From Isoptericola jiangsuensis (GTDB taxonomy: Bacteria; Actinomycetota; Actinomycetes; Actinomycetales; Cellulomonadaceae): a stretch of 64,000 nucleotides of DNA. Where the stretch lies: positions 248,001 through 312,000 of the forward strand of contig NZ_PDJJ01000001.1 of the NCBI RefSeq assembly GCF_002563715.1, written 5' to 3'. The stretch's first letter is position 1; each line of letters opens with the position of its first letter. The position numbers and the translations under genes are program-made. Of the stretch, positions 1-64,000 are shown piece after piece. A model generated the notes under the pieces. It was given only the letters and a program-made list of their open reading frames with translations, searched no databases and was not told where the DNA came from.

Positions 1-579
1 GCTGGTACCCCGCTCACCGGACACCCCTCGAGCCTGACGCCGCACGCCGGCGGCGCTCGGCAGGACGAGGACGACGGCGGCCACCAGTGCCGCGCCCAGC
101 AGCACCGACCCGGCGAGCATCGCCCCGCCGAACGTCGTCGTGACGGCCAGGACCAGGCTCAGGCCCAGCGCGCCGCCGAGCTGGTGGAACGTGTTGACGA
201 CACCCGAGGCCGCGCCGGCGTCCGCCGCGTCGACCCGGGCGATCCCGGACGCCGTCAGCGGCCCGAAAGCGAGCCCCTGCCCGGCGCCGATCAGCGCCAT
301 CGGCAGCGCCACCCCGACGGCGTACGACGTGCCGTCGTCGATCAGGCCCAGCCACGCCATGCCCGCCACCGCGAGCACGAGGCCCGCGACGAGCAGCACC
401 GGCCCGCTCGTGCGCCGCTGGAGGCGCGGCACGGCGAGCGCGACGACGAAGTTCACCGCCGTCATCGGGAAGTACGCCACCCCCGCCAGGAGCGCGGAGA
501 ACCCGCGCACGTCCTGCAGGTACTGGCTGGTGCGGGACGGCGCGGCCGAGGACGGGGCCGGGGTGCGGGTGGTGGTCAT
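1..579 (-). pseudogene. DHA2/EmrB-type MFS drug transporter, N-terminal half missing; runs off the window
   Basis: Reading from the ATG at 579, a 15-residue Thr/Pro/Ser-rich tail joins directly to SQYLQDVRGFSALLAG, the stretch that normally precedes TM9 of 14-TM DHA2 exporters. The later hallmarks follow: FPMTAVNF, a GAGQGLAFGPLTA glycine motif, GAASGVVNTFHQLGGALGLS. Roughly the first 270-300 residues of a normal family member (TM1-8 with motif A) are absent, and the 101 bp between this start and the divergent regulator cannot hold them. The frame is open to the window edge. A -10-like TGGGAT lies 6 nt before the ATG, so transcription may persist. I infer an in-frame deletion leaving an inactive exporter. 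A start in another frame was not found. Confidence 0.75.
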
Positions 580-680
580 GACGTCCATCCCACGACGGCC
601 GGTGCTCGCGGGGGAGTCCCGGACGTGCCCGGTACCGGCAGTACCTCCCGCGCGCGGGCGCCGGGACGTACCGTCGAGGC

Positions 681-1616
681 ATGGACCTGAAGGCCGAGAC
701 ACGAGAGTTCCTCGCCTCGCGCCGCGCCCGGATCACCCCGGACCGCGCGGGGCTTCCCGCCTACGGCGGCAACCGGCGCGTGCCGGGGCTGCGGCGCGAG
801 GAGGTCGCGATGCTCGCCGGCGTCAGCGTCGACTACTACACGCGCCTCGAACGCGGGAACCTCGGCGGCGTGTCCGAGTCCGTGCTGGAGGCGCTCGCGG
901 AGGCGCTCCAGCTCGACGAGGCCGAACGGCTCCACCTCGCCGACCTCGCGCGGGCCGCCAACGCGAGCGGCGCCGCACGGACGCGGGCGAAGCGTCGCAG
1001 GCCCGCCACCGTGCGGCCCGTCGTGCAGCGCATGGTCGACACCATGACGGGTGCCGCCGTCGCCGTCCGCAACGGCCGCCTCGACGTCCTCGCCACCAAC
1101 ACGCTCGGCCGCGCCCTGTACGCGCCCATGTACGACTCCCCGTCGTACGACCCCGCCGGGCCGCTCAACACCGCCCGCTTCCACTTCCTCGACGTCCCCG
1201 GCGCGCAACGCTTCTGGGGCGACCGGTGGGCGAAGGTGTCGCACGACGCCGTCGCCATCCTGCGCACCGAGGCCGGGCGCAACCCCTACGACTCGACGCT
1301 CACCGGGCTCGTCGGCGAGCTGTCCACCCGCAGCGAGGACTTCCGCCGCCTGTGGGCGTCGCACGACGTCCGCCTGCACCGCACCGGCACCAAGGTGTTC
1401 CACCACCCGGCCGTGGGCGACCTCGAGCTCGACTACGAGGCGCTCGAGCTGCCCGGCGACCCCGGGCTCCAGCTCAACGTGTACACCGCCGCGCCCGGCT
1501 CGCCGTCCGACGACGGGCTGCGGCTGCTGGCGACCTGGGCGGCGACGGCGCTCGCCGAGTCCGCCACGTCGTCGGGTCCGACCGCCGAGGGTGCGCCGAC
1601 CGCGCGGGCGGACTGA
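681..1616 (+). CDS. XRE-family regulator with MmyB-like ligand-binding domain
   Basis: 311 aa. Residues ~25-70 form the helix-turn-helix, with the GLRREEVAMLAGVSVDYYTRLERG signature of this actinobacterial group (split here: GLRREEVAMLAGVS then VDYYTRLERG). Residues ~115-290 match the MmyB-like sensor region (LATNTLGRALYAPM, NTARFHFLD, LRTEAGRNPYD, HHPAVGDLELDYEALELPGDPG split across the C-terminus). Such regulators usually sit divergent from an exporter or dehydrogenase that they control. Here the divergent partner is the truncated MFS gene. The -10 TACCGT (669-674) lies 6 nt before the ATG, so the mRNA is probably leaderless and autoregulation from the shared 101-bp spacer is plausible. Confidence 0.9.
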   Translation: MDLKAETREFLASRRARITPDRAGLPAYGGNRRVPGLRREEVAMLAGVSVDYYTRLERGNLGGVSESVLEALAEALQLDEAERLHLADLARAANASGAARTRAKRRRPATVRPVVQRMVDTMTGAAVAVRNGRLDVLATNTLGRALYAPMYDSPSYDPAGPLNTARFHFLDVPGAQRFWGDRWAKVSHDAVAILRTEAGRNPYDSTLTGLVGELSTRSEDFRRLWASHDVRLHRTGTKVFHHPAVGDLELDYEALELPGDPGLQLNVYTAAPGSPSDDGLRLLATWAATALAESATSSGPTAEGAPTARAD

Positions 1617-1647
1617 CCGGGCCGGTCGGCCGTGCGCCCGCACCCGC

Positions 1648-1704
1648 CGAGCGTCTCTGAACGTCCGCCGTCAGGGCCGTTTCGCTGACGTTCGGAGACG
1701 CTCG
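1648..1704. repeat. 57-bp palindromic element, copy 1
   Basis: Arms CGAGCGTCTCTGAACGTC (1648-1665) and its reverse complement with one G:T mismatch (1687-1704) flank a 21-nt loop. A second copy with the same arm length (18), loop length (21) and nearly the same arm sequence is at 15265-15321. Copy 1 covers the last codons and stop of the FAD oxidoreductase and the gap to the convergent XRE gene. It may act as a bidirectional terminator. Confidence 0.8.
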
Positions 1705-2861
1705 ACGCGCGCGGGGACGGGCGGCACGGGGACCGGCACGGGGTCGGGGAACGATCCGTCGCCGAACAGGATCTGCCGGGCCGCGGCGCGTCCCGGTGGC
1801 GTGCGCAGGGCGGCGACCCCGGCCTCGGCGACGGCCGGCGTGCGGACGAGGCTCAGTCCGCGCCGCATCGCGATCCGGCCGCGGAACTGCGTCCGCAACG
1901 CGGCGCCGTCGTAGTGGCGCAGCGGGTCGGGCCGGCCGGTGCGCAGGGCATCGTCGAGGACGTCGACGGCGTGCGCGGACTGGCGCAGGCACGGGTCGAG
2001 CCCCCCTGCGGTGAGCGGGGAGACGGCGCCGGCGGCGTCGCCGACGAGCAGGCCGTCGGGCGACGCGATGCGTCGCAGCAGCCCGCCGACGGGGATCGGT
2101 CCCGCGCGGTGCTCGACCTGGTCCGGGCGGGTGGTCCCGCGCAGTCCGGGGGCCGCCGCGGCGAACTGCCGCAGCGCGTGGTGCATGCCGTGCGGGAAGC
2201 GGCGCGCGTACCCGGCGACGCCCACGTGCGCGTGCTCGCCGTCGTCGAGCACCCACGCGAGGTACCCGGGTGCGAGCCGGGGGTCGACGACGCAGTGGAA
2301 CGCGGGCACGACGTCCCGGCGGGGCACGTCGAACACGTGCTCGGCGCCGACGAGGAGCTCCCGGTTGCGGTCGAGCCCGAGCTCGCGGGCGACGCCGGAC
2401 CGGGCCCCGTCGGCCCCGACGACGTACCGGGCGGCGATCTCGACCGCGCCGTCCGGGCCCTCCAGGAGGTGCCGCCCGGCGCTCCGGCCGACGTAGCGGG
2501 TGCCCAGCAGGATGCGCACGCCGGCGGCGGCGGCCTGCTCGGCACCGTCGCGGTAGAGGCCGCGCATGTCGCCCACGCGGTACTCGTCGCGGCGGCTGTC
2601 GAGCACGACGGGCCGGCGGTGGGACGGCGGGTACAGCACCATGCGGCGGACGGGAGGCCCGAGGAGCGCGGGCGGCAGGTCGAAGTCCTCCAGGGTGCGA
2701 CGCACGAAGATCCCGGTGGTGCGGACGGTGCCGGTGAGGTCGGGGCGGCGTTCGGCCAGGACGACGTCGTGGCCGCGGCGGGCGAGCCCAGTGGCGGTGT
2801 GCAGCCCGGCGAGGCCGGCGCCGACGACGAGGACGTCCGTGGACGGCGCGCGGCCGGTCAT
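1671..2861 (-). CDS. FAD-dependent oxidoreductase, geranylgeranyl-reductase/halogenase-like
   Basis: 396 aa. The N-terminal Rossmann motif VVGAGLAGLHTATGLARRG with acidic LAERR (residues ~11-38) and the second FAD signature GDAAGAVSPLTAGGLD (~275-290) place it in the FAD_binding_3 / geranylgeranyl-reductase-like superfamily. The substrate cannot be read from sequence. Its ATG overlaps the stop of the upstream HTH gene (ATGA), so it is translationally coupled to a DUF2975/HTH pair. The last ten or so codons lie inside a palindromic repeat element, so the C-terminal tail (VERLRTSAKRP) is probably repeat-derived and not conserved. Confidence 0.85.
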   Translation of the reverse strand: MTGRAPSTDVLVVGAGLAGLHTATGLARRGHDVVLAERRPDLTGTVRTTGIFVRRTLEDFDLPPALLGPPVRRMVLYPPSHRRPVVLDSRRDEYRVGDMRGLYRDGAEQAAAAGVRILLGTRYVGRSAGRHLLEGPDGAVEIAARYVVGADGARSGVARELGLDRNRELLVGAEHVFDVPRRDVVPAFHCVVDPRLAPGYLAWVLDDGEHAHVGVAGYARRFPHGMHHALRQFAAAAPGLRGTTRPDQVEHRAGPIPVGGLLRRIASPDGLLVGDAAGAVSPLTAGGLDPCLRQSAHAVDVLDDALRTGRPDPLRHYDGAALRTQFRGRIAMRRGLSLVRTPAVAEAGVAALRTPPGRAAARQILFGDGSFPDPVPVPVPPVPARVERLRTSAKRP

Positions 2862-3082
2862 CGGGGCTCCTCACCGTCGTCGTCGACCCACTCGAGCAGG
2901 TCGCCGGGCTGGCAGCGCAGGACCCGGCACATGGCCTCCAGCGTGGAGAACCGGACGGCCTTGGCGCGGCCGTTCTTGAGGACGGCGACGTTGGCGGGGG
3001 TGAGGCCGACGCGGTCGGCGAACTCGCCGACGCTCATCTTGCGGCGCGCGAGCTCGACGTCGAGGCGGACGACGATGGGCAT
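2858..3082 (-). CDS. Small Cro/C1-type HTH regulator (DUF2975 partner)
   Basis: 74 aa, almost entirely one helix-turn-helix: ARRKMSVGEFADRVGLTPAN, then NGRAKAVRFSTLEAMCRVL and CQPGDLLEW. This is the YozG/Cro-type regulator that habitually follows DUF2975 membrane proteins. The ATG at 3082 shares one base with the stop of the DUF2975 gene, and the stop overlaps the start of the oxidoreductase, so the three form one coupled operon. It probably controls its own operon. What the membrane partner senses is unknown. Confidence 0.88.
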   Translation of the reverse strand: MPIVVRLDVELARRKMSVGEFADRVGLTPANVAVLKNGRAKAVRFSTLEAMCRVLRCQPGDLLEWVDDDGEEPR

Positions 3083-3561
3083 CAGATCACCCCGTCGAGG
3101 TCGGTGCGCAGCGTCGTGGCCTGGACCAGCAGGGCACGCAGCACCACCATGAGCAGCCCGACGGCGGCGCCGACGAGGACGACGACGAGCAGCACCGCGG
3201 CGACGCCGGTGGGGCCGACGGCCGCGGCGACGAGCAGCGCGGCGACGAGGACCAGGAGCCAGGCCACCGCGACGGAACCGAGGATGACGTCGACCCAGCG
3301 CAGCGACCGGTCGCTGAAGATGCGGTCCTCGTGGACCATCGTCAGGAGCCGCCAGGCGCACACGACGACGACCTCGACGCAGGCGAGGACGACGACCGTC
3401 AGCGCGAGCAGCGGCCACCGGAGGGCGGCCAGCTCGGGGGTCTGGTCGGCCATGTGCGCGAACACCGCGGGCAGCACGGCGACCTGGGTGGCGAGCAGCG
3501 CGCCGAGGACGGCGGCGAGGACGACGCGGAGCGGGACGACGAGGCGTGAGGTCCGGGACAT
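3082..3561 (-). CDS. DUF2975 membrane protein
   Basis: 159 aa with four predicted membrane segments (about residues 9-35, 48-70, 92-115 and 120-145) and the conserved HEDRIFSDRSLRWVD loop between TM2 and TM3 typical of DUF2975. It is first in the operon, followed without a gap by a small HTH regulator and an FAD oxidoreductase. DUF2975-HTH pairs are widespread in Gram-positives. A membrane sensor/modulator of the HTH protein is a reasonable inference, not shown by sequence. Upstream (3580-3602) there is an imperfect dyad, CCTAT...ATAGG, with TTGACT on the minus strand that may belong to the promoter. Confidence 0.85.
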   Translation of the reverse strand: MSRTSRLVVPLRVVLAAVLGALLATQVAVLPAVFAHMADQTPELAALRWPLLALTVVVLACVEVVVVCAWRLLTMVHEDRIFSDRSLRWVDVILGSVAVAWLLVLVAALLVAAAVGPTGVAAVLLVVVLVGAAVGLLMVVLRALLVQATTLRTDLDGVI

Positions 3562-3682
3562 GGGGACGACCCTCGTGCCCGTGCCTATCGAAAGTCAATA
3601 GGTAGTGATCGTTGCCCGATATGTTCGCCGAGGCTTCACGAGTGCTCCGCGGGGTGCACGCAGGGCGCCCCGCCGCGGCCGT

Positions 3683-4378
3683 TCAGGAGGCCGAGGGATC
3701 CGGGATGTCGACGTCGCCGCCCCAGCTCAGGAACGTGTTGCTGGTCGTCACGCTGACGCCCGCGTAGCTGCTCGTCCCCCGCGCGAGGACACCGAGGTGG
3801 TCGGGGCGGAGCCACAGCTCGTAGTCGGTCACCGACACGTCGCCCAGCGGCAGCACCCCGCCCTCCGGCTCGAGCCGCCAGGCCACGTCCGCCACGGCGT
3901 CGTCGGCCGGGACCGGGGCCTCCTCGACGACCGTCCACGTGGGTGCGGCCGCGAACCCCTCCGCCAGCACGCGCGGGTCGGAGAACACCCGGACCAGGTC
4001 GACGACGCCGGTCGCCATCACCACCTGCGGGTCCGACGAGTCCGGGTCCGCCTGCACCCATCCGGTGCCCGGCATCCGCACCCAGCCCGTGTCGCCCTCG
4101 ACGACGACCTGCTGGTCGCCGTCGACGCTCATCGCGTAGTCGGGGTCCCAGCGGAAGCTGACCGTCGACGAAGTGCCGTCGTCGGAGTCGACCCGCTGCA
4201 CGCCGCTGCCGGCGAGCACCATCGCCGCGGCCACGCACTCCCCGACGGTCCGCCCGTCGATCTCCTCGCCCTCGCTCAGCAGGAATCCGTCGCACTCCGG
4301 CAGGGCCGCGGCCGGTCCGTCGGGGGCCTCCTCGGAGGGGGTGCCGGCTGGCGTGGGGGCCGCGTCGTGCCCGGTCAA
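3683..4378 (-). CDS. LprG/LppX-like protein without visible export signal; start uncertain
   Basis: About 231 aa if translated from the TTG at 4378. No ATG or GTG occurs before the conserved part (ECDGFLLSEGEEIDGRTVGECV onward, cut here). The body alternates short polar and hydrophobic beta strands (VSFRWDPDYAMSVDGD, WVRMPGTGWVQ, VAWRLEPEGGVLPL, YELWLRPDHLGVLARG), resembling LolA/LprG-fold lipoproteins of actinobacteria. Those normally begin with a signal peptide and lipobox. Here only 38 bp separate the start from the stop of VKOR, and the in-frame sequence there is not hydrophobic, although it contains LTGH where a lipobox would read LTGC. It may be 5'-truncated or a cytoplasmic relative. 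Confidence 0.55.
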   Translation of the reverse strand: MTGHDAAPTPAGTPSEEAPDGPAAALPECDGFLLSEGEEIDGRTVGECVAAAMVLAGSGVQRVDSDDGTSSTVSFRWDPDYAMSVDGDQQVVVEGDTGWVRMPGTGWVQADPDSSDPQVVMATGVVDLVRVFSDPRVLAEGFAAAPTWTVVEEAPVPADDAVADVAWRLEPEGGVLPLGDVSVTDYELWLRPDHLGVLARGTSSYAGVSVTTSNTFLSWGGDVDIPDPSAS

Positions 4379-4416
4379 GGGGCGTGAGGGACTTCTGAGG
4401 TCCGCCGCGAGGGTCG

Positions 4417-5040
4417 TCAGCCGATCAGGACGTACCCGTACCGCCAGACGATGGCGGCGGCGAGCAGCACGATCCACGTGATGGTGAGGTAGACGTCGGC
4501 GTCGATGCGCACCATGGAGACGGCCCACCGCTGCACGCGCCGCGGCAGGTAGAGGTTGTCCTCCATGACGTTCCAGTGCAGCAGCGTCATGAACACCACC
4601 GTGGTGGACACCGTGACGAGCAGGCACCACGGGCACAGCGCGTGGATGACGAAGTACGACTGGACGAACAGCCAGTACGCGAACAGCAGGCCGATCGTGT
4701 AGACGCCCTGCGCGGCCGCCATGAACCAGCGGGGGAACCTCACGCCGCCGAGGCTCGCCACGGCGATCGTGATGACCACGGGCTCGGCGATGAGCCCGAG
4801 GAAGGCGTTGGGGAAGCCCAGGACCTGCGCCTGCCAGGACAGGGCGACGTCGGCGCACGACAGGACGGCGTTGAGGTTGCAGGAGAGGTCGGCCTCGGGG
4901 TTCGCGGCGAGGACGACGGCATCGATCGACAGCACGAGGGACGCGGTGAGGCTGATGAGCGCCGAGGCGAGCATGCTGCCGAACACCCACCCGCGGGTGT
5001 GTCGTCGACCGGGCAGGTGCGTCACCTCGCGCGCGTCCAT
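4417..5040 (-). CDS. Vitamin K epoxide reductase family protein (VKOR)
   Basis: 207 aa integral membrane protein with about five hydrophobic segments. It carries the loop cysteines in CNLNAVLSC (residues ~50-58), a conserved serine a few residues on, and the active-site CPWC (~138-141). Bacterial VKOR reoxidises a DsbA-like thiol oxidase using quinone and so drives disulfide formation outside the membrane. A DsbA-like domain occurs in this window fused to NhaA (29948-31780), but the two are not adjacent. The -10 TAGGCT ends 7 nt before the ATG, so the gene is probably leaderless. It is divergent from the cation ATPase. Confidence 0.92.
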   Translation of the reverse strand: MDAREVTHLPGRRHTRGWVFGSMLASALISLTASLVLSIDAVVLAANPEADLSCNLNAVLSCADVALSWQAQVLGFPNAFLGLIAEPVVITIAVASLGGVRFPRWFMAAAQGVYTIGLLFAYWLFVQSYFVIHALCPWCLLVTVSTTVVFMTLLHWNVMEDNLYLPRRVQRWAVSMVRIDADVYLTITWIVLLAAAIVWRYGYVLIG

Positions 5041-5163
5041 GGCCTCGAGCCTAGGGGCACGTGTGGCCTCTTCACGACGCTTCGGGGTGTTGATGTCGTC
5101 ACACCGGCGCGGTGGCGGCGGGTTCGTCGCGCACGACCCGACCCCGAGGGGTCGAATGGACCC

Positions 5164-7908
5164 ATGTCCTCGACGTCCGACGCCACGACCGGGACCATCA
5201 CGGCGCCCTGGGCCCACGAGCCCGGCGCCGTGCTCGACGCCCTGACGACCTCCCGGGACGGGCTCGCCGCGGACGACGCCGCCGCGCGGCTGGCCGACGT
5301 CGGGCCCAACCGCCTCCCGCCGCCGCAGCGCGACCCGCTGTGGAAGCGGGTCCTCGTGCACTTCGACGACATCCTCATCTACATCCTGCTGGTCTCCGCC
5401 GTGCTCAAGGCGGCCCTGGGGGACTGGGTCGACTTCACCGTCATCCTCGCCGTCGCGGTGATCAACGCGGCGATCGGGTTCGTCCAGGAAGGGCGTGCGG
5501 AGAGCGCCCTCGACGGCATCCGCCGGATGCTCTCCACGCACGCCGAGGCGCGGCGGGACGGTGCGTGGGCGTCGGTCGACGCGGACGACGTCGTGCCGGG
5601 CGACGTGGTGCGGGTGCGGTCGGGCGACCGCGTGCCCGCGGACGTGCGGCTCCTGGACGCGACGAACCTGCGGGTGGAGGAGTCCGCCCTGACGGGCGAG
5701 TCCGTGCCGGCGTCGAAGTCGGCGGCGCCCGTCGCGGCCGACGCGGGCGTCGGGGACCGCACCAGCATGCTGTTCTCCGGGACGCTCGTCGCGGCCGGGC
5801 AGGGCGTCGGCGTCGTCACCGCCACCGGGCGGGCCACGGAGATCGGCCGCATCCAGACGATGATCTCCGAGGTCGAGAGCCTGGAGACGCCCCTGACGAA
5901 GCAGCTCGACCGGTTCGGCAAGGTGCTGGCCGTCCTCATCCTCGTCATGGCGGTCGTCATGGTGATCGTGGGCCGGGTCCTGCACGACTTCGACGTGCCC
6001 GAGCTGATCTCGGCGTCCATCGGGTTCGCGGTCGCCGCCGTGCCGGAGGGCCTGCCCGCCCTGGTCACCATCACCCTCGCCCTCGGCGTGCAGCAGATGG
6101 CGCGCCGCCGCGCCATCACCCGCAAGCTGCCCGCGGTGGAGACCCTCGGCTCGGTGACGACGATCTGCTCGGACAAGACGGGCACCCTGACGAAGAACGA
6201 GATGACGGCCCGCACCGTCCGCACCGCGCAGGGGACGTTCGGCGTCGACGGCATCGGCTACGCCCCCGTCGGGGAGGTCACCACCACCGGCGGGGCGCGC
6301 GCCGACCTCGCCGGGCACCCCGACCTCGCGGCGCTGGCCACCGTGATGATGCTCTGCAACGACGCCCGGCTCGTGCCGGACGCCGAGGACCCGGACGGCT
6401 GGCGGCTCGTCGGGGAACCCACCGAGGGTGCGCTGCGCACGCTCGGGACCAAGGCCGGTGTGGACCCGGCCGGGTGGACCCGGGCGGCCGTGGTGCCGTT
6501 CGAGTCGGCGAACAAGTTCATGGCGACGCTCGACCGCGACCCGTCGGGCGCCGGGTTCGTGCACCTCAAGGGTGCGCCGGACCGCGTGCTGGACCGCTGC
6601 GCCACCCAGACGACGCCCGACGGCGGATCCGCACCGCTGGACCGGGCGGCGTGGGAGGCGCACATCGACGAGCTCGGCGCGCAGGGCCTGCGGGTCCTCG
6701 CCGCGGCCCGCACCACCGCCCCCGCCGACGCCACGCGCCTGGACGCCGATGACGTGGACCGCGGCCTGGAGATGTGCGGGCTCGTCGGGATCGTGGACCC
6801 GCCACGCCCCGAGGCGGTGGACGCCATCGCCGAGTGCCGGCAGGCCGGGATCCGCGTCAAGATGATCACCGGCGACCACGCGGGCACCGCCGTCGCGATC
6901 GGCCGCGAGATGGGCATCGTCGACCACCCGGCCGACGGCGCGGACGCCCCGACCGTCCTCACCGGGCCCGAGCTGGAGGCGATGACCGGCGAGCAGCTCA
7001 AGGCCGTGGTCCGCGACGTCGACGTGTACGCGCGCACCAGCCCGGAGCACAAGATCCGCATCGTCTCCGCCCTGCAGTCGCACGGCGAGGTCGTCGCGAT
7101 GACGGGCGACGGCGTCAACGACGCCCCCGCCCTCACGCAGGCCGACGTCGGCGTCGCGATGGGCATCAAGGGCACGGAGGCCACCAAGGAGGCCGCCGAG
7201 GTCGTCCTCGCGGACGACAACTTCGCGACCATCGAGCGTGCCGTGGAGGAGGGGCGGCGGATCTACGACAACATCCGCAAGTCCGTGCTGTTCCTCCTGC
7301 CGACCAACGGCGCCCAGTCCCTCGTCATCCTCGTCGCGGTGCTGTTCGGCCTCGTGCTGCCCCTCGCGCCCGTGCAGGTGCTGTGGATCAACATGATCAC
7401 CGCCGTCACCCTGTCCCTCGGCCTCGCCTACGAGCGCGCCGAGCCCGGCGTCATGCGACGCGCCCCCCGCGACCCGGCCGCGAACATCCTGGACGCCGTG
7501 TTCCTGCGCCGCATCCTCGTGGTGTCGGTGCTCATCGGCGGCGCCACCATGGCCCTGTTCTACCTGGAGCGCGCGCAGGGCGCCCCGCTGGCGGAGGCCC
7601 AGACGACGGCCGTCACCATGCTCGCACTCGGCCAGCTCGCCTACCTGTTCAACTGCCGGTTCCTCGACCGGTCCAGCCTCACCGTGGACGTGCTGCGCGG
7701 GAACCGCGTCATCTGGATCTCCGCCGGCGCCCTCCTCGTCCTCCAGTGCGTGTTCGTCTACGTCCCCGTCATGCACGACTGGTTCGCCTCCGCCCCGATC
7801 GGCGCCGCCGAGTGGGGCAAGTGCCTCGCCCTGTCCGTCGTCGTCTTCCTCGCCGTCGAGGCCGTCAAGTGGCTGGGTCGGCGGCAGCACCGGACCACCG
7901 GGCACTGA
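5164..7908 (+). CDS. P2-type cation-transporting ATPase (CtpF/Pma1-like, probably Ca2+)
   Basis: 914 aa. An N-terminal cation-ATPase domain is followed by TM1-2, an actuator domain with LTGESVP (~residue 176), TM4 PEGLP, phosphorylation motif DKTGTLT with Asp337, the nucleotide-binding domain, the hinge TGDGVND (~647), and a C-terminal membrane block. TM4 PEGL with TM6 [12 protein letters not shown] resembles the CtpF/Pma1 branch, for which calcium transport is the usual proposal. Na+ or other cations are not excluded. Start: the ATG at 5164 is preceded by TCGAAT at 6 nt. It stands alone, divergent from VKOR. Confidence 0.9.
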
Positions 7909-8016
7909 CCCCGGTCGCCCGGCGCACGTATCAGCCGGTCCGCGACGTCGCTCCCCACGTGCAGGGGCCGGTGCGCCCGGTGCGCTCCGGCCACGTCGGT
8001 CAGGGGGGTGACGGAC

Positions 8017-8724
8017 GTGCGACGACGACTTGCCGTGCTGGCCGCCGCGCTGCTGCTGGCCGTCTCCGCGGGGTGCGGTGTCGTGACCGCGCCACCGGGC
8101 GACGACGGCGAACGGTCGACGGACCAGAGCACGGCCTCGGAGAACGGCAACGGCAACGGGAACGGGAACGGCAACGGGACGCCGCGCATCGAGCTGGCCG
8201 GCCTGCCGATCGGCGGCGACGCGGAGCTCGTGGGGGACGTCTGGTGCGGGGAGGCGTTCCACGACCCGCCCCCGCCGGCGGGCGTCGCGGTGACGATCCG
8301 GGACGTCAGCGTGGACGGCGCGTCGGTCGTCGACGCCGACTGCCCGGGCTCGGCTCGGTGCGCCGGCGCCACCCTGGACACCGGCCGCACCGCCTGCACC
8401 GTCGCCGTCCGGCCCGACTCGCCCGACGCCACGTCGGTCACGGTCGAGTTCGACGCCTACGCCCGGTGCGACACGCAACAGCTCTGCGACCAGTACGCCG
8501 CCGACGTCGGGGGCCGGGCCTTCTGGACCCTGTTCGCGCCCTTCGGCTGGCCGATCGAGTCGCCGTCCACGGACACCGACACCGATACGGACACCGACAC
8601 CGACACGGACACCGACACCGACACCGACACGGACACCGACACCGACACCGACACGGACACCGACACCGACACGGACACCGACACCGGGGGCGACGGGTCG
8701 TCCGGCACGGGCGGCACGTCGTGA
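8017..8724 (+). CDS. Lipoprotein with Gly-Asn linker and (Thr-Asp)19 tail
   Basis: About 235 aa. It starts at the GTG at 8017, spaced about 8 nt from the AGGGGGGTGA ribosome-binding site. The in-frame GTG at 8008 would lie inside that site. Signal peptide LAVLAAALLLAVSAGC carries a lipobox cysteine. An (Asn-Gly)6 linker follows (8143-8178), then a ~120-residue domain with six cysteines (CGEAF, DADCPGSARC, ACTV, RCDTQQLCDQY) that are probably disulfide-bonded, then 39 alternating Thr/Asp codons and GGDGSSGTGGTS. The stop overlaps the next start by GTGA, so the membrane protein downstream is translationally coupled. I do not recognise the central domain. Confidence 0.75.
   Translation: MRRRLAVLAAALLLAVSAGCGVVTAPPGDDGERSTDQSTASENGNGNGNGNGNGTPRIELAGLPIGGDAELVGDVWCGEAFHDPPPPAGVAVTIRDVSVDGASVVDADCPGSARCAGATLDTGRTACTVAVRPDSPDATSVTVEFDAYARCDTQQLCDQYAADVGGRAFWTLFAPFGWPIESPSTDTDTDTDTDTDTDTDTDTDTDTDTDTDTDTDTDTDTDTGGDGSSGTGGTS
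8143..8178 (+). repeat. AAC-GGN repeat encoding (Asn-Gly)6
   Basis: Six tandem AAC-GGC/GGG units directly after the lipobox region of the lipoprotein. They encode a flexible linker between the lipid anchor and the folded domain. Third positions vary, so the repeat is kept at protein level as well as DNA level. Confidence 0.9.
8569..8685 (+). repeat. Hexanucleotide repeat encoding (Thr-Asp)19
   Basis: 39 consecutive codons alternate ACC/ACG and GAC/GAT near the C-terminus of the lipoprotein. Units ACGGAC and ACCGAC are mixed in a partly periodic order, which suggests slippage or unequal exchange. All changes are synonymous, so selection for an acidic, unstructured tail is likely. Length polymorphism between strains would be expected. 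Confidence 0.95.
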
Positions 8725-9623
8725 CGGCCCCCGCGACCGGGAACTCGGCACGCCGCGGGACGATCGCGCACGTGTGGTCGGTGGTCGGCGGCGTCGTCGC
8801 ACCGGTCACCCTGGTGACGGCGGTGCTGTTCTACTTCGGGTACGTGCACACGCAGGCGCAGCTCGAGTACTTCGGTGTCGACGTGGACCTGCTGGGCCTG
8901 GGCACGCAGGACTTCGTGATGCGCAGCCCGGGGGTGCTGCTGGTCCCGATGCTCGTGCTGCTGCTCGGGGGAGCGGTGCTGCTGGTCGCCGACGGTGTGG
9001 TGCGACGTCGCCTGGCCACCGCGGACGCGGCGGCGTACCGCCGGACCGCCCGCCTCCTGACGGGTGGAGGCGCCGGCGTGCTGGTGCTCGGCGTGGTGCT
9101 CGTGCTGGCGTTCCCCGTCGCGGGCGACTGGGTCCTGTTCCCGCTGGTCGCTCCGCTGGTGCTGGGCTGCGGGGCCGCGCTCGCGGCCTACGGCCTGGTG
9201 CTGGCCGGCCACGTCCCCACCGGGGACGGGGAGGAGGCGCTCCCCGCACGCGCCGCCGACCCGGTGCGCACGGTCGAGGTGCTCCTGGTGCTCACCGTGG
9301 TCGCCGCCCTGTTCTGGGCGACCGCGACGATCGCGCAGTGGGCGGGCTACACGCAGGCGTCGGACCTCGCGGCCGACCTCACCGTGCTGCCCGCCGTCGT
9401 CCTCGACACGGAGCAGCGCCTCCAGCTCGGCGACGACGTCGTGGCGCAGACCGCGCTGCGGGCCGACGACGGCGACCGGTTCCGGTTCCGGTACACCGGC
9501 CTGCGGCTGCTCGCCGAGGGCGACGGCACGCTGTTCCTCGTCCCGGAGCGCTGGACGGACGACGGCTCGACGCTGGTCGTGCCCGTCGCCGACGTGCGGT
9601 TCAGGATCCCGTTCCCCGGCTGA
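8721..9623 (+). CDS. Membrane protein coupled to the Thr-Asp lipoprotein
   Basis: 300 aa, GTG start overlapping the lipoprotein stop. The N-terminal segment around residues 17-45 (VVAPVTLVTAVLFYFGYVHTQAQL, cut here) is followed by the motif EYFGVDVDLLGLGTQDF. Further membrane segments lie at ~68-90, 110-130, 134-158 and 183-205. The C-terminal ~90 residues are soluble and strand-rich (RFRYTGLRLLAEGDGTLFLVP). Function is not recognised. Tight coupling suggests a membrane-anchored pair acting at the cell surface. Confidence 0.7.
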   Translation: MTAPATGNSARRGTIAHVWSVVGGVVAPVTLVTAVLFYFGYVHTQAQLEYFGVDVDLLGLGTQDFVMRSPGVLLVPMLVLLLGGAVLLVADGVVRRRLATADAAAYRRTARLLTGGGAGVLVLGVVLVLAFPVAGDWVLFPLVAPLVLGCGAALAAYGLVLAGHVPTGDGEEALPARAADPVRTVEVLLVLTVVAALFWATATIAQWAGYTQASDLAADLTVLPAVVLDTEQRLQLGDDVVAQTALRADDGDRFRFRYTGLRLLAEGDGTLFLVPERWTDDGSTLVVPVADVRFRIPFPG

Positions 9624-9880
9624 CCGCCGCCTGCGGGCCGAGGACGCCCGCGAAGTGCCGGGAGATCCCCGCGGCGGCGAGCAGCCCGGCCCCGCGGTGA
9701 CGGCCGTGTCGCGGGCGAGGTGGACCGGCCCGGTGAAGATCCGGTGCGCGGGGACCGTCCCGGGAATGCGCGCCAGGTCACAGCGGTTGGACCCGTCGAT
9801 CCCCATCCCCGACAGAGGACACCTCTATCCATCCCACGCACGTCACGACCGCCCGACCGCACCACCGCGAGGAGACGCCC
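9624..9880. other. 257-bp intergenic region without a supported gene
   Basis: No ORF with plausible initiation and no strong hairpin was seen. Just before the DUF2255 gene there is GAGGAGACGCCC, a good ribosome-binding site, so this downstream gene has its own leader, and the region probably carries its promoter. No confident -35/-10 pair could be picked. Confidence 0.4.
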
Positions 9881-10336
9881 ATGACCGCCATCCCCAGCCT
9901 GCGAGACCTCGCGTCGACACCCACCGCCCGCCTGCTCACCGACGACGGCCCGGGGGTGGCGGCCTGGACGGTCGTCCACGGCCGTGACCTGTACGTGCGG
10001 TCGATGCCGGGCGGCGCGCCGGTGGCGCACGGCCGGGCCCGGCTCCTGGTCGGCGGGGCGCAGCACCCGGTGACGCTCGCCGAGGTCGCCCCCGAGGTGC
10101 ACGGCCCGCTGGACGCCGCGTTCCGCGCCAAGTACGGCCGCCGTGCGCCCGAGAAGGCGCGGGCGCTGACGTCCGACGCGGCCGCCGCGACGACGTTCCG
10201 CCTGGACGCCCGCCGCCTCACCTGGGCCGAGCGGGTCGCCGCGGCGCGGGTCGCCGTGCGGGACCGTCGCCGGTTCGCCGGCGCCGGGCGCACCGGCCGC
10301 GCCACCGGCGACGAGGTGCCCTGCGTCGCCTGCTGA
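9881..10336 (+). CDS. DUF2255 family protein
   Basis: 151 aa. The first ~120 residues fit DUF2255, a small PNPOx-like/deaminase-associated family: TAWTVVHGRDLYVRS-like strand (AAWTVVHGRDLYVRSMPG), then RARLLVGGAQHPVTL and AFRAKYGRRAPEKAR. The ATG is set by the GAGGAG ribosome-binding site 6 nt upstream. The C-terminus carries an Arg-rich extension ending PCVAC, with two cysteines, that I do not associate with the family. Function unknown. Confidence 0.75.
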   Translation: MTAIPSLRDLASTPTARLLTDDGPGVAAWTVVHGRDLYVRSMPGGAPVAHGRARLLVGGAQHPVTLAEVAPEVHGPLDAAFRAKYGRRAPEKARALTSDAAAATTFRLDARRLTWAERVAAARVAVRDRRRFAGAGRTGRATGDEVPCVAC

Positions 10337-10353
10337 CGCACCCCCGCACGCAC

Positions 10354-10393
10354 GAGGGCGACGACCCGGTGGAGGCACCGGGTCGTCGCCCTC
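10354..10393. terminator. Perfect 18-bp hairpin between convergent genes
   Basis: An 18-bp perfect stem with a GAGG tetraloop lies between the DUF2255 gene and the convergent HTH_42 gene. The U-tract is weak, as usual at this G+C content. It most likely terminates both transcripts. Confidence 0.75.
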
Positions 10394-10457
10394 CGTCGTG
10401 TCGGGCCGTCGCAGTCCAGGGCCCGTGCGCCCCGCCGGGGATGCGGGTCGTGGTCCG

Positions 10458-11600
10458 TCAGGCGAGCCGGTGCACGTCGTCGGTGGGGAGCTGTTCCCAC
10501 CAGCGGCGGTACCGGCCGAACACGGCCGGTTCCCGGTCGGCGAGGAACGTGCGCAGCGCGGCGGCCTCGGCCTCCAGCGCGCGCAGGTCGTCGCGGCCGA
10601 CGGGTTCGAACAGGGCGGCGTCGACGCCGTCGTCGGTGGCGCGCCACACCCCGACGACGTGCCCGTCCACGAGCACCGTGGGCAGGGTGTCGCCGTTGCG
10701 GCGGATGACGTGCCGCCGGTGGGCCTCGGGCAGGACGCGGGTGCGGTCCGCGTGCGCGAGCAGCACGGAGTCCCACATGCCGAGGAGCCGCGGCGGGGCG
10801 GGGGTGGCGGCGTCGGGGCGCGGGGCGTCGGGCAGGTCCCACAGCGTGGTGCGGCCGGAGCCGCCCACGGGCACGAGCTCGTCGCGCAGCGCGGCGAGGG
10901 CGGGCCCGGTGAACGGGCGGCGCAGCATGGTGAACTGGCCGAGGTCGGCCTCGGTGGCGGGTCCGAACGCCGCGAGGTAGCGCCGTGCGAGGTGCACGAC
11001 GGCGGGGTCGTCGCCGGGCGGTGGGGCGTCCGCGGCGGTGGTGGCGCCCGCCCGGTAGTGCCGCCGGGTCGGGGTGTACGACCAGGGCGGTCCGGTGGGC
11101 ACGTGGTGCAGCGGCGCGAGGGTGCGTAGCGCGAACCAGGCGGCCGGGGCGCGGTCGGCGTCGAGGAGCCGCGTCAGCTCGGCCAGGATCTCGTCCTGGG
11201 TGCGGGGCCGGGCCGCGAAGGCGAGCAGGGCGTCGCGCACGTCGTCGGCCTCGGCGGGCGTCAGGCGGGCCGGGGCGAACCGGCGGTCGTTGAGCCGGGA
11301 TCCGCGCAGCGGGTCGGTGACGGCGCGGTGGAACGGCGCCCAGTCGTCGGCGTGCACGGCGTGCAGCGTGATCCGCAGGAGCGTGGACCGCACGAGCGTG
11401 CCGCTGGTGAAGGCGTCGTCGAGGTCGGCGGGGTCGAACCCGGCGACCCGGTTCCAGAGCGCGAGGTAGGGCGCGGCGGGCTCCTGCGCCTGGACGGCGC
11501 CGACGGCGCGCACGACGTCGGGCACGGGCAGGCGGGCCCGTTCCAGCAGGTGCTGGCGGGCGAGCGTCGCGCGGCCGAGGGCCGCGGGCGAGGCGTCCAC
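10458..11600 (-). CDS. Winged-helix (HTH_42/AlkZ-like) DNA-binding protein
   Basis: 380 aa from the GTG at 11600. That start is supported by TTGCGA-N17-CACAGT ending 7 nt before it. An ATG 36 nt further upstream would lie inside this promoter. The protein belongs to the HTH_42 superfamily (YcaQ/AlkZ-like): ARQHLLER, VRAVGAVQAQEPAAPYLALW, GTLVRSTLLRITLHAVHADD, and the C-terminal MWDSVLLAHADRTRVLP and VLVDGHVVGVW. AlkZ members unhook interstrand crosslinks as DNA glycosylases and often protect producers of azinomycin-like agents. Whether this relative is a glycosylase cannot be decided by eye. Confidence 0.8.
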   Translation of the reverse strand: MDASPAALGRATLARQHLLERARLPVPDVVRAVGAVQAQEPAAPYLALWNRVAGFDPADLDDAFTSGTLVRSTLLRITLHAVHADDWAPFHRAVTDPLRGSRLNDRRFAPARLTPAEADDVRDALLAFAARPRTQDEILAELTRLLDADRAPAAWFALRTLAPLHHVPTGPPWSYTPTRRHYRAGATTAADAPPPGDDPAVVHLARRYLAAFGPATEADLGQFTMLRRPFTGPALAALRDELVPVGGSGRTTLWDLPDAPRPDAATPAPPRLLGMWDSVLLAHADRTRVLPEAHRRHVIRRNGDTLPTVLVDGHVVGVWRATDDGVDAALFEPVGRDDLRALEAEAAALRTFLADREPAVFGRYRRWWEQLPTDDVHRLA

Positions 11601-11698
11601 GTGCCCGACTGTGCCGTGCCGTGGACGGCGTCGCAATGGTCGTCCCGGGAGATGTCGGCACCGAGACGAAGATTTGATGCCGGAGAGCCGACATTTGC

Positions 11699-11726
11699 TT
11701 GACAGAAATCATAAGTGGCGTAGCGT
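11699..11726 (+). promoter_or_regulatory. Promoter of the ebo-type operon
   Basis: TTGACA (11699-11704), a 16-bp spacer and TAGCGT (11721-11726), followed after 7 nt by the ATG, give a probable leaderless transcript. The TTTGCTTGAC block over the -35 and the CCATGGTCA..GACGAC block over the start recur at the same spacing in the promoter at 20059-20086. This suggests a shared regulator, most simply the ROK protein encoded at 18770-19993. Confidence 0.75.
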
Positions 11727-11733
11727 GCGGTCC

Positions 11734-12945
11734 ATGGTCAACGACGACTCCCGCACGCCGCCGCGACGACGCACCGGCCTGTGGTTCCTCGGCGCCCGCG
11801 GCTCCGTCGCCACGACGGCCACGCTCGGCGCCCTCGCCCTCGCGCGCGGCCACGCGCCCACGACCGGCCTGGTCAGCGAGCTCCCCGACGTCGCCCGCGC
11901 CGGGCTCGTCGGCGTCGACGAGCTCGTCGTCGGTGGTCACGACGTCGCCGGCAGCATCGTGGAGCGCGCCCACGAGCTCGCGGCCTCCGGTGTCGTGCCC
12001 GCCGCCACCGTCGCCGCGCTGGCCGACGACCTCGCCACCGTCGACGCCCGCGTCCGGCCCGGCGCCAGCGGCACGGCCGACCGCGCCACCGCCGACCGCC
12101 TCCAGGCCGACATCGAGGCGTTCCGCGCCGAGCACGACCTGGAGCGGGTCGTCGTCGTCGACGTCTCCAGCACCGAGCCGCCCGCCCCGGACGCCCACGC
12201 CCTGACGCTCACCGAGCTCGAGCGCCGCCTCGACGACGGCACGGCGCCGCTGCCGGCGTCGTCGCTGTACGCGTACGCCGCGTTCCGCGCCGGCAGCCCC
12301 GTGGTGTGCTTCACGCCGTCCACCGGCCCGCGGATCCCCGCGCTGGAGGAGCTCGCCAAGACGCTGCACCTGCCGTGGGCGGGGCGCGACGGGAAGACGG
12401 GCGAGACCCTGCTCAAGGCGACGCTCGCGCCGATGTTCGCGACCCGTGCCCTGGCGGTGCGGTCGTGGTCGGCGTTCAACATCCTCGGCGGCGGGGACGG
12501 CCGCACGCTGGCGGACCCGGCCGCGGCCGCGAGCAAGACGGCCACCAAGGCGATGACCGTCGAGGCGGTGCTCGGCTACCCCGTCGAGGGCCCGGTGCGC
12601 ATCGACCACGTCGCGGACCTGGGCGACTGGAAGACCGCGTGGGACCACGTGACGTTCGACGGGTTCCTCGGCACCCGCATGCGCATGCAGGTGACGTGGG
12701 AGGGCTGCGACTCCGCGCTCGCCGCGCCGCTCGTCCTCGACCTGGCCCGCCTGGTCGCCCGGGCCCACGAGGTCGGCGTCACCGGCCCGGTCGGGGAGCT
12801 CGGGTTCTTCTTCAAGGACCCCGTGGGCAGCGCCGAGCACGCGCTGGCCGCGCAGTGGCAGACGCTGACCCGGTGGTGCGCCGGGCTCGGCGACGCCGCA
12901 CGGGCCGACGGGCACGCCGGGGTCGCGCCCCACGGTGCCGCATGA
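11734..12945 (+). CDS. myo-inositol-1-phosphate synthase-like sugar-phosphate cyclase, first gene of the ebo-type operon
   Basis: 403 aa. NAD-binding Rossmann motif FLGARGSVATT (residues ~16-26), SSTEP, then the catalytic core AGRDGKTGETLLKATLAPMF, SWSAFNILGGGDG, HVADLGDWKTAWDHV and FLGTRMRMQVTWEGCDS (positions ~210-335), matching the MIPS family. MIPS converts glucose 6-phosphate to inositol 1-phosphate with enzyme-bound NAD+. Location at the head of an ebo-type operon, where the dehydroquinate-synthase-like cyclase EboD normally is, suggests a dedicated cyclitol-forming step rather than housekeeping inositol supply. The stop overlaps the eboC start (ATGA). Confidence 0.88.
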   Translation: MVNDDSRTPPRRRTGLWFLGARGSVATTATLGALALARGHAPTTGLVSELPDVARAGLVGVDELVVGGHDVAGSIVERAHELAASGVVPAATVAALADDLATVDARVRPGASGTADRATADRLQADIEAFRAEHDLERVVVVDVSSTEPPAPDAHALTLTELERRLDDGTAPLPASSLYAYAAFRAGSPVVCFTPSTGPRIPALEELAKTLHLPWAGRDGKTGETLLKATLAPMFATRALAVRSWSAFNILGGGDGRTLADPAAAASKTATKAMTVEAVLGYPVEGPVRIDHVADLGDWKTAWDHVTFDGFLGTRMRMQVTWEGCDSALAAPLVLDLARLVARAHEVGVTGPVGELGFFFKDPVGSAEHALAAQWQTLTRWCAGLGDAARADGHAGVAPHGAA

Positions 12946-13784
12946 GGTGGCGTGACGCCGCCGAGCTGGTCCGCCTGCCCGCCGCGCTGACCGTCCCCGG
13001 GGACTCGCTGGCGGGCGCCGCCGCGGCGGGCTGGCCGTGCGGGGCCCGGACGGCGGCCCTGCCCGTGGCGTCGGCCTGCCTGTACTGGGCGGGCATGGCC
13101 CTCAACGACTGGGCGGACCGCGACCTCGACGCCACGGAGCGCCCGGAGCGACCCATCCCCTCGGGGCGGGTGCGGCCCGGCGAGGCGCTCGCCCTCGCCG
13201 GGGGGCTCACCGCGGCGGGGCTCGGCGCGGCCGCCGTCGCCGGACGCCGTCCCCTCGGGGTGGCCGCGGCGCTGGCCGCGACGGTCTGGGCGTACGACGT
13301 CGTCGCGAAGCCCACCCCGGCCGGTCCGGCCGTCATGGCCACGACACGGTTCCTCGACGTCCTCATGGGTGCCGCCGGTCGGCGGGCCGGCCTGGTCCCC
13401 GCCACCGTCATGGGTGCGCACACCCTGGCCGTGACGGCCGTCAGCCGCGGGGAGGTGCACGGCACGACCCCCGACCAGGGCCGGGCCGCGGTCGCCACGA
13501 CCGTCGCCGCCGCCGCGGGCGCCGCCCTGGCGCCGGGCCGGGTCCGGGTGCCCGTGGTCGCGCTGGCCGCGACCTACGCCGCCGCCGTCCTGCCCGCGCA
13601 GGCCGACGTGGTCCGCCGCCCCGACGCCGCCACGGCCCGCCGGGCGACGGGCGTCGGCATCCGCGGCATGGTGCCGCTCCAGGCCGCGCTGCTGGCCGGG
13701 CACGGCGCGGTCGCCGCCGCGGTGGGGCTGCTCGCCGCGGTACCGCTGGCCCGGCTCGGCGCGCGGGCGGTGAGCCCCACGTGA
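12942..13784 (+). CDS. eboC: EboC-like UbiA-family prenyltransferase
   Basis: 280 aa, very hydrophobic, about eight membrane segments. The first Asp-rich motif reads NDWADRDLDATERPERP (residues ~54-70), the N-D-x-x-D-x-x-D Mg2+/diphosphate site of UbiA enzymes. The second motif is degenerate: around residues 200-225 the family Asp cluster appears only as PAQADVVRRPDAATARRATG (partial). UbiA enzymes move a polyprenyl group onto an acceptor in the membrane. In ebo clusters EboC is thought to prenylate or anchor the metabolite or its carrier. Coupled by overlap on both sides (ATGA and GTGA). Confidence 0.82.
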   Translation: MRWRDAAELVRLPAALTVPGDSLAGAAAAGWPCGARTAALPVASACLYWAGMALNDWADRDLDATERPERPIPSGRVRPGEALALAGGLTAAGLGAAAVAGRRPLGVAAALAATVWAYDVVAKPTPAGPAVMATTRFLDVLMGAAGRRAGLVPATVMGAHTLAVTAVSRGEVHGTTPDQGRAAVATTVAAAAGAALAPGRVRVPVVALAATYAAAVLPAQADVVRRPDAATARRATGVGIRGMVPLQAALLAGHGAVAAAVGLLAAVPLARLGARAVSPT

Positions 13785-14671
13785 TCACGCTCGGATACGG
13801 CACCAACGGGTTCGCCGACCACCGCCTGGAGGACTGCCTCGCCCTGCTGGCGGACCTCGGCTACGGCGGGGTCGCGCTCACGCTCGACCACATGCACCTC
13901 GACCCGCTGGCCCCCGGTCTCGCGCGACGCACCGAGCGGGTCGCGGCGCTGCTGGCGCGGCACGGGCTGGGCGTCGTGGTGGAGACGGGCGCCCGCTACG
14001 TGCTCGACCCGCGGCGCAAGCACGAGCCCACCCTGGTGTCGGACGAGGGGCGGGAGCGCCGCGTCGACCTGCTCGCCACGGCCGTGCGGGTCGCCACCGA
14101 CCTCGGCGCCCCCGCCGTGCACCTGTGGTCGGGCGTGCTGCCCGCCGGCACGTCGTCCGCCACCGGGTGGGACCGGCTGGTGGCCGGGACGGCGGACGTG
14201 CTCGGGCACGCCGAGGCCGCGGGGGTCGACCTCGCGTTCGAGCCCGAGCCGGGCATGCTCGTCGAACGGGTCGGGGACCTCCTGCGGCTGCGCACCGCGC
14301 TCGGCGACCCCGACCGCCTGCGCCTGACCATCGACGTCGGGCACCTGACGTGCGTCGAGACCGAGCCGGGCCCGGACGTGATCCGCGCCGCCGGGGCGCT
14401 GGTGGCGCACGTGCAGGTGGACGACATGCTCCCCGGCGTGCACGAGCACCTCGAGCTCGGCACCGGCGAGGTCGACCTGCCCGGCGTGCTGACCGCCCTC
14501 GACGAGGTGGGCTTCGACGGGCTCGCGTCGGTCGAGCTGCCCCGCCACTCGCACGCCGCCGCCCGGCTGGCGCGCTCCAGCATGTCCGCGCTGCGCGACG
14601 CCGCAGCCACCGCGAGGGTGCGCGTGCGCCCCCGCGCGACCGTCCACGACGAGGTGGGGGTGACCGGATGA
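13781..14671 (+). CDS. Sugar-phosphate isomerase/epimerase (xylose-isomerase-like TIM barrel)
   Basis: 296 aa from the GTG at 13781 overlapping the eboC stop. It has an AP-endonuclease-2/IolE-type TIM barrel: GYGTNGFADHRLEDCLALL, GVALTLDHMHLDPL, APAVHLWSG, LAFEPEPGMLVE, LRLTIDVGHLTC, VAHVQVDDMLPGVHEHLELG, GFDGLASVELPRHSH. Metal ligands expected on the barrel (Glu in FEPEP, Asp/His in DVGH, His in HVQVDD, Glu in SVELPRHSH) are present. The IolE/IolI relatives act on inosose-type cyclitols, which fits a MIPS-like first gene. It is an addition to the classical ebo set. Confidence 0.82.
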   Translation: MITLGYGTNGFADHRLEDCLALLADLGYGGVALTLDHMHLDPLAPGLARRTERVAALLARHGLGVVVETGARYVLDPRRKHEPTLVSDEGRERRVDLLATAVRVATDLGAPAVHLWSGVLPAGTSSATGWDRLVAGTADVLGHAEAAGVDLAFEPEPGMLVERVGDLLRLRTALGDPDRLRLTIDVGHLTCVETEPGPDVIRAAGALVAHVQVDDMLPGVHEHLELGTGEVDLPGVLTALDEVGFDGLASVELPRHSHAAARLARSSMSALRDAAATARVRVRPRATVHDEVGVTG

Positions 14672-15258
14672 CCCCGGTACGCACGACGCTCGACCCGGCC
14701 GCGGAGGAGCGGCTCGCCGGGCTGGAGGAGGAGGTCCGGGCCGACCCGGGCACCGTGGCACGGGCGTTCGCCCGCGCCGCGCGCGTGGTGGGCCGCGGCC
14801 CCGGACCCGACGGCCTGCCGGTGCAGGACGTCGCCCGGGTGCGGCTGCTCGTCGCCGCGACGCGGGGCGCCGGGCCGGACGGCGCCGCCGCCGTGGCCGC
14901 CGAGCTGTACCGCACGGGCGACGCCGACGAGCGTCGCGCCGTCCTGCTCGCCCTGGAGGCGCTCGACGTCGGCGACCGGGCGGTCCCGCTGCTGCTCGAC
15001 GCGCTGCGCACCAACGACTCCCGGCTGGTGGCCGCCGCCATGGGCCCGTCCGCGGCCGCGCACCTGCCGGCCGACGCGTGGCGCCACGGCGTCCTCAAGT
15101 GCCTGTTCACGGGCGTGCCGCTCGCCGTCGTCGCGGACCTGACCGCCCGCCGCGACGCCGAGCTCGACCGCATGGTCGCCGCGTACGCCGCCGAGCGGCG
15201 TGCCGCCGGGCGGGACGTCCCCGACGACGCCCTCGCGCTGCTCGCCACCACCCCCTGA
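14668..15258 (+). CDS. eboA: EboA-domain protein
   Basis: 196 aa, largely helical, Ala/Arg-rich. It contains the HEAT-like pattern of EboA proteins: DVARVRLLVAATRG, DERRAVLLALEAL, AVPLLLDALRTNDSRLVAAAMGP and WRHGVLKCLFTGVPL (positions ~60-155). No catalytic motif is visible and the biochemical role of EboA is unknown. The name comes from the conserved ebo cluster. It starts at an ATG overlapping the upstream stop. It ends before a palindromic element that splits the operon, so eboB downstream has its own ribosome-binding site. Confidence 0.82.
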   Translation: MTPVRTTLDPAAEERLAGLEEEVRADPGTVARAFARAARVVGRGPGPDGLPVQDVARVRLLVAATRGAGPDGAAAVAAELYRTGDADERRAVLLALEALDVGDRAVPLLLDALRTNDSRLVAAAMGPSAAAHLPADAWRHGVLKCLFTGVPLAVVADLTARRDAELDRMVAAYAAERRAAGRDVPDDALALLATTP

Positions 15259-15264
15259 CCCCGT

Positions 15265-15321
15265 CGAGCGTCTCTGAAAGTCAGGAATCGACGGCTGATG
15301 CCGGACTTTCAGAGACGCTCG
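15265..15321. repeat. 57-bp palindromic element, copy 2, inside the ebo-type operon
   Basis: Perfect 18-bp arms (CGAGCGTCTCTGAAAGTC and reverse complement) around a 21-nt loop. Geometry and 17 of 18 arm bases match the copy at 1648-1704. It lies between eboA and eboB, the only gap in an otherwise overlapping operon. As RNA it would form a strong hairpin that could partially terminate or protect the transcript and so alter eboA/eboB ratios. Confidence 0.85.
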
Positions 15322-15348
15322 GCCCCCGACCCGCAAGGAGGCGGACCC

Positions 15349-16236
15349 GTGCGCATCTTCGACCCGCACATCCACATGACGTCCCGGACCACCGACGACT
15401 ACGAGGCGATGCGCGACGCCGGGGTGCGCGCGCTCGTCGAGCCCGCGTTCTGGCTCGGCCAGCCCCGCACCTCGGTCGGCTCGTTCGTCGACTACTTCGA
15501 CGCGCTGCTCGGCTGGGAACGGTTCCGGGCCGCGCAGTTCGGGATCGTGCACCACGCGACGATCGCCCTCAACCCCAAGGAGGCGAACGACCCGCGCTGC
15601 CACGGCGTGCTCGACCTGCTGCCCCGCTACCTGGAGAAGGACGGCGTGGTCGCGGTCGGCGAGACCGGGTTCGACTCGATGACGCAGGACGAGGAGCGGG
15701 TGTTCGTGCGCCAGCTCGAGCTCGCCGGGGAGCACGACCTGCCGGTGCTCGTCCACACCCCGCACCGGGACAAGGCGGCGGGCACGCGCCGCACGCTGGA
15801 GATCGTCGCGCAGGTCGGCGTCGCGCCGGAGATGGTCGTGGTGGACCACCTCAACGAGGTGACCGTGGACGTCGTCGACGACGCCGGCTGCTGGGCCGGG
15901 TTCTCGGTCTACCCGGACACCAAGATGGACGAGGGTCGCATGGTGGAGATCCTGCGCCGCCGCGGCCTGGAGCGCGTGCTGGTCAACTCGGCCGCGGACT
16001 GGGGCCGCTCGGACCCGCTGAAGACGTGGCGGACCGGGCGGGCGATGCTCGCCGCCGGGTTCACCGACGACGACGTCGACCGGGTCCTGTGGCGCAACCC
16101 GGTCGAGTTCTACGGCCAGAGCGGGCGCCTGCTGCTCGACGCGGACGAGGCCGCCGGTTCGTCCGGCGCGTCCGGTGAGTACCAGGGCAACTCGGTGCGC
16201 CGCGGCGAGCCCGTCATCCCCGCCGGGCAGGCCTGA
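15349..16236 (+). CDS. eboB: EboB-like TatD-family metal-dependent hydrolase
   Basis: 295 aa from the GTG at 15349, chosen because AAGGAGG lies 7-8 nt upstream. An in-frame ATG at 15298 would start inside the palindromic loop. Amidohydrolase-fold metal ligands: FDPHIHM (HxH near the N-terminus), VAVGETGFDS, LPVLVHTPHRDK, MVVVDHLNE and the late Asp in NSAADWGRSDPL. TatD relatives are hydrolases or nucleases. In ebo clusters EboB is proposed to act on the trafficked metabolite. It is followed by eboE after one base. Confidence 0.85.
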   Translation: MRIFDPHIHMTSRTTDDYEAMRDAGVRALVEPAFWLGQPRTSVGSFVDYFDALLGWERFRAAQFGIVHHATIALNPKEANDPRCHGVLDLLPRYLEKDGVVAVGETGFDSMTQDEERVFVRQLELAGEHDLPVLVHTPHRDKAAGTRRTLEIVAQVGVAPEMVVVDHLNEVTVDVVDDAGCWAGFSVYPDTKMDEGRMVEILRRRGLERVLVNSAADWGRSDPLKTWRTGRAMLAAGFTDDDVDRVLWRNPVEFYGQSGRLLLDADEAAGSSGASGEYQGNSVRRGEPVIPAGQA

Positions 16237-16237
16237 C

Positions 16238-17413
16238 ATGCGGTTCCGGCACCCCGACGGCACCCTGCTGCACGTCTCGTACGGCACGAACGTCCACCCC
16301 GCGCAGGACACGGACGGCCTGCACGACCAGCTCCGCCGGTTCGCCGGTCCCGTGCGCCGCCGCCTCGACGTCGACCGGCTCGGGCTCGGCCTGTGGCTCC
16401 CCGCCCGCGCGGTGCACGAGCTCGCGGCCGACCCGGGCCGCGCCGACGACCTGCGGGCCGCCCTCGACCGCGAGGGCCTGGAGGTCGTGACCGTCAACGC
16501 GTTCCCCTTCGGCGACTTCCACGCCCCCGTGGTGAAGAAGGCGGTCTACCTGCCGGACTGGACGGACGACGCACGCCTCGACTACACGCTCGACGCGGCC
16601 CGCGTGCTGGCCGCGCTGCTGCCCGACGACGTCGACCGCGGCAGCATCAGCACCCTCCCGCTGGCCTGGCGCGACCCCTGGGACGCGGGCCGCGCCGCCG
16701 CCGCCCGCGACCGGCTCGACCGGCTCGCGGACGGCCTCGCGAAGGTCGAGGCCGACACCGGGCGGAGCGTCCGGGTCGCGTTCGAGCCCGAGCCGGGGTG
16801 CGTCGGCGAGACCGCGACGGGACTCGCCGAGCACCTGGCCGGCGTCGACGCGGGACGCCTCGGCGTCTGCCTCGACCTGTGCCACCTCGCCTGCGAGTTC
16901 GAGGACCCGGCCGCGGCGCTGGCCGCCGTCGCGGGGGCCGGGCTCGACGTCGTCAAGACGCAGGTGTCCGCCGCCCTGCACTGCCCGGACCCGCGCGACC
17001 CGGCGGCGCTGGCCGCGCTGGAGGAGTTCGTCGAGGCGCGGTTCCTGCACCAGACGCGGGTGCTGCGCGACGGTGGCGTGGTGCGCTGCGACGACCTGCC
17101 CGACGCCCTCGGTCGCACGGGTGCTCCCGGGCTGCCGACGGACGGGCCGTGGCGCGTGCACGTGCACGTCCCGCTGCACGCCCGGCCCCGTGCGCCCCCG
17201 GCGAGCACGACGGACGTGCTCGGCGACGCCCTCGACCGGCTGGTGGGCGGGCCGCACCCGCTGGTCGACCACCTGGAGACCGAGACGTACACGTGGTCGG
17301 TGCTGCCCGAGGACCTGCGCCCCGTCGACGACGACGGGCTCGTGGTGGGCATCGCGGCCGAGCTCGACTGGACCCGGGGGCAGCTCGTCGCCCGGGGGAT
17401 GGAGGCGCTGTGA
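16238..17413 (+). CDS. eboE: EboE-like TIM-barrel metabolite traffic protein
   Basis: 391 aa. The opening HVSYGTNVHPAQDTDGL and LGLGLWLPARAVHEL, then VVTVNAFPFGDFHAPVVKKAVYLPDW (split) and FEPEPGCV, CLDLCHLACEFEDP, are the EboE pattern, an AP-endonuclease/xylose-isomerase-like barrel. The C-terminal third (WRVHVHVPLHARP, DHLETETYTWSVLPEDLR) is also conserved in the family. Reaction unknown. It starts at the ATG one base after the eboB stop. Its own stop overlaps the following GTG. Confidence 0.87.
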   Translation: MRFRHPDGTLLHVSYGTNVHPAQDTDGLHDQLRRFAGPVRRRLDVDRLGLGLWLPARAVHELAADPGRADDLRAALDREGLEVVTVNAFPFGDFHAPVVKKAVYLPDWTDDARLDYTLDAARVLAALLPDDVDRGSISTLPLAWRDPWDAGRAAAARDRLDRLADGLAKVEADTGRSVRVAFEPEPGCVGETATGLAEHLAGVDAGRLGVCLDLCHLACEFEDPAAALAAVAGAGLDVVKTQVSAALHCPDPRDPAALAALEEFVEARFLHQTRVLRDGGVVRCDDLPDALGRTGAPGLPTDGPWRVHVHVPLHARPRAPPASTTDVLGDALDRLVGGPHPLVDHLETETYTWSVLPEDLRPVDDDGLVVGIAAELDWTRGQLVARGMEAL

Positions 17414-18840
17414 ACCGGCTGCTCGTCCTGGACGTCGTGGGGCTGACTCCCCGCCTGCTGGAGCACATGCCGCGCCTGCGCGCGGTGGCGGAGGGCGGGT
17501 CGCGGGCGGGCCTCGGCACGGTGCTGCCCGCGGTGACCTGCTCGGTGCAGGCCACGTTCCTCACCGGGCTCCTGCCCCGTGACCACGGGATCGTGGGCAA
17601 CGGCTGGTACTTCCGCGACCTCGGCGAGCCGCTGCTGTGGCGCCAGCACCACGGCCTGGTCGCGGGGGAGAAGGTGTGGGAGACGATCCGGCGGGAGCGG
17701 CCCGGGTACCGGGTCGCGAACGTCTGCTGGTGGTACGCGATGGGGTCCACCGCGGACACCACGGTGACGCCCCGGCCCGTCTACCACGCGGACGGGCGCA
17801 AGGACCCGGACTGCTGGACGTGGCCGCCGTCCCTGCACGACGAGCTCGTCGAGCGGCACGGGCCGTTCCCCCTGTTCACGTACTGGGGCCCGACGGCGGG
17901 CATCGCGTCGTCGCGGTGGATCGTCGCGGCGGCCCGGGACCTGATGCCGGACCACGACCTCACGCTGGTGTACGTGCCGCACCTCGACTACGCCCTGCAG
18001 CGGTTCGGCCCGGACGCCCCGCAGGCGGCGGCCGCCGCGCGCGAGGTCGACGAGGTGCTCGCCCCGCTGCTGGACGACGCCGCCCGCACGGGCACCACGG
18101 TGGTGGCGCTCAGCGAGTACGGCATCACGCCGGCCCGCCGCCCGGTGGACGTCAACCGGGTGCTGCGCCGCGAGGGGCTGCTGCACGTGCACCACAACGC
18201 GACCGGCGAGCTGCTGGACCCGTGGACGTCGCGCGCGTTCGCGGTGGCCGACCACCAGGTCGCGCACGTCTACGTGCCCGACCCGGCCGACCGTGACCGT
18301 GTGGCCGAGCTGCTGGCCGCGACGGACGGCGTGGCCGAGGTCCTGGACGACGCCGGCAAGGCGGAGCACGGTCTGGACCACGACCGGGCGGGCGACCTCG
18401 TGCTCGTCGCGGAGCCGGACGCCTGGTTCACGTACTACTACTGGCTCGACGACGCCGTGGCACCCGACTTCGCGCGGTCCGTCGAGATCCACAAGAAGCC
18501 CGGCTACGACCCCGCCGAGCTGTTCTGGGACCCGGCCGACCGGTGGGCGAAGGCCCGGGCGGTGGCCCACGTGGCGCGCAAGAAGCTGGGGCTGCGCTCG
18601 ACGATGCGGGTGGTGCCGCTCGACCCGTCGCCCGTGGGCGGCTCGCACGGCCGTCTCCCGGCGGACCCGGCCGACGGGCCGGTGCTGCTGTGCTCGGACC
18701 CGGTGGGCCTGCCGGAGCACGTCCCCGCGACGCAGGTGCGGGACCTGCTGGTGGGGCTCGCGACGGGCGTCAGCCGGCCGGTACCGCCTCCGGAGCCGGT
18801 GCGGGCGTCGGCAGGACGAGGGGCGTCACGGGACGGGTGA
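17410..18840 (+). CDS. eboF: EboF-like alkaline phosphatase/phosphodiesterase
   Basis: 476 aa, nucleotide pyrophosphatase/alkaline phosphatase superfamily: LLVLDVVGLTPRLLEHMP, catalytic-threonine region LPAVTCSVQATFLTGLLPRDHGIVGNGW (split), SEYGITPARRPVDVN, FAVADHQVAHVYVPD. Metal ligands Asp/Thr/Asp/His are in place. This class cleaves phosphomonoesters or diesters and closes the ebo operon here. The last ~70 bp overlap the convergent ROK gene, whose 3' end is read on the other strand. The C-terminal Pro/Arg/Gly tail is probably not conserved. Confidence 0.85.
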   Translation: MNRLLVLDVVGLTPRLLEHMPRLRAVAEGGSRAGLGTVLPAVTCSVQATFLTGLLPRDHGIVGNGWYFRDLGEPLLWRQHHGLVAGEKVWETIRRERPGYRVANVCWWYAMGSTADTTVTPRPVYHADGRKDPDCWTWPPSLHDELVERHGPFPLFTYWGPTAGIASSRWIVAAARDLMPDHDLTLVYVPHLDYALQRFGPDAPQAAAAAREVDEVLAPLLDDAARTGTTVVALSEYGITPARRPVDVNRVLRREGLLHVHHNATGELLDPWTSRAFAVADHQVAHVYVPDPADRDRVAELLAATDGVAEVLDDAGKAEHGLDHDRAGDLVLVAEPDAWFTYYYWLDDAVAPDFARSVEIHKKPGYDPAELFWDPADRWAKARAVAHVARKKLGLRSTMRVVPLDPSPVGGSHGRLPADPADGPVLLCSDPVGLPEHVPATQVRDLLVGLATGVSRPVPPPEPVRASAGRGASRDG

Positions 18841-19993
18841 GCAGCCCCGGCGTCGCGAACGCGTGCTCGATGGCGAGCCACGCGCCGCCGAGCGAGCCCG
18901 CGCTCGCCCCCGTCCGGCTGGTCGTGACGCGCAGGTTCTGCGTGGCCAGCGGCAGGGGCCGCGCGTAGACGACCTCCCGGATCCCGGCGACGAGGTGCTC
19001 GCCGACGCGCGCCATCGACCCGCCCACGACGATGGCGGACGGGTTGAGCAGGCTGACGCAGGACGCGAGGACGGCGCCCACGGCCCGGCCCGCGTCGCGG
19101 ACGGCGTTCGCGGCGACGGGCGACCCGCCGCGCACGAGCTCCACGATGTCGTCGTTCGTGACGGCGTCGACGCCCTGCGTGCGCAGCCGCGCGGCGACGG
19201 CCGCGCTGCCGGCGATGGCCTCCAGGCAGCCGGTGTTGCCGCACGTGCAGGGGACGGGGTCGCCGCCGGGGACGGCGACGTGCCCGAGGTCGCCCGCGCT
19301 GCCCTGCGCCCCGCGGTGGACGCGGCCGTCGGCGATGATGCCCGCCCCGATGCCGGTGGCGATCTTGACGAACAGCAGGTGGCCGACGTGGGGGAGGGCC
19401 GAGGAGTGCTCGGCGAGCGCCATGAGGTTGACGTCGTTGTCGACGAGCACGGGAGCGCTCCCAAGGCGGGTGTGCAGGTGACCCGCGACGTCGTGGCCGT
19501 CCCACCCGGGCATGATCGGCGGCTTGGTGGGGCGACCCGTGGCGTGGTCGACGGGACCGGGCAGGCCGACGCCGACGCCGGCGAGGTCCGCGAGGTCCCG
19601 GTCGGCGCGGTCCAGGAGGTCGTGCAGGACGTCGACGACCTGGTCGAGGACGGGGCCGGGGCCGCTGGCGATCCGTAGCTCGACGCGGTGGGCCAGGATC
19701 TCGTGGGCGGCGAGGTCGGTGAGCACGATGCGCGCGTGGGTGGCGCCCAGGTCGACGCCGGCGACGATGCGGGCGCCGGGGTCGAACGCGAAGGTGCTGG
19801 CGGGCCGGCCGCCGGTGGACCCGGCGTCTCCGGTGGGGGTGACCAGGCCGAGGGCGAGCAGGTCGTCGACGCGGGTCGACATGGTGGACCGGGAGACGCC
19901 GATCTCGCGGGCGAGCTGCGCCCGCGTGCGGGGCCGGCCGTCGCGGAGCGCGCGGAGCACGGGTGTGAGGTCGTCGTACACCGGCGTCGTCAT
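18770..19993 (-). CDS. ROK-family transcriptional repressor
   Basis: 407 aa from the ATG at 19993. An upstream in-frame TTG at 20005 is less likely. Winged helix at residues ~10-60 (RAQLAREIGVSRSTMSTRVDDLLALGLV), then the ROK sugar-kinase-like fold with GVDLGATHARIVLTDL, GVGVGLPGPVD, DNDVNLMALAEH, and the zinc-binding CTCGNTGCLEAIA (~236-248). ROK repressors release DNA on binding a sugar or sugar phosphate. It lies between the ebo-type operon and the secreted dehydrogenase unit, whose promoters look alike, and is the obvious candidate regulator of both. Its 3' end overlaps the phosphodiesterase gene by 71 bp. Confidence 0.9.
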   Translation of the reverse strand: MTTPVYDDLTPVLRALRDGRPRTRAQLAREIGVSRSTMSTRVDDLLALGLVTPTGDAGSTGGRPASTFAFDPGARIVAGVDLGATHARIVLTDLAAHEILAHRVELRIASGPGPVLDQVVDVLHDLLDRADRDLADLAGVGVGLPGPVDHATGRPTKPPIMPGWDGHDVAGHLHTRLGSAPVLVDNDVNLMALAEHSSALPHVGHLLFVKIATGIGAGIIADGRVHRGAQGSAGDLGHVAVPGGDPVPCTCGNTGCLEAIAGSAAVAARLRTQGVDAVTNDDIVELVRGGSPVAANAVRDAGRAVGAVLASCVSLLNPSAIVVGGSMARVGEHLVAGIREVVYARPLPLATQNLRVTTSRTGASAGSLGGAWLAIEHAFATPGLLTRPVTPLVLPTPAPAPEAVPAG

Positions 19994-20058
19994 GGGACCA
20001 GTCAACCACGTTCGACCACCCGTGACGCGTTAACTGGTAGCGAGTTGACGTCTTTTGC

Positions 20059-20086
20059 TTGACGTTTGGCAGAAGTGCGCTACTGT
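20059..20086 (+). promoter_or_regulatory. Promoter of the secreted dehydrogenase unit
   Basis: TTGACG (20059-20064), 16-bp spacer, TACTGT (20081-20086). It shares TTTGCTTGAC over the -35 and CCGTGGTCA..GACGAC just after the expected start site with the ebo-type promoter, at the same distances. Transcription from ~20093 gives a leader of about 300 nt before the dehydrogenase start. Confidence 0.7.
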
Positions 20087-20400
20087 CGTGCCCGTGGTCA
20101 GAGACGACCAGGTAGCACCGACGCTGCCCAGCACAGCCGGGACCGCGTCCGCCTCGCACGGCGGCGCCGTCCCCCGACCGGGGTGCCCACGGCACTCCCA
20201 GCTCGCCGCGCCCGACCAGGACCACGGTGGACGACGGTGGACGACGGGGCAGCACGCCCCACGACGTACGAACGGGCCGGGGACCGGACCCCTGACCCGA
20301 CGCATCACGTGAGAGACCCCGCCGTGAGCCGGATCCGTCGTGGCAGCGACGGGGCGAGCGGCGGGGCCCTCACGCACTTGACCTCGAAGGGGAGTGCACG
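20087..20400 (+). other. ~300-nt transcribed leader of the dehydrogenase gene
   Basis: Between the promoter and the GTG at 20401 lies a leader holding an open frame from a GTG at 20094 (7 nt after the -10) to 20312, 72 codons. It is low in complexity and unsupported by homology. The leader also contains a 17-bp sequence (20115-20131) repeated before the next gene at 23798-23814. A leader peptide or RNA control element is possible. Confidence 0.35.
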
Positions 20401-23400
20401 GTGAATTCTAGGCGTTCACGGCTCGTCGCCGCCCTCGCGGCGGCCACGGTGGCCCTCGCGATACCCGTCACGGCCGCGGCCCACGACGGCATCGACCACG
20501 GGACCGAGGAGGGCGCCGAGGCGGCGCTCGACTGGTCCAACTACGAGAAGATCCTGCTGACCAAGGACGTCGGCGAACCGATCGGCATGTCCGTCATGCC
20601 CGACGGCAGCGTGCTGCACAGCGCTCGCAACGGCGACATCCGGCACACCGACCCGGCGACCGGCGTCACCAGGATCGTCAACACCATCGACGTGTACGCC
20701 AACTCCGAGGACGGCCTGCAGACGGTCACGCTCGCCCCCGACTTCGAGGAGTCCGGCTGGGTGTACCTGTACTACGCGCCGCGGGTCATGGAGGGCGACG
20801 CCTACCCGACCACCACGCCGACCGGCTCGGCCCCCAACTCGCTGCCCGCCGGCGAGGACGCCTCCTACTGGGACCAGTGGCTGGGCTACAACCAGCTCAC
20901 GCGCGTCCAGTGGGACGCCGACGCCGAGGCGCTCGACCTGAGCACCGAGCAGGTCATCCTCCAGGTCGAGGTCCAGCGCGGCCAGTGCTGCCACGTGGGT
21001 GGTGACGTCGACTTCGACGCCGAGGGCAACGTCTACCTGTCGACCGGCGACAACACCCCGGCCAGCACGCCCGGTGCCAACGGGTTCGCCCCGAACAACA
21101 ACGCGCCGGGCATGAACCCCGGGTTCGACTCGCGGCGCGGCGCCGGCAGCACCAACGACCTGCGCGGCGCGATCCTGCGCGTCACCGTCCAGGACGACGG
21201 CAGCTACACGATCCCCGAGGGGAACCTCTTCGAGCCGGGGACCGAGGGCACGCGCCCGGAGATCTTCGTCATGGGCCTGCGCAACCCGTTCCGGATCGAC
21301 GTCGACGACGCCACCGGGGCCGTGAGCTGGGGCGACTACGGTCCCGACTCCGGCACGGCGAGCGCGGAGCGCGGCCCGATGGGCTACGTCGAGTGGCAGA
21401 GCACCACGGTGCCGCTCAACGGCGGCTGGCCGTACTGCCACGGCCCGAACGCGAACTACAACGAGTGGGACTTCGCCACCGCGACGCCGGGCCCGTGGTT
21501 CGACTGCGAGGCGGGCGCGGAGAACAACTCCACGTGGAACACCGGCCTCGACGTCCTGCCGCCGGCGACGGCCCCGCAGGTCTACTACGGCGACAACCCG
21601 GGCGACCAGCCGTTCGACGAGTTCGTGACGTTCGACGCGCAGGGCGGGCAGGGCCCGATGGGCGGCCCGACCTTCACCTACGACCCGGAGGGCCCGGACA
21701 CCCAGTGGCCCGAGTACTGGGACGGCAAGGCGTTCTTCTACGAGTTCTCCCAGGACTACATCGCCGCGCTGACCGTCCCGGATCGTGACGGCCCGGTGAC
21801 GCACGTCGAGCAGGTGCTGCCCAACGCGGCGCTGCGCGACAACGTCCAGGCGATCACCGACAGCCCGATCGACATGGAGTTCGGCCCCGACGGCTCGCTC
21901 TACATCCTCGACTACGGCAACGGCTTCTTCCGGCAGAACCCGGAGGCCGGCCTCTACCGCGTCGACTACGCCGAGGGCAACAAGTCGCCGACGGCCGTCA
22001 TCGCCGCGGACCAGATCTCGTCCTCCGAGGCGCCGCTGACCGTCAACCTCGACGGCTCCGGCTCATCCGACCCCGAGGGCGGCGAGCTCACCTACTCCTG
22101 GGACCTCGACGGTGACGGGACGTTCGACGAGACCGGCGTGCAGGTGACCACCACCTACACCGAGCTCGGCCAGTACACGGTGCGCCTGCGCGTCACCGAC
22201 CCGGCCGGCCGCACGGGCCTCACCTCCCGCAAGATCACCGTCGGCAACGTGGCGCCCACCCTGTCCGCGGACGCGCCGCCGAACGGCGGGTTCTTCGGCT
22301 GGGGCGACGCCGTGCCGTACTCGTTCAGCACGACCGACCCCGAGGACGGCACCGCGACGGTGTGCTCGAACGTGTCCTGGACCTTCGGGCTGGGCCACGA
22401 CACGCACGCCCACCCCGAGGTGCTCGGCAGCGGCTGCTCGGGCGCCTGGGCCACCCCGGTCGACGCGCCGGAGCACGGCGTGACGGAGAAGCTGTTCGGC
22501 GTCGTCGTCGCGACCTACACCGACCGCGGCAACGGTGACATCCCGCCGGCCTCCGACGAGGTCTCCCTGATCCTCAACCCGTTCACGCAGGAGGCCGAGC
22601 ACGCCGACACCCTGTCCGGCGTGGAGGTCGTCCAGGACGACACCGCGGGCGGCCTGTCCAAGGTCGTCTCGTTCGACGCCGGTGACCACCTCGCCTACGA
22701 CCCGGTGAACTTCTCCGGGATCGACGGCGTCGAGGTCCGCGGCTCCGGCGACGGCACGATCGCGCTCCGCTGGGGCTCGGCCGACGCCGAGCCGTTCGCC
22801 ACCGCCGAGATCTCCTCGGCCGGCTGGTCCGCGGTCCAGGCGGACGTCACGGCGTTCCCCGAGGGCACCGGCGAGCTGTTCGTCACGTCCACCGGGGGCG
22901 TCGAGCTCGACACCCTGACGTTCCAGGGCGACGGCGTCACCGACATCACCGCCCCGGAGGTCGGGCACACCCTCAACCCGGCGCAGCCCACCGGGGACAA
23001 CGGCTGGTACACCGGCGCCGTGAACCTCGGCATCGTGTTCACCGACAACGGCACGATGGCGAGCGCCGAGTACTCGTTCGACGGCGGGCAGACGTGGGCC
23101 AACTTCCCGTACTTCCCGCAGTTCAACTTCCTCGGGACGGCGACGATCTCCGGCGACGGCGTCCACGAGGTCCTGTACCGGGCCACGGACACCGGCGGGA
23201 ACGTGTCCGAGGTCGGCTCGGTGACGGTGCGCATCGACGGCACCGACCCCGAGGTCGCCGTGACCGGCGTGGCGGACGGCGACGAGCCCGGCTCGTCGCA
23301 GACCGTCGACCTCGGCGTCGAGGCCACCGACGCGACGTCCGGCGTCGCGTCGTCGGGCCTCACCCTCGACGGCGAGGCGGTCGAGCCGGGCGAGCTCGAC

Positions 23401-23721
23401 CTGTGGACGCTGGACCTCGGCGAGCACGTGCTCGTCGCGACCGCCACCGACGAGGCCGGCAACTCGACCGAGACCACCGTGACGTTCACCGTCACGACCT
23501 CCGTCGAGGACCTCGCCGCCCACGTCGACCGGCTCCGCGCCGACGGTGCCCTGACGAAGGCCGAGGCCGCCCGCCTCGACGCCTTCCTCGGGCAGGCCAC
23601 GCGTCACCTGGCCGCCGGCCGGGACGCCCAGGCCGCCGCCGCGCTGGAGAAGTTCGCCGCTGCGACCGACGAGGAGGTGCTCGTCCGCGACGCCCAGGCG
23701 ATCGTCGCGGAGCTCGGCTGA
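20401..23721 (+). CDS. Secreted PQQ-type sugar dehydrogenase with PKD, CBM6-like, Ig-like and FIVAR-like modules
   Basis: 1106 aa, GTG start after GAAGGGGAG. Signal peptide LVAALAAATVALAIPVTAAA. Residues ~45-525 form the glucose/sorbosone dehydrogenase beta-propeller (GQCCHVGGDVDFDAEGNVYL, VMGLRNPFRIDVD, DSPIDMEFGPDGSLYILDYG). Residues ~530-615 are a PKD domain (NLDGSGSSDPEGGELTYSWD), then an Ig-like region. Residues ~735-845 resemble CBM6 (EAEHADTLSG, GDHLAYDPVNFSGIDGVEVR). OmpL47/Ig-like repeats follow, then a helical FIVAR-like end (LAAHVDRLRADGALTKAEA). Probable role: oxidation of a polysaccharide-associated sugar outside the cell. A hairpin terminator follows. Confidence 0.88.
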   Translation: MNSRRSRLVAALAAATVALAIPVTAAAHDGIDHGTEEGAEAALDWSNYEKILLTKDVGEPIGMSVMPDGSVLHSARNGDIRHTDPATGVTRIVNTIDVYANSEDGLQTVTLAPDFEESGWVYLYYAPRVMEGDAYPTTTPTGSAPNSLPAGEDASYWDQWLGYNQLTRVQWDADAEALDLSTEQVILQVEVQRGQCCHVGGDVDFDAEGNVYLSTGDNTPASTPGANGFAPNNNAPGMNPGFDSRRGAGSTNDLRGAILRVTVQDDGSYTIPEGNLFEPGTEGTRPEIFVMGLRNPFRIDVDDATGAVSWGDYGPDSGTASAERGPMGYVEWQSTTVPLNGGWPYCHGPNANYNEWDFATATPGPWFDCEAGAENNSTWNTGLDVLPPATAPQVYYGDNPGDQPFDEFVTFDAQGGQGPMGGPTFTYDPEGPDTQWPEYWDGKAFFYEFSQDYIAALTVPDRDGPVTHVEQVLPNAALRDNVQAITDSPIDMEFGPDGSLYILDYGNGFFRQNPEAGLYRVDYAEGNKSPTAVIAADQISSSEAPLTVNLDGSGSSDPEGGELTYSWDLDGDGTFDETGVQVTTTYTELGQYTVRLRVTDPAGRTGLTSRKITVGNVAPTLSADAPPNGGFFGWGDAVPYSFSTTDPEDGTATVCSNVSWTFGLGHDTHAHPEVLGSGCSGAWATPVDAPEHGVTEKLFGVVVATYTDRGNGDIPPASDEVSLILNPFTQEAEHADTLSGVEVVQDDTAGGLSKVVSFDAGDHLAYDPVNFSGIDGVEVRGSGDGTIALRWGSADAEPFATAEISSAGWSAVQADVTAFPEGTGELFVTSTGGVELDTLTFQGDGVTDITAPEVGHTLNPAQPTGDNGWYTGAVNLGIVFTDNGTMASAEYSFDGGQTWANFPYFPQFNFLGTATISGDGVHEVLYRATDTGGNVSEVGSVTVRIDGTDPEVAVTGVADGDEPGSSQTVDLGVEATDATSGVASSGLTLDGEAVEPGELDLWTLDLGEHVLVATATDEAGNSTETTVTFTVTTSVEDLAAHVDRLRADGALTKAEAARLDAFLGQATRHLAAGRDAQAAAALEKFAAATDEEVLVRDAQAIVAELG

Positions 23722-23727
23722 ACCTCC

Positions 23728-23755
23728 GGGGGCGGGGCCGACCGGCCCCGCCCCC
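23728..23755 (+). terminator. 12-bp perfect hairpin after the dehydrogenase gene
   Basis: GGGGGCGGGGCC pairs perfectly with GGCCCCGCCCCC around GACC, beginning 7 nt after the stop codon. The next gene has its own strong ribosome-binding site 70 nt on, so this may be a partial terminator within a two-gene unit. Confidence 0.6.
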
Positions 23756-23831
23756 ACCTCCGGACGGCACCGCTGCCGTCCACCGGACCACCCGTGCAGC
23801 ACCGACGCTGCCCATCTGAGGAGGAACCCTC

Positions 23832-24779
23832 GTGAAGATCACCACCAAGACCCGTCGCATCCTGGCCACGTCCGCCCTCGGCGCCGTGCTCGCCGCCGGC
23901 GCCTTCGCCGCCGGTCCCGCCAGCGCCGTGCCCGAGCACCCCCACGCCGACGACTACCCCGGCCAGGGCCAGGGCCGGACCCTCCCGGCCAACAAGGTCG
24001 GCATCCAGCTGTTCAGCTACCTCGGCTGGCAGTCCCAGATCGGCATCGACGGTGTCCTCGACGAGCTCGAGGACGTCGGCCTGCGCAACGTGGAGCCGTT
24101 CGGCAACCCGGGGAGCTTCGGCTCCTACGGGAGCTACACCGCCGGGGAGTTCCGCGGCGAGCTGCGCGACCGCGGCATCAAGGCGCCCAGCTCGCACGGC
24201 AGCGTCGACGAGGCGACGTTCGACACCACCCTGCAGAACGCCAAGGACCTCGGGCAGAAGTTCGTCGGGTCCGGCGGCTTCGCGGCCCCCGGCATCCAGG
24301 GGGGCTACGACAACGTGGTCGCCACCGCCGAGACGATGAACCGGCTCGGCGAGCGCTCGGTGAAGAACGGCACCGGCAAGTTCTTCGGCCACAACCACGC
24401 GGGCGAGTTCCAGACGATGTACACGGACCCGGAGACGGGTGAGCTGAAGAGCGCCTGGCACATCCTCGAGGAGCACACCGACCCGCGCTACGTCGCGTTC
24501 GAGGTGGACGTCTACTGGGCCACCGCCGCGGGCGTCGACGTCGTCGACCTCCTGAACACGTACGGCGACCGGATCGACCTGCTCCACATCAAGGACGGCC
24601 ACGCCCCGTTCACCCGGGCCACCCTCACCGACGTCGGCGAGGGCGACATCGACTGGGCCCCGATCCTGCGGGCCGCCCACGGCAAGGTCGACTTCTACAT
24701 CCTGGAGCGCGACGGCGCCCCGAGCGACGTCGAGTTCGCGCAGGACAGCTTCGAGTACCTGACGAACCTGCGTTACTGA
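23832..24779 (+). CDS. Secreted sugar-phosphate isomerase/epimerase-type TIM-barrel protein
   Basis: 315 aa, GTG start behind GAGGAGGAACCCTC. Signal peptide RRILATSALGAVLAAGAFAA ending ASA. The barrel follows: VGIQLFSYLGWQSQIGIDGV, LRNVEPFGNPGSFGSYG, FFGHNHAGEFQTMY, RYVAFEVDVYWATAAGVDVV, DLLHIKDGHAP, VDFYILERDGA. The Glu/Asp/His metal-site pattern of xylose-isomerase-like enzymes is kept. Secreted members commonly neighbour ThuA or glucose/sorbosone dehydrogenase genes. Partnership with the upstream dehydrogenase on an extracellular sugar is likely. Confidence 0.87.
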   Translation: MKITTKTRRILATSALGAVLAAGAFAAGPASAVPEHPHADDYPGQGQGRTLPANKVGIQLFSYLGWQSQIGIDGVLDELEDVGLRNVEPFGNPGSFGSYGSYTAGEFRGELRDRGIKAPSSHGSVDEATFDTTLQNAKDLGQKFVGSGGFAAPGIQGGYDNVVATAETMNRLGERSVKNGTGKFFGHNHAGEFQTMYTDPETGELKSAWHILEEHTDPRYVAFEVDVYWATAAGVDVVDLLNTYGDRIDLLHIKDGHAPFTRATLTDVGEGDIDWAPILRAAHGKVDFYILERDGAPSDVEFAQDSFEYLTNLRY

Positions 24780-24790
24780 GCCCCGTCCCC

Positions 24791-24861
24791 GTCGGCCCTG
24801 CGGCCGACGGGTGACGGTTCCACGACGGCGGGCGCCCGGGGGTCACCCCGGGCGCCCGTTT
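24791..24861 (+). terminator. Two successive hairpins, the second a 13-bp perfect stem followed by TTT
   Basis: GTCGGCC-CTGC-GGCCGAC (24791-24808) and CGGGCGCCCGGGG-GTCA-CCCCGGGCGCCCG followed by TTT (24829-24861) come directly after the TIM-barrel gene. The second has the form of an intrinsic terminator and ends the dehydrogenase unit. Confidence 0.8.
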
Positions 24862-24894
24862 GCGCCCCCGGCGGCGTCGTCCCACGGTGGACGG

Positions 24895-25632
24895 ATGACG
24901 GAGCTCACCACGACCGACTTCCCGGACGCCGTCGTCACCCTGGCGGTCGTGATGATCGTCCTGGGCGTGGGGTCGGCCGTGGGGGTCGCGGTCGACGTGG
25001 CCCGGCGACCGCAGCCGATGCGCGTCATGGACGTCGTCTGGCCCGTGACGGCGCTGTTCGGCTCCCTGCTGTGGGTGGCGGCCTACCTGCGCTGGGGCCG
25101 GGCGCCGCGCCGCGGCGAGCAGGAGCACCGCCACGGGCACGACGAGGCGACGCCGATGCCCGTCGCGGTGTTCACCGGCACCTCGCACTGCGGCGCCGGG
25201 TGCATGCTCGGCGACCTCCTCGTCGAGTGGACGGTGGTGCTGGTCCCCGCCCTGGTGCTGCTCGGCGGGTACGACTGGCTGTTCGACGACCGCATCTACG
25301 CGGTCTGGGTCCTGGACTACGTCGCGGCGTTCGTCATCGGCATCGCGTTCCAGTACTTCGCGATCGCACCCATGCGGGGGCTGGGGCTGCGCGCCGGCCT
25401 GCGCGCGGCGGTCAAGGCCGACGCCCTGTCGATCACCGCGTGGCAGGTCGGCATGTACGGCACGATGGCCGTCGTCCAGCTCTGGTGGCTGCCCGAGGTC
25501 CTCGGCGGCCGCGCGGCCGTGACCACCCCGGTGTTCTGGGCCGCCATGCAGGTGGCGATGGTGGTCGGCTTCGCGACGAGCTACCCCGTGAACTGGTGGC
25601 TGGTGCGCACCGGGGTGAAGGAACGCATGTAG
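24895..25632 (+). CDS. DUF4396 membrane protein
   Basis: 245 aa. The ATG at 24895 follows CACGGT at 6 nt (leaderless pattern). N-terminal TM (~10-32), second TM (~42-65), then the GTSHCGAGCMLGDLLVEW signature (~98-115) typical of DUF4396, and further TM segments with YPVNWWLVRTGVKERM at the C-terminus. His-Cys-x3-Cys in the signature hints at metal or redox involvement, but function is unknown. The hydrophilic loop before it is His/Glu-rich (GEQEHRHGHDEA). Confidence 0.82.
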   Translation: MTELTTTDFPDAVVTLAVVMIVLGVGSAVGVAVDVARRPQPMRVMDVVWPVTALFGSLLWVAAYLRWGRAPRRGEQEHRHGHDEATPMPVAVFTGTSHCGAGCMLGDLLVEWTVVLVPALVLLGGYDWLFDDRIYAVWVLDYVAAFVIGIAFQYFAIAPMRGLGLRAGLRAAVKADALSITAWQVGMYGTMAVVQLWWLPEVLGGRAAVTTPVFWAAMQVAMVVGFATSYPVNWWLVRTGVKERM

Positions 25633-25699
25633 CGCGCGCCGGACGGCACCGACCGTGCCAGCATCGACGCAGGGCACGAGGCGACCGGACGGGGTGACG

Positions 25700-27133
25700 G
25701 TGACCGACGAGGCGACGAGGACGGCGGGGACCAAGGTCTCGCCCGTCACGCTCACCGCGATGGTGGTCGGCTCGATGGTGGGCGCGGGCGTGTTCTCGCT
25801 GCCGGCCCGGTTCGCCGGCGAGACGGGGGTCGCGGGCGCCCTGGTCGCGTGGGTGATCGCCGGGGCGGGCATGTACACGCTCGCGCTGGTGTTCCAGCGG
25901 CTCGCGATGCGGCGCCCCGACCTCGACGCCGGGGTGTACGCCTACGCCAAGGCGGGGTTCGGGGAGTACACGGGCTTCTTCTCCGCGGCGGGCTACTGGG
26001 CGAGCGCCTGCGTCGGGAACGTCACCTACTGGGTGCTCATCATGTCGACGCTGGGGCAGTGGGTGCCGGCGCTCGGGGAGGGCGACACCGTCCTGGCGAT
26101 GGCGTGCTCGACCGTCGGGCTGTGGGGGTTCTTCCTGCTGGTGCGTCGCGGGGTGCGGGAGGCGGCCGCCATCAACCGCGTCGTCACCGTCGCGAAGGTC
26201 ATCCCCATCCTCGTGTTCGTGCTGCTCGCGATCTTCGCGTTCGACCCCGAGGTGTTCGCCGCGAACTGGGGCGGCGAGGCGTACGGCTCCCTGTTCGACC
26301 AGGTCCGCGCCACCATGCTGGTCACCGTGTTCGTGTTCCTCGGCGTCGAGGGCGCGAGCGTCTACTCCCGGCACGCGCGCCGCCGCGAGGACGTCGGCCG
26401 CGCCACGATCCTCGGGTTCGTCTCCGTCCTGTGCGTGTTCGCGTCCGTGACGATCGTGTCGTACGGCATCCTGCCCGTCGGGGAGATCGCCGGGCTGCGG
26501 CAGCCGTCGATGGCGGGCGTCCTGGAGGCCGCCGTCGGGTCGTGGGGCGCCGTGTTCGTCAGCGTCGGGCTGATCGTGTCGGTGCTGGGCGCCTACCTCG
26601 CCTGGACCCTCATGGCCGCGGAGGTCATGTACGTGGCCGCGAAGGACCGCGACATGCCGCGGTTCCTCGCCCGTTCCCGCGACGACGTCCCCGTCAACGC
26701 GCTGCTGCTGTCCACCGCGCTGTCCCAGGTGATCCTGGTGCTGACGTACTTCTCCGCGGACGCGTTCGACTTCGCCCTCGACCTCACGGCGTCGATGACG
26801 CTCGTCCCGTTCCTGCTCGCCGCGGCCTACGCGCTCAAGCTGCGCGCCACCCGCGAGACGTACGACGGCGCACCCGCCCGGACGCTGCGCGGCGACCTCG
26901 TCGTCGCCGTGCTGGCCACCGCGTACACCGCGTTCCTGCTGTACGCCGCCGGGCTCACCTACCTCCTGGTGTCCCTCGTCATCTACGCCCCCGCGACCGT
27001 CCTGTTCGCCATGACCCGGCGCGAGCAGGGCCGGCGCGTCTTCACCCCGGCCGAGCTGGTGCTGTTCGTCGTCGTCGCGGCGGGCGCCGTCGTCGGCGTC
27101 GTGGCGCTGGTGGCCGGGTGGATCGAGCTGTGA
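25700..27133 (+). CDS. arcD: Arginine:ornithine antiporter (ArcD-type APC transporter)
   Basis: 477 aa from the GTG at 25700. About 13 membrane segments, APC-superfamily opening [23 protein letters not shown] (split), [48 protein letters not shown] and [16 protein letters not shown], as in basic amino acid/ornithine antiporters. It exchanges external arginine for ornithine in the arginine deiminase pathway. The arcA gene begins 22 nt downstream, which supports the assignment. Ornithine carbamoyltransferase and carbamate kinase are not next to it. Confidence 0.88.
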
Positions 27134-27155
27134 GACCCCGACGGAAGGACGCACC

Positions 27156-28421
27156 ATGACGCACGGCCCCGCGACCGACCGGCAACCGCCGGTGCACGGC
27201 GTGCACTCCGAGGTGGGACGCCTGCGCAAGGTGCTCGTGTGCGCGCCCGGGCTGGCGCACGAACGACTGACGCCGTCCAACTCCGACGAGCTGCTGTTCG
27301 ACGACGTGCTGTGGGTGGAGTCCGCGCAGCGCGACCACCAGGACTTCGTCGACAAGCTGACCGACCGCGGGGTGGAGGTCGTGGAGCTGCACGACCTGCT
27401 CGCGGACACCATGGCGATCGGCGCCGCCCGCGACTGGCTGCTCGACCGCAAGGTCGTGCCGAACCAGGTGGGGCTCGGCCTCGTCGACGGCACCCGCGCC
27501 TACCTGGAGTCGCTCACCCCCCGGGAGCTGGCCCGGCACCTGATCGGCGGGCTGTCCACCGACGACCTGCCCGCCGACTACCGCACCGGCTACGTGTCGC
27601 TCGCCCGCGAGGCGCCCGACGCCCGCGAGTACCTGCTGCCGCCCCTGCCGAACACCCTGTACACGCGGGACACCACCTGCTGGATCTACGGCGGCCTCAC
27701 CCTCAACCCGCTGTACTGGCCCGCACGGAAGGAGGAGACGCTCCTCATGAAGGCGATCTACGCCTTCCACCCCGACTACGCGGGCTCCACCGTCTGGTGG
27801 GGCGACCCGGAGCAGGACTGGGGGCAGGCCACCCTGGAGGGCGGCGACGTCATGCCCGTGGGCGGCGGTGTCGTGCTCGTCGGCATGAGCGAGCGCACCT
27901 CCCGGCAGGCGATCAGCCAGCTCGCCAAGTCGCTCTTCGACGCGGGGGCGGCCGAGCAGGTCGTCGTCGCCGGCATGCCGCGCCTGCGTGCCGCCATGCA
28001 CCTCGACACCGTGTTCACGTTCGCCGACCTTGACCTCGTCACCGTCCACCCCCGCATCGTCGACGGCATCCACCCGTACGTCCTGCGGCCGTCGGACCGG
28101 GCACCCGGCGTGGAGGTCCGCAGCGAGGCGGGCTCGCCGTTCGTCGACGTCGTCGCCCGCGCCATGGGCCTGCCGCGCCTGCGCGTCGTCGAGACCGCCG
28201 GGGACGTGTACGCCTCCGAGCGGCAGCAGTGGGACTCCGGCAACAACGCCGTCGCCGTGGAACCCGGTGTCGTGTTCACCTACGACCGCAACACCCTGAC
28301 CAACGCGGCGCTGCGCCGCGAGGGCGTCGAGGTCGTCACCATCGTCGGCGCCGAGCTCGGCCGCGGCCGCGGCGGCGGGCACTGCATGACCTGCCCGCTG
28401 GTGCGCGACCCGGTGTACTGA
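27156..28421 (+). CDS. arcA: Arginine deiminase
   Basis: 421 aa, ATG behind GGAAGGAC. Full-length member: [63 protein letters not shown] (split), the catalytic-His loop [10 protein letters not shown], and the nucleophilic cysteine in [16 protein letters not shown] at the extreme C-terminus. It hydrolyses arginine to citrulline and ammonia, giving acid resistance and, with partner enzymes, ATP. Forms an operon with arcD. Confidence 0.96.
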
Positions 28422-28465
28422 CGTCGCCGCCGCCCTACGGCGAGCGGAGCGGGATGCCGGGCTGG

Positions 28466-28876
28466 TCAGGGCTCGGTGAGCCAGTCCTCGACCTCCAGCC
28501 CGGGCACCCGGGCGAATTCGCGCACGTTGTTCGTCACCATGACGAGCCCGAGCGACCGGGCGTGCCCGGCGAGCAGCGCGTCGTACGGTCCGATCGGCGT
28601 CCCGCGGGCGGCGAGGACGGCGCGGATGCGGCCGGCGTGCATCGCGGCGAGGGAGTCGAGGTCGATGACGTCGACGAGGGAGAGGAGCTCGTCGACGGCC
28701 TGACGGTTGCGGGCCGGGCTTGCCGACCGCTCGATCCCGTACTCGAGCTCCATCTCGCTGATCGTCGAGACGCCGACGCGCCCGGTCGCCTCCACGAGCC
28801 GTCGCCGGGCGGCGTCGCCGCGGTCGCGGAGCAAGGCGATCAGGACGTTCGTGTCGAGCAGATAGAGAGTGTTCAC
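28466..28876 (-). CDS. vapC: VapC-type PIN-domain toxin
   Basis: 136 aa from the GTG at 28876, which overlaps the antitoxin stop (GTGA). PIN fold: first catalytic Asp in LYLLDTNVLIALLRD, Glu in STISEMELEYGIE, then third and fourth acids in GPYDALLAGHARSLGLVMVTNNVREFARVPGLEVEDW (read in parts). Expected to be an Mg2+-dependent ribonuclease neutralised by the upstream VapB. All active-site acids are present, so the toxin looks intact. Confidence 0.93.
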   Translation of the reverse strand: MNTLYLLDTNVLIALLRDRGDAARRRLVEATGRVGVSTISEMELEYGIERSASPARNRQAVDELLSLVDVIDLDSLAAMHAGRIRAVLAARGTPIGPYDALLAGHARSLGLVMVTNNVREFARVPGLEVEDWLTEP

Positions 28877-29103
28877 AGCCCTGCCCGGTCGTCGGCCTCG
28901 CCCTGGTCCCTGTCCGTCAGGAAGTCGTCGTCGACGCGCAGGCCGTGGTCGAACCACTCGTCCCAGCCGGTGCCGGCCGGCTCGATCACGCGGGTCCGCC
29001 CGACGACCCGCACGTCGACCTCGCGGACGTCGTCCGGCAGGGCCACCGCCTTGGGCAGCCTGACCGCCTGCGTGCGGTTGTTGCGAAAGACCGTCGTGCG
29101 CAT
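28873..29103 (-). CDS. vapB: VapB-type antitoxin
   Basis: 76 aa. SpoVT/AbrB-type swapped-hairpin N-terminus: TVFRNNRTQAVRLPKAVALP and VREVDVRVVGRTRVIEPAG. An acidic C-terminal tail (DEWFDHGLRVDDDFL) is the likely toxin-binding segment. A dyad (29117-29139) sits just upstream and GGGGGTGG serves as ribosome-binding site. It should repress its own operon together with VapC. Confidence 0.92.
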   Translation of the reverse strand: MRTTVFRNNRTQAVRLPKAVALPDDVREVDVRVVGRTRVIEPAGTGWDEWFDHGLRVDDDFLTDRDQGEADDRAGL

Positions 29104-29116
29104 CGTCCACCCCCGT

Positions 29117-29139
29117 CGTATATACCTTGAGGATATACG
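29117..29139 (-). promoter_or_regulatory. Operator/promoter of vapBC
   Basis: CGTATAT (29117-29123) and ATATACG (29133-29139) form an inverted repeat with a near-palindromic centre. It is strikingly A+T-rich for this genome and overlaps -10-like TATATA on the minus strand. It is the expected autoregulatory site of an AbrB-type antitoxin. Confidence 0.7.
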
Positions 29140-29182
29140 AACGTCCCGGCGCGCGCCGGTGGTGTGCCCGGCGGCCCGCCGC

Positions 29183-29818
29183 TCAGCGGACGGACTGCAG
29201 GGCCGGGCGCGGCGCCTCCTTGCGCGGCCGGGGCAGCCCGAGCCGGTCGAGCTCGAGGTTCGCCAGCTCGCGCACGACCTCGGTGTCGTCGTCGCGCCAC
29301 GCCGCGACCGGGTCGTCCGACACCCGGGCGAGGGTGCGCAGCGGCAGGTGGCTCATCGCGCGCAGGGCCAGCAGCGCCGGGTCGGAGCCCGCGAGGCGCC
29401 GCGCGGCGGCCGCGCGCCGCACGAAGTTCACGCGCAGCGGCACGTACAGCACCGCCACCAGCAGCACCGGGAGCAGGAACACCGCCAGCCCCAGCCAGAA
29501 CGCCACGTCGGTGACGGTCTCGGCCTGCGCGCGTCCGGCGTCCGCCACCGCCATCGCGGCCGTCGCCGCCCCGCCGAACGGAGCGGCCAGCTCGTCGCCG
29601 ACCGCCGGGACGCCCTGGATCGTGCCCTCGACGTCGTGGAACCGGGCCGCGATGTCGTCGGCGGCCGACGCGGTCGCCAGCCCCGGCCGGGCGAGCTCCG
29701 CGGTGAGGTCGTGGACCGTCCGGCCCACCCAGGCCCACGCGACCGTCCAGGCGAGGAGCAGCAGGTCCCCGGTGAGCTGGAGCGCCATCCGGGCGGGCTT
29801 CCTCGCGTACAGGGTCAT
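29183..29818 (-). CDS. Membrane protein of unknown function
   Basis: 211 aa, ATG behind GGAGGCC. TM segments at about residues 14-34 and 107-130 flank an Ala-rich extracytoplasmic helix region (TVHDLTAELARPG, FHDVEGTIQGVPAVGDELAAPFG). The C-terminal ~80 residues are cytoplasmic, with LPLRTLARVSDDPVAAWRDDD and RELANLELDRLGLPRP. The layout (TM, periplasmic coiled helix, TM, cytoplasmic tail) resembles sensor-like or scaffold proteins, but I recognise no family. It stands alone. Confidence 0.7.
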   Translation of the reverse strand: MTLYARKPARMALQLTGDLLLLAWTVAWAWVGRTVHDLTAELARPGLATASAADDIAARFHDVEGTIQGVPAVGDELAAPFGGAATAAMAVADAGRAQAETVTDVAFWLGLAVFLLPVLLVAVLYVPLRVNFVRRAAAARRLAGSDPALLALRAMSHLPLRTLARVSDDPVAAWRDDDTEVVRELANLELDRLGLPRPRKEAPRPALQSVR

Positions 29819-29947
29819 GGTCCGGGGCCTCCGCGCCGACGTGGGGTCCGCCGCGCCGGGACCGTGGACCGGTGGCGCATGTCGGACAAGTCCGCCGCAG
29901 TCTAGGTGGCGGCCGGTGGCCCGGACAGGATGAGATTCCCGGGCCGC

Positions 29948-31780
29948 TCAGGACCGGCGGCGCCGCGCCGGGTCGACGGCGGCGTCCGCCTCCGCGGACT
30001 CCAGCGCCGCGATGAGGGTGCCCGCGTCGTGGGGGCCCCGGTGCCGGGCGCCGTCGAGGAAGAACGTCGGCGTGCCGCGGGCGCCGCTGGCGCGGGCGCT
30101 GTCCATGTCCGCCACGACGCGCGCGTGCAGCGCCTCGTCGCCGAGGTCGGCGTCGAACCGGTCGAGGTCGAGGCCCACCGCGACGGCGTGCTCGCGCAGG
30201 TCGTCGGCGGTCAGGCGCGACTGGTTCGCGAACAGCCGGTCGTGCATCTCCCAGAACCGGCCCTGCCGGTGCGCGGCCTCGGCGGCGACGGCCGCGAGCC
30301 GGGCGTGCGGGTGGACGTCGTCGAGGGGCAGGTGCCGCACCACGTAGCGGACGCGGTCGCCGAAGTGGTCGCGCAGGTCCTTCCACATGCCGGTGGCGCG
30401 GGCGCAGAACGGGCACTCGAAGTCGAGGTACTCCACCACGGTGTGCGCCGCGTCGTCGTCGCCGCGCACGTGGTCCCGCGCCGGGTCGACGGGCGGGTCG
30501 AGGCGCACGGGCAGGTCGGCGCTGGTCTCGCCCCAGCGCACCCGCGCCATCGAGAACAGCGCCCAGCCCAGGAGACCGGCGAGGACGAGGGCGATGAGCA
30601 CGCCCACGGTGGCGGCCTGCGTGTGGGCGGGGTCGTCGAACGCGAGCCCCGCGACCAGCAGCGACACGGTGAACCCGATGCCGGACAGCGCGGCGCCGCC
30701 CAGCACGCTGCCGGGACCGACGCCGTCGGGCAGGGTGCCGAGCCGCAGCCGCAGCGCGATCCAGGTCCCCGCGCCGACCCCGACGAGCTTGCCCACGACC
30801 AGGCCCGCGACGACGCCCCACGTCACCGCGGACGCGAGGGCGTCGCCCAGGGCGCCGCCGCGCAGGTCGATCCCGGCGTTGGCCAGCACGAAGACGGGCA
30901 CGACGACGAGGGACACGGGGGAGCGGAGCACCTCGTGCAGCCGCTGGTTGACGGAGATGGAACGGGCGAGGCCGAGGCGGACGTCCCGGGCCATGCTCGC
31001 GTCCGGGGACTGCCAGTACGCCCGGAACAGGCTCTTCGCGGCGACGACGTCGTCGCGGCGGGTCGCCACCGCGGGCACGAGCAGCCCGGCGAGCATCCCC
31101 GCGATGGAGGGGTGGATCCCCGCCTGGACGGTCGCCCCCCACAGCACGACGACGACGAGGACGTACGGGCCGCTGCGCCACGCCCGCATCCGACCGAGCA
31201 GCCACAGCACGCCGAGGCACGCGACGGCGACCAGCAGCGGGCCGATCCGCACGCCGTCGGAGTAGAAGACGCCGATGACGGTGACGGCGAGGAAGTCGTC
31301 CACCACCGACAGGGTCAGGAGGAACACGCGCAGCTGGCTGGACATCGTCGGCCCGACCAGCGCGAGGACGCCGAGCAGGAACGCGGTGTCGGTGCCGACG
31401 ACGACGCCCCACCCCTCGGGGGCGACGCGACCCGCGATCGCGAGGTAGATCGCGGCGGGCACCAGCACCCCGACGGTCCCCGCGACGACGGGCAGGAGCC
31501 GCTGGCTGCGCTGACGCAGCGACCCGAGCGCCAGCTCCTGGCGGACCTCGAGACCGACCACGAAGAAGAACACGACCATGAGGCCGTCGTTGACCCAGTG
31601 GTGCAGGTCCATGTCGAACGCGAGGTCGCCGATCTGCACGAGCACCGGCGTCTCCCACAGGTGCTCGTACGCGCCGGACCAGGGGGAGTTCGCCCAGACG
31701 AGGGCGAGCGCCGCGACGGTGAGCAGCAGCAGCGCCGCGCCGGACTCGCTGCGCAGCCGCTCCAGAACCGTGCGTGCCAT
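29948..31780 (-). CDS. nhaA: NhaA Na+/H+ antiporter fused to a C-terminal DsbA-like thioredoxin domain
   Basis: 610 aa. Start ATG at 31780 behind GGGAGGG. Residues ~1-410 are NhaA: ALVWANSPWSGAYEHLWE, HHWVNDGLMVVFFFVVGLEVRQEL (split), GTDTAFLLGVLALVG, the two adjacent ion-binding aspartates in LSVVDDFLAVTVIG, and LGIGFT-like SGIGFTVSLLVAGLAF. Residues ~430-600 are DsbA/FrnE-like with the redox CPFC in EYLDFECPFCARATGMWKDL and the cis-Pro region GARGTPTFFLDG. NhaA exchanges sodium for protons. The fusion is known in actinobacteria, but the link between the two activities is not established. Confidence 0.93.
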   Translation of the reverse strand: MARTVLERLRSESGAALLLLTVAALALVWANSPWSGAYEHLWETPVLVQIGDLAFDMDLHHWVNDGLMVVFFFVVGLEVRQELALGSLRQRSQRLLPVVAGTVGVLVPAAIYLAIAGRVAPEGWGVVVGTDTAFLLGVLALVGPTMSSQLRVFLLTLSVVDDFLAVTVIGVFYSDGVRIGPLLVAVACLGVLWLLGRMRAWRSGPYVLVVVVLWGATVQAGIHPSIAGMLAGLLVPAVATRRDDVVAAKSLFRAYWQSPDASMARDVRLGLARSISVNQRLHEVLRSPVSLVVVPVFVLANAGIDLRGGALGDALASAVTWGVVAGLVVGKLVGVGAGTWIALRLRLGTLPDGVGPGSVLGGAALSGIGFTVSLLVAGLAFDDPAHTQAATVGVLIALVLAGLLGWALFSMARVRWGETSADLPVRLDPPVDPARDHVRGDDDAAHTVVEYLDFECPFCARATGMWKDLRDHFGDRVRYVVRHLPLDDVHPHARLAAVAAEAAHRQGRFWEMHDRLFANQSRLTADDLREHAVAVGLDLDRFDADLGDEALHARVVADMDSARASGARGTPTFFLDGARHRGPHDAGTLIAALESAEADAAVDPARRRRS

Positions 31781-32008
31781 GGACCCTCCCGGGCTCGGTG
31801 AGGGCACCAGCGTCGCCGGTGCGGGCCGCGCGGTCCAGTCGGGGACGTCGGACCGGGGCCGGCTGCCGGGTCGTCGCGCCGCACCGCGGGCGTGCGGCGA
31901 GGTCCCGAGGACGGCTTCGCGCGCCCTGCGGCGCCCGTGGTGCGACAGTGGCTGGAGGGAGACGGCGGCGCCGTCCCCCACCCGACGCGCGGACAGGGGG
32001 CGGTGCAC
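31781..32008. other. 228-bp divergent intergenic region
   Basis: Between nhaA (minus) and the surface-protein gene (plus). No gene is supported. GGAGGGTCC before nhaA and CAGGGGGCG before the plus-strand GTG are ribosome-binding sites. I see no clear -35/-10 pair or hairpin. Confidence 0.4.
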
Positions 32009-33979
32009 GTGCGGGGACCCGCGACACCGGGACGGCGGCCGGCCGTCGGGCTCGCCGCTGCGCTCGTGCTGGCCGGTGTCCTCGGGTCCGCCCCGGCGAC
32101 GGCGTCCACGGTCGACCCGGACCCGGACGGGCCCGTGCTCGCGGCCCCGGAGGAGGCACCCGGTCACGTGCCGCCCGCCGCGCGGCTCGCGCTGTCCTTC
32201 GACCCCCCGACGACGCCCGTCGGCACGCCCGTGACGCTGACGTTCGCCCTCACGGGCTCCGGCGACCCCGCGACGTCGTTCACGGACGTGCTGCCCGAGG
32301 GGCTGGTCGTCGCGGACCCGGCGAACGCCACCGCGACGTGCGACGGCCCCGCCTGGGACCCGGCGCCCGGCACGGGCACGGTGTCGGTGACGGCGGCGGT
32401 GCCGCCCCCGGGCTCCGGGTCCTGCACGCTGGACGTCGACGTGACCTCGGCCGTGCCGGGGGCGTACACGAACGGCGCCGACGACGTCACCGACCTGGTC
32501 GGGTCGGCCCCGCCGGGCGACACGGCCCGGGTGGAGTTCACCGACGACGCCTCCGGGCCGACGCTGACGGTCGTGCGGACGGCGGACGCGAGCGTGGTGG
32601 AGCCGGGCGACACGCTGACCTCCACGGTGACGGTGTCGAACACCGGTGAGGTCCCCTACCCGGCGGATGGGCCGGCGACCGTCGTCGACGACCTCACGGA
32701 GGTCCTCGACGACGCGGAGCTCGTGGCCGCCGAGGCGGACGTGGGGTCGGTGGACGACGCGGCGCTGCCGCTGCTGACGTGGTCCGGCCCGCTCGACGTG
32801 GGCGAGACGGCGACGATCACGACGACCGTGCGCGTGGACGACCCGGCGCGCGGCGACCTGCGGCTCGACGACGTCGTGACGGGGCCGCCGGGGTCGAGCT
32901 GCACCGACGGCACCGAGGAGGGCTGCGCGACGAGCATCCCGGTGCGCCGGCTGGAGGTCGCGACGGCGGTGGACGTCGACAGCGCCGTGCCGGGCGGAGC
33001 GGTCGAGGTGACGACGACGGTGGCGAACACGGGGTGGGCCGCGTTCACGCTGGCGGACCCCGCGACGGTGACGGACGACGCGACGGGGCTGGTGGACGAC
33101 GCCGCCTACGACGGGGACGCGTCCGCGGACGTCGGCGCGGTGGACGACGCGGCGTTCCCGCTGCTGACGTGGGTGGGTGCGCTCGCGCCGGGGGAGTCGG
33201 CGACGATCACGTGGTCGGCGACGGTGGACGTCCCGACCGACGGCGACCTCGTGCTGGACCGGGCGGTCACGGGGGGCTCGTGTGCGGAGGGCGACGGGCC
33301 GCCGTGCGCCACGAGCACCCCGGTGCGGGCGCTCACCGTCGAGGCGTCCGTCGACGCCGCCGAGGTACGACCGGGGGAGACGCTGACGTGGACGGTCGTG
33401 GTGACGAACGACGGCCAGGTGGACTACGGGCCGCGCGACCCGGTGGTGGTGGTCGACGACCTGACGGGCGTGCTGGCGGGAGCGACCTGGGTGGGGGCGT
33501 CGGCGTCGGCGGGGGAGCTCGACGTGTCGGCGCTGCCACGGCTGGAGTGGACGGGCACGCCGGAGGTCGGGGGGTCCGCGACGATCGCGTTCTCCGCGAC
33601 GGTGTCCCCGGACGCGGCGGGGGTGCTGGCCGACGGGCTCACGGGGCCGCCGGAGTCGACCTGCCCGACGGGCGGCGAGCCCGGGTGCCGGGCGGCCACG
33701 GTCGTGGTCCCGGCGGCCGGCGTCGTCCCGGGGGACCCGACCCCGGAGCCGTCGACGGGTGCGTCGTCGGTCGCCCCGGTGGCGCCCGACGACGCGTCGA
33801 CGCCGCCGGGCCGTGCCGGGCAGGAGGTCTCCACGCCGCCGGCCACGACCGTGGACGACGCCGCGCCGCTGGCGTGGACGGGCACGGACGTCGCGGCGGT
33901 CGTCGCGGTCGCGGTGCTGCTGCTGGTCACGGGGGCCGTGCTGGTGGCGGGCGCCCGACGGCGGCGCGGCGGCGGCTGA
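32009..33979 (+). CDS. Cell-wall-anchored surface protein with three DUF11-type repeats and LAWTG sorting signal
   Basis: 656 aa from the GTG at 32009, 8 nt after AGGGGG. The in-frame GTG at 32003 is an alternative. Signal peptide VGLAAALVLAGVLGSAPATAS. Three ~115-residue repeats of conserved-repeat/DUF11 type, each with a pattern such as VEPGDTLTSTVTVSNTGEV, VVDDLTEVLDDA, LPLLTWSGPLDVGETATIT (read in parts) and a Cys pair near each repeat end. A Pro/Ser/Thr-rich stretch precedes the C-terminal LAWTG, a hydrophobic segment and RRRR. LAxTG is the motif of class E sortases in high-G+C actinobacteria. No sortase gene is in the window. Confidence 0.85.
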   Translation: MRGPATPGRRPAVGLAAALVLAGVLGSAPATASTVDPDPDGPVLAAPEEAPGHVPPAARLALSFDPPTTPVGTPVTLTFALTGSGDPATSFTDVLPEGLVVADPANATATCDGPAWDPAPGTGTVSVTAAVPPPGSGSCTLDVDVTSAVPGAYTNGADDVTDLVGSAPPGDTARVEFTDDASGPTLTVVRTADASVVEPGDTLTSTVTVSNTGEVPYPADGPATVVDDLTEVLDDAELVAAEADVGSVDDAALPLLTWSGPLDVGETATITTTVRVDDPARGDLRLDDVVTGPPGSSCTDGTEEGCATSIPVRRLEVATAVDVDSAVPGGAVEVTTTVANTGWAAFTLADPATVTDDATGLVDDAAYDGDASADVGAVDDAAFPLLTWVGALAPGESATITWSATVDVPTDGDLVLDRAVTGGSCAEGDGPPCATSTPVRALTVEASVDAAEVRPGETLTWTVVVTNDGQVDYGPRDPVVVVDDLTGVLAGATWVGASASAGELDVSALPRLEWTGTPEVGGSATIAFSATVSPDAAGVLADGLTGPPESTCPTGGEPGCRAATVVVPAAGVVPGDPTPEPSTGASSVAPVAPDDASTPPGRAGQEVSTPPATTVDDAAPLAWTGTDVAAVVAVAVLLLVTGAVLVAGARRRRGGG

Positions 33980-33990
33980 TCGTCGCCCGG

Positions 33991-33996
33991 GCGTAC
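33991..33996 (+). promoter_or_regulatory. Putative -10 for the small ORF/FBP transcript
   Basis: TACCAT lies about 50 nt before the small ORF at 34046. Transcription from ~34003 would give a leader with a strong GAGGAGGGG ribosome-binding site ahead of that ORF. No convincing -35. Confidence 0.4.
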
Positions 33997-34045
33997 CATG
34001 GACGGCGGGTCACGGCCGTGGCCCTGCGGGAACGAGGAGGGGACG

Positions 34046-34117
34046 ATGCACGGCATCGTGGAAGGCGGGGTGGCCCGCGCGGCCTGCTCGGCCCTCGCGC
34101 GCCCCGGCACCGTCTGA
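34046..34117 (+). CDS. 23-codon leader ORF upstream of the FBP gene
   Basis: ATG at 34046 behind GAGGAGGGGAC, a better ribosome-binding site than most genes in the window have. The product is MHGIVEGGVARAACSALARP plus GTV, ending in TGA. It precedes the EF-G-binding FBP gene by 106 nt. A GTGCGC-CCCT-GCGCAC hairpin lies between them. Well-initiated short ORFs before translation-related resistance genes often act as attenuation leaders, which is my inference here. A stand-alone small protein is the alternative. Confidence 0.45.
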   Translation: MHGIVEGGVARAACSALARPGTV

Positions 34118-34223
34118 CCCAGTGGCCGGGCGGCGCCGCACCGTGCCGTCCACCCACCCCTTGGCCGTCGTGCACCCGTGCGCCCCTGCGCACCCGACGG
34201 CGCCCCGACACCGGGAGACCCTC

Positions 34224-34727
34224 GTGAACCCTCTGACCGAGAAGCAGATCCGCGCGTCCTTCGTCAACGCCTCCCAGCGGGAGGCGAGGCAGGCGACCCT
34301 GCCCGACCTCGCCGACCTCGACTGGGACCGCCTCGACTACCTGGGCTGGACCGACCGCAAGGCCCCGCTGGCGGCGTACGTCGTCGCGGAGGTCGACGGC
34401 GAGCCCGTCGGCATCCTGCTGCGCGCCGCCGACGCGAAGTCCGGCCGCGGCCGCAAGGGCATGTGCGCCTGGTGCGAGGACGTCGTCGACGACGCGGACG
34501 TGTCGCTGTACGTCGCCCGTCGCGCCGGCGCCGCCGGGAAGGCCGGCAACTCCGTCGGCACGCTCGTGTGCACCGACTTCGGCTGCTCCCGCAACGTGCG
34601 TCGTCGCCCGATGGCGTTCGAGACGGGCAACGACCCGGAGCGTCGCGCCGCGTTCGTGCAGGGCCGGGTCGACGGGCTGCGCGAGCGGTCCGCCCGGTTC
34701 CTCGCCGAGGTCGCCAGCACCCGCTGA
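34224..34727 (+). CDS. FBP-domain protein (FusB-like EF-G-binding zinc protein)
   Basis: 167 aa, GTG start. The C-terminal treble-clef zinc finger has CAWC (residues ~76-79) and CTDFGC (~114-119). The N-terminal part carries ASFVNASQREARQATLP and LDYLGWTDRKAPLAAYVV, as in actinobacterial FBP proteins. The family includes FusB/FusC, which bind elongation factor G and free it from fusidic-acid-stalled ribosomes. Chromosomal members probably act in ribosome rescue or low-level tolerance. It is preceded by a small ORF that may control it. Confidence 0.85.
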   Translation: MNPLTEKQIRASFVNASQREARQATLPDLADLDWDRLDYLGWTDRKAPLAAYVVAEVDGEPVGILLRAADAKSGRGRKGMCAWCEDVVDDADVSLYVARRAGAAGKAGNSVGTLVCTDFGCSRNVRRRPMAFETGNDPERRAAFVQGRVDGLRERSARFLAEVASTR

Positions 34728-34844
34728 CCGTCCGGCGGCCGGAGCGGGCGTCCCCGGTGGGGGTGCTCGTTCCGGTCGCGGCGCCCGGGCGCCGGGCGTA
34801 CGTTCGGGGACGCGTCAGACGAACCGGACACCTGGGAGGCCGAC

Positions 34845-35108
34845 ATGACCGTCAGCGGCATCATCACCGCCATCATCATCGGTGCGATCATCGGCGCGCT
34901 CGGCCGGCTGGTCGTGCGCGGCAAGCAGAACATCTCGATCCTCGTGACGATCCTCGTGGGGATCGTGGCCGCGCTCATCGGCACGTGGATCGCCGACCTC
35001 ATCGGCGTCAAGGACACCGGCGGCATCGACTGGATCGAGCTGGCGCTGCAGATCGGGCTGGCGGCGATCGGCGTCGCGCTGGTGGCAGGCGCCTCCGGTC
35101 GGAAGTAG
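34845..35108 (+). CDS. GlsB/YeaQ/YmgE family stress membrane protein
   Basis: 87 aa, ATG behind TGGGAGG. Three short membrane segments with the glycine-rich IIIGAIIGALGRLVVRG, LVTILVGIVAALIGTWIAD and a C-terminal IGLAAIGVALVAG. This is typical of transglycosylase-associated (GlsB) proteins induced by general stress. Function in envelope maintenance is assumed from the family. It is followed by a strong bidirectional hairpin. Confidence 0.92.
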   Translation: MTVSGIITAIIIGAIIGALGRLVVRGKQNISILVTILVGIVAALIGTWIADLIGVKDTGGIDWIELALQIGLAAIGVALVAGASGRK

Positions 35109-35123
35109 CCGGCGCCGACCGCA

Positions 35124-35160
35124 CGACGCCCCCGCACCGGTCCTCGGTGCGGGGGCGTCG
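35124..35160. terminator. 16-bp perfect hairpin between convergent genes
   Basis: CGACGCCCCCGCACCG pairs with its exact complement around a 5-nt loop, between glsB and the convergent ABC permease (stop at 35171). It serves as a terminator for both directions. Confidence 0.8.
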
Positions 35161-35170
35161 TCGTCGGTCG

Positions 35171-36808
35171 TCAGCGCGCGAGGTCGCGGCGCCGGAACCC
35201 GGCGAAGCCGATCGCGAGGAACCCCGCGGTGACGAGGGTGATCCAGCCGAGCCCGGTGAGGTCGACGTCCGTGACGGTGACGTTGGGGACGTGCCAGAAC
35301 GGGCTGATGCCGAGCACCCAGTCGTCGAGGCCGAACGTCGGGCCGAGCAGGGTGAGGCCGAACGAGAGCAGCACCCCGGCCCACGCCGCGATGCTGACGG
35401 CGGGGCGGGCGCCGACGACGGCGACGGACACCGCGACGACCGTCCACACCGCCGGGACGGTCGCGACGGCCTGGAGCAGGACGTCGCCGAACTCGACGCC
35501 GAGGTCGGCGGTCGACGCGAGCCAGGCGACGAACACGCCCGCGACGAGCACGTACAGCGTCGAGCTCGCCAGGGCGAGCAGCACGTTCGCCGCGTAGTAG
35601 CGGGGCCGGGACACGGCGGTGGCGAGCAGCGGCTCGACCCGGTCCTCCGTCTCCTCGCTGCGGACCTTCAGCAGCACCTGCACGCCGGGCACCGACGCGA
35701 TGATCCCCACGAGGGACAGGATCGTCACGAGGAACGCCGACACGAGCTGCTCGGGGCCGGTCGCCCCGGCAGCCATGACCTGCTGCACCGCGGAGTCGCC
35801 CGCCAGGATGTCCGTGATCGACGTGGCGAAGTAGCCGAACACGACGCCGAGCAGCACGAACGCGATCACCCAGGTGACGATCTGCCCGCGGTTCAGGCGG
35901 ACGGCGAGCCGCCACGGCGTGCGGGTGGTGCCGCGCGCGGGGCCGGGGCCGGGCTTGATGGTGCCCTGCCCGAAGTCGCGGCCCGCCTGCAGCGCGAACG
36001 CGACCACGAGCAGCACCGCCGTCAGCGCGACGGCGAGCAGGAGCGGCCACCAGCGGTCCCCGGTGGCCGGGCGGGTCTCGGTCATCCACGACAGCGGGTT
36101 GACCCAGGAGGTCCACTCCGGCGCCTCGACCGAGTAGGCGAACCCGCGCAGCACGAAGAGCGCCCCGAGGGTTCCCACCGCCATCGACGTCGCGGTGCGG
36201 GCGTCCGCCCCGATCTGCGCGGTGACCGCCGCGACCCCCGCGAACATCCACCCCGTCGCGGTGAAGGTGGCGCCCAGCAGCAGCGAGGGACCCCACGAGC
36301 CGCCGCACAGCACCGTGACGAGCGCGCTGACGACGCCGACCAGCAGCGACCCGATCAGCGCGATCGCCGCCCCGACGAGCAGCCGGCTGCCGCGACCCAG
36401 CACGCCCGACGCCAGGAGCTCGGCCTGCCCGGAGTCCTCCTGCGCCCGGGTCGCGCGCACGACGGCGAAGATCGCGCCGAGGGCCGCCAGGAACCCGCCG
36501 AGCGCCAGCGCGCGCCACGCGTTGAAGCCGTCGGCGGTGGTCAGGTCGTAGGCCGGACCGAAGATCAGGCCGAGCGCCGGGTTCGCCCCGACGGCCCCGG
36601 CCAGCGCCTGCCGGGACTCCAGGGTGGGGAACACCCACGGGTACACCAGCACCGACGACGCCGACAGCACGGTGACGATCGCGACCCACGGGGCGAGCTT
36701 GCGCCCGTCGTGCCGGAGGGAGGTGCGCAGCAGCGGCCGGGTGCCGGCCAGGGCGCCGCCGCGGGCGGGTGCGCGGTGGGCGGCGCGGGTCGCGGTGGCG
36801 GTGCTCAT
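35171..36808 (-). CDS. ABC exporter permease, 12-TM antibiotic-exporter type
   Basis: 545 aa, about 12 membrane segments in two similar halves. The start ATG at 36808 overlaps the ATPase stop (ATGA). The layout and motifs ([35 protein letters not shown] in parts, [37 protein letters not shown]) are those of fused two-half permeases of actinobacterial polyketide/tetronasin-type exporters. It works with the ATPase at 36805-37722, probably one ATPase dimer per long permease. Substrate unknown. Control by the divergent TetR is likely. Confidence 0.87.
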
Positions 36809-37722
36809 CGGGCGACCTCGGGCGCGGCGTCGGCGGGGGCGTCGTCCTCGTAGAGCTTGAGGAACAGGCTCTCCAGGGACGGCGGCTCCACCGTGAGGGA
36901 GGCGAGCCCGTACCCGGTGAGCAGCGTCATCGCGTCGCCGATGCGCGCCGACTCGACGGTGGCGGACAGCCGCGTGCCGTCCAGGTGGACGTCGTGCAGC
37001 GCCGTCAGGTCCGCCGGGTCGGGGGCGCGGTCCAGCACGGCGTGCACGGTCGTGCGGACGTCGCCGCGCAGGTCGGTCAGCGTGCCCGTCTGCACGATGC
37101 GGCCCTCGCGGATGATGCTGAGGCGGTCGGCCAGCGTCTCCACCTCGGCCATGATGTGGCTCGACAGCAGGACGGTCGCGCCGCGCTCCTTCGCCTCGCC
37201 CACGACCTCCTGGAAGACGGCCTCCATGAGCGGGTCCAGGCCGCTGGTCGGCTCGTCGAGGACGAGGAGCTCGACGTCGGACGCCAGGGCCGCGACGATC
37301 GCGACCTTCTGCCGGTTGCCCTTGGAGTACTGCCGCCCCCGCTTGGTGGGGTCCAGCTCGAACCGCTCGACCAGGTCGGCGCGCCGCCGCTCGTCGAGGC
37401 CGCCGCGCATCGTGCCGAGCAGGTCGATCGCCTCGCCGCCCGTCATGCCGGGCCACAGCGACACGTCGCCGGGGACGTAGGCGAGCCGGCGGTGCAGGTC
37501 GACGACGTCGCCCCACGGATCCTGCCCGAGCAGGCGGACCGTGCCGCCGTCCGCCCTGAGCAGGCCGAGCAGCACGCGGATCGTCGTCGACTTCCCGGCG
37601 CCGTTGGGGCCGAGGAAGCCGTGCACCTCCCCGGCCTCGACGTGCAGGTCCAGGCCACGCAGGGCCTCGAACTTCCCGAAGGACTTCGTCAGTCCGTCGA
37701 CCTCGATCACGGGTGCGCTCAT
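36805..37722 (-). CDS. ABC exporter ATPase
   Basis: 305 aa. Walker [10 protein letters not shown] (residues ~38-46), Q-loop region, signature YSKGNRQKV (an SxGxxQ variant, usual for drug exporters), Walker [14 protein letters not shown] and the switch His in [11 protein letters not shown]. The C-terminal ~85 residues form the DrrA-type extension. Promoter TTGACT-N17-CATAGT on the minus strand ends 6 nt before the ATG. Divergent from the TetR gene. Confidence 0.93.
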
Positions 37723-37728
37723 GAGCCC

Positions 37729-37775
37729 ACTATGAATTCACCACCCGATGAAGTCAACAGGGGGTGAGTTAGAGT
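37729..37775. promoter_or_regulatory. Divergent leaderless promoters of the ABC exporter and tetR
   Basis: Minus strand: TTGACT (37752-37757), 17-bp spacer, CATAGT (37729-37734), then 6 nt to the ATPase ATG. Plus strand: -10 TAGAGT (37770-37775), then 6 nt to the tetR ATG. Between them GAATTCACCACCC and GGGGGTGAGTTAG form an imperfect dyad, a candidate TetR operator covering both promoters. Confidence 0.65.
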
Positions 37776-37781
37776 CGTGCC

Positions 37782-38408
37782 ATGAGCGACTCCGCCCCCC
37801 GACGACGACCCGGCCGACCGGCGGGCACCACCGGGGCGCGCGAGCAGATCCTCGACGCCGCGCGGAGCGAGTTCGCGGCGCACGGCTACCGCGGCGCCAC
37901 GCTGCGCCGGATCGCCGCCCGAGCAGGCGTCGACCCCGCGCTCGTGCACCACTACTTCGGCGACAAGGACGGCCTCTTCGCCGAGACGGTCGAGCCGCCC
38001 GCCGGCGTGGCCGACCGCATGGCCGAGGCGCTCGCCGGCCCGCCCGACCAGCTCGGGGAACGCGTGGCCCGCACCTTCCTGGGCGTGTGGGAGTCGCCAA
38101 AGACCCGGGACCAGATGCTCACCGTCGTGCGGTCCGCGCTCACCCACGACGTCGCCCGGGACCGGCTCCGCGGACTCGTCCTGGGCCGCGTGCTCGACGG
38201 CGCCCTGGCGGGGACCGTCCCGGAGCACGAGCGGCGGCTGCGCGTCGAGCTCGCCATGACGCAGGTCATCGGCATCGCGCTCGCCCGCTACGTCGTCGAG
38301 CTGGAACCGCTCGCCACGTTGCCCGTGGACGACGTGGTCGCGCTCCTCGCCCCCGCCGTCCAGCGGCACCTCCTCGGGCCGCTGCCCGCCCTGCCGTCGC
38401 AGGGCTGA
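37782..38408 (+). CDS. TetR-family repressor
   Basis: 208 aa. After an Arg/Pro-rich start, the DNA-binding domain spans residues ~18-65: REQILDAARSEFAAHGYRGA, TLRRIAARAGVDPALVHHYFGDKDGLF (split). The ligand domain contains LTVVRSALTHDVARDRLRG and MTQVIGIALARYVVELEPLA, as in TetR_C_17-like repressors that sit beside ABC exporters. It is divergent from the exporter, and the 59-bp gap holds both -10 boxes, so mutual repression is expected. Confidence 0.9.
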   Translation: MSDSAPRRRPGRPAGTTGAREQILDAARSEFAAHGYRGATLRRIAARAGVDPALVHHYFGDKDGLFAETVEPPAGVADRMAEALAGPPDQLGERVARTFLGVWESPKTRDQMLTVVRSALTHDVARDRLRGLVLGRVLDGALAGTVPEHERRLRVELAMTQVIGIALARYVVELEPLATLPVDDVVALLAPAVQRHLLGPLPALPSQG

Positions 38409-38411
38409 GGA

Positions 38412-39263
38412 TCAGGCGCTCGGCACCCGCGCGTCCAGCAGCGCCTCCAGCACCCGCACCACCCCGTGCTCGGCGTTGCTCGGCGCGGTGAACCGTGCGT
38501 GCGCCAGCACGTCCGGGTGGGCGTCCGCCATCGCGAACGACCACTCGGCCGCCGCCAGCATCTCCACGTCGTTGAGGTAGTCGCCGAACGCCATCGTCTC
38601 GTCCGGCCCGACGCCGAGCTCGGCCTGGAGGCGGCGCAGCGCCACCCCCTTGTTCACGCCGTGGTTCATCACGTCGATCCAGTGCGGGCTCGACACGACG
38701 ACCTGGTGCGTCGCACGCAGGTGCACCAGCGCCGGCAGGGTGCCCGTCGCGGAGTCCACGTCGTCGTAGACCGCGACCTTGAGGACCCGGTCGTCGACGG
38801 CCAGCAGGTCGTCCACCACGGTGAGCGCGTTGTAGTAGGTGCGCACGTGGTCCACGAACGCGGCGTCGGACCGCTCCACGTACGCGCCCCGCGTCCCCGC
38901 CAGGACCGCGCCCCCGCCGCGCGTCGTCCCCAGCCCGCGCACCGCGTGCACCACGTCCGCGACGACCGCGTCGTCCAGCATGTCCACCGACACCACCTCG
39001 TCGCCCCGGGTGACCAGCGTGCCGTTCTCGGCGACGATCACCAGGTCCTCGCGTGCGGGCGTCCGGTCCGCCGGGAACGCCGCGGCGATGGTCGCGTGCT
39101 GACGGCCCGACGCCGGCACGAACGTGATCCCGGCCGCGTGCAGCCGGTCCAGCAGGGGGTACAGGCCCTCCGGCACGTCGCCCGCCGGGTCGAGCAGCGT
39201 CCCGTCCATGTCGGTGACGACGAGGCGGATCCGGTCGGGTCGGGGCAGCGGCGAGATCGGCAT
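38412..39263 (-). CDS. Cof-type HAD hydrolase
   Basis: 283 aa. HAD motif I VVTDMDGTLLD (residues ~15-25), motif II in FVPASGRQ, a C2-type cap in the middle, motif III Lys in NHGVNKGVALRRL, motif IV GDYLNDVEML (~222-231). The family dephosphorylates small sugar phosphates or cofactors, and no substrate can be assigned. It ends 3 bp from the convergent tetR gene. It starts at an ATG 6 nt after TGGACT. Confidence 0.92.
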   Translation of the reverse strand: MPISPLPRPDRIRLVVTDMDGTLLDPAGDVPEGLYPLLDRLHAAGITFVPASGRQHATIAAAFPADRTPAREDLVIVAENGTLVTRGDEVVSVDMLDDAVVADVVHAVRGLGTTRGGGAVLAGTRGAYVERSDAAFVDHVRTYYNALTVVDDLLAVDDRVLKVAVYDDVDSATGTLPALVHLRATHQVVVSSPHWIDVMNHGVNKGVALRRLQAELGVGPDETMAFGDYLNDVEMLAAAEWSFAMADAHPDVLAHARFTAPSNAEHGVVRVLEALLDARVPSA

Positions 39264-39347
39264 GGGACCAGTCCATCACGACGCCCCCGGGGCGGTGCCT
39301 CTCGTAGGATGATGCGTCACCTCCCCTTCACCGATCGGACACGCGAC

Positions 39348-41462
39348 GTGAGCACCACGCTCCGCCCCGGGCAGCACCCCGACCAGGACGCCGCGACCCG
39401 CACGGCCGCCCCGGCGGCCCCGACGCCGGTCCGGCTCGAGGTCCAGGCGCTGCGCGCCCTCGCCGTGGTGCTGGTCCTGCTGTTCCACTTCTGGCCCGGC
39501 CGCGTCCCCGGCGGCTACGTCGGCGTCGACGTGTTCTTCGTCATCTCGGGGTTCCTCATCACCGGCCACCTGCTGCGCGAGGTCGAGTCCACCGGACGGG
39601 TCCGGCTCGCACGGTTCTGGGCCCGCCGCGCCCGCCGCCTGCTGCCCGCCGCGTACCTCGTCATCGGCGTCTCGGCCGTCGCGACGTTCCTGCTGGTCCC
39701 GGTCACGCTGTGGCAGCAGTGGTTCCGCGAGACCATCGGCGCCACCCTCTACGTCGAGAACTGGGTGCTCGCCGCCGACGCCGTCGACTACCTGGCCGCG
39801 GAGAACGACCCGTCACCCGTGCAGCACTACTGGACGCTGTCGGTGGAGGAGCAGTTCTACCTGGTGTGGCCGCTGCTCGTCCTCGGCGCCGCGGTGCTCG
39901 CGACCCGCCTGCGCAGGTCGCTGGTCACCGCGACCGCGGTGGTGCTCGGCGTCGCCACCGCGTCGTCGTTCGTGTACTCGCTGTGGCTGACGGTCGCGAA
40001 CCCGTCGTCGGCCTACTTCGTCACCACGACCCGCGCCTGGCAGTTCGGCGCGGGCGCGTTGCTCGCGCTCGTCCTCGCCCGCGGCGTCCGGCCGCTGCCC
40101 GAGGTCGTCCGGGTCGCCCTGAGCTGGGCCGGTCTCGCCGCGATCGCCGGGTGCGGCCTGCTCTACGACGCCTCCACCCCGTTCCCGGGCACGGCCGCGA
40201 TCTGGCCCGTCCTCGCCACGATCGCCGTCATCTGGGCGGGCACCCCCACCGGGACGGCGTCGCCCGCGCCGCTCATGCGCCTGCGCCCCGTGCAGTACGC
40301 CGGCGAGATCTCCTACTCGCTGTACCTGTGGCACTGGCCCGTCATCATCCTCGCGCCGTTCGCCCTCGGCCGGGAGGTGGGCCTGCTCGACCGGGTGCTG
40401 CTGCTCGTCGGCGTCGTCGTGCTGTCCGCGCTCACCAAGCGGTACGTCGAGGACCCGGCCCGGTTCACGCACCGCTGGGGCCTGCAGCGTCCCGGCCGCG
40501 CGCTGGGGCTGACCGCCGTCGTCGCCCTCGCGGTGTCCGCCGTCGCGGGTGCCGGCTGGTACGTCGCCGACGCCCGCGCCCAGGAGCAGGCCGCGGTCGC
40601 GGAACGCCTCGTCGCGGACATGCCGCCCTGCTTCGGCGCCGGGTCGATGGACCCGCAGGACCCCTGCGAGAACCCCGACCTCGACGGCATGCTCGTGCCC
40701 GCCCCCGAGGCCGTCGGCGGGGACTACGCCGACTACCCGGACTGCTGGGTGGAGGGCGACGAGGACGTCCTCAAGGAGTGCACGTTCGGTCCCGTCGACG
40801 ACCCGGACGTCCCGCACCTCGTCCTCGTCGGGGACTCGCACGCCCGCGCCATGCTGCCCGCGTTCATCGCGCTGGCCGAGGAGGGGCGCATCAGCCTCAC
40901 CCCGCAGCTCAAGGCCACCTGCGCGTGGACCACCGGGCAGATGAACTACGACGACCCGCAGCGCTCCGAGACGTGCGAGACCTGGAAGGCGCAGCTGCGC
41001 CCGTGGCTGCTCGACAACGCGGACCGCATCGACGCCGTCGTCACCACCGGCTACCTCAAGATGCTGTCCGGGTCCGCGCCGGAGCAGGTCGAGCGCATGG
41101 CCGCCGACTGGCGTCCCGTCGCCGACGCCGGCGTGCCGATCGTCGCGCTGTCGGACAACCCGTGGCACCGCACCGGCCCGTCGAAGTGCCTCGAGGAGCT
41201 CGACGTCGTCGGGCCCACGAGCTGCGACACGTCCCGCAAGCGCGCCTTCCCGTTCCCGGACACGTTCGCCGGGACCGTCGAGGCCGTGCCGGGCAGCCGC
41301 TACGTCGACCTCACCGACTACTACTGCGACGACCGACGCTGCCCGTCGGTCATCGGCGGCGTCAACGTCTACCGGGACAACAGCCACCTCACCACCACCT
41401 ACACGCGCACCATGGCGCCGTACCTGCTGCGCGAGCTCCGCGCGGTCGACGCGGTCTCCTGA
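39348..41462 (+). CDS. OafA-type membrane acyltransferase with C-terminal SGNH domain
   Basis: 704 aa from the GTG at 39348. TAGGAT (a -10) lies 35-40 nt upstream, and in-frame ATGs at 39309/39312 would overlap it. Acyltransferase_3 domain, ten TMs: EVQALRALAVVLVLLFHFWP, GGYVGVDVFFVISGFLITG, YWTLSVEEQFYLVWPLL, YSLYLWHWPVII. Then the SGNH part: VLVGDSHARAMLPAF (block I Ser), block V DNSHLTTTYTR, with several cysteines. Such fusions O-acetylate cell-surface polymers. Carbohydrate target unknown. Confidence 0.93.
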   Translation: MSTTLRPGQHPDQDAATRTAAPAAPTPVRLEVQALRALAVVLVLLFHFWPGRVPGGYVGVDVFFVISGFLITGHLLREVESTGRVRLARFWARRARRLLPAAYLVIGVSAVATFLLVPVTLWQQWFRETIGATLYVENWVLAADAVDYLAAENDPSPVQHYWTLSVEEQFYLVWPLLVLGAAVLATRLRRSLVTATAVVLGVATASSFVYSLWLTVANPSSAYFVTTTRAWQFGAGALLALVLARGVRPLPEVVRVALSWAGLAAIAGCGLLYDASTPFPGTAAIWPVLATIAVIWAGTPTGTASPAPLMRLRPVQYAGEISYSLYLWHWPVIILAPFALGREVGLLDRVLLLVGVVVLSALTKRYVEDPARFTHRWGLQRPGRALGLTAVVALAVSAVAGAGWYVADARAQEQAAVAERLVADMPPCFGAGSMDPQDPCENPDLDGMLVPAPEAVGGDYADYPDCWVEGDEDVLKECTFGPVDDPDVPHLVLVGDSHARAMLPAFIALAEEGRISLTPQLKATCAWTTGQMNYDDPQRSETCETWKAQLRPWLLDNADRIDAVVTTGYLKMLSGSAPEQVERMAADWRPVADAGVPIVALSDNPWHRTGPSKCLEELDVVGPTSCDTSRKRAFPFPDTFAGTVEAVPGSRYVDLTDYYCDDRRCPSVIGGVNVYRDNSHLTTTYTRTMAPYLLRELRAVDAVS

Positions 41463-41521
41463 CGACCCACCGGAGCCGGACGTCCGGTTCCCGGGGCGGT
41501 CCGATCCGCTAGGTTCGACCC

Positions 41522-42202
41522 GTGCAGCTGCTGGTCGTGGAGGACAACGAGCACGTCGCCGGCGCGCTGGTGTCCGTCCTGGGCAAGCACGGGTACGAGG
41601 TCATCCGTGCGGCCGACGGTGCGAGCGCGCTCGACGCGCTGAACCAGCGCACCGATCTCGTGCTGCTCGACCTCGCCCTGCCGGACATGGACGGCTTCGA
41701 GGTCTGCCGCCGCATCCGTCTGGTGTCCGACACCCCCATCATCATGGTGACGGCGCGCACCCAGCTCGAGGCCCGGGTGCGCGGCCTGGAGCTCGGCGCC
41801 GACGACTACGTCACCAAGCCCTACGACATCCGCGAGGTCCTGGCGCGCATCGACGCCGTGCTGCGGCGGGGGCGCTCGCGGGAGTGGGACGGCCGCGGCG
41901 AGGCCAAGGTGGTCGACGCGTGCGGGCTGAGCGTCGACCTGGCCGCCCGCGAGGTCCGCCGCGAGGACGGCACCGTCGTCGGTCTGACCCGCAAGGAGTA
42001 CGACCTGCTCGCGCTGCTGGTGCGCCACCGCGGCACCGCGCTGGCGCGCGAGCGGATCCTGCGCGAGGTGTGGGGGTCCAGCTGGAAGGGGCTGGGTCGC
42101 ACCCTCGAGGTGCACGTCGCGTCGTTGCGCCGCAAGATCGGCGAGCCCGACGTCGTCGAGACCGTGCGGGGCGTCGGCTACCGCGTCACGGGACGGCGGT
42201 GA
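41522..42202 (+). CDS. OmpR/PhoB-type response regulator
   Basis: 226 aa, GTG start 6 nt after TAGGTT, so leaderless. Receiver: VVEDNEHVA, phosphoacceptor Asp50 in VLLDLALPDMDG, Thr in IIMVTARTQ, Lys in YVTKPYD. Winged-helix output ~125-225 with LTRKEYDLLALLVRH and TLEVHVASLRRKIGE. One base separates it from the kinase gene. It forms a system with the kinase and a TAXI binding protein. Confidence 0.95.
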   Translation: MQLLVVEDNEHVAGALVSVLGKHGYEVIRAADGASALDALNQRTDLVLLDLALPDMDGFEVCRRIRLVSDTPIIMVTARTQLEARVRGLELGADDYVTKPYDIREVLARIDAVLRRGRSREWDGRGEAKVVDACGLSVDLAAREVRREDGTVVGLTRKEYDLLALLVRHRGTALARERILREVWGSSWKGLGRTLEVHVASLRRKIGEPDVVETVRGVGYRVTGRR

Positions 42203-42203
42203 C

Positions 42204-43562
42204 GTGCGCGCACGCCTCATGGCGCTGATCTACGTGCCGATCGCCCTCATCCTGCTCCTGCTCGGCATGTTCTACGTCGTCTCCATCACGCGGGCGCACC
42301 ACCAGGAGGTGTTCCTCGACCGGCTGCGCGACGCCGCCTACCTCAGCATCACCGCGCGGCAGTCGATCCTCACGGACGACCCCACCCTCGTCCAGATCGA
42401 CCTCGACCGGTACCACGAGCTGTACGGGGTGCGGGCCGCCGTCGTGGACCAGGCGGGCGACCCCGTCGCCGTGGCCGGGCTCGACGTCCGGGAGGTCCCC
42501 GAGCGCGCCGCCGCGCTCGCCGGCCACCGCGCCGAGCTGACGACCGACGTCTGGCCGTGGGACACCGACGACATCGTCGTCGCCGAGCCCGTGTTCGACG
42601 GCGGGGACGTCGTCGGCGCCCTCGTCACGTCGTCCGACACCGCGCAGGTGCGGCGCGGCATCTGGTACTCGTGGGCCATCCTCATCGCGGGCGGCGTCGT
42701 GACGGCCCTGCTGGCGCTGCTCGTCGCGGACCGCACGGCGGGCTGGGTGCTGCGTCCCGTGCGCGCCGTCGACCGCGCGATGGAGCAGATGGGCAGCGGG
42801 CGCCTCGACGAACGCATCCCGGCGTCCACCGGCCCGCCCGAGCTGCGCCAGGTCGTCGAGCGGTTCAACGAGATGGCCGAGCGCGTCGAGCACCTCATGC
42901 GGCGCCAGCAGGAGTTCGTCGCGAACGCCTCGCACGAGCTGCGCAACCCCCTCAGCGCCCTCATGCTCCGCATCGAGGCGCTCGCCCTCAGCGTGCCCGC
43001 GGACAGCACGGCGGAGGTCGAGCACGTCCGCGCCGAGGCCGAGCACATGGCGCAGATCCTCGACGCCCTCCTGCTGCTCGCCGAGGACGCCGCCACGGGG
43101 CCGGTCCAGCCCCTCGACGTCGTCGACCTGGTCGAGCGGCACGCCGACGGCTGGCGCCTGCTCGACCCCGCCCGGGAGTTCACGGTGCGCTCGGCGCCCG
43201 GCGCCCTGTGGGGCGCCGCCGACCCGACGGCGCTCGGCGCCGCGCTCGACACCATCGTCGACAACGCGCTGAAGTTCTCCCCGGCGGCCACCCCCGTCGA
43301 GGTCGAGGTCCGTGCCGACGGCCGCATGGTCGAGGTCACCGTGCGGGACCACGGCCCGGGCGTGCCCGCCGACCAGCTCGACCGCCTCACGGACCGGTTC
43401 TGGCGCAGCCCCGGCCACAGCGCCGTGCGCGGTTCCGGGCTGGGGCTCGCGATCGCGTCCGAGCTGCTGGCGTCCGCCGGGGGCGGGCTGCGGCTCGAGC
43501 TCCCCGACGGCGGCGGCCTGCGCGCCCACCTGCTGGTCCCGTCCTGGGAGGACCCCGCATGA
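42204..43562 (+). CDS. Sensor histidine kinase of the TAXI-linked two-component system
   Basis: 452 aa. TM1 ~7-27, extracytoplasmic sensor ~28-150, TM2 ~153-178, HAMP (LRPVRAVDRAMEQMGSGRLDERI in parts), phosphoacceptor His244 in NASHELRNPLSAL, then N box DNALKFSP, G1 DHGPGVP and G2 GSGLGLAIA. The stop overlaps the start of the TAXI binding protein (ATGA), suggesting the two proteins work together in sensing. Confidence 0.95.
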   Translation: MRARLMALIYVPIALILLLLGMFYVVSITRAHHQEVFLDRLRDAAYLSITARQSILTDDPTLVQIDLDRYHELYGVRAAVVDQAGDPVAVAGLDVREVPERAAALAGHRAELTTDVWPWDTDDIVVAEPVFDGGDVVGALVTSSDTAQVRRGIWYSWAILIAGGVVTALLALLVADRTAGWVLRPVRAVDRAMEQMGSGRLDERIPASTGPPELRQVVERFNEMAERVEHLMRRQQEFVANASHELRNPLSALMLRIEALALSVPADSTAEVEHVRAEAEHMAQILDALLLLAEDAATGPVQPLDVVDLVERHADGWRLLDPAREFTVRSAPGALWGAADPTALGAALDTIVDNALKFSPAATPVEVEVRADGRMVEVTVRDHGPGVPADQLDRLTDRFWRSPGHSAVRGSGLGLAIASELLASAGGGLRLELPDGGGLRAHLLVPSWEDPA

Positions 43563-44545
43563 CCCGGCCCGCCCCCCGCCGTCCCGTGGGTCGCGCCGCC
43601 GCGGCGCTCGCCGCGCTGGCGTTCGCCGGGGCCTCCCTGGCGGCCTGCACCGGCGCCGACGACCGCTGGGTCGACGAGCTGCCCGGCACCCTCACCATCG
43701 CCACCGGCGGCACGACGGGGATCTACCACGGCTACGGTCAGGCGCTCGCCGCCGTCCTGGAGGACCGCTACGGGATCGACGTGGAGGTGCTGGAGACCGG
43801 GGGGTCGGTGGAGAACCTCCACCTGGTCGCGGACGGCACCGCCGACCTCGCGTTCACCGCGGCCGACGCCCTGGAGGACGCGGCCGTCGGCCGCGGCGAC
43901 TTCGACGAGCCCGTGGACGTGCGCGCCCTCGCGCGCGTCTACGACGACTTCGAGCACCTCGTGGTGCCCGCCGGGTCGGACGTCAAGGACGTCACCGACC
44001 TGCGCGGCCTGCGCGTGTCCACCGGGGCGTCGCGGTCGGGGACGTCCCTCATCGCCGACCGGGTCCTCACCGCGGCGCACGTCGACGTCACCGACCTGCA
44101 GGTGTCCGAGCTGGGGATCACGGAGTCGATCGACGCGCTGCGCGACGGCACGATCGACGCGTTCTTCTGGTCGGGCGGCCTGCGCACGCCGGGCCTCGTC
44201 GAGCTCGCCGAGGAGATGCCGCTGCGCCTCGTGCCGCTCGCGGACGTCGTCGACCCGATGCGGGCGGAGCACGGCGACGGCTACCGGCACGGCGTGGTGC
44301 CCGAGGGCGTCTACGGGTCGACGGCGGACGTCGAGACCCTCGCCGTGCCGAACGTGCTGGTGGTGCCCGCGGGCATGCCCGACGACGTGGCGTACGGCCT
44401 CGTGGCCACGCTGTTCGGGAACAGGGGAACCCTGGCGGGGCAGGTGCCGTCGGCCGCCCTTCTCGACCGTACCCGGTCCATCTACACGGCCCCCGTGGAC
44501 CTGCACCCGGGGGCGGAGCGGTACTACCGGGACAGCAAGATCTGA
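43559..44545 (+). CDS. TAXI-family TRAP solute-binding lipoprotein, without TRAP permease
   Basis: 328 aa. Signal peptide with lipobox LAAC, then the TAXI fold: TLTIATGGTTGIYHGYGQAL, VLETGGSVENLHLVADGTADLAF (split), VTDLRGLRVSTGASRSGTSLIAD, LGITESIDALRDGTIDAFFW, YGSTADVETLAVPNVLVVP. TAXI proteins normally feed a TRAP transporter, often for glutamate or dicarboxylates. No DctQ/DctM-type gene is in the window. Coupling to a kinase suggests a periplasmic-type ligand sensor. Confidence 0.9.
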   Translation: MTRPAPRRPVGRAAAALAALAFAGASLAACTGADDRWVDELPGTLTIATGGTTGIYHGYGQALAAVLEDRYGIDVEVLETGGSVENLHLVADGTADLAFTAADALEDAAVGRGDFDEPVDVRALARVYDDFEHLVVPAGSDVKDVTDLRGLRVSTGASRSGTSLIADRVLTAAHVDVTDLQVSELGITESIDALRDGTIDAFFWSGGLRTPGLVELAEEMPLRLVPLADVVDPMRAEHGDGYRHGVVPEGVYGSTADVETLAVPNVLVVPAGMPDDVAYGLVATLFGNRGTLAGQVPSAALLDRTRSIYTAPVDLHPGAERYYRDSKI

Positions 44546-44581
44546 CCGGGTGAGGTCCGCCCGGATCTCGCGCGCCGAATC

Positions 44582-44595
44582 GTGACGTGTGTCAC
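44582..44595. promoter_or_regulatory. Possible CRP/GlxR-type operator
   Basis: GTGA-CGTGTG-TCAC inside CGTGACGTGTGTCACG, a perfect dyad matching the core of the CRP/GlxR half-site pattern, 10 nt before the ATG of the small membrane protein gene. Position over the start site would suit repression. One site alone is weak evidence. Confidence 0.35.
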
Positions 44596-44604
44596 GCTTC
44601 GACC

Positions 44605-45036
44605 ATGATCCGACTTCTGGCCCGGACCGCGATCTTCCTCGTCGCGGCAGCGATCGGCATCGTGCTCACCGACGTGCTCTTCAACGCCTTCGGGTGGGAG
44701 ACGTTCGACGTCGACTGGGGCAACCCGCTGGCGTTCGTCCTCGCGGTGGTGATCTTCGCGCTCGGCCAGGCGATCCTGTCGCCCTTCTTCGCGCAGATCG
44801 CCCGGCGCAACGCCCCCGCCCTGCTCGGGGCCGTCGGCCTGGTGACCACCTACGTGGCGATCTTCCTCGCGGCGCTCATCGCGCCCGAGGGGCTCGACGT
44901 CGCCGGTTGGCAGGGCTGGGTGCTCGGCCCGATCATCGTCTGGCTCGTGACGATGCTCGCGACGTTCCTGCTGCCCGCGTTCATGCTCAAGGAAGCCCTC
45001 CAGGGCGACCGCGAGCGCGGCCGCGACGACGCCTGA
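44605..45036 (+). CDS. Small multi-spanning membrane protein
   Basis: 143 aa, ATG 6 nt after CACGCT. Four membrane segments (about 4-24, 43-65, 72-95 and 103-128) with few charged residues between them, and a short basic C-terminus. No family recognised with confidence. It resembles small phage-holin-like/DUF actinobacterial membrane proteins. It is followed after 7 nt by lhgO and may be cotranscribed. Confidence 0.7.
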   Translation: MIRLLARTAIFLVAAAIGIVLTDVLFNAFGWETFDVDWGNPLAFVLAVVIFALGQAILSPFFAQIARRNAPALLGAVGLVTTYVAIFLAALIAPEGLDVAGWQGWVLGPIIVWLVTMLATFLLPAFMLKEALQGDRERGRDDA

Positions 45037-45043
45037 CCCGCCG

Positions 45044-46246
45044 GTGGGCGAGTCCTCGACCACGTTCGGGGTGGTCGGCGGGGGGATCGTCGGCCTGGCC
45101 GTGGCCCGCGAGATCCTGCGCCGCCGCCCCGACGCCGACGTCACCGTGCTGGAGGCCGAGGACACGCTCGGCGCGCACCAGACCGGGCACAACTCCGGCG
45201 TCGTGCACGCCGGCATCTACTACCGTCCCGGCAGCCTCAAGGCCGACCTGTGCACCCGCGGCCGGGCCCTGCTGCACGAGTACTGCACGGAGCACTCCCT
45301 GCCGTACGACGAGGTCGGCAAGCTGGTCGTCGCCGTCGACCCGGCCGAGAGGGCCCGGTTCGACGCCCTGGAGGGCACCGCGCGCGCCAACGGCGTCCCG
45401 GGCCTGCGACGTGTGGACGGCGCGGGGATCCAGGAGATCGAGCCCCACGCGACCGGGCTCGCGGCCCTGCACTCCCCGCACACCGCCATCACCGACTTCG
45501 TCGCGGTCTGCCGGCGCCTCGCCGCGGACGTCGAGGCGGGCGGCGGCCGGGTGCTGCTGTCCTCCCGGGTCACGTCCGTGGAGCGCACCGCGGGTCGCAG
45601 CGTCGTCCGGGCGGGCGGCCGCGAGCACCGTGTGGAGCGGCTCGTGGTGTGCGGCGGCCTGGAGTCCGACCGGCTCGCGGCGATGGTCGGGGGCGGGCGC
45701 GGGCCCGTCGTCGTCCCGTTCCGCGGCGAGTACCTGACCGTGCGGCCCGCCAAGCGCGACCTCGTGCGCGGCATGGTCTACCCCGTGCCCGACCCGCGCT
45801 ACCCGTTCCTCGGCGTGCACTTCACCCGGACCGTCACGGGGGCGCTGGAGGTCGGCCCGAACGCGGTGCTCGCCCTGCACCGGGGGTCGTACCGGCGGTT
45901 CGCCGCGTCGCCGCGGGACGTCGCCACGACCCTCGCCTGGCCGGGGTTCTGGCACATGGCCGCCCGGCACTGGGTCACGGGCGTGCGGGAGGTGAAGGGC
46001 TCGCTGCTGACCTCCACGTTCCTGCGCGCCGCGCAGCGGTACGTCCCGGACGTCGGGCCCGACGACGTCGAGCGGGGACGGTGCGGGCTGCGCGCGCAGG
46101 CCGTCGCCCGCGACGGGTCGCTGGTCGACGACTTCGTCGTCGAGGTGGCTGACGGCGTCACCAGCGTCCGCAACGCCCCGTCGCCCGCGGCGACGTCGAG
46201 CCTCGCCATCGCCGAGCACGTCGTGGACCGCGTGCTGGCGGGCTGA
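45044..46246 (+). CDS. lhgO: L-2-hydroxyglutarate oxidase/dehydrogenase
   Basis: 400 aa, GTG start. DAO-family FAD fold: GVVGGGIVGLAVAREILRR, the LhgO hallmarks GAHQTGHNSGVVHAGIYYRPGSLKA (split), PFRGEYLTVRPAKRDLV, VYPVPDPRYPFLGVHFTRT, GPNAVLALHRGSY and NAPSPAATSSLAIAEHV. It oxidises L-2-hydroxyglutarate to 2-oxoglutarate and passes electrons to oxygen or quinone. It lies next to a kinase/TAXI sensor system that may respond to related dicarboxylates (inference). Confidence 0.92.
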   Translation: MGESSTTFGVVGGGIVGLAVAREILRRRPDADVTVLEAEDTLGAHQTGHNSGVVHAGIYYRPGSLKADLCTRGRALLHEYCTEHSLPYDEVGKLVVAVDPAERARFDALEGTARANGVPGLRRVDGAGIQEIEPHATGLAALHSPHTAITDFVAVCRRLAADVEAGGGRVLLSSRVTSVERTAGRSVVRAGGREHRVERLVVCGGLESDRLAAMVGGGRGPVVVPFRGEYLTVRPAKRDLVRGMVYPVPDPRYPFLGVHFTRTVTGALEVGPNAVLALHRGSYRRFAASPRDVATTLAWPGFWHMAARHWVTGVREVKGSLLTSTFLRAAQRYVPDVGPDDVERGRCGLRAQAVARDGSLVDDFVVEVADGVTSVRNAPSPAATSSLAIAEHVVDRVLAG

Positions 46247-46255
46247 CCGCACCGG

Positions 46256-47173
46256 TCAGGCGTGCGTCGGGTGCTCGTGCTCCGGATGGGTGTCCGGCTC
46301 CACCTGGAACGTCGTGTGCTCCACCCCGAAGTGCTCCGCGACGCACTCCTGGAGCTCGTCGAGGATGCGGCCCGCGTGCCCGTCGGTGAAGCACCCGGAC
46401 TCGACCACGACGTGCGCCGACAGCTGGGGCAGGCCCGTCGCGATGAGGGAGGCGTGCACGTCGTGGATCTCGCGGACGTGCTGCACCCGCAGCAGGTGCT
46501 CGCGCACGTCGGCGAGGTCCAGCCCGGGGGGCGTCGACTCCAGCAGCACGGCGGCGGCGTCGCGCAGCAGCCGCAGGGCGCGGGGCAGGATCAGCGCGCC
46601 GATGACGAGCGCCGCGATCGTGTCCGCCCCCTGGAAGCCCGTGGTCATCAGCACCACGGCCGCCACGACGACCGCCAGCGACCCGAGCGCGTCGTTGAGG
46701 ACCTCGAGGAACGCGGCCCGCAGGTTGAGGGACGCGTCCCGGCGTGACGCGAGCACCCCCAGCGCGGCCAGGTTGCCGACGAGCCCGACGACGCCGAACA
46801 CGAGGAGCTCCGTGCCCGGGACGTCGGGCGGCGAGCTCAGCCGTCGGACGGCCTCGACCAGCACGAACACGCCCACGCCCAGCAGCAGGGCCGCCTGCGC
46901 GAGCGCCGCCAGCACCTCCGCACGGCGCAGCCCCCAGGTGCGGCGCGGGGTGGGGGGTCGCAGCGACAGGTGCGCGGCGGACAGCGCGAGCGCGAGCCCG
47001 GACGCGTCGACGAGCAGGTGCGCGGTGTCGACGAGCAGCGCCAGGCTGCCCGTGACGAGCGACCCGACGAGCTGCGCCGCCACGACCGTCAGCGTGATGC
47101 CGAGCGCGACCGCCAGCCGGCCGCGGTGCGCGCCCCCGGCCGGGCCGTGCGCGTGGTCGTGCCCGTGGCTCAT
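46256..47173 (-). CDS. Cation diffusion facilitator (Zn2+/Cd2+ efflux, CzcD-like)
   Basis: 305 aa. His-rich N-terminus (SHGHDHAHGP), six TMs with the zinc-site HxxxD pairs in TM2 (LLVDTAHLLVDASGLALAL) and TM5 (LEVLNDALGSLAVVVAAV), and a ferredoxin-like C-terminal domain (VQHVREIHDVHASLIATGLP). The HPEHEHPTHA tail may bind metal. It exports zinc or a similar divalent cation in exchange for protons. Confidence 0.93.
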   Translation of the reverse strand: MSHGHDHAHGPAGGAHRGRLAVALGITLTVVAAQLVGSLVTGSLALLVDTAHLLVDASGLALALSAAHLSLRPPTPRRTWGLRRAEVLAALAQAALLLGVGVFVLVEAVRRLSSPPDVPGTELLVFGVVGLVGNLAALGVLASRRDASLNLRAAFLEVLNDALGSLAVVVAAVVLMTTGFQGADTIAALVIGALILPRALRLLRDAAAVLLESTPPGLDLADVREHLLRVQHVREIHDVHASLIATGLPQLSAHVVVESGCFTDGHAGRILDELQECVAEHFGVEHTTFQVEPDTHPEHEHPTHA

Positions 47174-47261
47174 CGCGCGGGGTCCGTGCCGGGCGCGGTG
47201 CCGGTGGGTGCGAGGTCCATGGGTCCAGCGTGGCAGGTCCGGGACGGCCCGGGGGACGCCG

Positions 47262-48557
47262 TCACGGCGCGACGGCCGCCGACGGGGTCCGGGGGCTCTC
47301 CAGCAGGCGCGTCGGCAGGTCCGCCACCACGGTCAGCCCGCCCGACGGCACCTCGCGCACGGTGAGCGTGCCGCCGAGCGCGCGGGCCCGCTCCCGCGCC
47401 GCCACCATGCCGGCGCCGGACTCGACGTCGGCCGCCCGGGGCCCGTGGCCGTCGTCCGACACCGTGATCCGCAGCCGGCCGTCGGTCGCGGTGAGCCGCA
47501 CCACCGCACGTTCCGCGACGGCGTGCCGCAGCACGGTCGCCAGGGCCTCCTGCACGATCCGGTACGCGGCGGCGTCCACGACGGCGTCGATGCTGGCGGC
47601 GGGCACCTCGACCCGTGTCACGACCTCCACGCCGGCGGCCCGCACCGGCTCGACCAGGGAGGACAGCCCGGCCGGCCCCGTCGCCGCCGGGGGGACGCCC
47701 CGGGCGCCCGGCCCGCTCGCCGGGACGGGGTCGTCCTGGCGCAGCACCAGCGTGGTCGCGCGCAGCTCGTGCAGCGTGGCGGCGGTCGCGTCGCGCACGT
47801 GCCGCAGCGCGGTCCGGGCGGAGTCGTCGTCGCGGCCGACGGCGGCGCTCGCCACGCCGGTGTGGAGCGCCACCACGGTGAGGTTGTGGGCGAGCAGGTC
47901 GTGCAGGTCGTGGGCGATGCGCAGGTGCTCGCGGTGCCGGGGCACGGCGCCCTCGGGCGCTCCCGTCACGGGACGGGTCGGCGGCGGCGCCGCAAGGGTG
48001 CGCAGCCGCGCGCGCAGGTCCACCACGATCCCCACCGCCACGGCCGCGACGACGAGCGTGACGTCGAGCACGAGGCCGGTCGCCACGGCCGCACCGGCGG
48101 CACCCTCCCCGGCGGCGGCCGGGTCGAGCGCGCCGTCGAGGGCGGCCCGGTCCACGGCGAGCGCGACCACGACCACCCCGCCGGTCCACGCCGCGGCCCG
48201 GACCCGTCCCGCCGCGGCCGCCGCCCCCAGCGCGGCCACCGCCGGCAGGACCGTCGTCGCGGCCGGGACGTCGGCCACGGCTCCGGCCACGGTGACCGCG
48301 GCGGTGAGGACCAGCATCGTCCCGGGGGCGCGGCGGCGCAGCACCACCAGCCCGCCCACGACCAGCGCGACCAGCGCCGACCCGGCGAACCATGTCGGCG
48401 CCGCGTCGGGCCGGCCCCACGCGGCGAGGGCCCCGCCGGCGGTCACCCCGGCCGCGGTCGCGACCGCCAGGACGACGTCCACCCGCCAGGGGGACGTCCA
48501 CGACGTCCCGGCCGGGCCGACGAGCTCCGTGTCGTCCGAGGGGGCCTGCGCGGGCAC
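47262..48557 (-). CDS. NarL-type sensor histidine kinase, orphan
   Basis: 431 aa from the GTG at 48557, with TACGAT 6 nt upstream (leaderless). N-terminal half: five or six TMs, Ala/Val-rich. HisKA_3 box REHLRIAHDLHDLLAHNLT (phosphoacceptor His in the first part), then HATPase with the conserved opening YRIVQEALATVLRHA, SDDGHGP and GAGMVAARERARALGG. No response regulator gene lies next to it, which is unusual for this class. The partner must be elsewhere. Confidence 0.9.
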   Translation of the reverse strand: MPAQAPSDDTELVGPAGTSWTSPWRVDVVLAVATAAGVTAGGALAAWGRPDAAPTWFAGSALVALVVGGLVVLRRRAPGTMLVLTAAVTVAGAVADVPAATTVLPAVAALGAAAAAGRVRAAAWTGGVVVVALAVDRAALDGALDPAAAGEGAAGAAVATGLVLDVTLVVAAVAVGIVVDLRARLRTLAAPPPTRPVTGAPEGAVPRHREHLRIAHDLHDLLAHNLTVVALHTGVASAAVGRDDDSARTALRHVRDATAATLHELRATTLVLRQDDPVPASGPGARGVPPAATGPAGLSSLVEPVRAAGVEVVTRVEVPAASIDAVVDAAAYRIVQEALATVLRHAVAERAVVRLTATDGRLRITVSDDGHGPRAADVESGAGMVAARERARALGGTLTVREVPSGGLTVVADLPTRLLESPRTPSAAVAP

Positions 48558-48613
48558 GCCGTCATCGTAGGACCGTCCGGCCCGTTCCGCCGGACCGGGG
48601 CTAGCCTGGAACG

Positions 48614-49096
48614 GTGACCATGATGTCCCGATTGCTCCGGACCCGCTGGTTCGTGCGCGCGCCCATCCGGTTCTACCGCGCGGGCCTGGGGTGGCTGCTC
48701 GGCGAGGACATGCTCCTGCTCGAGCACCGGGGCCGCACCAGCGGCGAGCTGCGTTCCGCCGTCCTGGAGGTCACGGGCCGCGAGGGCCACGACCGCTACG
48801 TCGTCGTCTCCGGCCTGGGACCGCGGTCCCAGTGGCTGCGCAACGTCGCGGCGGACCCGCGGGTGCTGGTCTCCGTGGGGCGGCGCAGCCACGTCCCGGC
48901 CGTCGCCGTCCGCCTCGACCCGGACGGCGCGGCCGCCCACCTGGAGCGGTACGCGCAGGAGCACCCGCGCCGGTGGCGGACCTTCGAGCCCGTCATGGCG
49001 CCCTGGGCGCGCCCGCTCGCCGACGCGGACGGCGAGGCGGACTGGCGCCGCGTCGTGCCCGTCATCGAGCTCCGCCTGGAGCCTGCCGCGGACTGA
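48614..49096 (+). CDS. Deazaflavin (F420)-dependent nitroreductase family protein
   Basis: 160 aa, GTG start 6 nt after TAGCCT. Ddn-like split beta-barrel: FYRAGLGWLLGEDMLLLEHRGRTSGELRSAVLEV in parts, GPRSQWLRNVAADPRVLVSVG. The family binds F420 or FMN and reduces quinones or nitroaromatics. Specificity is unclear. The last 35 bp overlap the 3' end of the convergent gene. Confidence 0.88.
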   Translation: MTMMSRLLRTRWFVRAPIRFYRAGLGWLLGEDMLLLEHRGRTSGELRSAVLEVTGREGHDRYVVVSGLGPRSQWLRNVAADPRVLVSVGRRSHVPAVAVRLDPDGAAAHLERYAQEHPRRWRTFEPVMAPWARPLADADGEADWRRVVPVIELRLEPAAD

Positions 49097-49949
49097 CCGC
49101 CGCCTGCTCGATCTCGTCCGGGGACGGCGGGGGCGGGTCGTCCCGCACCTTCTGCGCGAGGACGTCGAGCAGGTGCTCGGCGTCGAGCTCGGCCGGGACC
49201 TCCGCCCCGACCGGGGACACGGTCGCCACGATGACGACGACGTCCTCGACCCAGGTGACCGCCGTCGTGACCCGGCGGGGCTCGATCCAGGACGGCAGCA
49301 CCTCGACCCCGGTGAGCGTCACGACGGGCGGGTCGTCCGGTCCGTCGCCCCGGGGGGCCGGGCACTCGTCCTGCTCGCAGTGCGCCGGCGTGAGGACCGG
49401 TCCGGCCAGCGTCCCGAGATCGACGTATCCGGGGCGCCCGCCGTCGGGCGCGGTGGCCAGCGCGTCGCGGACGCCGTGCGAGAGCCTGTCGAACAGCTCG
49501 CCCGCGCGCAGCGGCGAGTAGCCCTGGTCCGCGGGGAGCACGACGGTCCGGCTGAAGACGTCGACCGGTCCGGAACGGACGCCCTGGACGCCACCCTCCA
49601 GGGCGTCGGCGTCACGGGCGGACTGGCGGTTGGCCAGCACGGCGCGCAGACCGGGCACACGGCCGGGGTCCAGGACGGTCGGGTCGCCGGGCCAGCCGGT
49701 GCGGAGCCAGTCGTCCTCGACGGGGACGACACCACCCTGCGGGACGTCCGCCGCGGTGATCGTCCACGGGTCGGGGCGCCAGGTCCGCAGGTGGGCCACC
49801 GCCCGATCCCGTTCCTCGGCCTGTGCCTGCACCCAGGCGGGCGCCCACCAGGTCAGGGTGGCGACGATCAGGGCGACGACGGTCAGGCTCACCGCAGGGA
49901 CGATCACCTCCCCGCGGCACAGCAGCGTCATCGTGCGTCGTGCGGTCAT
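49062..49949 (-). CDS. Single-pass membrane protein, third gene of a WXG-like cassette
   Basis: 295 aa. Start ATG at 49949 overlaps the stop of the large helical protein. One TM (about residues 15-37, VIVPAVSLTVVALIVATLTWW) follows a short cytoplasmic start. The exterior part has a cysteine pair (PAHCEQDECPAP) and a strand-rich end (VTTAVTWVEDVVVIVATVSPVG) before a Pro-rich tail. No family recognised. The gene order suggests a role with a secreted helical protein. Confidence 0.72.
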   Translation of the reverse strand: MTARRTMTLLCRGEVIVPAVSLTVVALIVATLTWWAPAWVQAQAEERDRAVAHLRTWRPDPWTITAADVPQGGVVPVEDDWLRTGWPGDPTVLDPGRVPGLRAVLANRQSARDADALEGGVQGVRSGPVDVFSRTVVLPADQGYSPLRAGELFDRLSHGVRDALATAPDGGRPGYVDLGTLAGPVLTPAHCEQDECPAPRGDGPDDPPVVTLTGVEVLPSWIEPRRVTTAVTWVEDVVVIVATVSPVGAEVPAELDAEHLLDVLAQKVRDDPPPPSPDEIEQAAVSPRQAPGGAR

Positions 49950-52093
49950 GTGCTCTCTCCCAGCTGTCGTCCGAGACGTGATCCGAGGTCGTAGTTCTTC
50001 CCGAAGCCCCCGGAGAGCTCCGGGCCGTGCGGGTGCAGGGCCTGGTTGTCCGCCGCGGCCGCCTCCGGGGTCGCCCCGCGGGCGACGTCCTGGTCGACCA
50101 CCGCCCGGTAGAGGGGTTCGGCGAAGCGTTCGCGCACCAGCGGCTCGGTGCGGAGCACCTCCTCGCGCGCCGGGGAGACGGTGTCGGGGACCAGGCCGGG
50201 CAGGATCGCGCCGAGGATCGTCGCGGCGAGCGAGACCGGCGCGGCGGCCGGGGCGGTCGCGACGCCGAGCCCGACCGACGTCGCCGCGGCGACGGTGCCG
50301 CGACGACCGTCCACGGCCTCGGCGGCACCGATCACGGGGGACTGGATCGACCCCGCCACGAACGAGACGTCGTCCAGCGCGTTCGTGACCACCGTCTTGC
50401 GGTCCTCGCCGTCGAGCCCGCTGCCGGTGGCCACCTCGGCGCTGTCCGCGACGTACCCGTCGAGCAGGTGCAGCCAGCGGTCGGCGTCCGCGGAGCCCTC
50501 CGACGTCGCGGTGACGACGTCGCGCAGGGCGAAGGCGTCCAGGCCGGGCTGCACCACCGGCCAGGGGAGGTCGACACCCGGGCCGATCGTCCCGTCGCCC
50601 GCCTCGTCGACCCACACCCGCGGCAGGAGCGTGCCCGGCGTCGCGCTCGCCTCCTCGTCCGCCAGCTCCACGTTCTCGCCGAACGACGCGACGTACGGCC
50701 GGTAGAGCTCCACGACGGCAGCCCGGGCGACCGGGTCGACCGGCCCGTTCCGCCGCCCCACCGTCAGGAGCCCGCGGTCGCCGACGAGCTCGGTCGTGGC
50801 CGCCGACACCGCCCGCGCCGCGCGCTCCTGCGTCGGGACGTCGGCGCCCGGGCGCGCCCCGACCGCCACGGCTGCGGCGAGCAGCCCGGTGACGGCGACC
50901 CCGCCGTCGGGCCAGCCGTCCGGCGGCGTCCGGCCGAACCAGAAGCGCGAGCGGTCCAGCAGGGCGTCGGGGTCCGACGGCGCCACATGGTCGAGCGCGG
51001 CCCGCGGGTGCGCGGAGAGCCCGGTCGCGACCGCGACGACGACGGGGGCGAGGTCCGCCGCGTCGACGTCGTCCGGCCCGGCGGCGGTGCCTCGCGCGAC
51101 GAGGGCGTCCGCGGCGCCCGCCCACACCGCGGCGGGCAGCCGTGCGGCGCCCAGCAGCTCGCCGAGCCCGGCGGCGCGGTCGTGCGCGTCCGTCCCCGTC
51201 CCGACGCCCGCGACCAGGCCGTCACCCATCCGGTACCGCTCGCGACGGTCGGCGCTCGCGGCCCACACCCCGAGCCCGCCGGCGAGGGCGTCGGTCACGG
51301 CGGGTGGCGGCGCGGCGCCGAGGGCCGTGGACAGCGCGGCCGGGTCCACCGCGTCCCAGAACGCCGTCCACAGGGCCGGGTCGCCCTGGGCGGCGACGAG
51401 GGCGTCGAACAGGTCGGTGCGGGCCGCGTCCCGGGCCTCGGGGCCGCCGGTGAACGTGCCCGGCACGTCGGCAGCGAGGTCGGTGCCGCGCCGCCACGCG
51501 GTCGCGTGGTCGCCCGCTCCGACGCCGTGCGCGGCCGACACGGCGACCGCCCGGGCGTCCGCCAGCCCGTCGAGCAGCGGAGCCGCCTGCCGCGACGCGG
51601 TGTCCTTCGCGTCCCGCGCCGTCCGCCACGCCCGTTCCGCCGCGGCGACGTCCCCGCGTGCCTGCTCGGCCCGCACCCGGGCGTCCCAGGCGCGCTGCGC
51701 CACGTCGGCGAGGGCGACGGCCGGGTCGCCGCGCAGCGCGGCGGCCTCGTCCGCCTCGGCCCGGGCGAGCCGGGCCAGGGCGTCGTCCCGCGCGGACAGG
51801 GCGCGGGCCGCATCGTCCTGCTCGGTCGACAGACCGGTGGACCGGCGGGACAGCACCCCGGCGGCGGTGCGCAGGACGTCGGCGCACAGCGCCACGTCCG
51901 CCCCGAGCCGGGCCAGTCGTTCCCTTGCCGCCTCCACCGCCGCGGACCGGTGCCCCGCCAGGGCCTCGTCCAGGCGTGCGAGGTCCGCGCGGGTGCCGCC
52001 CAGCGCCCCGGCGGCCCGCGACGCCGCACCGGCCAGCGTGGCCAGCCCGGGAGGAGACCCGGCGAGCGGCGCGAGGTCGGCGTCGGCCGTCAC
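49946..52093 (-). CDS. Large helical protein, probable type VII-secretion-associated (EspA/DUF6571-like)
   Basis: 715 aa, GTG start overlapping the upstream stop. Residues ~1-200 are long Ala/Arg/Asp-rich helices (RLARLGADVALCADVLRTAAG, RARLARAEADEAAALRG-like), as in WXG100/EspA-type N-termini. Residues ~250-600 carry helical repeats (LFDALVAAQGDPALWTAFWD, RYRMGDGLVAGVG, DPDALLDRSRFWFGRTPPDGW in part). Near the end a hydrophobic Gly/Ala segment (ATSVGLGVATAPAAAPVSLA) precedes ILGAILPGLVPDTVS. No catalytic toxin motif is seen. Assignment to a type VII context is inference from fold and from the small partner gene. Confidence 0.6.
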   Translation of the reverse strand: MTADADLAPLAGSPPGLATLAGAASRAAGALGGTRADLARLDEALAGHRSAAVEAARERLARLGADVALCADVLRTAAGVLSRRSTGLSTEQDDAARALSARDDALARLARAEADEAAALRGDPAVALADVAQRAWDARVRAEQARGDVAAAERAWRTARDAKDTASRQAAPLLDGLADARAVAVSAAHGVGAGDHATAWRRGTDLAADVPGTFTGGPEARDAARTDLFDALVAAQGDPALWTAFWDAVDPAALSTALGAAPPPAVTDALAGGLGVWAASADRRERYRMGDGLVAGVGTGTDAHDRAAGLGELLGAARLPAAVWAGAADALVARGTAAGPDDVDAADLAPVVVAVATGLSAHPRAALDHVAPSDPDALLDRSRFWFGRTPPDGWPDGGVAVTGLLAAAVAVGARPGADVPTQERAARAVSAATTELVGDRGLLTVGRRNGPVDPVARAAVVELYRPYVASFGENVELADEEASATPGTLLPRVWVDEAGDGTIGPGVDLPWPVVQPGLDAFALRDVVTATSEGSADADRWLHLLDGYVADSAEVATGSGLDGEDRKTVVTNALDDVSFVAGSIQSPVIGAAEAVDGRRGTVAAATSVGLGVATAPAAAPVSLAATILGAILPGLVPDTVSPAREEVLRTEPLVRERFAEPLYRAVVDQDVARGATPEAAAADNQALHPHGPELSGGFGKNYDLGSRLGRQLGEST

Positions 52094-52467
52094 AGCGCGG
52101 TCGCCGTCGTCGGGGATCCGGCCGGGGGGCTGCCCGCGGCGGGACCGTCCGGACCGGGGGACCCGGCGCCCGGGCCCGCGAGGAGCCGCGCCAGACCGGC
52201 GACGTTCACCCGCTCGGCGTCGGCGAACCGCTCCGCGGCCGTGCGCAGCGCCCCCGCGACCGACGTCAGCGCCTCCACCAGGGCGTCGTGCCGCGCCGTC
52301 CATCCCGCACCGAGGTCGGCCACCGCGCCGTCCAGCAGCGGGTGACCGGCCGGCCGGTCGCCGCGGGGGTCGAGGTGGTCGCGGGCGGCCGCCAGCAGGT
52401 CGGCCGCGCCGTGCAGACCACGGGCGGCGGCCGCCAGCTCGTCGGTGTCGAGGGCGAGTCGGGACAT
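52090..52467 (-). CDS. WXG/EsxA-like small helical protein
   Basis: 125 aa. ATG at 52467, 7 nt after TAGCGT (leaderless), heads the three-gene cassette. Two helices, DELAAAARGLHGAADLLAAARDHL (split) and VADLGAGWTARHDALVEALTSVAGALRTAAERFADAE (in parts), separated by a short turn with GAGW in the place of the WXG turn. A Gly/Pro/Ser tail follows. This is the size and pattern of actinobacterial ESX partner proteins of the EspE/PE-like type. A secreted or chaperone partner of the next product is inferred. Confidence 0.6.
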   Translation of the reverse strand: MSRLALDTDELAAAARGLHGAADLLAAARDHLDPRGDRPAGHPLLDGAVADLGAGWTARHDALVEALTSVAGALRTAAERFADAERVNVAGLARLLAGPGAGSPGPDGPAAGSPPAGSPTTATAL

Positions 52468-52607
52468 GGCGGGCACGCTAGCGACGGGGGAGTGCCGGCC
52501 GCAGGCGTCGTCCACAGGGCTGTGGACGACGTGGACGTGGCGGATCCCACCGTTGCGCCCGTGGAGAACCGTCGTGACAAAACCGCTCCGCGGGAGCATC
52601 CTCGAAG

Positions 52608-53090
52608 ATGATGAGCGACACCAGCACGCGACCCGAGCCCCGCACCTACCCGCAGCCCCCCACGAGCGAACCGGTGAGCGACGAGCTGCTGGTGGTCCAC
52701 CTCAAGCACCGGGCCACCGAGTACTTCCGCCGCCCTGAGCTCGTCTCCCACCAGGTGTCCGACGGGATCCTCGCGATCACCCTCGCCGCCGGCGAGGGCA
52801 CCCCCGTGCGCACACGCCACTTCCCCCTCGGCGAGGTCGCCGAGTTCGTCGTCGAGGCCGCCAGCACCGCCTACGAGGAGGCGTTCGACGCCTGGACCCG
52901 GGCCCGCTTCGGGGTGGACGCCGAGACCTACCGGTCGATGAACGAGACGTCCGTCGGCATGACCATGGCCGAGAAGATGCGCCGCCAGATCGCCGAGGGG
53001 CTCGGCGTCGACCCGTCCGCCGTCCACTTCGGCGGCTCCTTCACCATCGAGGACGACGAGGACTGGGAGAGCTCGCCCGACGAGGAGTAG
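52608..53090 (+). CDS. Conserved hypothetical acidic protein
   Basis: 160 aa if started at the first of two adjacent ATGs. Pro/Thr-rich start, then a mixed domain: SDELLVVHLKHRATEYF, GILAITLAAGEGTPVRTRHF, VVEAASTAYEEAFDAW, MAEKMRRQIAEGLGVDP. It ends in an acidic DDEDWESSPDEE. The YEEAFDAWTRARFG helix and acidic tail recall small secretion-related proteins, and the gene is divergent from the WXG-like cassette. No family can be named. Confidence 0.7.
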   Translation: MMSDTSTRPEPRTYPQPPTSEPVSDELLVVHLKHRATEYFRRPELVSHQVSDGILAITLAAGEGTPVRTRHFPLGEVAEFVVEAASTAYEEAFDAWTRARFGVDAETYRSMNETSVGMTMAEKMRRQIAEGLGVDPSAVHFGGSFTIEDDEDWESSPDEE

Positions 53091-53123
53091 ATGAGTTCCG
53101 GCGTCGTCGGTCGTCCACCCGGT

Positions 53124-54002
53124 ATGACCATCCAGACCCGTACCCTCGACGTCCCCGGCGCCGTCCTCACCTACGACGTCCACACCCCCGCCGCCGACGG
53201 CGGGCACCCGCCGCTGTTCGTCCTCGGCAGCCCGATGGAGGCCTCCGGCTTCGCCCAGGTCGTCGCCGAGCTCGGCGACCGCACCGTGCTGACCTACGAC
53301 CCGCGCGGCACCGACCGCTCCAAGCTCCTCGACGACGGCGAGGTGACCGTGGAGCACCACGCCGCCGACCTGCACGCCGTCGCCCAGGACGCGGGCCTCG
53401 GCCCGCTCGACGTCCTCGGCTCGTCCGGCGGCGCCGTCACCGCGCTCGCGTGGGCGACGGACCACCCCGACGAGGTGCGGACCCTCGTCGCGCACGAGCC
53501 GCCCCTGACCTCCCTGCTCGCGGACCGCGACCTCGCCGTCCGCGCGCAGGCCGACATCGTCGAGACGTACCGACGCACCGGGTTCGGGCCCGCCATGGCG
53601 AAGTTCATCCAGCTCGTCACGGCGACCGCGCCGATCGACCAGGCGTACCTCGACGCGCCGGACCCCGACCCCGCACAGTTCGGCCTGCCCGCCGAGGACG
53701 ACGGGCGCCGCGACGACCTCCTGCTCGGCAAGTCGCTGCTCACCATGCCGCTGTGGGAGCCCGACCTCGACCGGCTGCGCGACCTGACCGCCGCCGGGGA
53801 CCTGCGGGTGGTGCCCGCCGCGGGCGTCACCTCGCCGCCCGGCACCCTCGCGGCCCGGGGCGCCACCGCGCTCGCCGCGGCGCTCGGCACCCCCACGACC
53901 GACTTCCCGGGCGACCACGGCGGGTTCATGCGCAACGAGTGGGCCCCCGACAACGACCCGGCCGCCTTCGCCGCCCGCCTGCGGGAGGTCCTGGCGTCCT
54001 GA
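53124..54002 (+). CDS. Alpha/beta hydrolase
   Basis: 292 aa from the ATG at 53124. An in-frame ATG 33 nt upstream abuts the previous stop and is less likely. Fold markers: LFVLGSPMEASGF, LTYDPRGTDRSKL, nucleophile elbow LGSSGGAVTAL, late Asp region and catalytic-His region FPGDHGGFMRNEW. Members with this PRGTDRS pattern are peroxidase/hydrolase-like enzymes of unknown substrate. Confidence 0.88.
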   Translation: MTIQTRTLDVPGAVLTYDVHTPAADGGHPPLFVLGSPMEASGFAQVVAELGDRTVLTYDPRGTDRSKLLDDGEVTVEHHAADLHAVAQDAGLGPLDVLGSSGGAVTALAWATDHPDEVRTLVAHEPPLTSLLADRDLAVRAQADIVETYRRTGFGPAMAKFIQLVTATAPIDQAYLDAPDPDPAQFGLPAEDDGRRDDLLLGKSLLTMPLWEPDLDRLRDLTAAGDLRVVPAAGVTSPPGTLAARGATALAAALGTPTTDFPGDHGGFMRNEWAPDNDPAAFAARLREVLAS

Positions 54003-54101
54003 CCGGACGCCCTGTGGACACCGGCACCGGCCCGAAACATTCGTGCGGGATCATGGCACGGCCGCACCCCAGCCGTTCCCGCCCCCGGAGGTTTCCCGCA
54101 C

Positions 54102-55010
54102 GTGCCCTCGATCGTGGTCGTCGGATCCGTCAACGCCGACATCGTCACGCGGGTCGCCGCCCAGCCCGTGCCGGGCGAGACCGTGCTCGCGGAGTCGATG
54201 GCGGTGCTGCCGGGCGGCAAGGGCGCCAACCAGGCGGTGGCCGCCGCCCGGCTCGGCGCCGACGTGTGGCTCGTCGGCGCGGTCGGCACCGGACCGTTCG
54301 CCGACACCGCCCTCGCCGGGCTGCGGACGTCCGGCGTCCACCTCGACGCCGTCGCCGAGGTCGACGGGCACTCCGGGGTCGCGCTCGTCACCGTGTCCGC
54401 CGACGGGGAGAACTCCATCGTCGTCGTGCCCGGGGCGAACTCCACCGTGGACGCCGACGTCGTCGCCCGGCACGCCGACCTCCTCGCCCGGGCCGACGTC
54501 GTCGTCCTCCAGGCGGAGATCCCCGTGCCTGGCATCGAGGCCGCGGCCCGCGCCGCCGGCGGCCGCGTCCTGCTCAACCTCGCACCCGTCGTCGACCTCG
54601 ACCCGTCGGTGCTGGCGCTCGCCGACCCGCTCGTGGTCAACGCGGGCGAGGCGCGCCGGCTCCTCGACGACGCCGCCCGGCCCGTGCCGGACGCCCCGTT
54701 CGCCGTCGTCGACGCCCTGCTGGAGCTGGGGCCGCGGTCCGTCGTCCTCACCATGGGGGGCGCGGGCGCGGTCGTCGCGGAGGCCTCGACGGACGACGGC
54801 GCCCCCGTGGTCGTGCCCGCCCCGCACGTCGAGCCGCTCGACACCACCGGGGCGGGCGACGCGTTCGTCGGCGCCCTCGCCTGGCGGCTCCTGGGCGGGG
54901 ACACCCTCGCGGACGCCGCCCGCACCGCCGTGCGGGCCGGCGCGTACTCGGTGACCACGCACGGCGCGCAGCGGTCGTTCCCCGCGGCCGACGACGTGCT
55001 GCCCGGCTGA
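54102..55010 (+). CDS. rbsK: Ribokinase (PfkB family)
   Basis: 302 aa, GTG behind CCGGAGG. PfkB signatures: VVVGSVNADIVTRV, GGKGANQAVAAARLGA, HSGVALVTVSADGEN, and the C-terminal DTTGAGDAFVGALAWRL with the catalytic Asp. It phosphorylates ribose, or a related pentose or nucleoside, at O5. No ribose transporter is adjacent, so the nucleoside-salvage or sugar source is unclear. Confidence 0.92.
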   Translation: MPSIVVVGSVNADIVTRVAAQPVPGETVLAESMAVLPGGKGANQAVAAARLGADVWLVGAVGTGPFADTALAGLRTSGVHLDAVAEVDGHSGVALVTVSADGENSIVVVPGANSTVDADVVARHADLLARADVVVLQAEIPVPGIEAAARAAGGRVLLNLAPVVDLDPSVLALADPLVVNAGEARRLLDDAARPVPDAPFAVVDALLELGPRSVVLTMGGAGAVVAEASTDDGAPVVVPAPHVEPLDTTGAGDAFVGALAWRLLGGDTLADAARTAVRAGAYSVTTHGAQRSFPAADDVLPG

Positions 55011-55028
55011 CGGGCGGCCGGGGCCGGG

Positions 55029-55697
55029 TCAGCCGTCGTCGCGGGTGACGTCCCCCGTCGCGAGGTCCACCCGGTGCTCCTGCTCGGCGCCGTCCACCGT
55101 CACCGACACGCTCCAGTGCGCGGACCGGCCCGACTCCAGGTCCGCCTCCCGCAGCGTCCCGCCCGTGGTGGACACCACCCGCTGGACCGCCTCGGGCAGC
55201 CCCACCGCCGCGTCCTCCAGCGCCGCCCGGTCGTCCGCGTCGAGGTCGGCGTCCCGCGTGCCCTGCACCTCGGTGCCCGCCGCGTCCACGCTCACCTCGA
55301 CCGCGCCCCCGTCCACCGCGACGTCGACCACCCAGCCGCCGTCCTCCGCGTCGACGGCGAACGGGGCGCCGCCCGCCTCCGCCGCGGCCAGGGCGATCGC
55401 GCCCAGCGCCCCCGTCGTCGGGTCGACGTCGCCCCCGCCCGCCGCGCCGTCGTCCGTGCCGCTGCCCGAGTCGTCGGTGTCGCCCGTGCCGTCACCGGAC
55501 CCGGCTCCCGTCGAGGCGCTCGCCTCCGGGGACGCGCCGTCCGAGCCGTCGGCCGAGGCGTCCGGCGAGCTCGCCTTCGCGGACGGCGTCGCCGACGACG
55601 GCGCGTCGTCGGGCGCGGAGGAGCCGGTGCAACCCGTCAGCGCGAGCGCCGCCACGAGCGTCAGGGCAGGCAGGGACCAGGGGTGTCGTCGCGTCAT
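55029..55697 (-). CDS. PepSY-like lipoprotein
   Basis: 222 aa. Signal peptide with lipobox LALTGC (residues ~19-24), then a ~70-residue Ser/Asp/Gly/Ala linker, then two PepSY-like repeats: GGWVVDVAVDGGAVEVSVDA and HWSVSVTVDGAEQEHRVDLATG. The start follows CAGGAT at 6 nt. PepSY domains are thought to bind or inhibit peptidases at the surface. The gene is convergent with rbsK. Confidence 0.8.
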   Translation of the reverse strand: MTRRHPWSLPALTLVAALALTGCTGSSAPDDAPSSATPSAKASSPDASADGSDGASPEASASTGAGSGDGTGDTDDSGSGTDDGAAGGGDVDPTTGALGAIALAAAEAGGAPFAVDAEDGGWVVDVAVDGGAVEVSVDAAGTEVQGTRDADLDADDRAALEDAAVGLPEAVQRVVSTTGGTLREADLESGRSAHWSVSVTVDGAEQEHRVDLATGDVTRDDG

Positions 55698-55893
55698 GCC
55701 CCCATCCTGGGACCGGCCGCCCCGGGCGCACCAACCCCGCCACGGGCGTGTTCACCGGGAGTTCACCCGATCAGCGCCGGATCGTCATCCCGCCGGGGGT
55801 TCCGCGTCGGTGACGCCGCTCACTATCGTCGTCACACCCGCCGACGGGCGCCACCGTCCGGCGCGAGGGTCGGGCACGGCGAGAGGAGCAGGG

Positions 55894-56361
55894 ATGACGA
55901 GCGTCGTCGTCGAGAAGCGCAAGCCCTGCGGCGCCGTCCGCGCGCGCTGGACCGCCGTCGTGCTCGGCAGCGACGAGTGGGGCGACTGGTTCGCCGTCCC
56001 GGACGGCACGCTCCTGCTGCCCGTCGCCGACCCGTGGGTGGCACGGTTCCGCCACGACGGCACGGTCCGGGTCGACGTCGCCACGGGCGTCGTCGCGGCG
56101 TCGCCCGTGAGCTGGTTCGTCGACCTCGACCTCGACGTCGAGCGGGACGCCACCGGGGGCGTGCACGCCCTCGACCTCGCTGACTTCGTGGAGCGGTCGC
56201 CGTCGTACCCGCGCGCCTGGGTGGACCTCGCCCGCGAGGCCTGGCAGGACGTCCAGCGCGACGTCGCCGGGCACGCCGAGCCGTTCGGCGCGGCCCCCGA
56301 CCTGTGGCTGCGCCGCGCCGCGCGCACCACCTGGCCCGTGGCCGCCGCCATCCCCGCCTGA
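55894..56361 (+). CDS. DUF402 family protein
   Basis: 155 aa, ATG behind GAGAGGAGCAGGG. DUF402 pattern: AVVLGSDEWGDWFAVPDGT, WFVDLDLDVERDATGGVHALDLADF (in parts). This family includes nucleoside tri- and diphosphatases of the Ntdp type with Asp clusters, present here as DLDLDVE and DLAD. A phosphatase role is possible but not shown. Confidence 0.85.
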   Translation: MTSVVVEKRKPCGAVRARWTAVVLGSDEWGDWFAVPDGTLLLPVADPWVARFRHDGTVRVDVATGVVAASPVSWFVDLDLDVERDATGGVHALDLADFVERSPSYPRAWVDLAREAWQDVQRDVAGHAEPFGAAPDLWLRRAARTTWPVAAAIPA

Positions 56362-56398
56362 CACCACCTGACCCGGCTCGGCGTGCCAGGCTGACCCC

Positions 56399-56893
56399 AT
56401 GAGCGCACCCGAGGACCTCGCCGCCGTCACCGCCCTCGTCGCCGAGGTGGAGCAGCAGGAACGCGAGCTGACGCTCGCCCGGTTCACCCACGACGACGCC
56501 TGGCGCCTCGGCTGCCTCCTCGTGGAGCTCGCGACCGAGCGGGACCTCGCCGTGACCGTCGACGTCCGCAAGGGGACGCAGCAGGTGTTCCACGCCGCCC
56601 GCGAGGGCACCACCGCCGACAACGACTCGTGGGTGGAGCGCAAGGTGCGGGTCGTGCAACGGTTCGGGGCGTCGTCGTACCTCGTCGGTCTGCGGGCGCG
56701 GGCGAAGGGCACCGACTTCAACGCCCAGCACCAGCTCCCGCTCCAGGAGTACGCGGCGCACGGCGGTGCGTTCCCGGTGCGCGTCGACGGCGTGGGAGTC
56801 GTCGGGACGGTCACCGTCTCGGGGCTCCCGCAGGCCGACGACCACGCCCTCGTCGTGGAGGCCCTGCGCGACCTGGTCGACCGGAGGGCCTGA
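56399..56893 (+). CDS. Heme-degrading-domain (UPF0303/GlcG-HbpS-like) protein
   Basis: 164 aa, ATG 6 nt after CAGGCT. Single domain: LTLARFTHDDAWRLGCLLVE, LAVTVDVRKGTQQVFHAA, DNDSWVERKVRVVQRFG, YAAHGGAFPVRVDGVGVVGT and GLPQADDHALVVEALRDL. This is the UPF0303 form of the HbpS/GlcG fold. Relatives bind heme or small ligands. Function in this organism unknown. Confidence 0.9.
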   Translation: MSAPEDLAAVTALVAEVEQQERELTLARFTHDDAWRLGCLLVELATERDLAVTVDVRKGTQQVFHAAREGTTADNDSWVERKVRVVQRFGASSYLVGLRARAKGTDFNAQHQLPLQEYAAHGGAFPVRVDGVGVVGTVTVSGLPQADDHALVVEALRDLVDRRA

Positions 56894-56903
56894 GTCCCCC
56901 TCC

Positions 56904-56934
56904 TTGCGCTTGACGCGACGTCAACCTCTAGCGT
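56904..56934 (+). promoter_or_regulatory. MerR-type promoter/operator
   Basis: -35 TTGCGC (56904-56909) and -10 TAGCGT (56929-56934) are 19 bp apart, the overlong spacing typical of MerR-activated promoters. A perfect dyad TTGACG-CGA-CGTCAA (56910-56924) fills the spacer. The ATG follows after 7 nt. It is the autoregulatory site of the TipAS-type gene downstream. Confidence 0.85.
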
Positions 56935-56941
56935 CGGTGGC

Positions 56942-57700
56942 ATGAGCCGTTCCATCCAGGACGTCGCCCGCCTCGCCGGGGTCTCCAGCCGCACCCTGCG
57001 GCACTACGACCAGATCGGCCTGCTGCCCCCGTCGGGCACCGGGCCCGCCGGCCTGCGGCACTACGACGACGTCGCCGTCCGACGCCTCCAGCGCATCCTG
57101 CTGCTGCGGGACCTCGGGCTGCCGCTCGCCGAGATCGGCGACGTGCTGGACGCCCAGACCGACGAGGCCGCCGCGCTGCGCGGACACCTCGCGGCCCTGC
57201 ACGACGAGCGGCGCCGGCTCGACCGGCAGATCGCGTCGGTGGGACGGACGTTGACCGCACTGGAGAAGGGGAGGCCGATCATGGCCGAGGAGATGCTCGA
57301 CGGGTTCGACCACACGCAGCACGAGCAGGAGGTCACCGAGCGCTGGGGCGCGGACGCGTACCGGCAGGGCGACGCCTGGTGGCGCGGGCTCGGACCCGAG
57401 GGGCAGGCCGACTGGAAGGCCCGCACCGCGGAGCTGAGCCGGGCGTGGACCGACGCGGCGGCCCGCGGCGTCGACCCGGCGTCCGACGAGGCGCAGGAGC
57501 TGGCCGCGCGGCACGCCGCCTGGCTCGGGTCCGTCCCCGGGACGCCGGGCTCCGACGTCGGGCGGCCGCCGCGTGCGTACGTCGTGGGCCTCGCCGAGAT
57601 GTACGTCGCCGACGAGCGGTTCGCGGCGAACTACGGCGGGGTGGCCGGGGCGACGTTCGTCCGTGACGCCCTCGTCGCGTACGCCGAGCGGGAGCTGTAG
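56942..57700 (+). CDS. MerR-family regulator with TipAS ligand domain
   Basis: 252 aa. N-terminal MerR winged helix IQDVARLAGVSSRTLRHYDQ, RHYDDVAVRRLQRILLLRDLG, a coiled-coil dimerisation helix (~75-110), then the TipAS domain: DHTQHEQEVTERWGADAYRQ, WKARTAELSRAWTDAA, and AEMYVADERFAANYGG. TipA-type proteins bind thiopeptide or other amphipathic drugs and activate their own promoter. The cysteine used for covalent thiostrepton capture is absent, so ligand binding is probably non-covalent. Confidence 0.93.
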   Translation: MSRSIQDVARLAGVSSRTLRHYDQIGLLPPSGTGPAGLRHYDDVAVRRLQRILLLRDLGLPLAEIGDVLDAQTDEAAALRGHLAALHDERRRLDRQIASVGRTLTALEKGRPIMAEEMLDGFDHTQHEQEVTERWGADAYRQGDAWWRGLGPEGQADWKARTAELSRAWTDAAARGVDPASDEAQELAARHAAWLGSVPGTPGSDVGRPPRAYVVGLAEMYVADERFAANYGGVAGATFVRDALVAYAEREL

Positions 57701-57741
57701 CGGACGCCCCGGCGTCCGGCGCCGGGTGGGAGACTGCGGGC

Positions 57742-58149
57742 ATGAGCGACGACTGGGCGAAGCAGCGCACCGAGGCCGCCCGTGAGCACGCGGCCCGCCT
57801 CGCGGCGCGGCAGGACGCCGAGCACGCGCGGGCCGAGGCGATGCTCGCGGAGTTCGTCGCGGACGCCACCGCGGCGCGGCTGCCCCCCGAGCCGCTGCAG
57901 GTCAAGGGGTACGGCGGTCGTGGCGCCGCCCGCACGCCGCTGCGCGGCTGGTACCTGCGCCATGACCGCACCGTCGCCGTGAGCACGGACGGCGACTTCT
58001 ACGTGCTCACCGCGCCGCTGAGCCTGGTCGACCGGGTGCGCGGCGTCCGCCCGACGCCGTCACGCCCGCCGCTGGTGCTCGGCGCGGGCGGCAAGGACGG
58101 CGACTCCATCGACCTCGCCGACGCGCTCGCCCGCCTGCTGCCCCGGTAG
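57742..58149 (+). CDS. Conserved hypothetical protein
   Basis: 135 aa. N-terminal Ala/Glu/Arg helix (~5-45), then a compact strand domain: GWYLRHDRTVAVSTDGDFYVL, RPPLVLGAGGKDGDSIDLADALARLL (in parts). The ATG follows GAGACT at 6 nt. The helix-plus-small-domain pattern occurs in many actinobacteria, but no function is known to me. It is followed by a hairpin. Confidence 0.75.
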   Translation: MSDDWAKQRTEAAREHAARLAARQDAEHARAEAMLAEFVADATAARLPPEPLQVKGYGGRGAARTPLRGWYLRHDRTVAVSTDGDFYVLTAPLSLVDRVRGVRPTPSRPPLVLGAGGKDGDSIDLADALARLLPR

Positions 58150-58170
58150 CCGCGGATCGACGGCGCGCTC

Positions 58171-58200
58171 CCTCAGGCATCGGGCGTCCGATGCCTGAGG
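58171..58200. terminator. Perfect 13-bp hairpin between convergent genes
   Basis: CCTCAGGCATCGG-GCGT-CCGATGCCTGAGG, perfect stem, between the hypothetical gene and the convergent hydrolase gene. It is less G+C-rich than the other hairpins here. Probable bidirectional terminator. Confidence 0.7.
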
Positions 58201-58310
58201 AACCGCACGGTCAGCGGTCGAGCAGGTCCCGCAGCACTGCCGTCCATCCGTCGAGCGCGTCGAGCAACTGATGGTCGTCCCGTCGGGCGACGTCAGGCTG
58301 CGGCGGGTCG

Positions 58311-59324
58311 TCATCGACCGAGCACTCCCGACAGCAGCGCGGCGACCTCCGGGGTCGCGGCGTACCCCGCGGGCCGACCGTCACGGACCGTCGCGGCGGC
58401 GTGCCGGAGCAGCGCCTCGTTGCGGACGTGCTGGTTCTCGACGCCCGGCCCGGGCGGGTCGAGCGGGAACGTCTCCGGCGTGAGGTCGTGCAGCGTCAGG
58501 AGGTCGCGGGGGTCCCGCACCGCGACCCACCGGTCCACCGGCTCCGGCCAGCCGGGCGGCGCGAGCGCGGCGACGGCATCCTGCACGGCGCGGATCGCCA
58601 GCGGTGCCCCCAGCGACACGAGAAGCGGCACGTCCCGGCCCGCGGCCGCCGCCGACCGCAGCACCTGGTAGGCGACCACCGCGCCGAGCGAGTGCGCCAC
58701 GATCACGGCGGGCTCGTCCACCGGCAGCGCCGCGAGCACCCCCGCGTCGACGGCGGCCCGCGCCTCGGCGTCGTGCAGGTACGTGTAGACGTCGTGCGTG
58801 AGCAGCAGGACGACGGCGCCGCTCAGGCCCGGCACCAACCGGTCGACGGTCGCGAGGGCAGCGGCCAGCGTTCGCGCGAGGGCGTCGCCGACCAGTCCCT
58901 CGGACGCCACCGTCTCGGCCGCCGCGACGTCCTGCGTCGGTGGGTCCGCCGGGGCCGACCCGTACGCGGCGAGCACCTCTCGGCTGACGTCGAGGGTGAA
59001 CCGCAGCCGATCGACGTCGAGCCCGGCGAGGAGCGGCAGGTAGCCGTCGGGGCGAGCCACGGCGTGCGTCGTCACCGGCGGGAGCGGCAGGTAGCCGTCG
59101 GGGCGAGCCACGGCGTGCGTCGTCACCGGCGGGAGCGGCAGGTCGTCCGAGGCGGCGTCGAGCATCGCCCCGTAGTGGACGAACGTCGCGTCGTCGTCCG
59201 TCAGCCGCAGGTCGGAGCCGATGGCGTCGAGGCCCGCGTCGAGCGCGTCGAGCCACCGCTGCTCGACGGCGTCCGCGTCGACGTCGCCGGAGTCGCGGCC
59301 GTGGATCAGCACGAGTCGGGTCAC
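58311..59324 (-). CDS. Alpha/beta-hydrolase-like protein with internal 17-residue duplication
   Basis: 337 aa from the GTG at 59324, set by TACGGT 7 nt upstream. Opening LVLIHGRDSGDVDADAVEQRW and the nucleophile elbow VIVAHSLGAVVAYQVLR (~residues 203-219) mark a hydrolase fold related to PGAP1/lipase-like proteins. LVSLGAPLAIRAV and a C-terminal HDLTPETFPL, QHVRNEALLRHAA follow, the last with candidate catalytic His. Residues ~65-98 contain two identical copies of a 17-residue block reading LPPVTTHAVARPDGYLP, from a 51-bp DNA duplication. Confidence 0.8.
   Translation of the reverse strand: MTRLVLIHGRDSGDVDADAVEQRWLDALDAGLDAIGSDLRLTDDDATFVHYGAMLDAASDDLPLPPVTTHAVARPDGYLPLPPVTTHAVARPDGYLPLLAGLDVDRLRFTLDVSREVLAAYGSAPADPPTQDVAAAETVASEGLVGDALARTLAAALATVDRLVPGLSGAVVLLLTHDVYTYLHDAEARAAVDAGVLAALPVDEPAVIVAHSLGAVVAYQVLRSAAAAGRDVPLLVSLGAPLAIRAVQDAVAALAPPGWPEPVDRWVAVRDPRDLLTLHDLTPETFPLDPPGPGVENQHVRNEALLRHAAATVRDGRPAGYAATPEVAALLSGVLGR
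59031..59132. repeat. Two identical 51-bp tandem units within the hydrolase gene
   Basis: Units 59031-59081 and 59082-59132 are identical base for base, and the first 10 bp of the unit recur at 59133. In frame, adding 17 residues. Absence of even one synonymous change points to a very recent duplication or ongoing slippage. Confidence 0.95.
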
Positions 59325-59381
59325 GCCCCCGACCGTAGCGGGCGCACCCGTGCCCGGCTCGCCGACCGCCGCCGTCCGTGT

Positions 59382-59460
59382 GTCGAGCATGCGGTCACCA
59401 CCGTCGAGCATGCGGTGCGGGCCTGTCCACAGGTGCGGACGGGCCCTCACCGCATGCTCG
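59382..59460. repeat. AGCATGCGGT repeat cluster in the intergenic region
   Basis: GTCGAGCATGCGGT at 59382-59395 and again at 59403-59416 (21-bp period, two helical turns), with the inverted form ACCGCATGCTCG at 59449-59460. Between the arms is CCTGTCCACAGG, itself a dyad. The cluster lies upstream of the hydrolase gene and just past the end of the ABC ATPase gene. Operator array or terminator-type hairpin. Confidence 0.7.
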
Positions 59461-59478
59461 GCAGGGAAGGGGCAGGGG

Positions 59479-60279
59479 TCAGTCGAGGCCGTCGAGGGGG
59501 TGCAGGATCCGGTGCAGGAACTGCCGGGTGCGCTCCTCGCGGGGCGCGGTGAACATCTCCCGGGGCGGCCCCTGCTCGACGACGACACCGCCGTCGAGGA
59601 ACAGCACCTCGTCGGCCACGGCGCGCGCGAACGCGAGCTCGTGCGTCACCACGACCATCGTCCAGCCGTCGTCGGCGAGCTCCTTCATCACCGACAGGAC
59701 CTCGCCGACGAGCTCGGGGTCGAGGGACGACGTCGGCTCGTCGAACAGCAGCAGGTCGGGCTGCAGGGCGAGCGCGCGGACGATGCCGACGCGCTGCTGC
59801 TGCCCGCCGGACAGCTCGCGCGGGTAGGCGTCGGCCTTGTCGGCCAGCCCGACGCGGGCCAGCAGCTCGCGCCCGCGGGCCTGCGCCTGCGCGAGCGGGA
59901 CGCGCTGCACCTGCACGGGGCCCTCGGTGACGTTCTGCAGCACGGTGCGGTGCGGGAACAGGTTGTGGTGCTGGAACACCATCGCGGACCGGTCGCGCAC
60001 CGCCTCGGTGCGGGCGCGGGCGTCGCGGGCCGCCCGGCCCCGCACCCCGGCGTCGGCCGCGAAGTCGACGTGCGGGCCGCCGTCGAACGCGAGCGTCCCG
60101 GCGTCGGGGGCCGTCAGGCCGTTGAGGGAGCGCAGCAGCGTCGTCTTGCCGGACCCGGACGGGCCGATGAGCGCGACCACCTGCCCGCGCCGGACCTCCA
60201 GGTCGACGCCGCGCAGCACGTGGTTGTCGCCGAACGACTTGTGCAGGGCGGCCGCGGTGAGCAGCGGGGTCTCAGACAT
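59479..60279 (-). CDS. Polar amino-acid ABC importer ATPase
   Basis: 266 aa. Walker A GPSGSGKTT, Q-loop MVFQHHNLFPHRT, signature LSGGQQQRV, Walker B LLLFDEPTSSLDP, switch His in VVVTHELAFARAVADEV. Compared with GlnQ/TcyN relatives there is an insert between Walker A and Q-loop (GGPHVDFAADAGVRGRAARD). It overlaps the permease gene by 8 bp. Cystine or another polar amino acid is the likely substrate. Confidence 0.93.
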   Translation of the reverse strand: MSETPLLTAAALHKSFGDNHVLRGVDLEVRRGQVVALIGPSGSGKTTLLRSLNGLTAPDAGTLAFDGGPHVDFAADAGVRGRAARDARARTEAVRDRSAMVFQHHNLFPHRTVLQNVTEGPVQVQRVPLAQAQARGRELLARVGLADKADAYPRELSGGQQQRVGIVRALALQPDLLLFDEPTSSLDPELVGEVLSVMKELADDGWTMVVVTHELAFARAVADEVLFLDGGVVVEQGPPREMFTAPREERTRQFLHRILHPLDGLD

Positions 60280-60925
60280 ACTGCTCCAGCTTCCTCTCGA
60301 TGCGGGTCTGCGCGACCGACAGCACGGTGCAGAAGATCCAGTAGATCAGCGCCGCCTCGACGTAGATCAGCATGAACTCGTAGGTGTAGGAGGTGATCTC
60401 CTGCGCCTTGCGGAACATCTCCGTGACGAGGATGAGGGACGCCAGCGACGTGTCCTTGACCAGGGAGATGAACGTGTTCGACAGCGGCGGCACCGACACG
60501 CGGGCGGCCTGCGGCAGGATGATGCGCCGCAGCGTGCGACCGCGGGACATGCCGACCATGTACCCGGCCTCCCACTGGCCGGTGGGCACGGACAGGATGG
60601 CGGCGCGGATCACCTCGGCGGCGTACCCGCCGACGTTGAGGGAGAACGCGATGATCGCGCTCGGCCACGGGTCGATGGTCACGCCGATCGACGGCAGGCC
60701 GTAGAAGATGACGAAGAGCTGCACGAGCAGCGGCGTGCCGCGGATGGCGGACACGTAGGCGCGGCCGAGCCACGCCAGGAACCGGTTCGTGGAGAGCCGC
60801 AGGAGCGCGACGCCGAGCGCCAGCACGATGCCGATCGCGAACGACGCGAGGGCGAGCGGGATCGTGCCGGCCAGCCCGGCGAGGACCAGCGGCCACCAGG
60901 AGTCGAGGAAGAGCTGGACGTCCAT
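60272..60925 (-). CDS. Polar amino-acid ABC importer permease
   Basis: 217 aa with five TMs. Opening SWWPLVLAGLAGTIPLALASF, IRGTPLLVQLFVIFYGLP, and the EAA loop EAGYMVGMSRGRTLRRIILPQAARV (in parts) that contacts the ATPase. TcyL/YecS-like members form homodimers, so one permease gene is sufficient. A strong hairpin separates it from the binding-protein gene upstream. Confidence 0.94.
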   Translation of the reverse strand: MDVQLFLDSWWPLVLAGLAGTIPLALASFAIGIVLALGVALLRLSTNRFLAWLGRAYVSAIRGTPLLVQLFVIFYGLPSIGVTIDPWPSAIIAFSLNVGGYAAEVIRAAILSVPTGQWEAGYMVGMSRGRTLRRIILPQAARVSVPPLSNTFISLVKDTSLASLILVTEMFRKAQEITSYTYEFMLIYVEAALIYWIFCTVLSVAQTRIERKLEQYV

Positions 60926-60976
60926 CGGGTCAGGATCCCATCCCGTGCAGGTGCGGGCCGAGGTACGGGGACGCCA

Positions 60977-61009
60977 CCGGGGCGGCGGTCACGAGGACCG
61001 CCGCCCCGG
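60977..61009 (-). terminator. 14-bp perfect hairpin between binding-protein and permease genes
   Basis: CCGGGGCGGCGGTC pairs with its exact complement around a 5-nt loop. Within the operon it is likely to be a partial terminator or a 3' stabiliser, giving more binding protein than permease. Confidence 0.7.
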
Positions 61010-61024
61010 CGTGGGGGAGGGACG

Positions 61025-61828
61025 TCACTGCGAGACGTCGTCGCCGAAGTACTTCTCGGACAGCTCGGTGAGGGTGCCGTCCGCGGCGAGGGTCTCCAGG
61101 GCGCCGGTGATCGCCTCGGCGAGGGCCGCGCGCTCCGGGGTGACGACGAACGCCGACTCGGAGGTCTCCTCGGTCTCCGCGGCGACCTTGATCGGCGCGT
61201 CCGGGTTCTCCTTGAGGTAGTCCAGCACCGTGAGGGAGTCGTTGATCGTCGAGTCGACGCGACCCTGCTCGAGCAGCGCGACGGCCTGCGCCCAGCCCTC
61301 GATCGGCTCGACGGTGGCGCCGGACTCCTCGGCGAGCTCGCGCCAGTTGCTCGTCAGCGACTGCGCGGCCGTCTTGCCGTCGAGGTCGGCGAAGCTGCTC
61401 ACCGAGTCGTCGCCCTGCGCCACGACGACGACGCCGCGGGACACGGTGTACGGCGTCGAGAACTTGTACTGCGCCTCGCGCTCCGGGTTGATGGACACCT
61501 GGTTGGCGATGGTGTCGAAGCGGCCGGCGTCGAGGCCCGCGAAGATCGCGTCCCACTGGGTCTCCGCGAACTCGATCTCCAGGCCCAGCTCGTCGGCGAC
61601 GGCCTCGGCGACCTCGACGTCGTAGCCGACGAGCTCGCCGGACGCGTCGTGGAACGTGAACGGGCGGTAGGTGCCCTCGGTGGCGACGGTGAGGACGCCG
61701 TCGTCGACGAGGCCGAGCCCGCTGCCGGCCTCCGACGCGGTGTCGTCCTCGGCGGACCCGCAGGCGGCCAGCGCCAGGGCGGTCACGGTGGCCGTCAGGG
61801 TCGCGATGAGGGCGCGCTGCTGTCGCAT
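61025..61828 (-). CDS. Polar amino-acid ABC substrate-binding lipoprotein
   Basis: 267 aa. Lipobox LALAAC, then the SBP_bac_3 fold: GVLTVATEGTYRPFTFHDAS, LVGYDVEVAEAVADELGLEIEF (in parts), ETQWDAIFAGLDAGRFD, SINPEREAQYKFSTPYTVSRG, GRVDSTINDSLTVLDYL. The pattern is closest to cystine/aspartate-type binding proteins (TcyK/FliY-like). First gene of the importer operon. A -10 TAGCGT on the minus strand (61949-61944) implies a leader of about 109 nt. Confidence 0.93.
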   Translation of the reverse strand: MRQQRALIATLTATVTALALAACGSAEDDTASEAGSGLGLVDDGVLTVATEGTYRPFTFHDASGELVGYDVEVAEAVADELGLEIEFAETQWDAIFAGLDAGRFDTIANQVSINPEREAQYKFSTPYTVSRGVVVVAQGDDSVSSFADLDGKTAAQSLTSNWRELAEESGATVEPIEGWAQAVALLEQGRVDSTINDSLTVLDYLKENPDAPIKVAAETEETSESAFVVTPERAALAEAITGALETLAADGTLTELSEKYFGDDVSQ

Positions 61829-62068
61829 GAGGGTGTCTCCTGTGTCGTGGCCGACGGCGGTTCTCGCCGGGGCGGGGAGGGCTGCGTCGTATCAGCCCGG
61901 TGCATGGGTGGCATCGAAGGTCTCGATGACACCGGGTGGCAACACGCTAGGGGCGCGGACGCATTCCCGCTGTGACCGAGCGCACCACGCCCCTGAGACC
62001 TGCGCCACCGGGTCCTCGCGTCCGCCCGCCCGGGACGACCGCCCCGCACCGTGGCTTACGGTGGCGCC
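61829..62068. other. 240-bp divergent intergenic region
   Basis: Holds the minus-strand leader of the amino-acid importer (from ~61937) and, at 62057-62062, the -10 TACGGT of the amidohydrolase. The importer leader contains CGGTG...CACCG, which can pair, but it does not match a riboswitch pattern I know. No gene is supported. Confidence 0.45.
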
Positions 62069-63622
62069 GTGACCGTCCTGATCGCCAACGCGCGCCCCGC
62101 CGGCCGCCCCGACCGGCCCGTCGACGTCCTCCTCGCGGGTGGCCGCGTCGCCGCCGTCGTCCCCGCCGGGACCGGCCACGAGGAGATCGCCCGCGCGTCC
62201 GCCGGCTGGGGCGACGGCGCCGCACCCGAACGGGTCGACGTCGACGGCCGCACCGTCGTCCCCGGCCTCTGGGACGCCCACACCCACCTCACCCAGTGGG
62301 CGATGGTGCGCCGCCGCCTCGACGTGTCCGCCGCGACCAGCCCCGCCCACGCCGCCGCCCTCGTCGGCGCCGCGCTCGTCGACCCCTCCCGGCACCCCGC
62401 CCCCGGCCGGCCCTTCGTCGGGTTCGGCTTCCGCTGGGCCACCTGGGCCGACGAGCCCACCGCCGCCGTGCTGGACTCCGTCGCCGGGGACGTCCCCGTC
62501 ATCCTGCTGTCCGGCGACCTCCACTCCGCGTGGGCGTCCACCGCCGGGCTGCGCCACCTCGGCATCGGCGAGCACCCCACCGGGCTGCTCCGCGAGGAGG
62601 AGTGGATGCCCGCCTCCCCGGCCTTCGTCACCGTCACCGACGACGTCGCCGACACCTACGTCGCGGAAGCCGCGCAGGCCGCCGCCGAACGCGGCGTCGT
62701 CGGCGTCGTCGACTTCGAGGTCGCCGACAACCTCACCGCCTGGCGCCGCCGCACCGAGGCCGGCTGGGACGGCCTGCGCGTCCGCGCCGGCGTCTGGGAG
62801 CAGCACCTGAACGCCGTCGTCGACGCCGGGCTCCGGCACGGCGACCCCCTCGCCCCCCACGCCGGCCCCGCCGCCGACCTCGTCACCCAGGGACCCCTCA
62901 AGGTCATCTCCGACGGCTCCCTCAACACCCTCACCGCCTACTGCTTCGACGAGTACGTCGGGCACACCGGCCCCGACGCGCACGGCGTCCTCAACGTCGC
63001 CACCGACCACCTCGTCCCCCTCATGGCCCGCGCCCACGCCGCCGGGCTGCGCTGCGCCATCCACGCCATCGGCGACCACGCCAACGCCCTCGCCCTCGAC
63101 GCGTTCGAGGCGTCCGGCGCCCGCGGGTCCGTCGAGCACGCCCAGCTGCTGCGCCCCGACGACGTCGCCCGGTTCGCCGCGCTCGGCGTCACCGCCAGCG
63201 TCCAGCCCGAGCACGCCATGGACGACCGCGACGCCACCGACGCCCTGTGGGCCGGACGCGGCGCCCGCACCTTCCCCCTGGCCGACCTCGCCGCCGCCGG
63301 CGTCACCCTCGCCTTCGGCTCCGACGCCCCCGTCGCCCCGCTCGACCCGTGGGCCGCGATCTCCGCCGCCGTCACCCGCGTCCGTGACGGCCGCCCCTCC
63401 TGGCACCCCGAGCAGCGGGTCGACGTCGCCGCGGCGCTCGCGGCGTCCACCGGCGGCCGGGGCACGACCCTGCGCGTCGGCGACCCGGCGGACGTCGCCG
63501 TGCTCGACGTCGACCCGCTCGCGCTGCCCACGACGGACGACGCCGAGCTCGCGCGGCGCCTGCGCGACCTGCCGGTGGCGGGCACCCTCGTCGCCGGGCG
63601 CTGGACGTACCGGGCGCTCTGA
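62069..63622 (+). CDS. YtcJ-type amidohydrolase
   Basis: 517 aa from the GTG at 62069, 6 nt after TACGGT. Metal-dependent hydrolase: N-terminal composite domain (TVLIANARPAGRPDRPVDVL), HxH in LWDAHTHLTQW, LKVISDGSLNTLTAY, CAIHAIGDHANALALDAFE, VEHAQLLRPDDV, FGSDAPVAPLDPWAAI, and the closing GDPADVAVLDVDPLAL. YtcJ relatives hydrolyse exocyclic amides and similar bonds. The true substrate is unknown. Confidence 0.92.
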   Translation: MTVLIANARPAGRPDRPVDVLLAGGRVAAVVPAGTGHEEIARASAGWGDGAAPERVDVDGRTVVPGLWDAHTHLTQWAMVRRRLDVSAATSPAHAAALVGAALVDPSRHPAPGRPFVGFGFRWATWADEPTAAVLDSVAGDVPVILLSGDLHSAWASTAGLRHLGIGEHPTGLLREEEWMPASPAFVTVTDDVADTYVAEAAQAAAERGVVGVVDFEVADNLTAWRRRTEAGWDGLRVRAGVWEQHLNAVVDAGLRHGDPLAPHAGPAADLVTQGPLKVISDGSLNTLTAYCFDEYVGHTGPDAHGVLNVATDHLVPLMARAHAAGLRCAIHAIGDHANALALDAFEASGARGSVEHAQLLRPDDVARFAALGVTASVQPEHAMDDRDATDALWAGRGARTFPLADLAAAGVTLAFGSDAPVAPLDPWAAISAAVTRVRDGRPSWHPEQRVDVAAALAASTGGRGTTLRVGDPADVAVLDVDPLALPTTDDAELARRLRDLPVAGTLVAGRWTYRAL

Positions 63623-63648
63623 GGCCCGTCCCGGAGCAGACTGCTGTG

Positions 63649-63978
63649 ATGGGGGTCGAGGAGGAGCTGCAGGCCCGGGTCGTTGCCGCCGAGGAGCGGG
63701 TCGCGCGGCACCGCGCGACCGTGGACGGCATCGTCGCCTCGGTGCGCTCGGAGAACGTCGACGACGAGCACGACCCGGAGGGCGCGACGCTCGCCTGGGA
63801 GCGGCAGCAGGCCGCCGCGCTGCTGGCGGACGCCGAGGCCGACCGCCGGGCCGCGCTCGACGCCCTCGACCGGCTGGCGGCGGGCACCTACGGGGTGTGC
63901 GAGGTGTGCGGGCGCCCGATCCCCGCCGCGCGGCTCGCGGTGCGCCCGTCCACGACCCGCTGCGTGGAGCACGCGTGA
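63649..63978 (+). CDS. DksA/TraR-type zinc-finger protein
   Basis: 109 aa if started at the ATG at 63649. Helical N-terminus (EEELQARVVAAEERVARHR, EGATLAWERQQAAALLADAEAD in parts), then LAAGTYGVCEVCGRPIPAARL and RPSTTRCVEHA. The zinc site reads C-x2-C...C-x2-H, with His where many relatives have Cys. The family modulates RNA polymerase or binds nucleic acid. The actinobacterial short forms are poorly studied. Confidence 0.87.
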   Translation: MGVEEELQARVVAAEERVARHRATVDGIVASVRSENVDDEHDPEGATLAWERQQAAALLADAEADRRAALDALDRLAAGTYGVCEVCGRPIPAARLAVRPSTTRCVEHA

Positions 63979-64000
63979 CGGGTCACGCGCCGACCTGCAT

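Follow-up and report, generated by a model that had tools for sequence, protein, structure and literature searches.

An operon of the ebo type in Isoptericola jiangsuensis raises the question of what feeds the pathway when EboD is missing. The operon lies at 11734–18840 of the window, the whole 64,000-nucleotide stretch of DNA that was analysed. The classical ebo operon, eboA–F, is found in eustigmatophyte plastids, Bacteroidetes and cyanobacteria (PMC5133447, PMC6282210). The Isoptericola operon shares with it EboA, EboB, an EboC-type protein, EboE (above the curated cut-off) and EboF, but has no EboD in the operon or elsewhere in the genome, adds a myo-inositol-phosphate synthase (MIPS)-like cyclase and a TIM barrel, has an EboC-type protein that scores below the EboC cut-off, and follows a different gene order. 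It probably represents an ebo operon variant of the MIPS type. To our knowledge, no product or activity is on record for any ebo part in an actinobacterium.

The operon consists of seven tightly packed genes, all on the forward strand and with all seven frames open at the following positions: a MIPS-like cyclase of the archaeal-type family (11734–12945), an EboC-type UbiA membrane protein (12942–13784), a xylose-isomerase-like TIM barrel that accompanies the MIPS (13781–14671), EboA (14668–15258), EboB (15298–16236 as drawn), EboE (16238–17413) and EboF (17410–18840). Overlaps of 4 bases are present at four of the six junctions (12942–12945, 13781–13784, 14668–14671 and 17410–17413), a single base separates EboB from EboE, and 39 bases separate EboA from EboB as drawn. 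The identical seven-gene order was found in 69 of 112 loci selected by EboE, when split hits were merged and TIM hits below 200 bits ignored, and this recurrence exceeds chance. Three Streptomyces plasmids, with loci annotated by NCBI as including an 'inositol-3-phosphate synthase' and a SCO3242 family protein (NF045897), match the Isoptericola operon in all seven genes and in their order, with no structural difference; their annotation names the genes singly, leaves the set unnamed and does not remark on the EboD swap. The seven-gene, mostly overlapping ebo-type operon described in the first-pass annotation is therefore borne out by frames, junctions and profile matches.

The profiles for EboA and EboE both match where these genes had been placed. 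EboA scored 154.2 bits against the EboA domain model NF035938 (cut-off 50) and 54.8 bits against the stricter family model NF035937, below the 320 required. EboE, a larger xylose-isomerase-like TIM barrel (Pfam match 49.4 bits; predicted model pLDDT 92.4), scored 400.6 bits against NF035939 (cut-off 250), and E183, D213, Q242 and E349 are invariant in all 112 sequences. EboB is TatD/amidohydrolase-like (TatD_DNase, 55.8 bits), with AF_1765 (3guw) as its closest solved relative at 97.7 bits, and the HxH, E and H motifs are retained in 31 aligned sequences. The start of EboB is more likely the GTG at 15349, which would lengthen the EboA–EboB spacer to 90 bases, because this codon is preceded by AAGGAGG (15335–15341) and opens a reading, VRIFDPHIHM, like that of relatives.

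The EboC-type protein was assigned to the SCO3242 prenyltransferase family (NF045897, 352.8 bits, cut-off 260) and reached 128.8 bits against the EboC equivalog NF035940, where the cut-off is 250. It carries the UbiA motif NDxxDxxxD, with N55, D56, D59 and D63 retained in 98 of 99 sequences. A second DxxxD motif is expected of UbiA prenyltransferases, and no conserved copy was found among the columns that are more than 85% conserved; a single glutamate, E171, is present in 98 of 99. When made in E. coli, EboC homologues of the EboD type transfer farnesyl to quinoline carboxylic acids rather than to cyclitols (PMC9235831).

EboF has the type I phosphodiesterase fold (PF01663, 209.3 bits) and a remodelled metal site. 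The threonine at the nucleophile position (T43) and one aspartate are retained in all 112 sequences, and D29 in 87. Numbered by what we take to be the two-metal ligand set of type I phosphodiesterase and phosphonoacetate hydrolase, H215 is replaced by Q in 110 of 112, D250 by E in 112 of 112 and H251 by Y in 112 of 112 (Q197, E236 and Y237 in the operon protein), and EboF thus lacks that ligand set. Dephosphorylation by EboF, as had been proposed, is doubtful since three of the metal ligands are replaced. The remodelled site also bears on the functional guess made in 2016, of a hydrolase for a phosphate-bearing substrate.

The cyclase at the head of the operon has both domains of the MIPS family (NAD_binding_5, 138.2 bits; Inos-1-P_synth, 104.5 bits) and what are presumably the catalytic lysines. 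K221, K268, K272, K300 and K361 are invariant in an alignment of 20, and the positions matching K272 and K361 hold Ala in 3qvw and 3qvx. Its closest solved relative is the A. fulgidus MIPS 1u1i (223 bits), matched across residues 16–384 with the catalytic lysines retained; the operon enzyme differs from it in standing among Ebo genes and in forming a separate subfamily within the rows compared, in a tree built without 1u1i. In that tree, a split at 100/100 sets 33 ebo-linked and haloarchaeal MIPS rows apart from the 15 others. The five-membered-cyclitol-phosphate synthase Ari2, which we take 6k96 to be, is a MIPS-family enzyme with another ring product and is far more distant (44.5 bits) than the archaeal MIPS. 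The mycothiol Ino1 shares only the broad family: its model TIGR03450 gave 18.2 bits against the operon enzyme (cut-off 638), and a separate mycothiol Ino1 is encoded elsewhere in the Isoptericola genome (714.8 bits). The operon enzyme is thus a second, archaeal-type MIPS and not the housekeeping one. Among 296 actinobacterial genomes the subfamily was detected in 17, at 512 bits or more with the next best at 348, by a profile to which 15 of those 17 had contributed, and EboE passes its cut-off in exactly these 17.

EboD was not found in a search of the I. jiangsuensis genome, where the single dehydroquinate synthase, at 2.14 Mb, scored 157.7 bits to EboD. Nor was it found in any of 31 ebo-bearing actinobacterial genomes, in which the best score was 217 bits; EboD members score about 640 bits on their own profile. 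The 112 EboE-selected loci comprise 74 with MIPS, 8 with EboD (all plasmid loci), none with both and 30 with neither. The first suggestion, that a non-homologous, NAD-dependent MIPS-family cyclase stands in EboD's place, is supported, and the two never occur together in these loci. The idea that MIPS alone is the replacement needs revision. The TIM barrel of the 13781–14671 type is beside MIPS in 73 of the 74 MIPS loci, the one exception being L058, and was not detected at 200 bits or more in any of the 8 EboD loci. As the TIM barrel tracks MIPS and is missing from EboD loci, the replaced unit is better put as EboD versus MIPS plus TIM barrel, and it is very likely that this pair replaces EboD. 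The TIM barrel (AP_endonuc_2, 131.0 bits) is modelled with a pLDDT of 96.2, and its nearest folds are the L-xylulose-5-phosphate 3-epimerase UlaE (TM 0.81/0.87) and D-tagatose 3-epimerases. At four positions that we presume to be metal ligands, E154, D185 and E252 are present in 100 of 100 sequences and the fourth is Q in 95 and H in 5. With this modelled fold and all four positions, it is a predicted epimerase.

Judged from sequence, the swap is more than a local event: similar arrangements occur in actinobacteria, on a single plasmid from the Gemmatimonadota and on three from haloarchaea. The Gemmatirosa plasmid, the sole Gemmatimonadota example, encodes MIPS (520 bits) and the TIM barrel (410 bits) and gave no EboD match. 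Its EboB, EboF and EboC core groups with Deinococcus EboD-type proteins at 100/100 and lies among the EboD-type cores at 95/94, a placement suggesting a core that had no need to change. The clusters on the three haloarchaeal plasmids are ebo-like and include EboB (327–347 bits), EboC (192–194 bits), EboF (342–367 bits) and MIPS (464–472 bits). In Gemmatirosa and the haloarchaea MIPS is beside ebo genes in a different gene order. One further haloarchaeal MIPS (L184) clusters with the ebo MIPS but has no ebo context.

A sceptical reading is that MIPS is an unremarkable second source of inositol whose gene drifted to a place beside ebo, and that actinobacterial ebo needs no cyclase of its own. 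In line with this, 14 loci having upstream sequence (13 Streptomyces, 1 other) are without either cyclase; 13 of those genomes encode MIPS elsewhere, and the remaining one (G305) encodes none, being without MIPS of the ebo-type subfamily and having the mycothiol Ino1. This reading is very unlikely, given that MIPS heads the conserved order in 69 of 112 loci, that its subfamily is restricted to ebo-bearing genomes among the 296, and that it is found again with ebo genes, differently ordered, in Gemmatirosa and haloarchaea. A possible but still unlikely alternative is that operons of the MIPS type and of the EboD type yield different compounds that share a tail, any cyclitol or polyol supplied being modified by the core Ebo proteins, so that the swap would be uninformative on a common compound. 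The outputs of the two cyclases differ in phosphate, the MIPS-type operon has an extra enzyme in the TIM barrel, and parts do vary, since the unrelated EboG replaces EboA in some EboD-type operons (PMC5133447). Against this, EboB (detected by one profile in MIPS-type and EboD-type loci alike), EboE and EboF are common to both types, active-site residues of EboE and EboF are invariant, and the Gemmatirosa core suggests that no change was required.

The neighbouring genes prompt a third alternative, keto-sugar or inositol catabolism, in which a secreted neighbour and extra TIM barrels would process external sugar and MIPS and Ebo proteins would act on the products. Downstream of the operon, and convergent with it, is a ROK-family regulator (18770–20005, reverse strand; ROK 192.5 bits plus a helix-turn-helix), relatives of which are near 11 of 116 loci; it is a neighbour, and at most a candidate operon member. 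It is followed on the forward strand by a glucose/sorbosone-dehydrogenase (GSDH)-type protein (20401–23721; GSDH 89.9, PKD_4 58.1 and CBM_6 35.3 bits), with an N-terminus that suggests secretion, and an adjoining TIM barrel (23832–24779; AP_endonuc_2, 46.0 bits) with relatives near 33 of 116 loci. GSDH relatives lie near 42 of the 74 MIPS loci, compared with 0 of the other 38 (8 EboD, 30 other), and in L031 the neighbour includes, in addition, domains of ThuA and 3-keto-disaccharide hydrolase. Sugar genes likewise adjoin the ebo-like loci of Ketogulonicigenium (Gfo/Idh), Natronococcus (a TIM barrel and a PQQ-type sugar dehydrogenase), Halocatena (ThuA) and, on our reading, Gemmatirosa (a Gfo/Idh-like gene). 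Catabolism is nevertheless improbable: MIPS and UbiA are biosynthetic families, 32 of 74 MIPS loci (some cut by contig ends) have no GSDH, and the known ebo phenotypes are in scytonemin monomer export and nematode repellence. Similarly slim is the prospect that EboC prenylates an aromatic acceptor formed by dehydration of the cyclitol by TIM barrels resembling dehydroshikimate dehydratase. UbiA enzymes mostly prenylate aromatics, and the EboE model matches AsbF, a probable dehydroshikimate dehydratase, at rank 5. EboC homologues farnesylate quinaldic acids (PMC9235831). Opposing this, inositol phosphate lacks the ketone needed for dehydration, MIPS is the only oxidoreductase in the operon, and the best fold matches of both operon TIM barrels are epimerases.

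The reading we prefer, in which MIPS plus TIM barrel takes the place of EboD at the entry to one pathway, has to accommodate a difference in chemistry. The MIPS reaction retains phosphate. The EboD profile retrieves dehydroquinate, valiolone-type and 2-deoxy-scyllo-inosose synthases, which places EboD among the sugar phosphate cyclases (SPC), and these shed the phosphate as they react (PMC5133447, section 3.7). The phosphorylated cyclitol earlier put forward as the conserved chemistry is therefore not the shared product, and the same compound could be reached from both cyclases only with a further step. The putative prenyl transfer and epimerisation steps are plausible.

In the proposed pathway, MIPS would close a sugar phosphate to an inositol-type ring in an NAD-dependent reaction; the substrate is most simply, and rather probably, glucose 6-phosphate. 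The TIM barrel may epimerise the sugar before closure or the keto form of the ring, and the resulting ring would enter the same pathway that EboD feeds. The membrane protein EboC would join it to a prenyl chain, EboB and EboE would modify the prenylated product, and EboA and the metal-site-altered EboF would have accessory roles. The end product would be a prenylated cyclitol, an identification we hold tentatively, at slightly less than even confidence, and by analogy with Nostoc it may help to transport something or hold it at the membrane. In Nostoc, ebo genes are required for movement of a precursor to the periplasm, and in Pseudomonas the ebo phenotype is nematode repellence. A role in membrane traffic in actinobacteria is more doubtful. 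Bolder, and unlikely, is the conjecture of a single ancient bacterial–haloarchaeal membrane pathway to which MIPS plus TIM barrel and EboD, though unrelated, supply one kind of keto or polyhydroxylated ring, with a prenylating EboC and an EboF that has lost its canonical metal ligands and is no longer a phosphodiesterase. In it, the ebo-type MIPS might hand a keto intermediate to the TIM epimerase, giving a product chemically like that of EboD.

The interchange of two non-homologous ring-forming enzymes in one operon gives independent support for a cyclitol at the start of the pathway. Together with the similar arrangements in another phylum and in haloarchaea, the swap narrows what the ebo cluster makes, and this matters broadly, as ebo genes are shared by algal plastids, cyanobacteria and nematode-repelling Pseudomonas.

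The seven reading frames of the operon at 11734–18840 on the forward strand lie where the first-pass annotation had placed them, and four of the six junctions between them are 4-base overlaps, as in operons predicted to be translationally coupled. EboB probably starts at a GTG at 15349 with AAGGAGG ahead of it. Searches with curated models bore out the reading of the locus as an ebo-type operon with a cyclase of the archaeal-type myo-inositol-phosphate synthase family (MIPS) in the place of EboD, as matches were obtained with the EboE profile (400.6 bits versus a cut-off of 250) and with that of the EboA domain (154.2 versus 50), and EboD was absent. Classical ebo operons have EboD, whereas in the window it was looked for and not found, and the operon is therefore not a classical one. 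The EboC-type protein matched the SCO3242 prenyltransferase family model at 352.8 bits (cut-off 260) and scored 128.8 bits with the EboC equivalog model, below the cut-off of 250. In Pfam, the cyclase matched both domains of MIPS, EboB matched TatD and EboF matched the type I phosphodiesterase family; EboE and the protein of 13781–14671 each matched a xylose-isomerase-like TIM barrel. Searches of the open literature found no paper describing an ebo operon that contains a MIPS gene, subscription journals lying mostly outside this coverage. Yurchenko et al. mention without data a fusion of actinobacterial EboA to a protein resembling xylose isomerases (PMC5133447), which resembles the arrangement in the window, where a TIM barrel (13781–14671) adjoins EboA.

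The spacer between EboA and EboB contains a strong hairpin (15265–15321) with 25-base arms that are 92% complementary and a fold z-score of -4.9. Of four other spacers examined, three have no hairpin, and the fourth, in a Streptomyces plasmid (L042, 7940–8058), has one that is longer still; by eye, the two hairpins share a GAAAGTC/GACTTTC core. The hairpin could be an attenuator or what is left of a small mobile element. An AlkZ-like DNA glycosylase is encoded on the opposite strand (10458–11636), immediately ahead of the operon; relatives of it were found near none of the 116 loci searched. Elsewhere in the window, genes for an amino acid permease (25655–27133) and an arginine deiminase (27156–28421) adjoin one another.

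The genome, a single contig of 4.04 Mb, was searched for other cyclases. A hidden EboD outside the operon was ruled out, the only gene of the dehydroquinate synthase family being at 2.14 Mb. The possibility that the operon MIPS is the housekeeping inositol gene was also ruled out, as a mycothiol-type Ino1 is found at 32.4 kb (714.8 bits, cut-off 638, using TIGR03450 because PF07994 does not detect mycothiol Ino1), and the operon cyclase is therefore a second MIPS. It is also of another kind, since among solved structures it matches the archaeal enzyme 1u1i best, at 223 bits, versus 23.5 bits for 1gr0, which we take to be the Mycobacterium tuberculosis enzyme. Residues K221, K268, K272, K300 and K361, presumably the catalytic lysines of MIPS, show no variation across 20 aligned sequences, and K272 and K361 align with positions that are Ala in the Archaeoglobus fulgidus entries 3qvw and 3qvx. 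Family membership does not settle the substrate, because 6k96, a MIPS relative (44.5 bits to the operon cyclase), makes a five-membered ring.

A profile search found EboE in 18 of 296 actinobacterial genomes, in 17 of them over the cut-off, and exactly these 17 scored at least 512 bits with A3, the profile of the operon MIPS subfamily. A3 was built partly from 15 of the 17, whose high scores thus follow by construction, and up to six candidates were scored per genome; more generally, the profiles were in part derived from the very sequences later scored with them. The informative part of the scan is that the subfamily is missing from the other genomes, where nothing exceeded 348 bits. Selection by EboE gave 112 loci, made up of the 18 from this search, 14 from plasmids (14 of 48 matching records were opened) and 80 from genome contigs. 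The last are the best 80 of 588 loci and all actinobacterial by their titles, so EboD-type genomes were not sampled by that scan. MIPS was present in 74 of the 112 and EboD in eight, with neither in 30 and both in none. The TIM barrel was alongside MIPS in 73 of the 74 MIPS loci, and none of the eight EboD loci had one at 200 bits or more. The full gene order of the window was seen again in 69 of the 112. Across 31 EboE-bearing actinobacterial genomes no EboD was found (best score 217 bits, against about 640 for EboD members run with the profile made from them). In three Streptomyces plasmids the NCBI annotation already gives each operon gene a name, and SCO3242 and SCO3243 of S. coelicolor are probably genes of this kind of operon, in part according to two transcriptome tables. 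The operon is a real and recurrent ebo variant, best named MIPS-type.

The 30 loci with neither cyclase comprise 14 that end at a contig edge upstream, a broken draft locus (L039), a lone EboE neighbouring a polyketide cluster of type II (L044), and 14 operons that begin with EboC, 13 of them in Streptomyces and one in a further genome. These 14 could be raised as a case against the link between MIPS and ebo, but were set aside because MIPS is present elsewhere in 13 of the 14 genomes; a second EboE is present in 12 of the 14. In 10 of the 13 genomes, MIPS is 2.5–4.3 kb from the second EboE. Four genomes stand as exceptions to this pattern. G299 and G300 have a gene fragment near an EboE and a fuller MIPS copy elsewhere, G302 has MIPS on contigs without EboE, and in G305 neither EboD nor this MIPS was found, only mycothiol Ino1. 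A single TGA within the MIPS match was flagged in G300, G302 and three other genomes (G050, G072 and G073), but the flag carries no inference, because in G050 and G072 the TGA is the gene's own stop and the match extends past it. On reading the sequences, the upstream genes that recur in seven or eight of the operons without a cyclase were gamma-glutamyltransferase-like, inositol-monophosphatase-like (seven loci) and phytoene-desaturase-like (eight loci), the latter two for example in L023 (13912–16808), and no new cyclase was found among them.

The eight EboD loci are from Azospirillum, Ketogulonicigenium, Mycetohabitans, Deinococcus (two), Salipiger, Roseivivax and Aureibacter, and none includes MIPS within the stretch examined. 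Gemmatirosa kalamazoonensis has EboC, EboF, EboB and EboE together with the MIPS–TIM pair (520 and 410 bits), and its locus gave no match to EboD or EboA. In a tree of EboB, EboF and EboC from 30 chosen loci and the window, in which one row (L050) and the haloarchaeal branch are long and seven rows, including that of the window, deviate in composition, the Gemmatirosa core groups with two Deinococcus EboD-type cores (100/100). It falls within the EboD-type side (95/94) but its cyclase is MIPS-type, of which the simplest account would be that the MIPS–TIM pair took the place of EboD. Of a further 60 listed rows of plasmid matches, six were opened, plus H6. Three of the four haloarchaeal loci among them, from Halobaculum, Natronococcus and Halocatena, had EboB-, EboC- and EboF-like genes clustered with MIPS and two TIM barrels (L183 5103–11653, L185 4933–11606 and L186 5229–11530). 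The barrels scored 151–180 bits to the TIM profile and 32–40 with that for EboE, so neither could be identified as a true EboE, and no EboA or EboD was identified in these clusters. The fourth MIPS, from Halomarina, was outside any ebo-like cluster. In a MIPS tree of 47 of the 110 available rows and the window, 33 ebo-linked and haloarchaeal rows split from 15 others (100/100). One side of another branch (98/97) consists of the 28 actinobacterial ebo rows.

The suggestion that the conserved chemistry is formation of a phosphorylated cyclitol was not supported. The MIPS reaction retains the phosphate whereas EboD-type cyclases lose it, so what the two share can be a carbocyclic ring derived from a sugar phosphate but itself unphosphorylated. 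By sequence EboD is a sugar phosphate cyclase, as its profile matches dehydroquinate synthases, 2-deoxy-scyllo-inosose synthase and the cyclase 4p53, which we take to be of the valiolone type. That such cyclases shed phosphate is stated by the authors who named the ebo operon, in section 3.7, where the proposed ebo product is an isoprenoid-cyclitol (PMC5133447). A step that bridges the difference between the EboD and MIPS products would most naturally fall to the TIM barrel, the additional gene of the MIPS type. The closest folds to its predicted model (pLDDT 96.2) are L-xylulose-5-phosphate 3-epimerase and D-tagatose 3-epimerases and, as such epimerases require a ketone, it would act before ring closure or on the keto form of the ring. 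A YcaO/PIG-L gene cluster in Roseomonas and Hymenobacter plasmids, apparently unrelated to ebo, also has MIPS close to a TIM barrel resembling that of the window (333–352 bits), which supports the two as a working pair. In two such loci (L187 7638–16825 and L188 7797–16498), MIPS, Gfo/Idh, YcaO-like, TIM barrel and PIG-L deacetylase genes are found together, and the Hymenobacter cluster has bshB1 alongside.

Dephosphorylation by EboF, also proposed at first, is doubtful. Residue counts exclude L039 and L044, as set beforehand. T43, D193 and H413 were kept in 112/112 EboF sequences, and where T43 aligns, a Thr-to-Ala difference separates the phosphonoacetate hydrolase entries 3szy and 3t02. The positions of what we take to be the metal ligands H215, D250, H251 and a first Asp were Gln in 110 and Leu in two, Glu in all 112, Tyr in all 112, and Asp in 87, Asn in 13, Cys in eight and Leu in four, respectively, in an EboF–PhnA alignment whose first part scores weakly (11 bits). 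The two Leu aside, these changes are alike in the MIPS, EboD and haloarchaeal types and so would belong to EboF as such. The first aspartate motif of EboC was kept in 98/99, and no conserved second DxxxD motif was seen in the EboC alignments. Farnesylation of quinoline carboxylic acids is reported for EboC homologues from the EboD type (PMC9235831). In EboE, E183, D213, Q242 and E349 were kept in 112/112, and the closest folds were sugar epimerases and isomerases, matched broadly and with lower scores than for the TIM barrel.

A relative of the glucose/sorbosone-dehydrogenase-type neighbour at 20401–23721 was found near 42 of the 74 MIPS loci, 0/8 EboD loci and 0/30 others, among loci that are related, unevenly sampled and in some cases end at a contig edge. 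One was also found near the Natronococcus cluster, and in L031, from a genome of the same class, the relative also has ThuA and 3-keto-disaccharide hydrolase domains. A gene of the family of scyD and scyE, which are part of the cyanobacterial scytonemin cluster, is immediately upstream of the MIPS-type operon in a Streptomyces camelliae plasmid (L041, 3221–4423), and weak relatives (68–72 bits) are near L092 and L133. Two further Streptomyces plasmid loci hold a whole MIPS-type operon (L042, 1–18926) and the lone eboE (L044, 1–15715), beside which are either genes for an FAD-monooxygenase and an amidase/glutamine synthetase or genes of type II polyketide synthesis, surroundings that look like kinamycin-type clusters. 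The MIPS-type operon may have a catabolic role. In Nostoc, PMC6282210 reports that ebo genes are required for scytonemin and that all five single mutants tested accumulate its monomer inside the cell. By analogy, a secreted dehydrogenase-type partner would fit a similar role in traffic.
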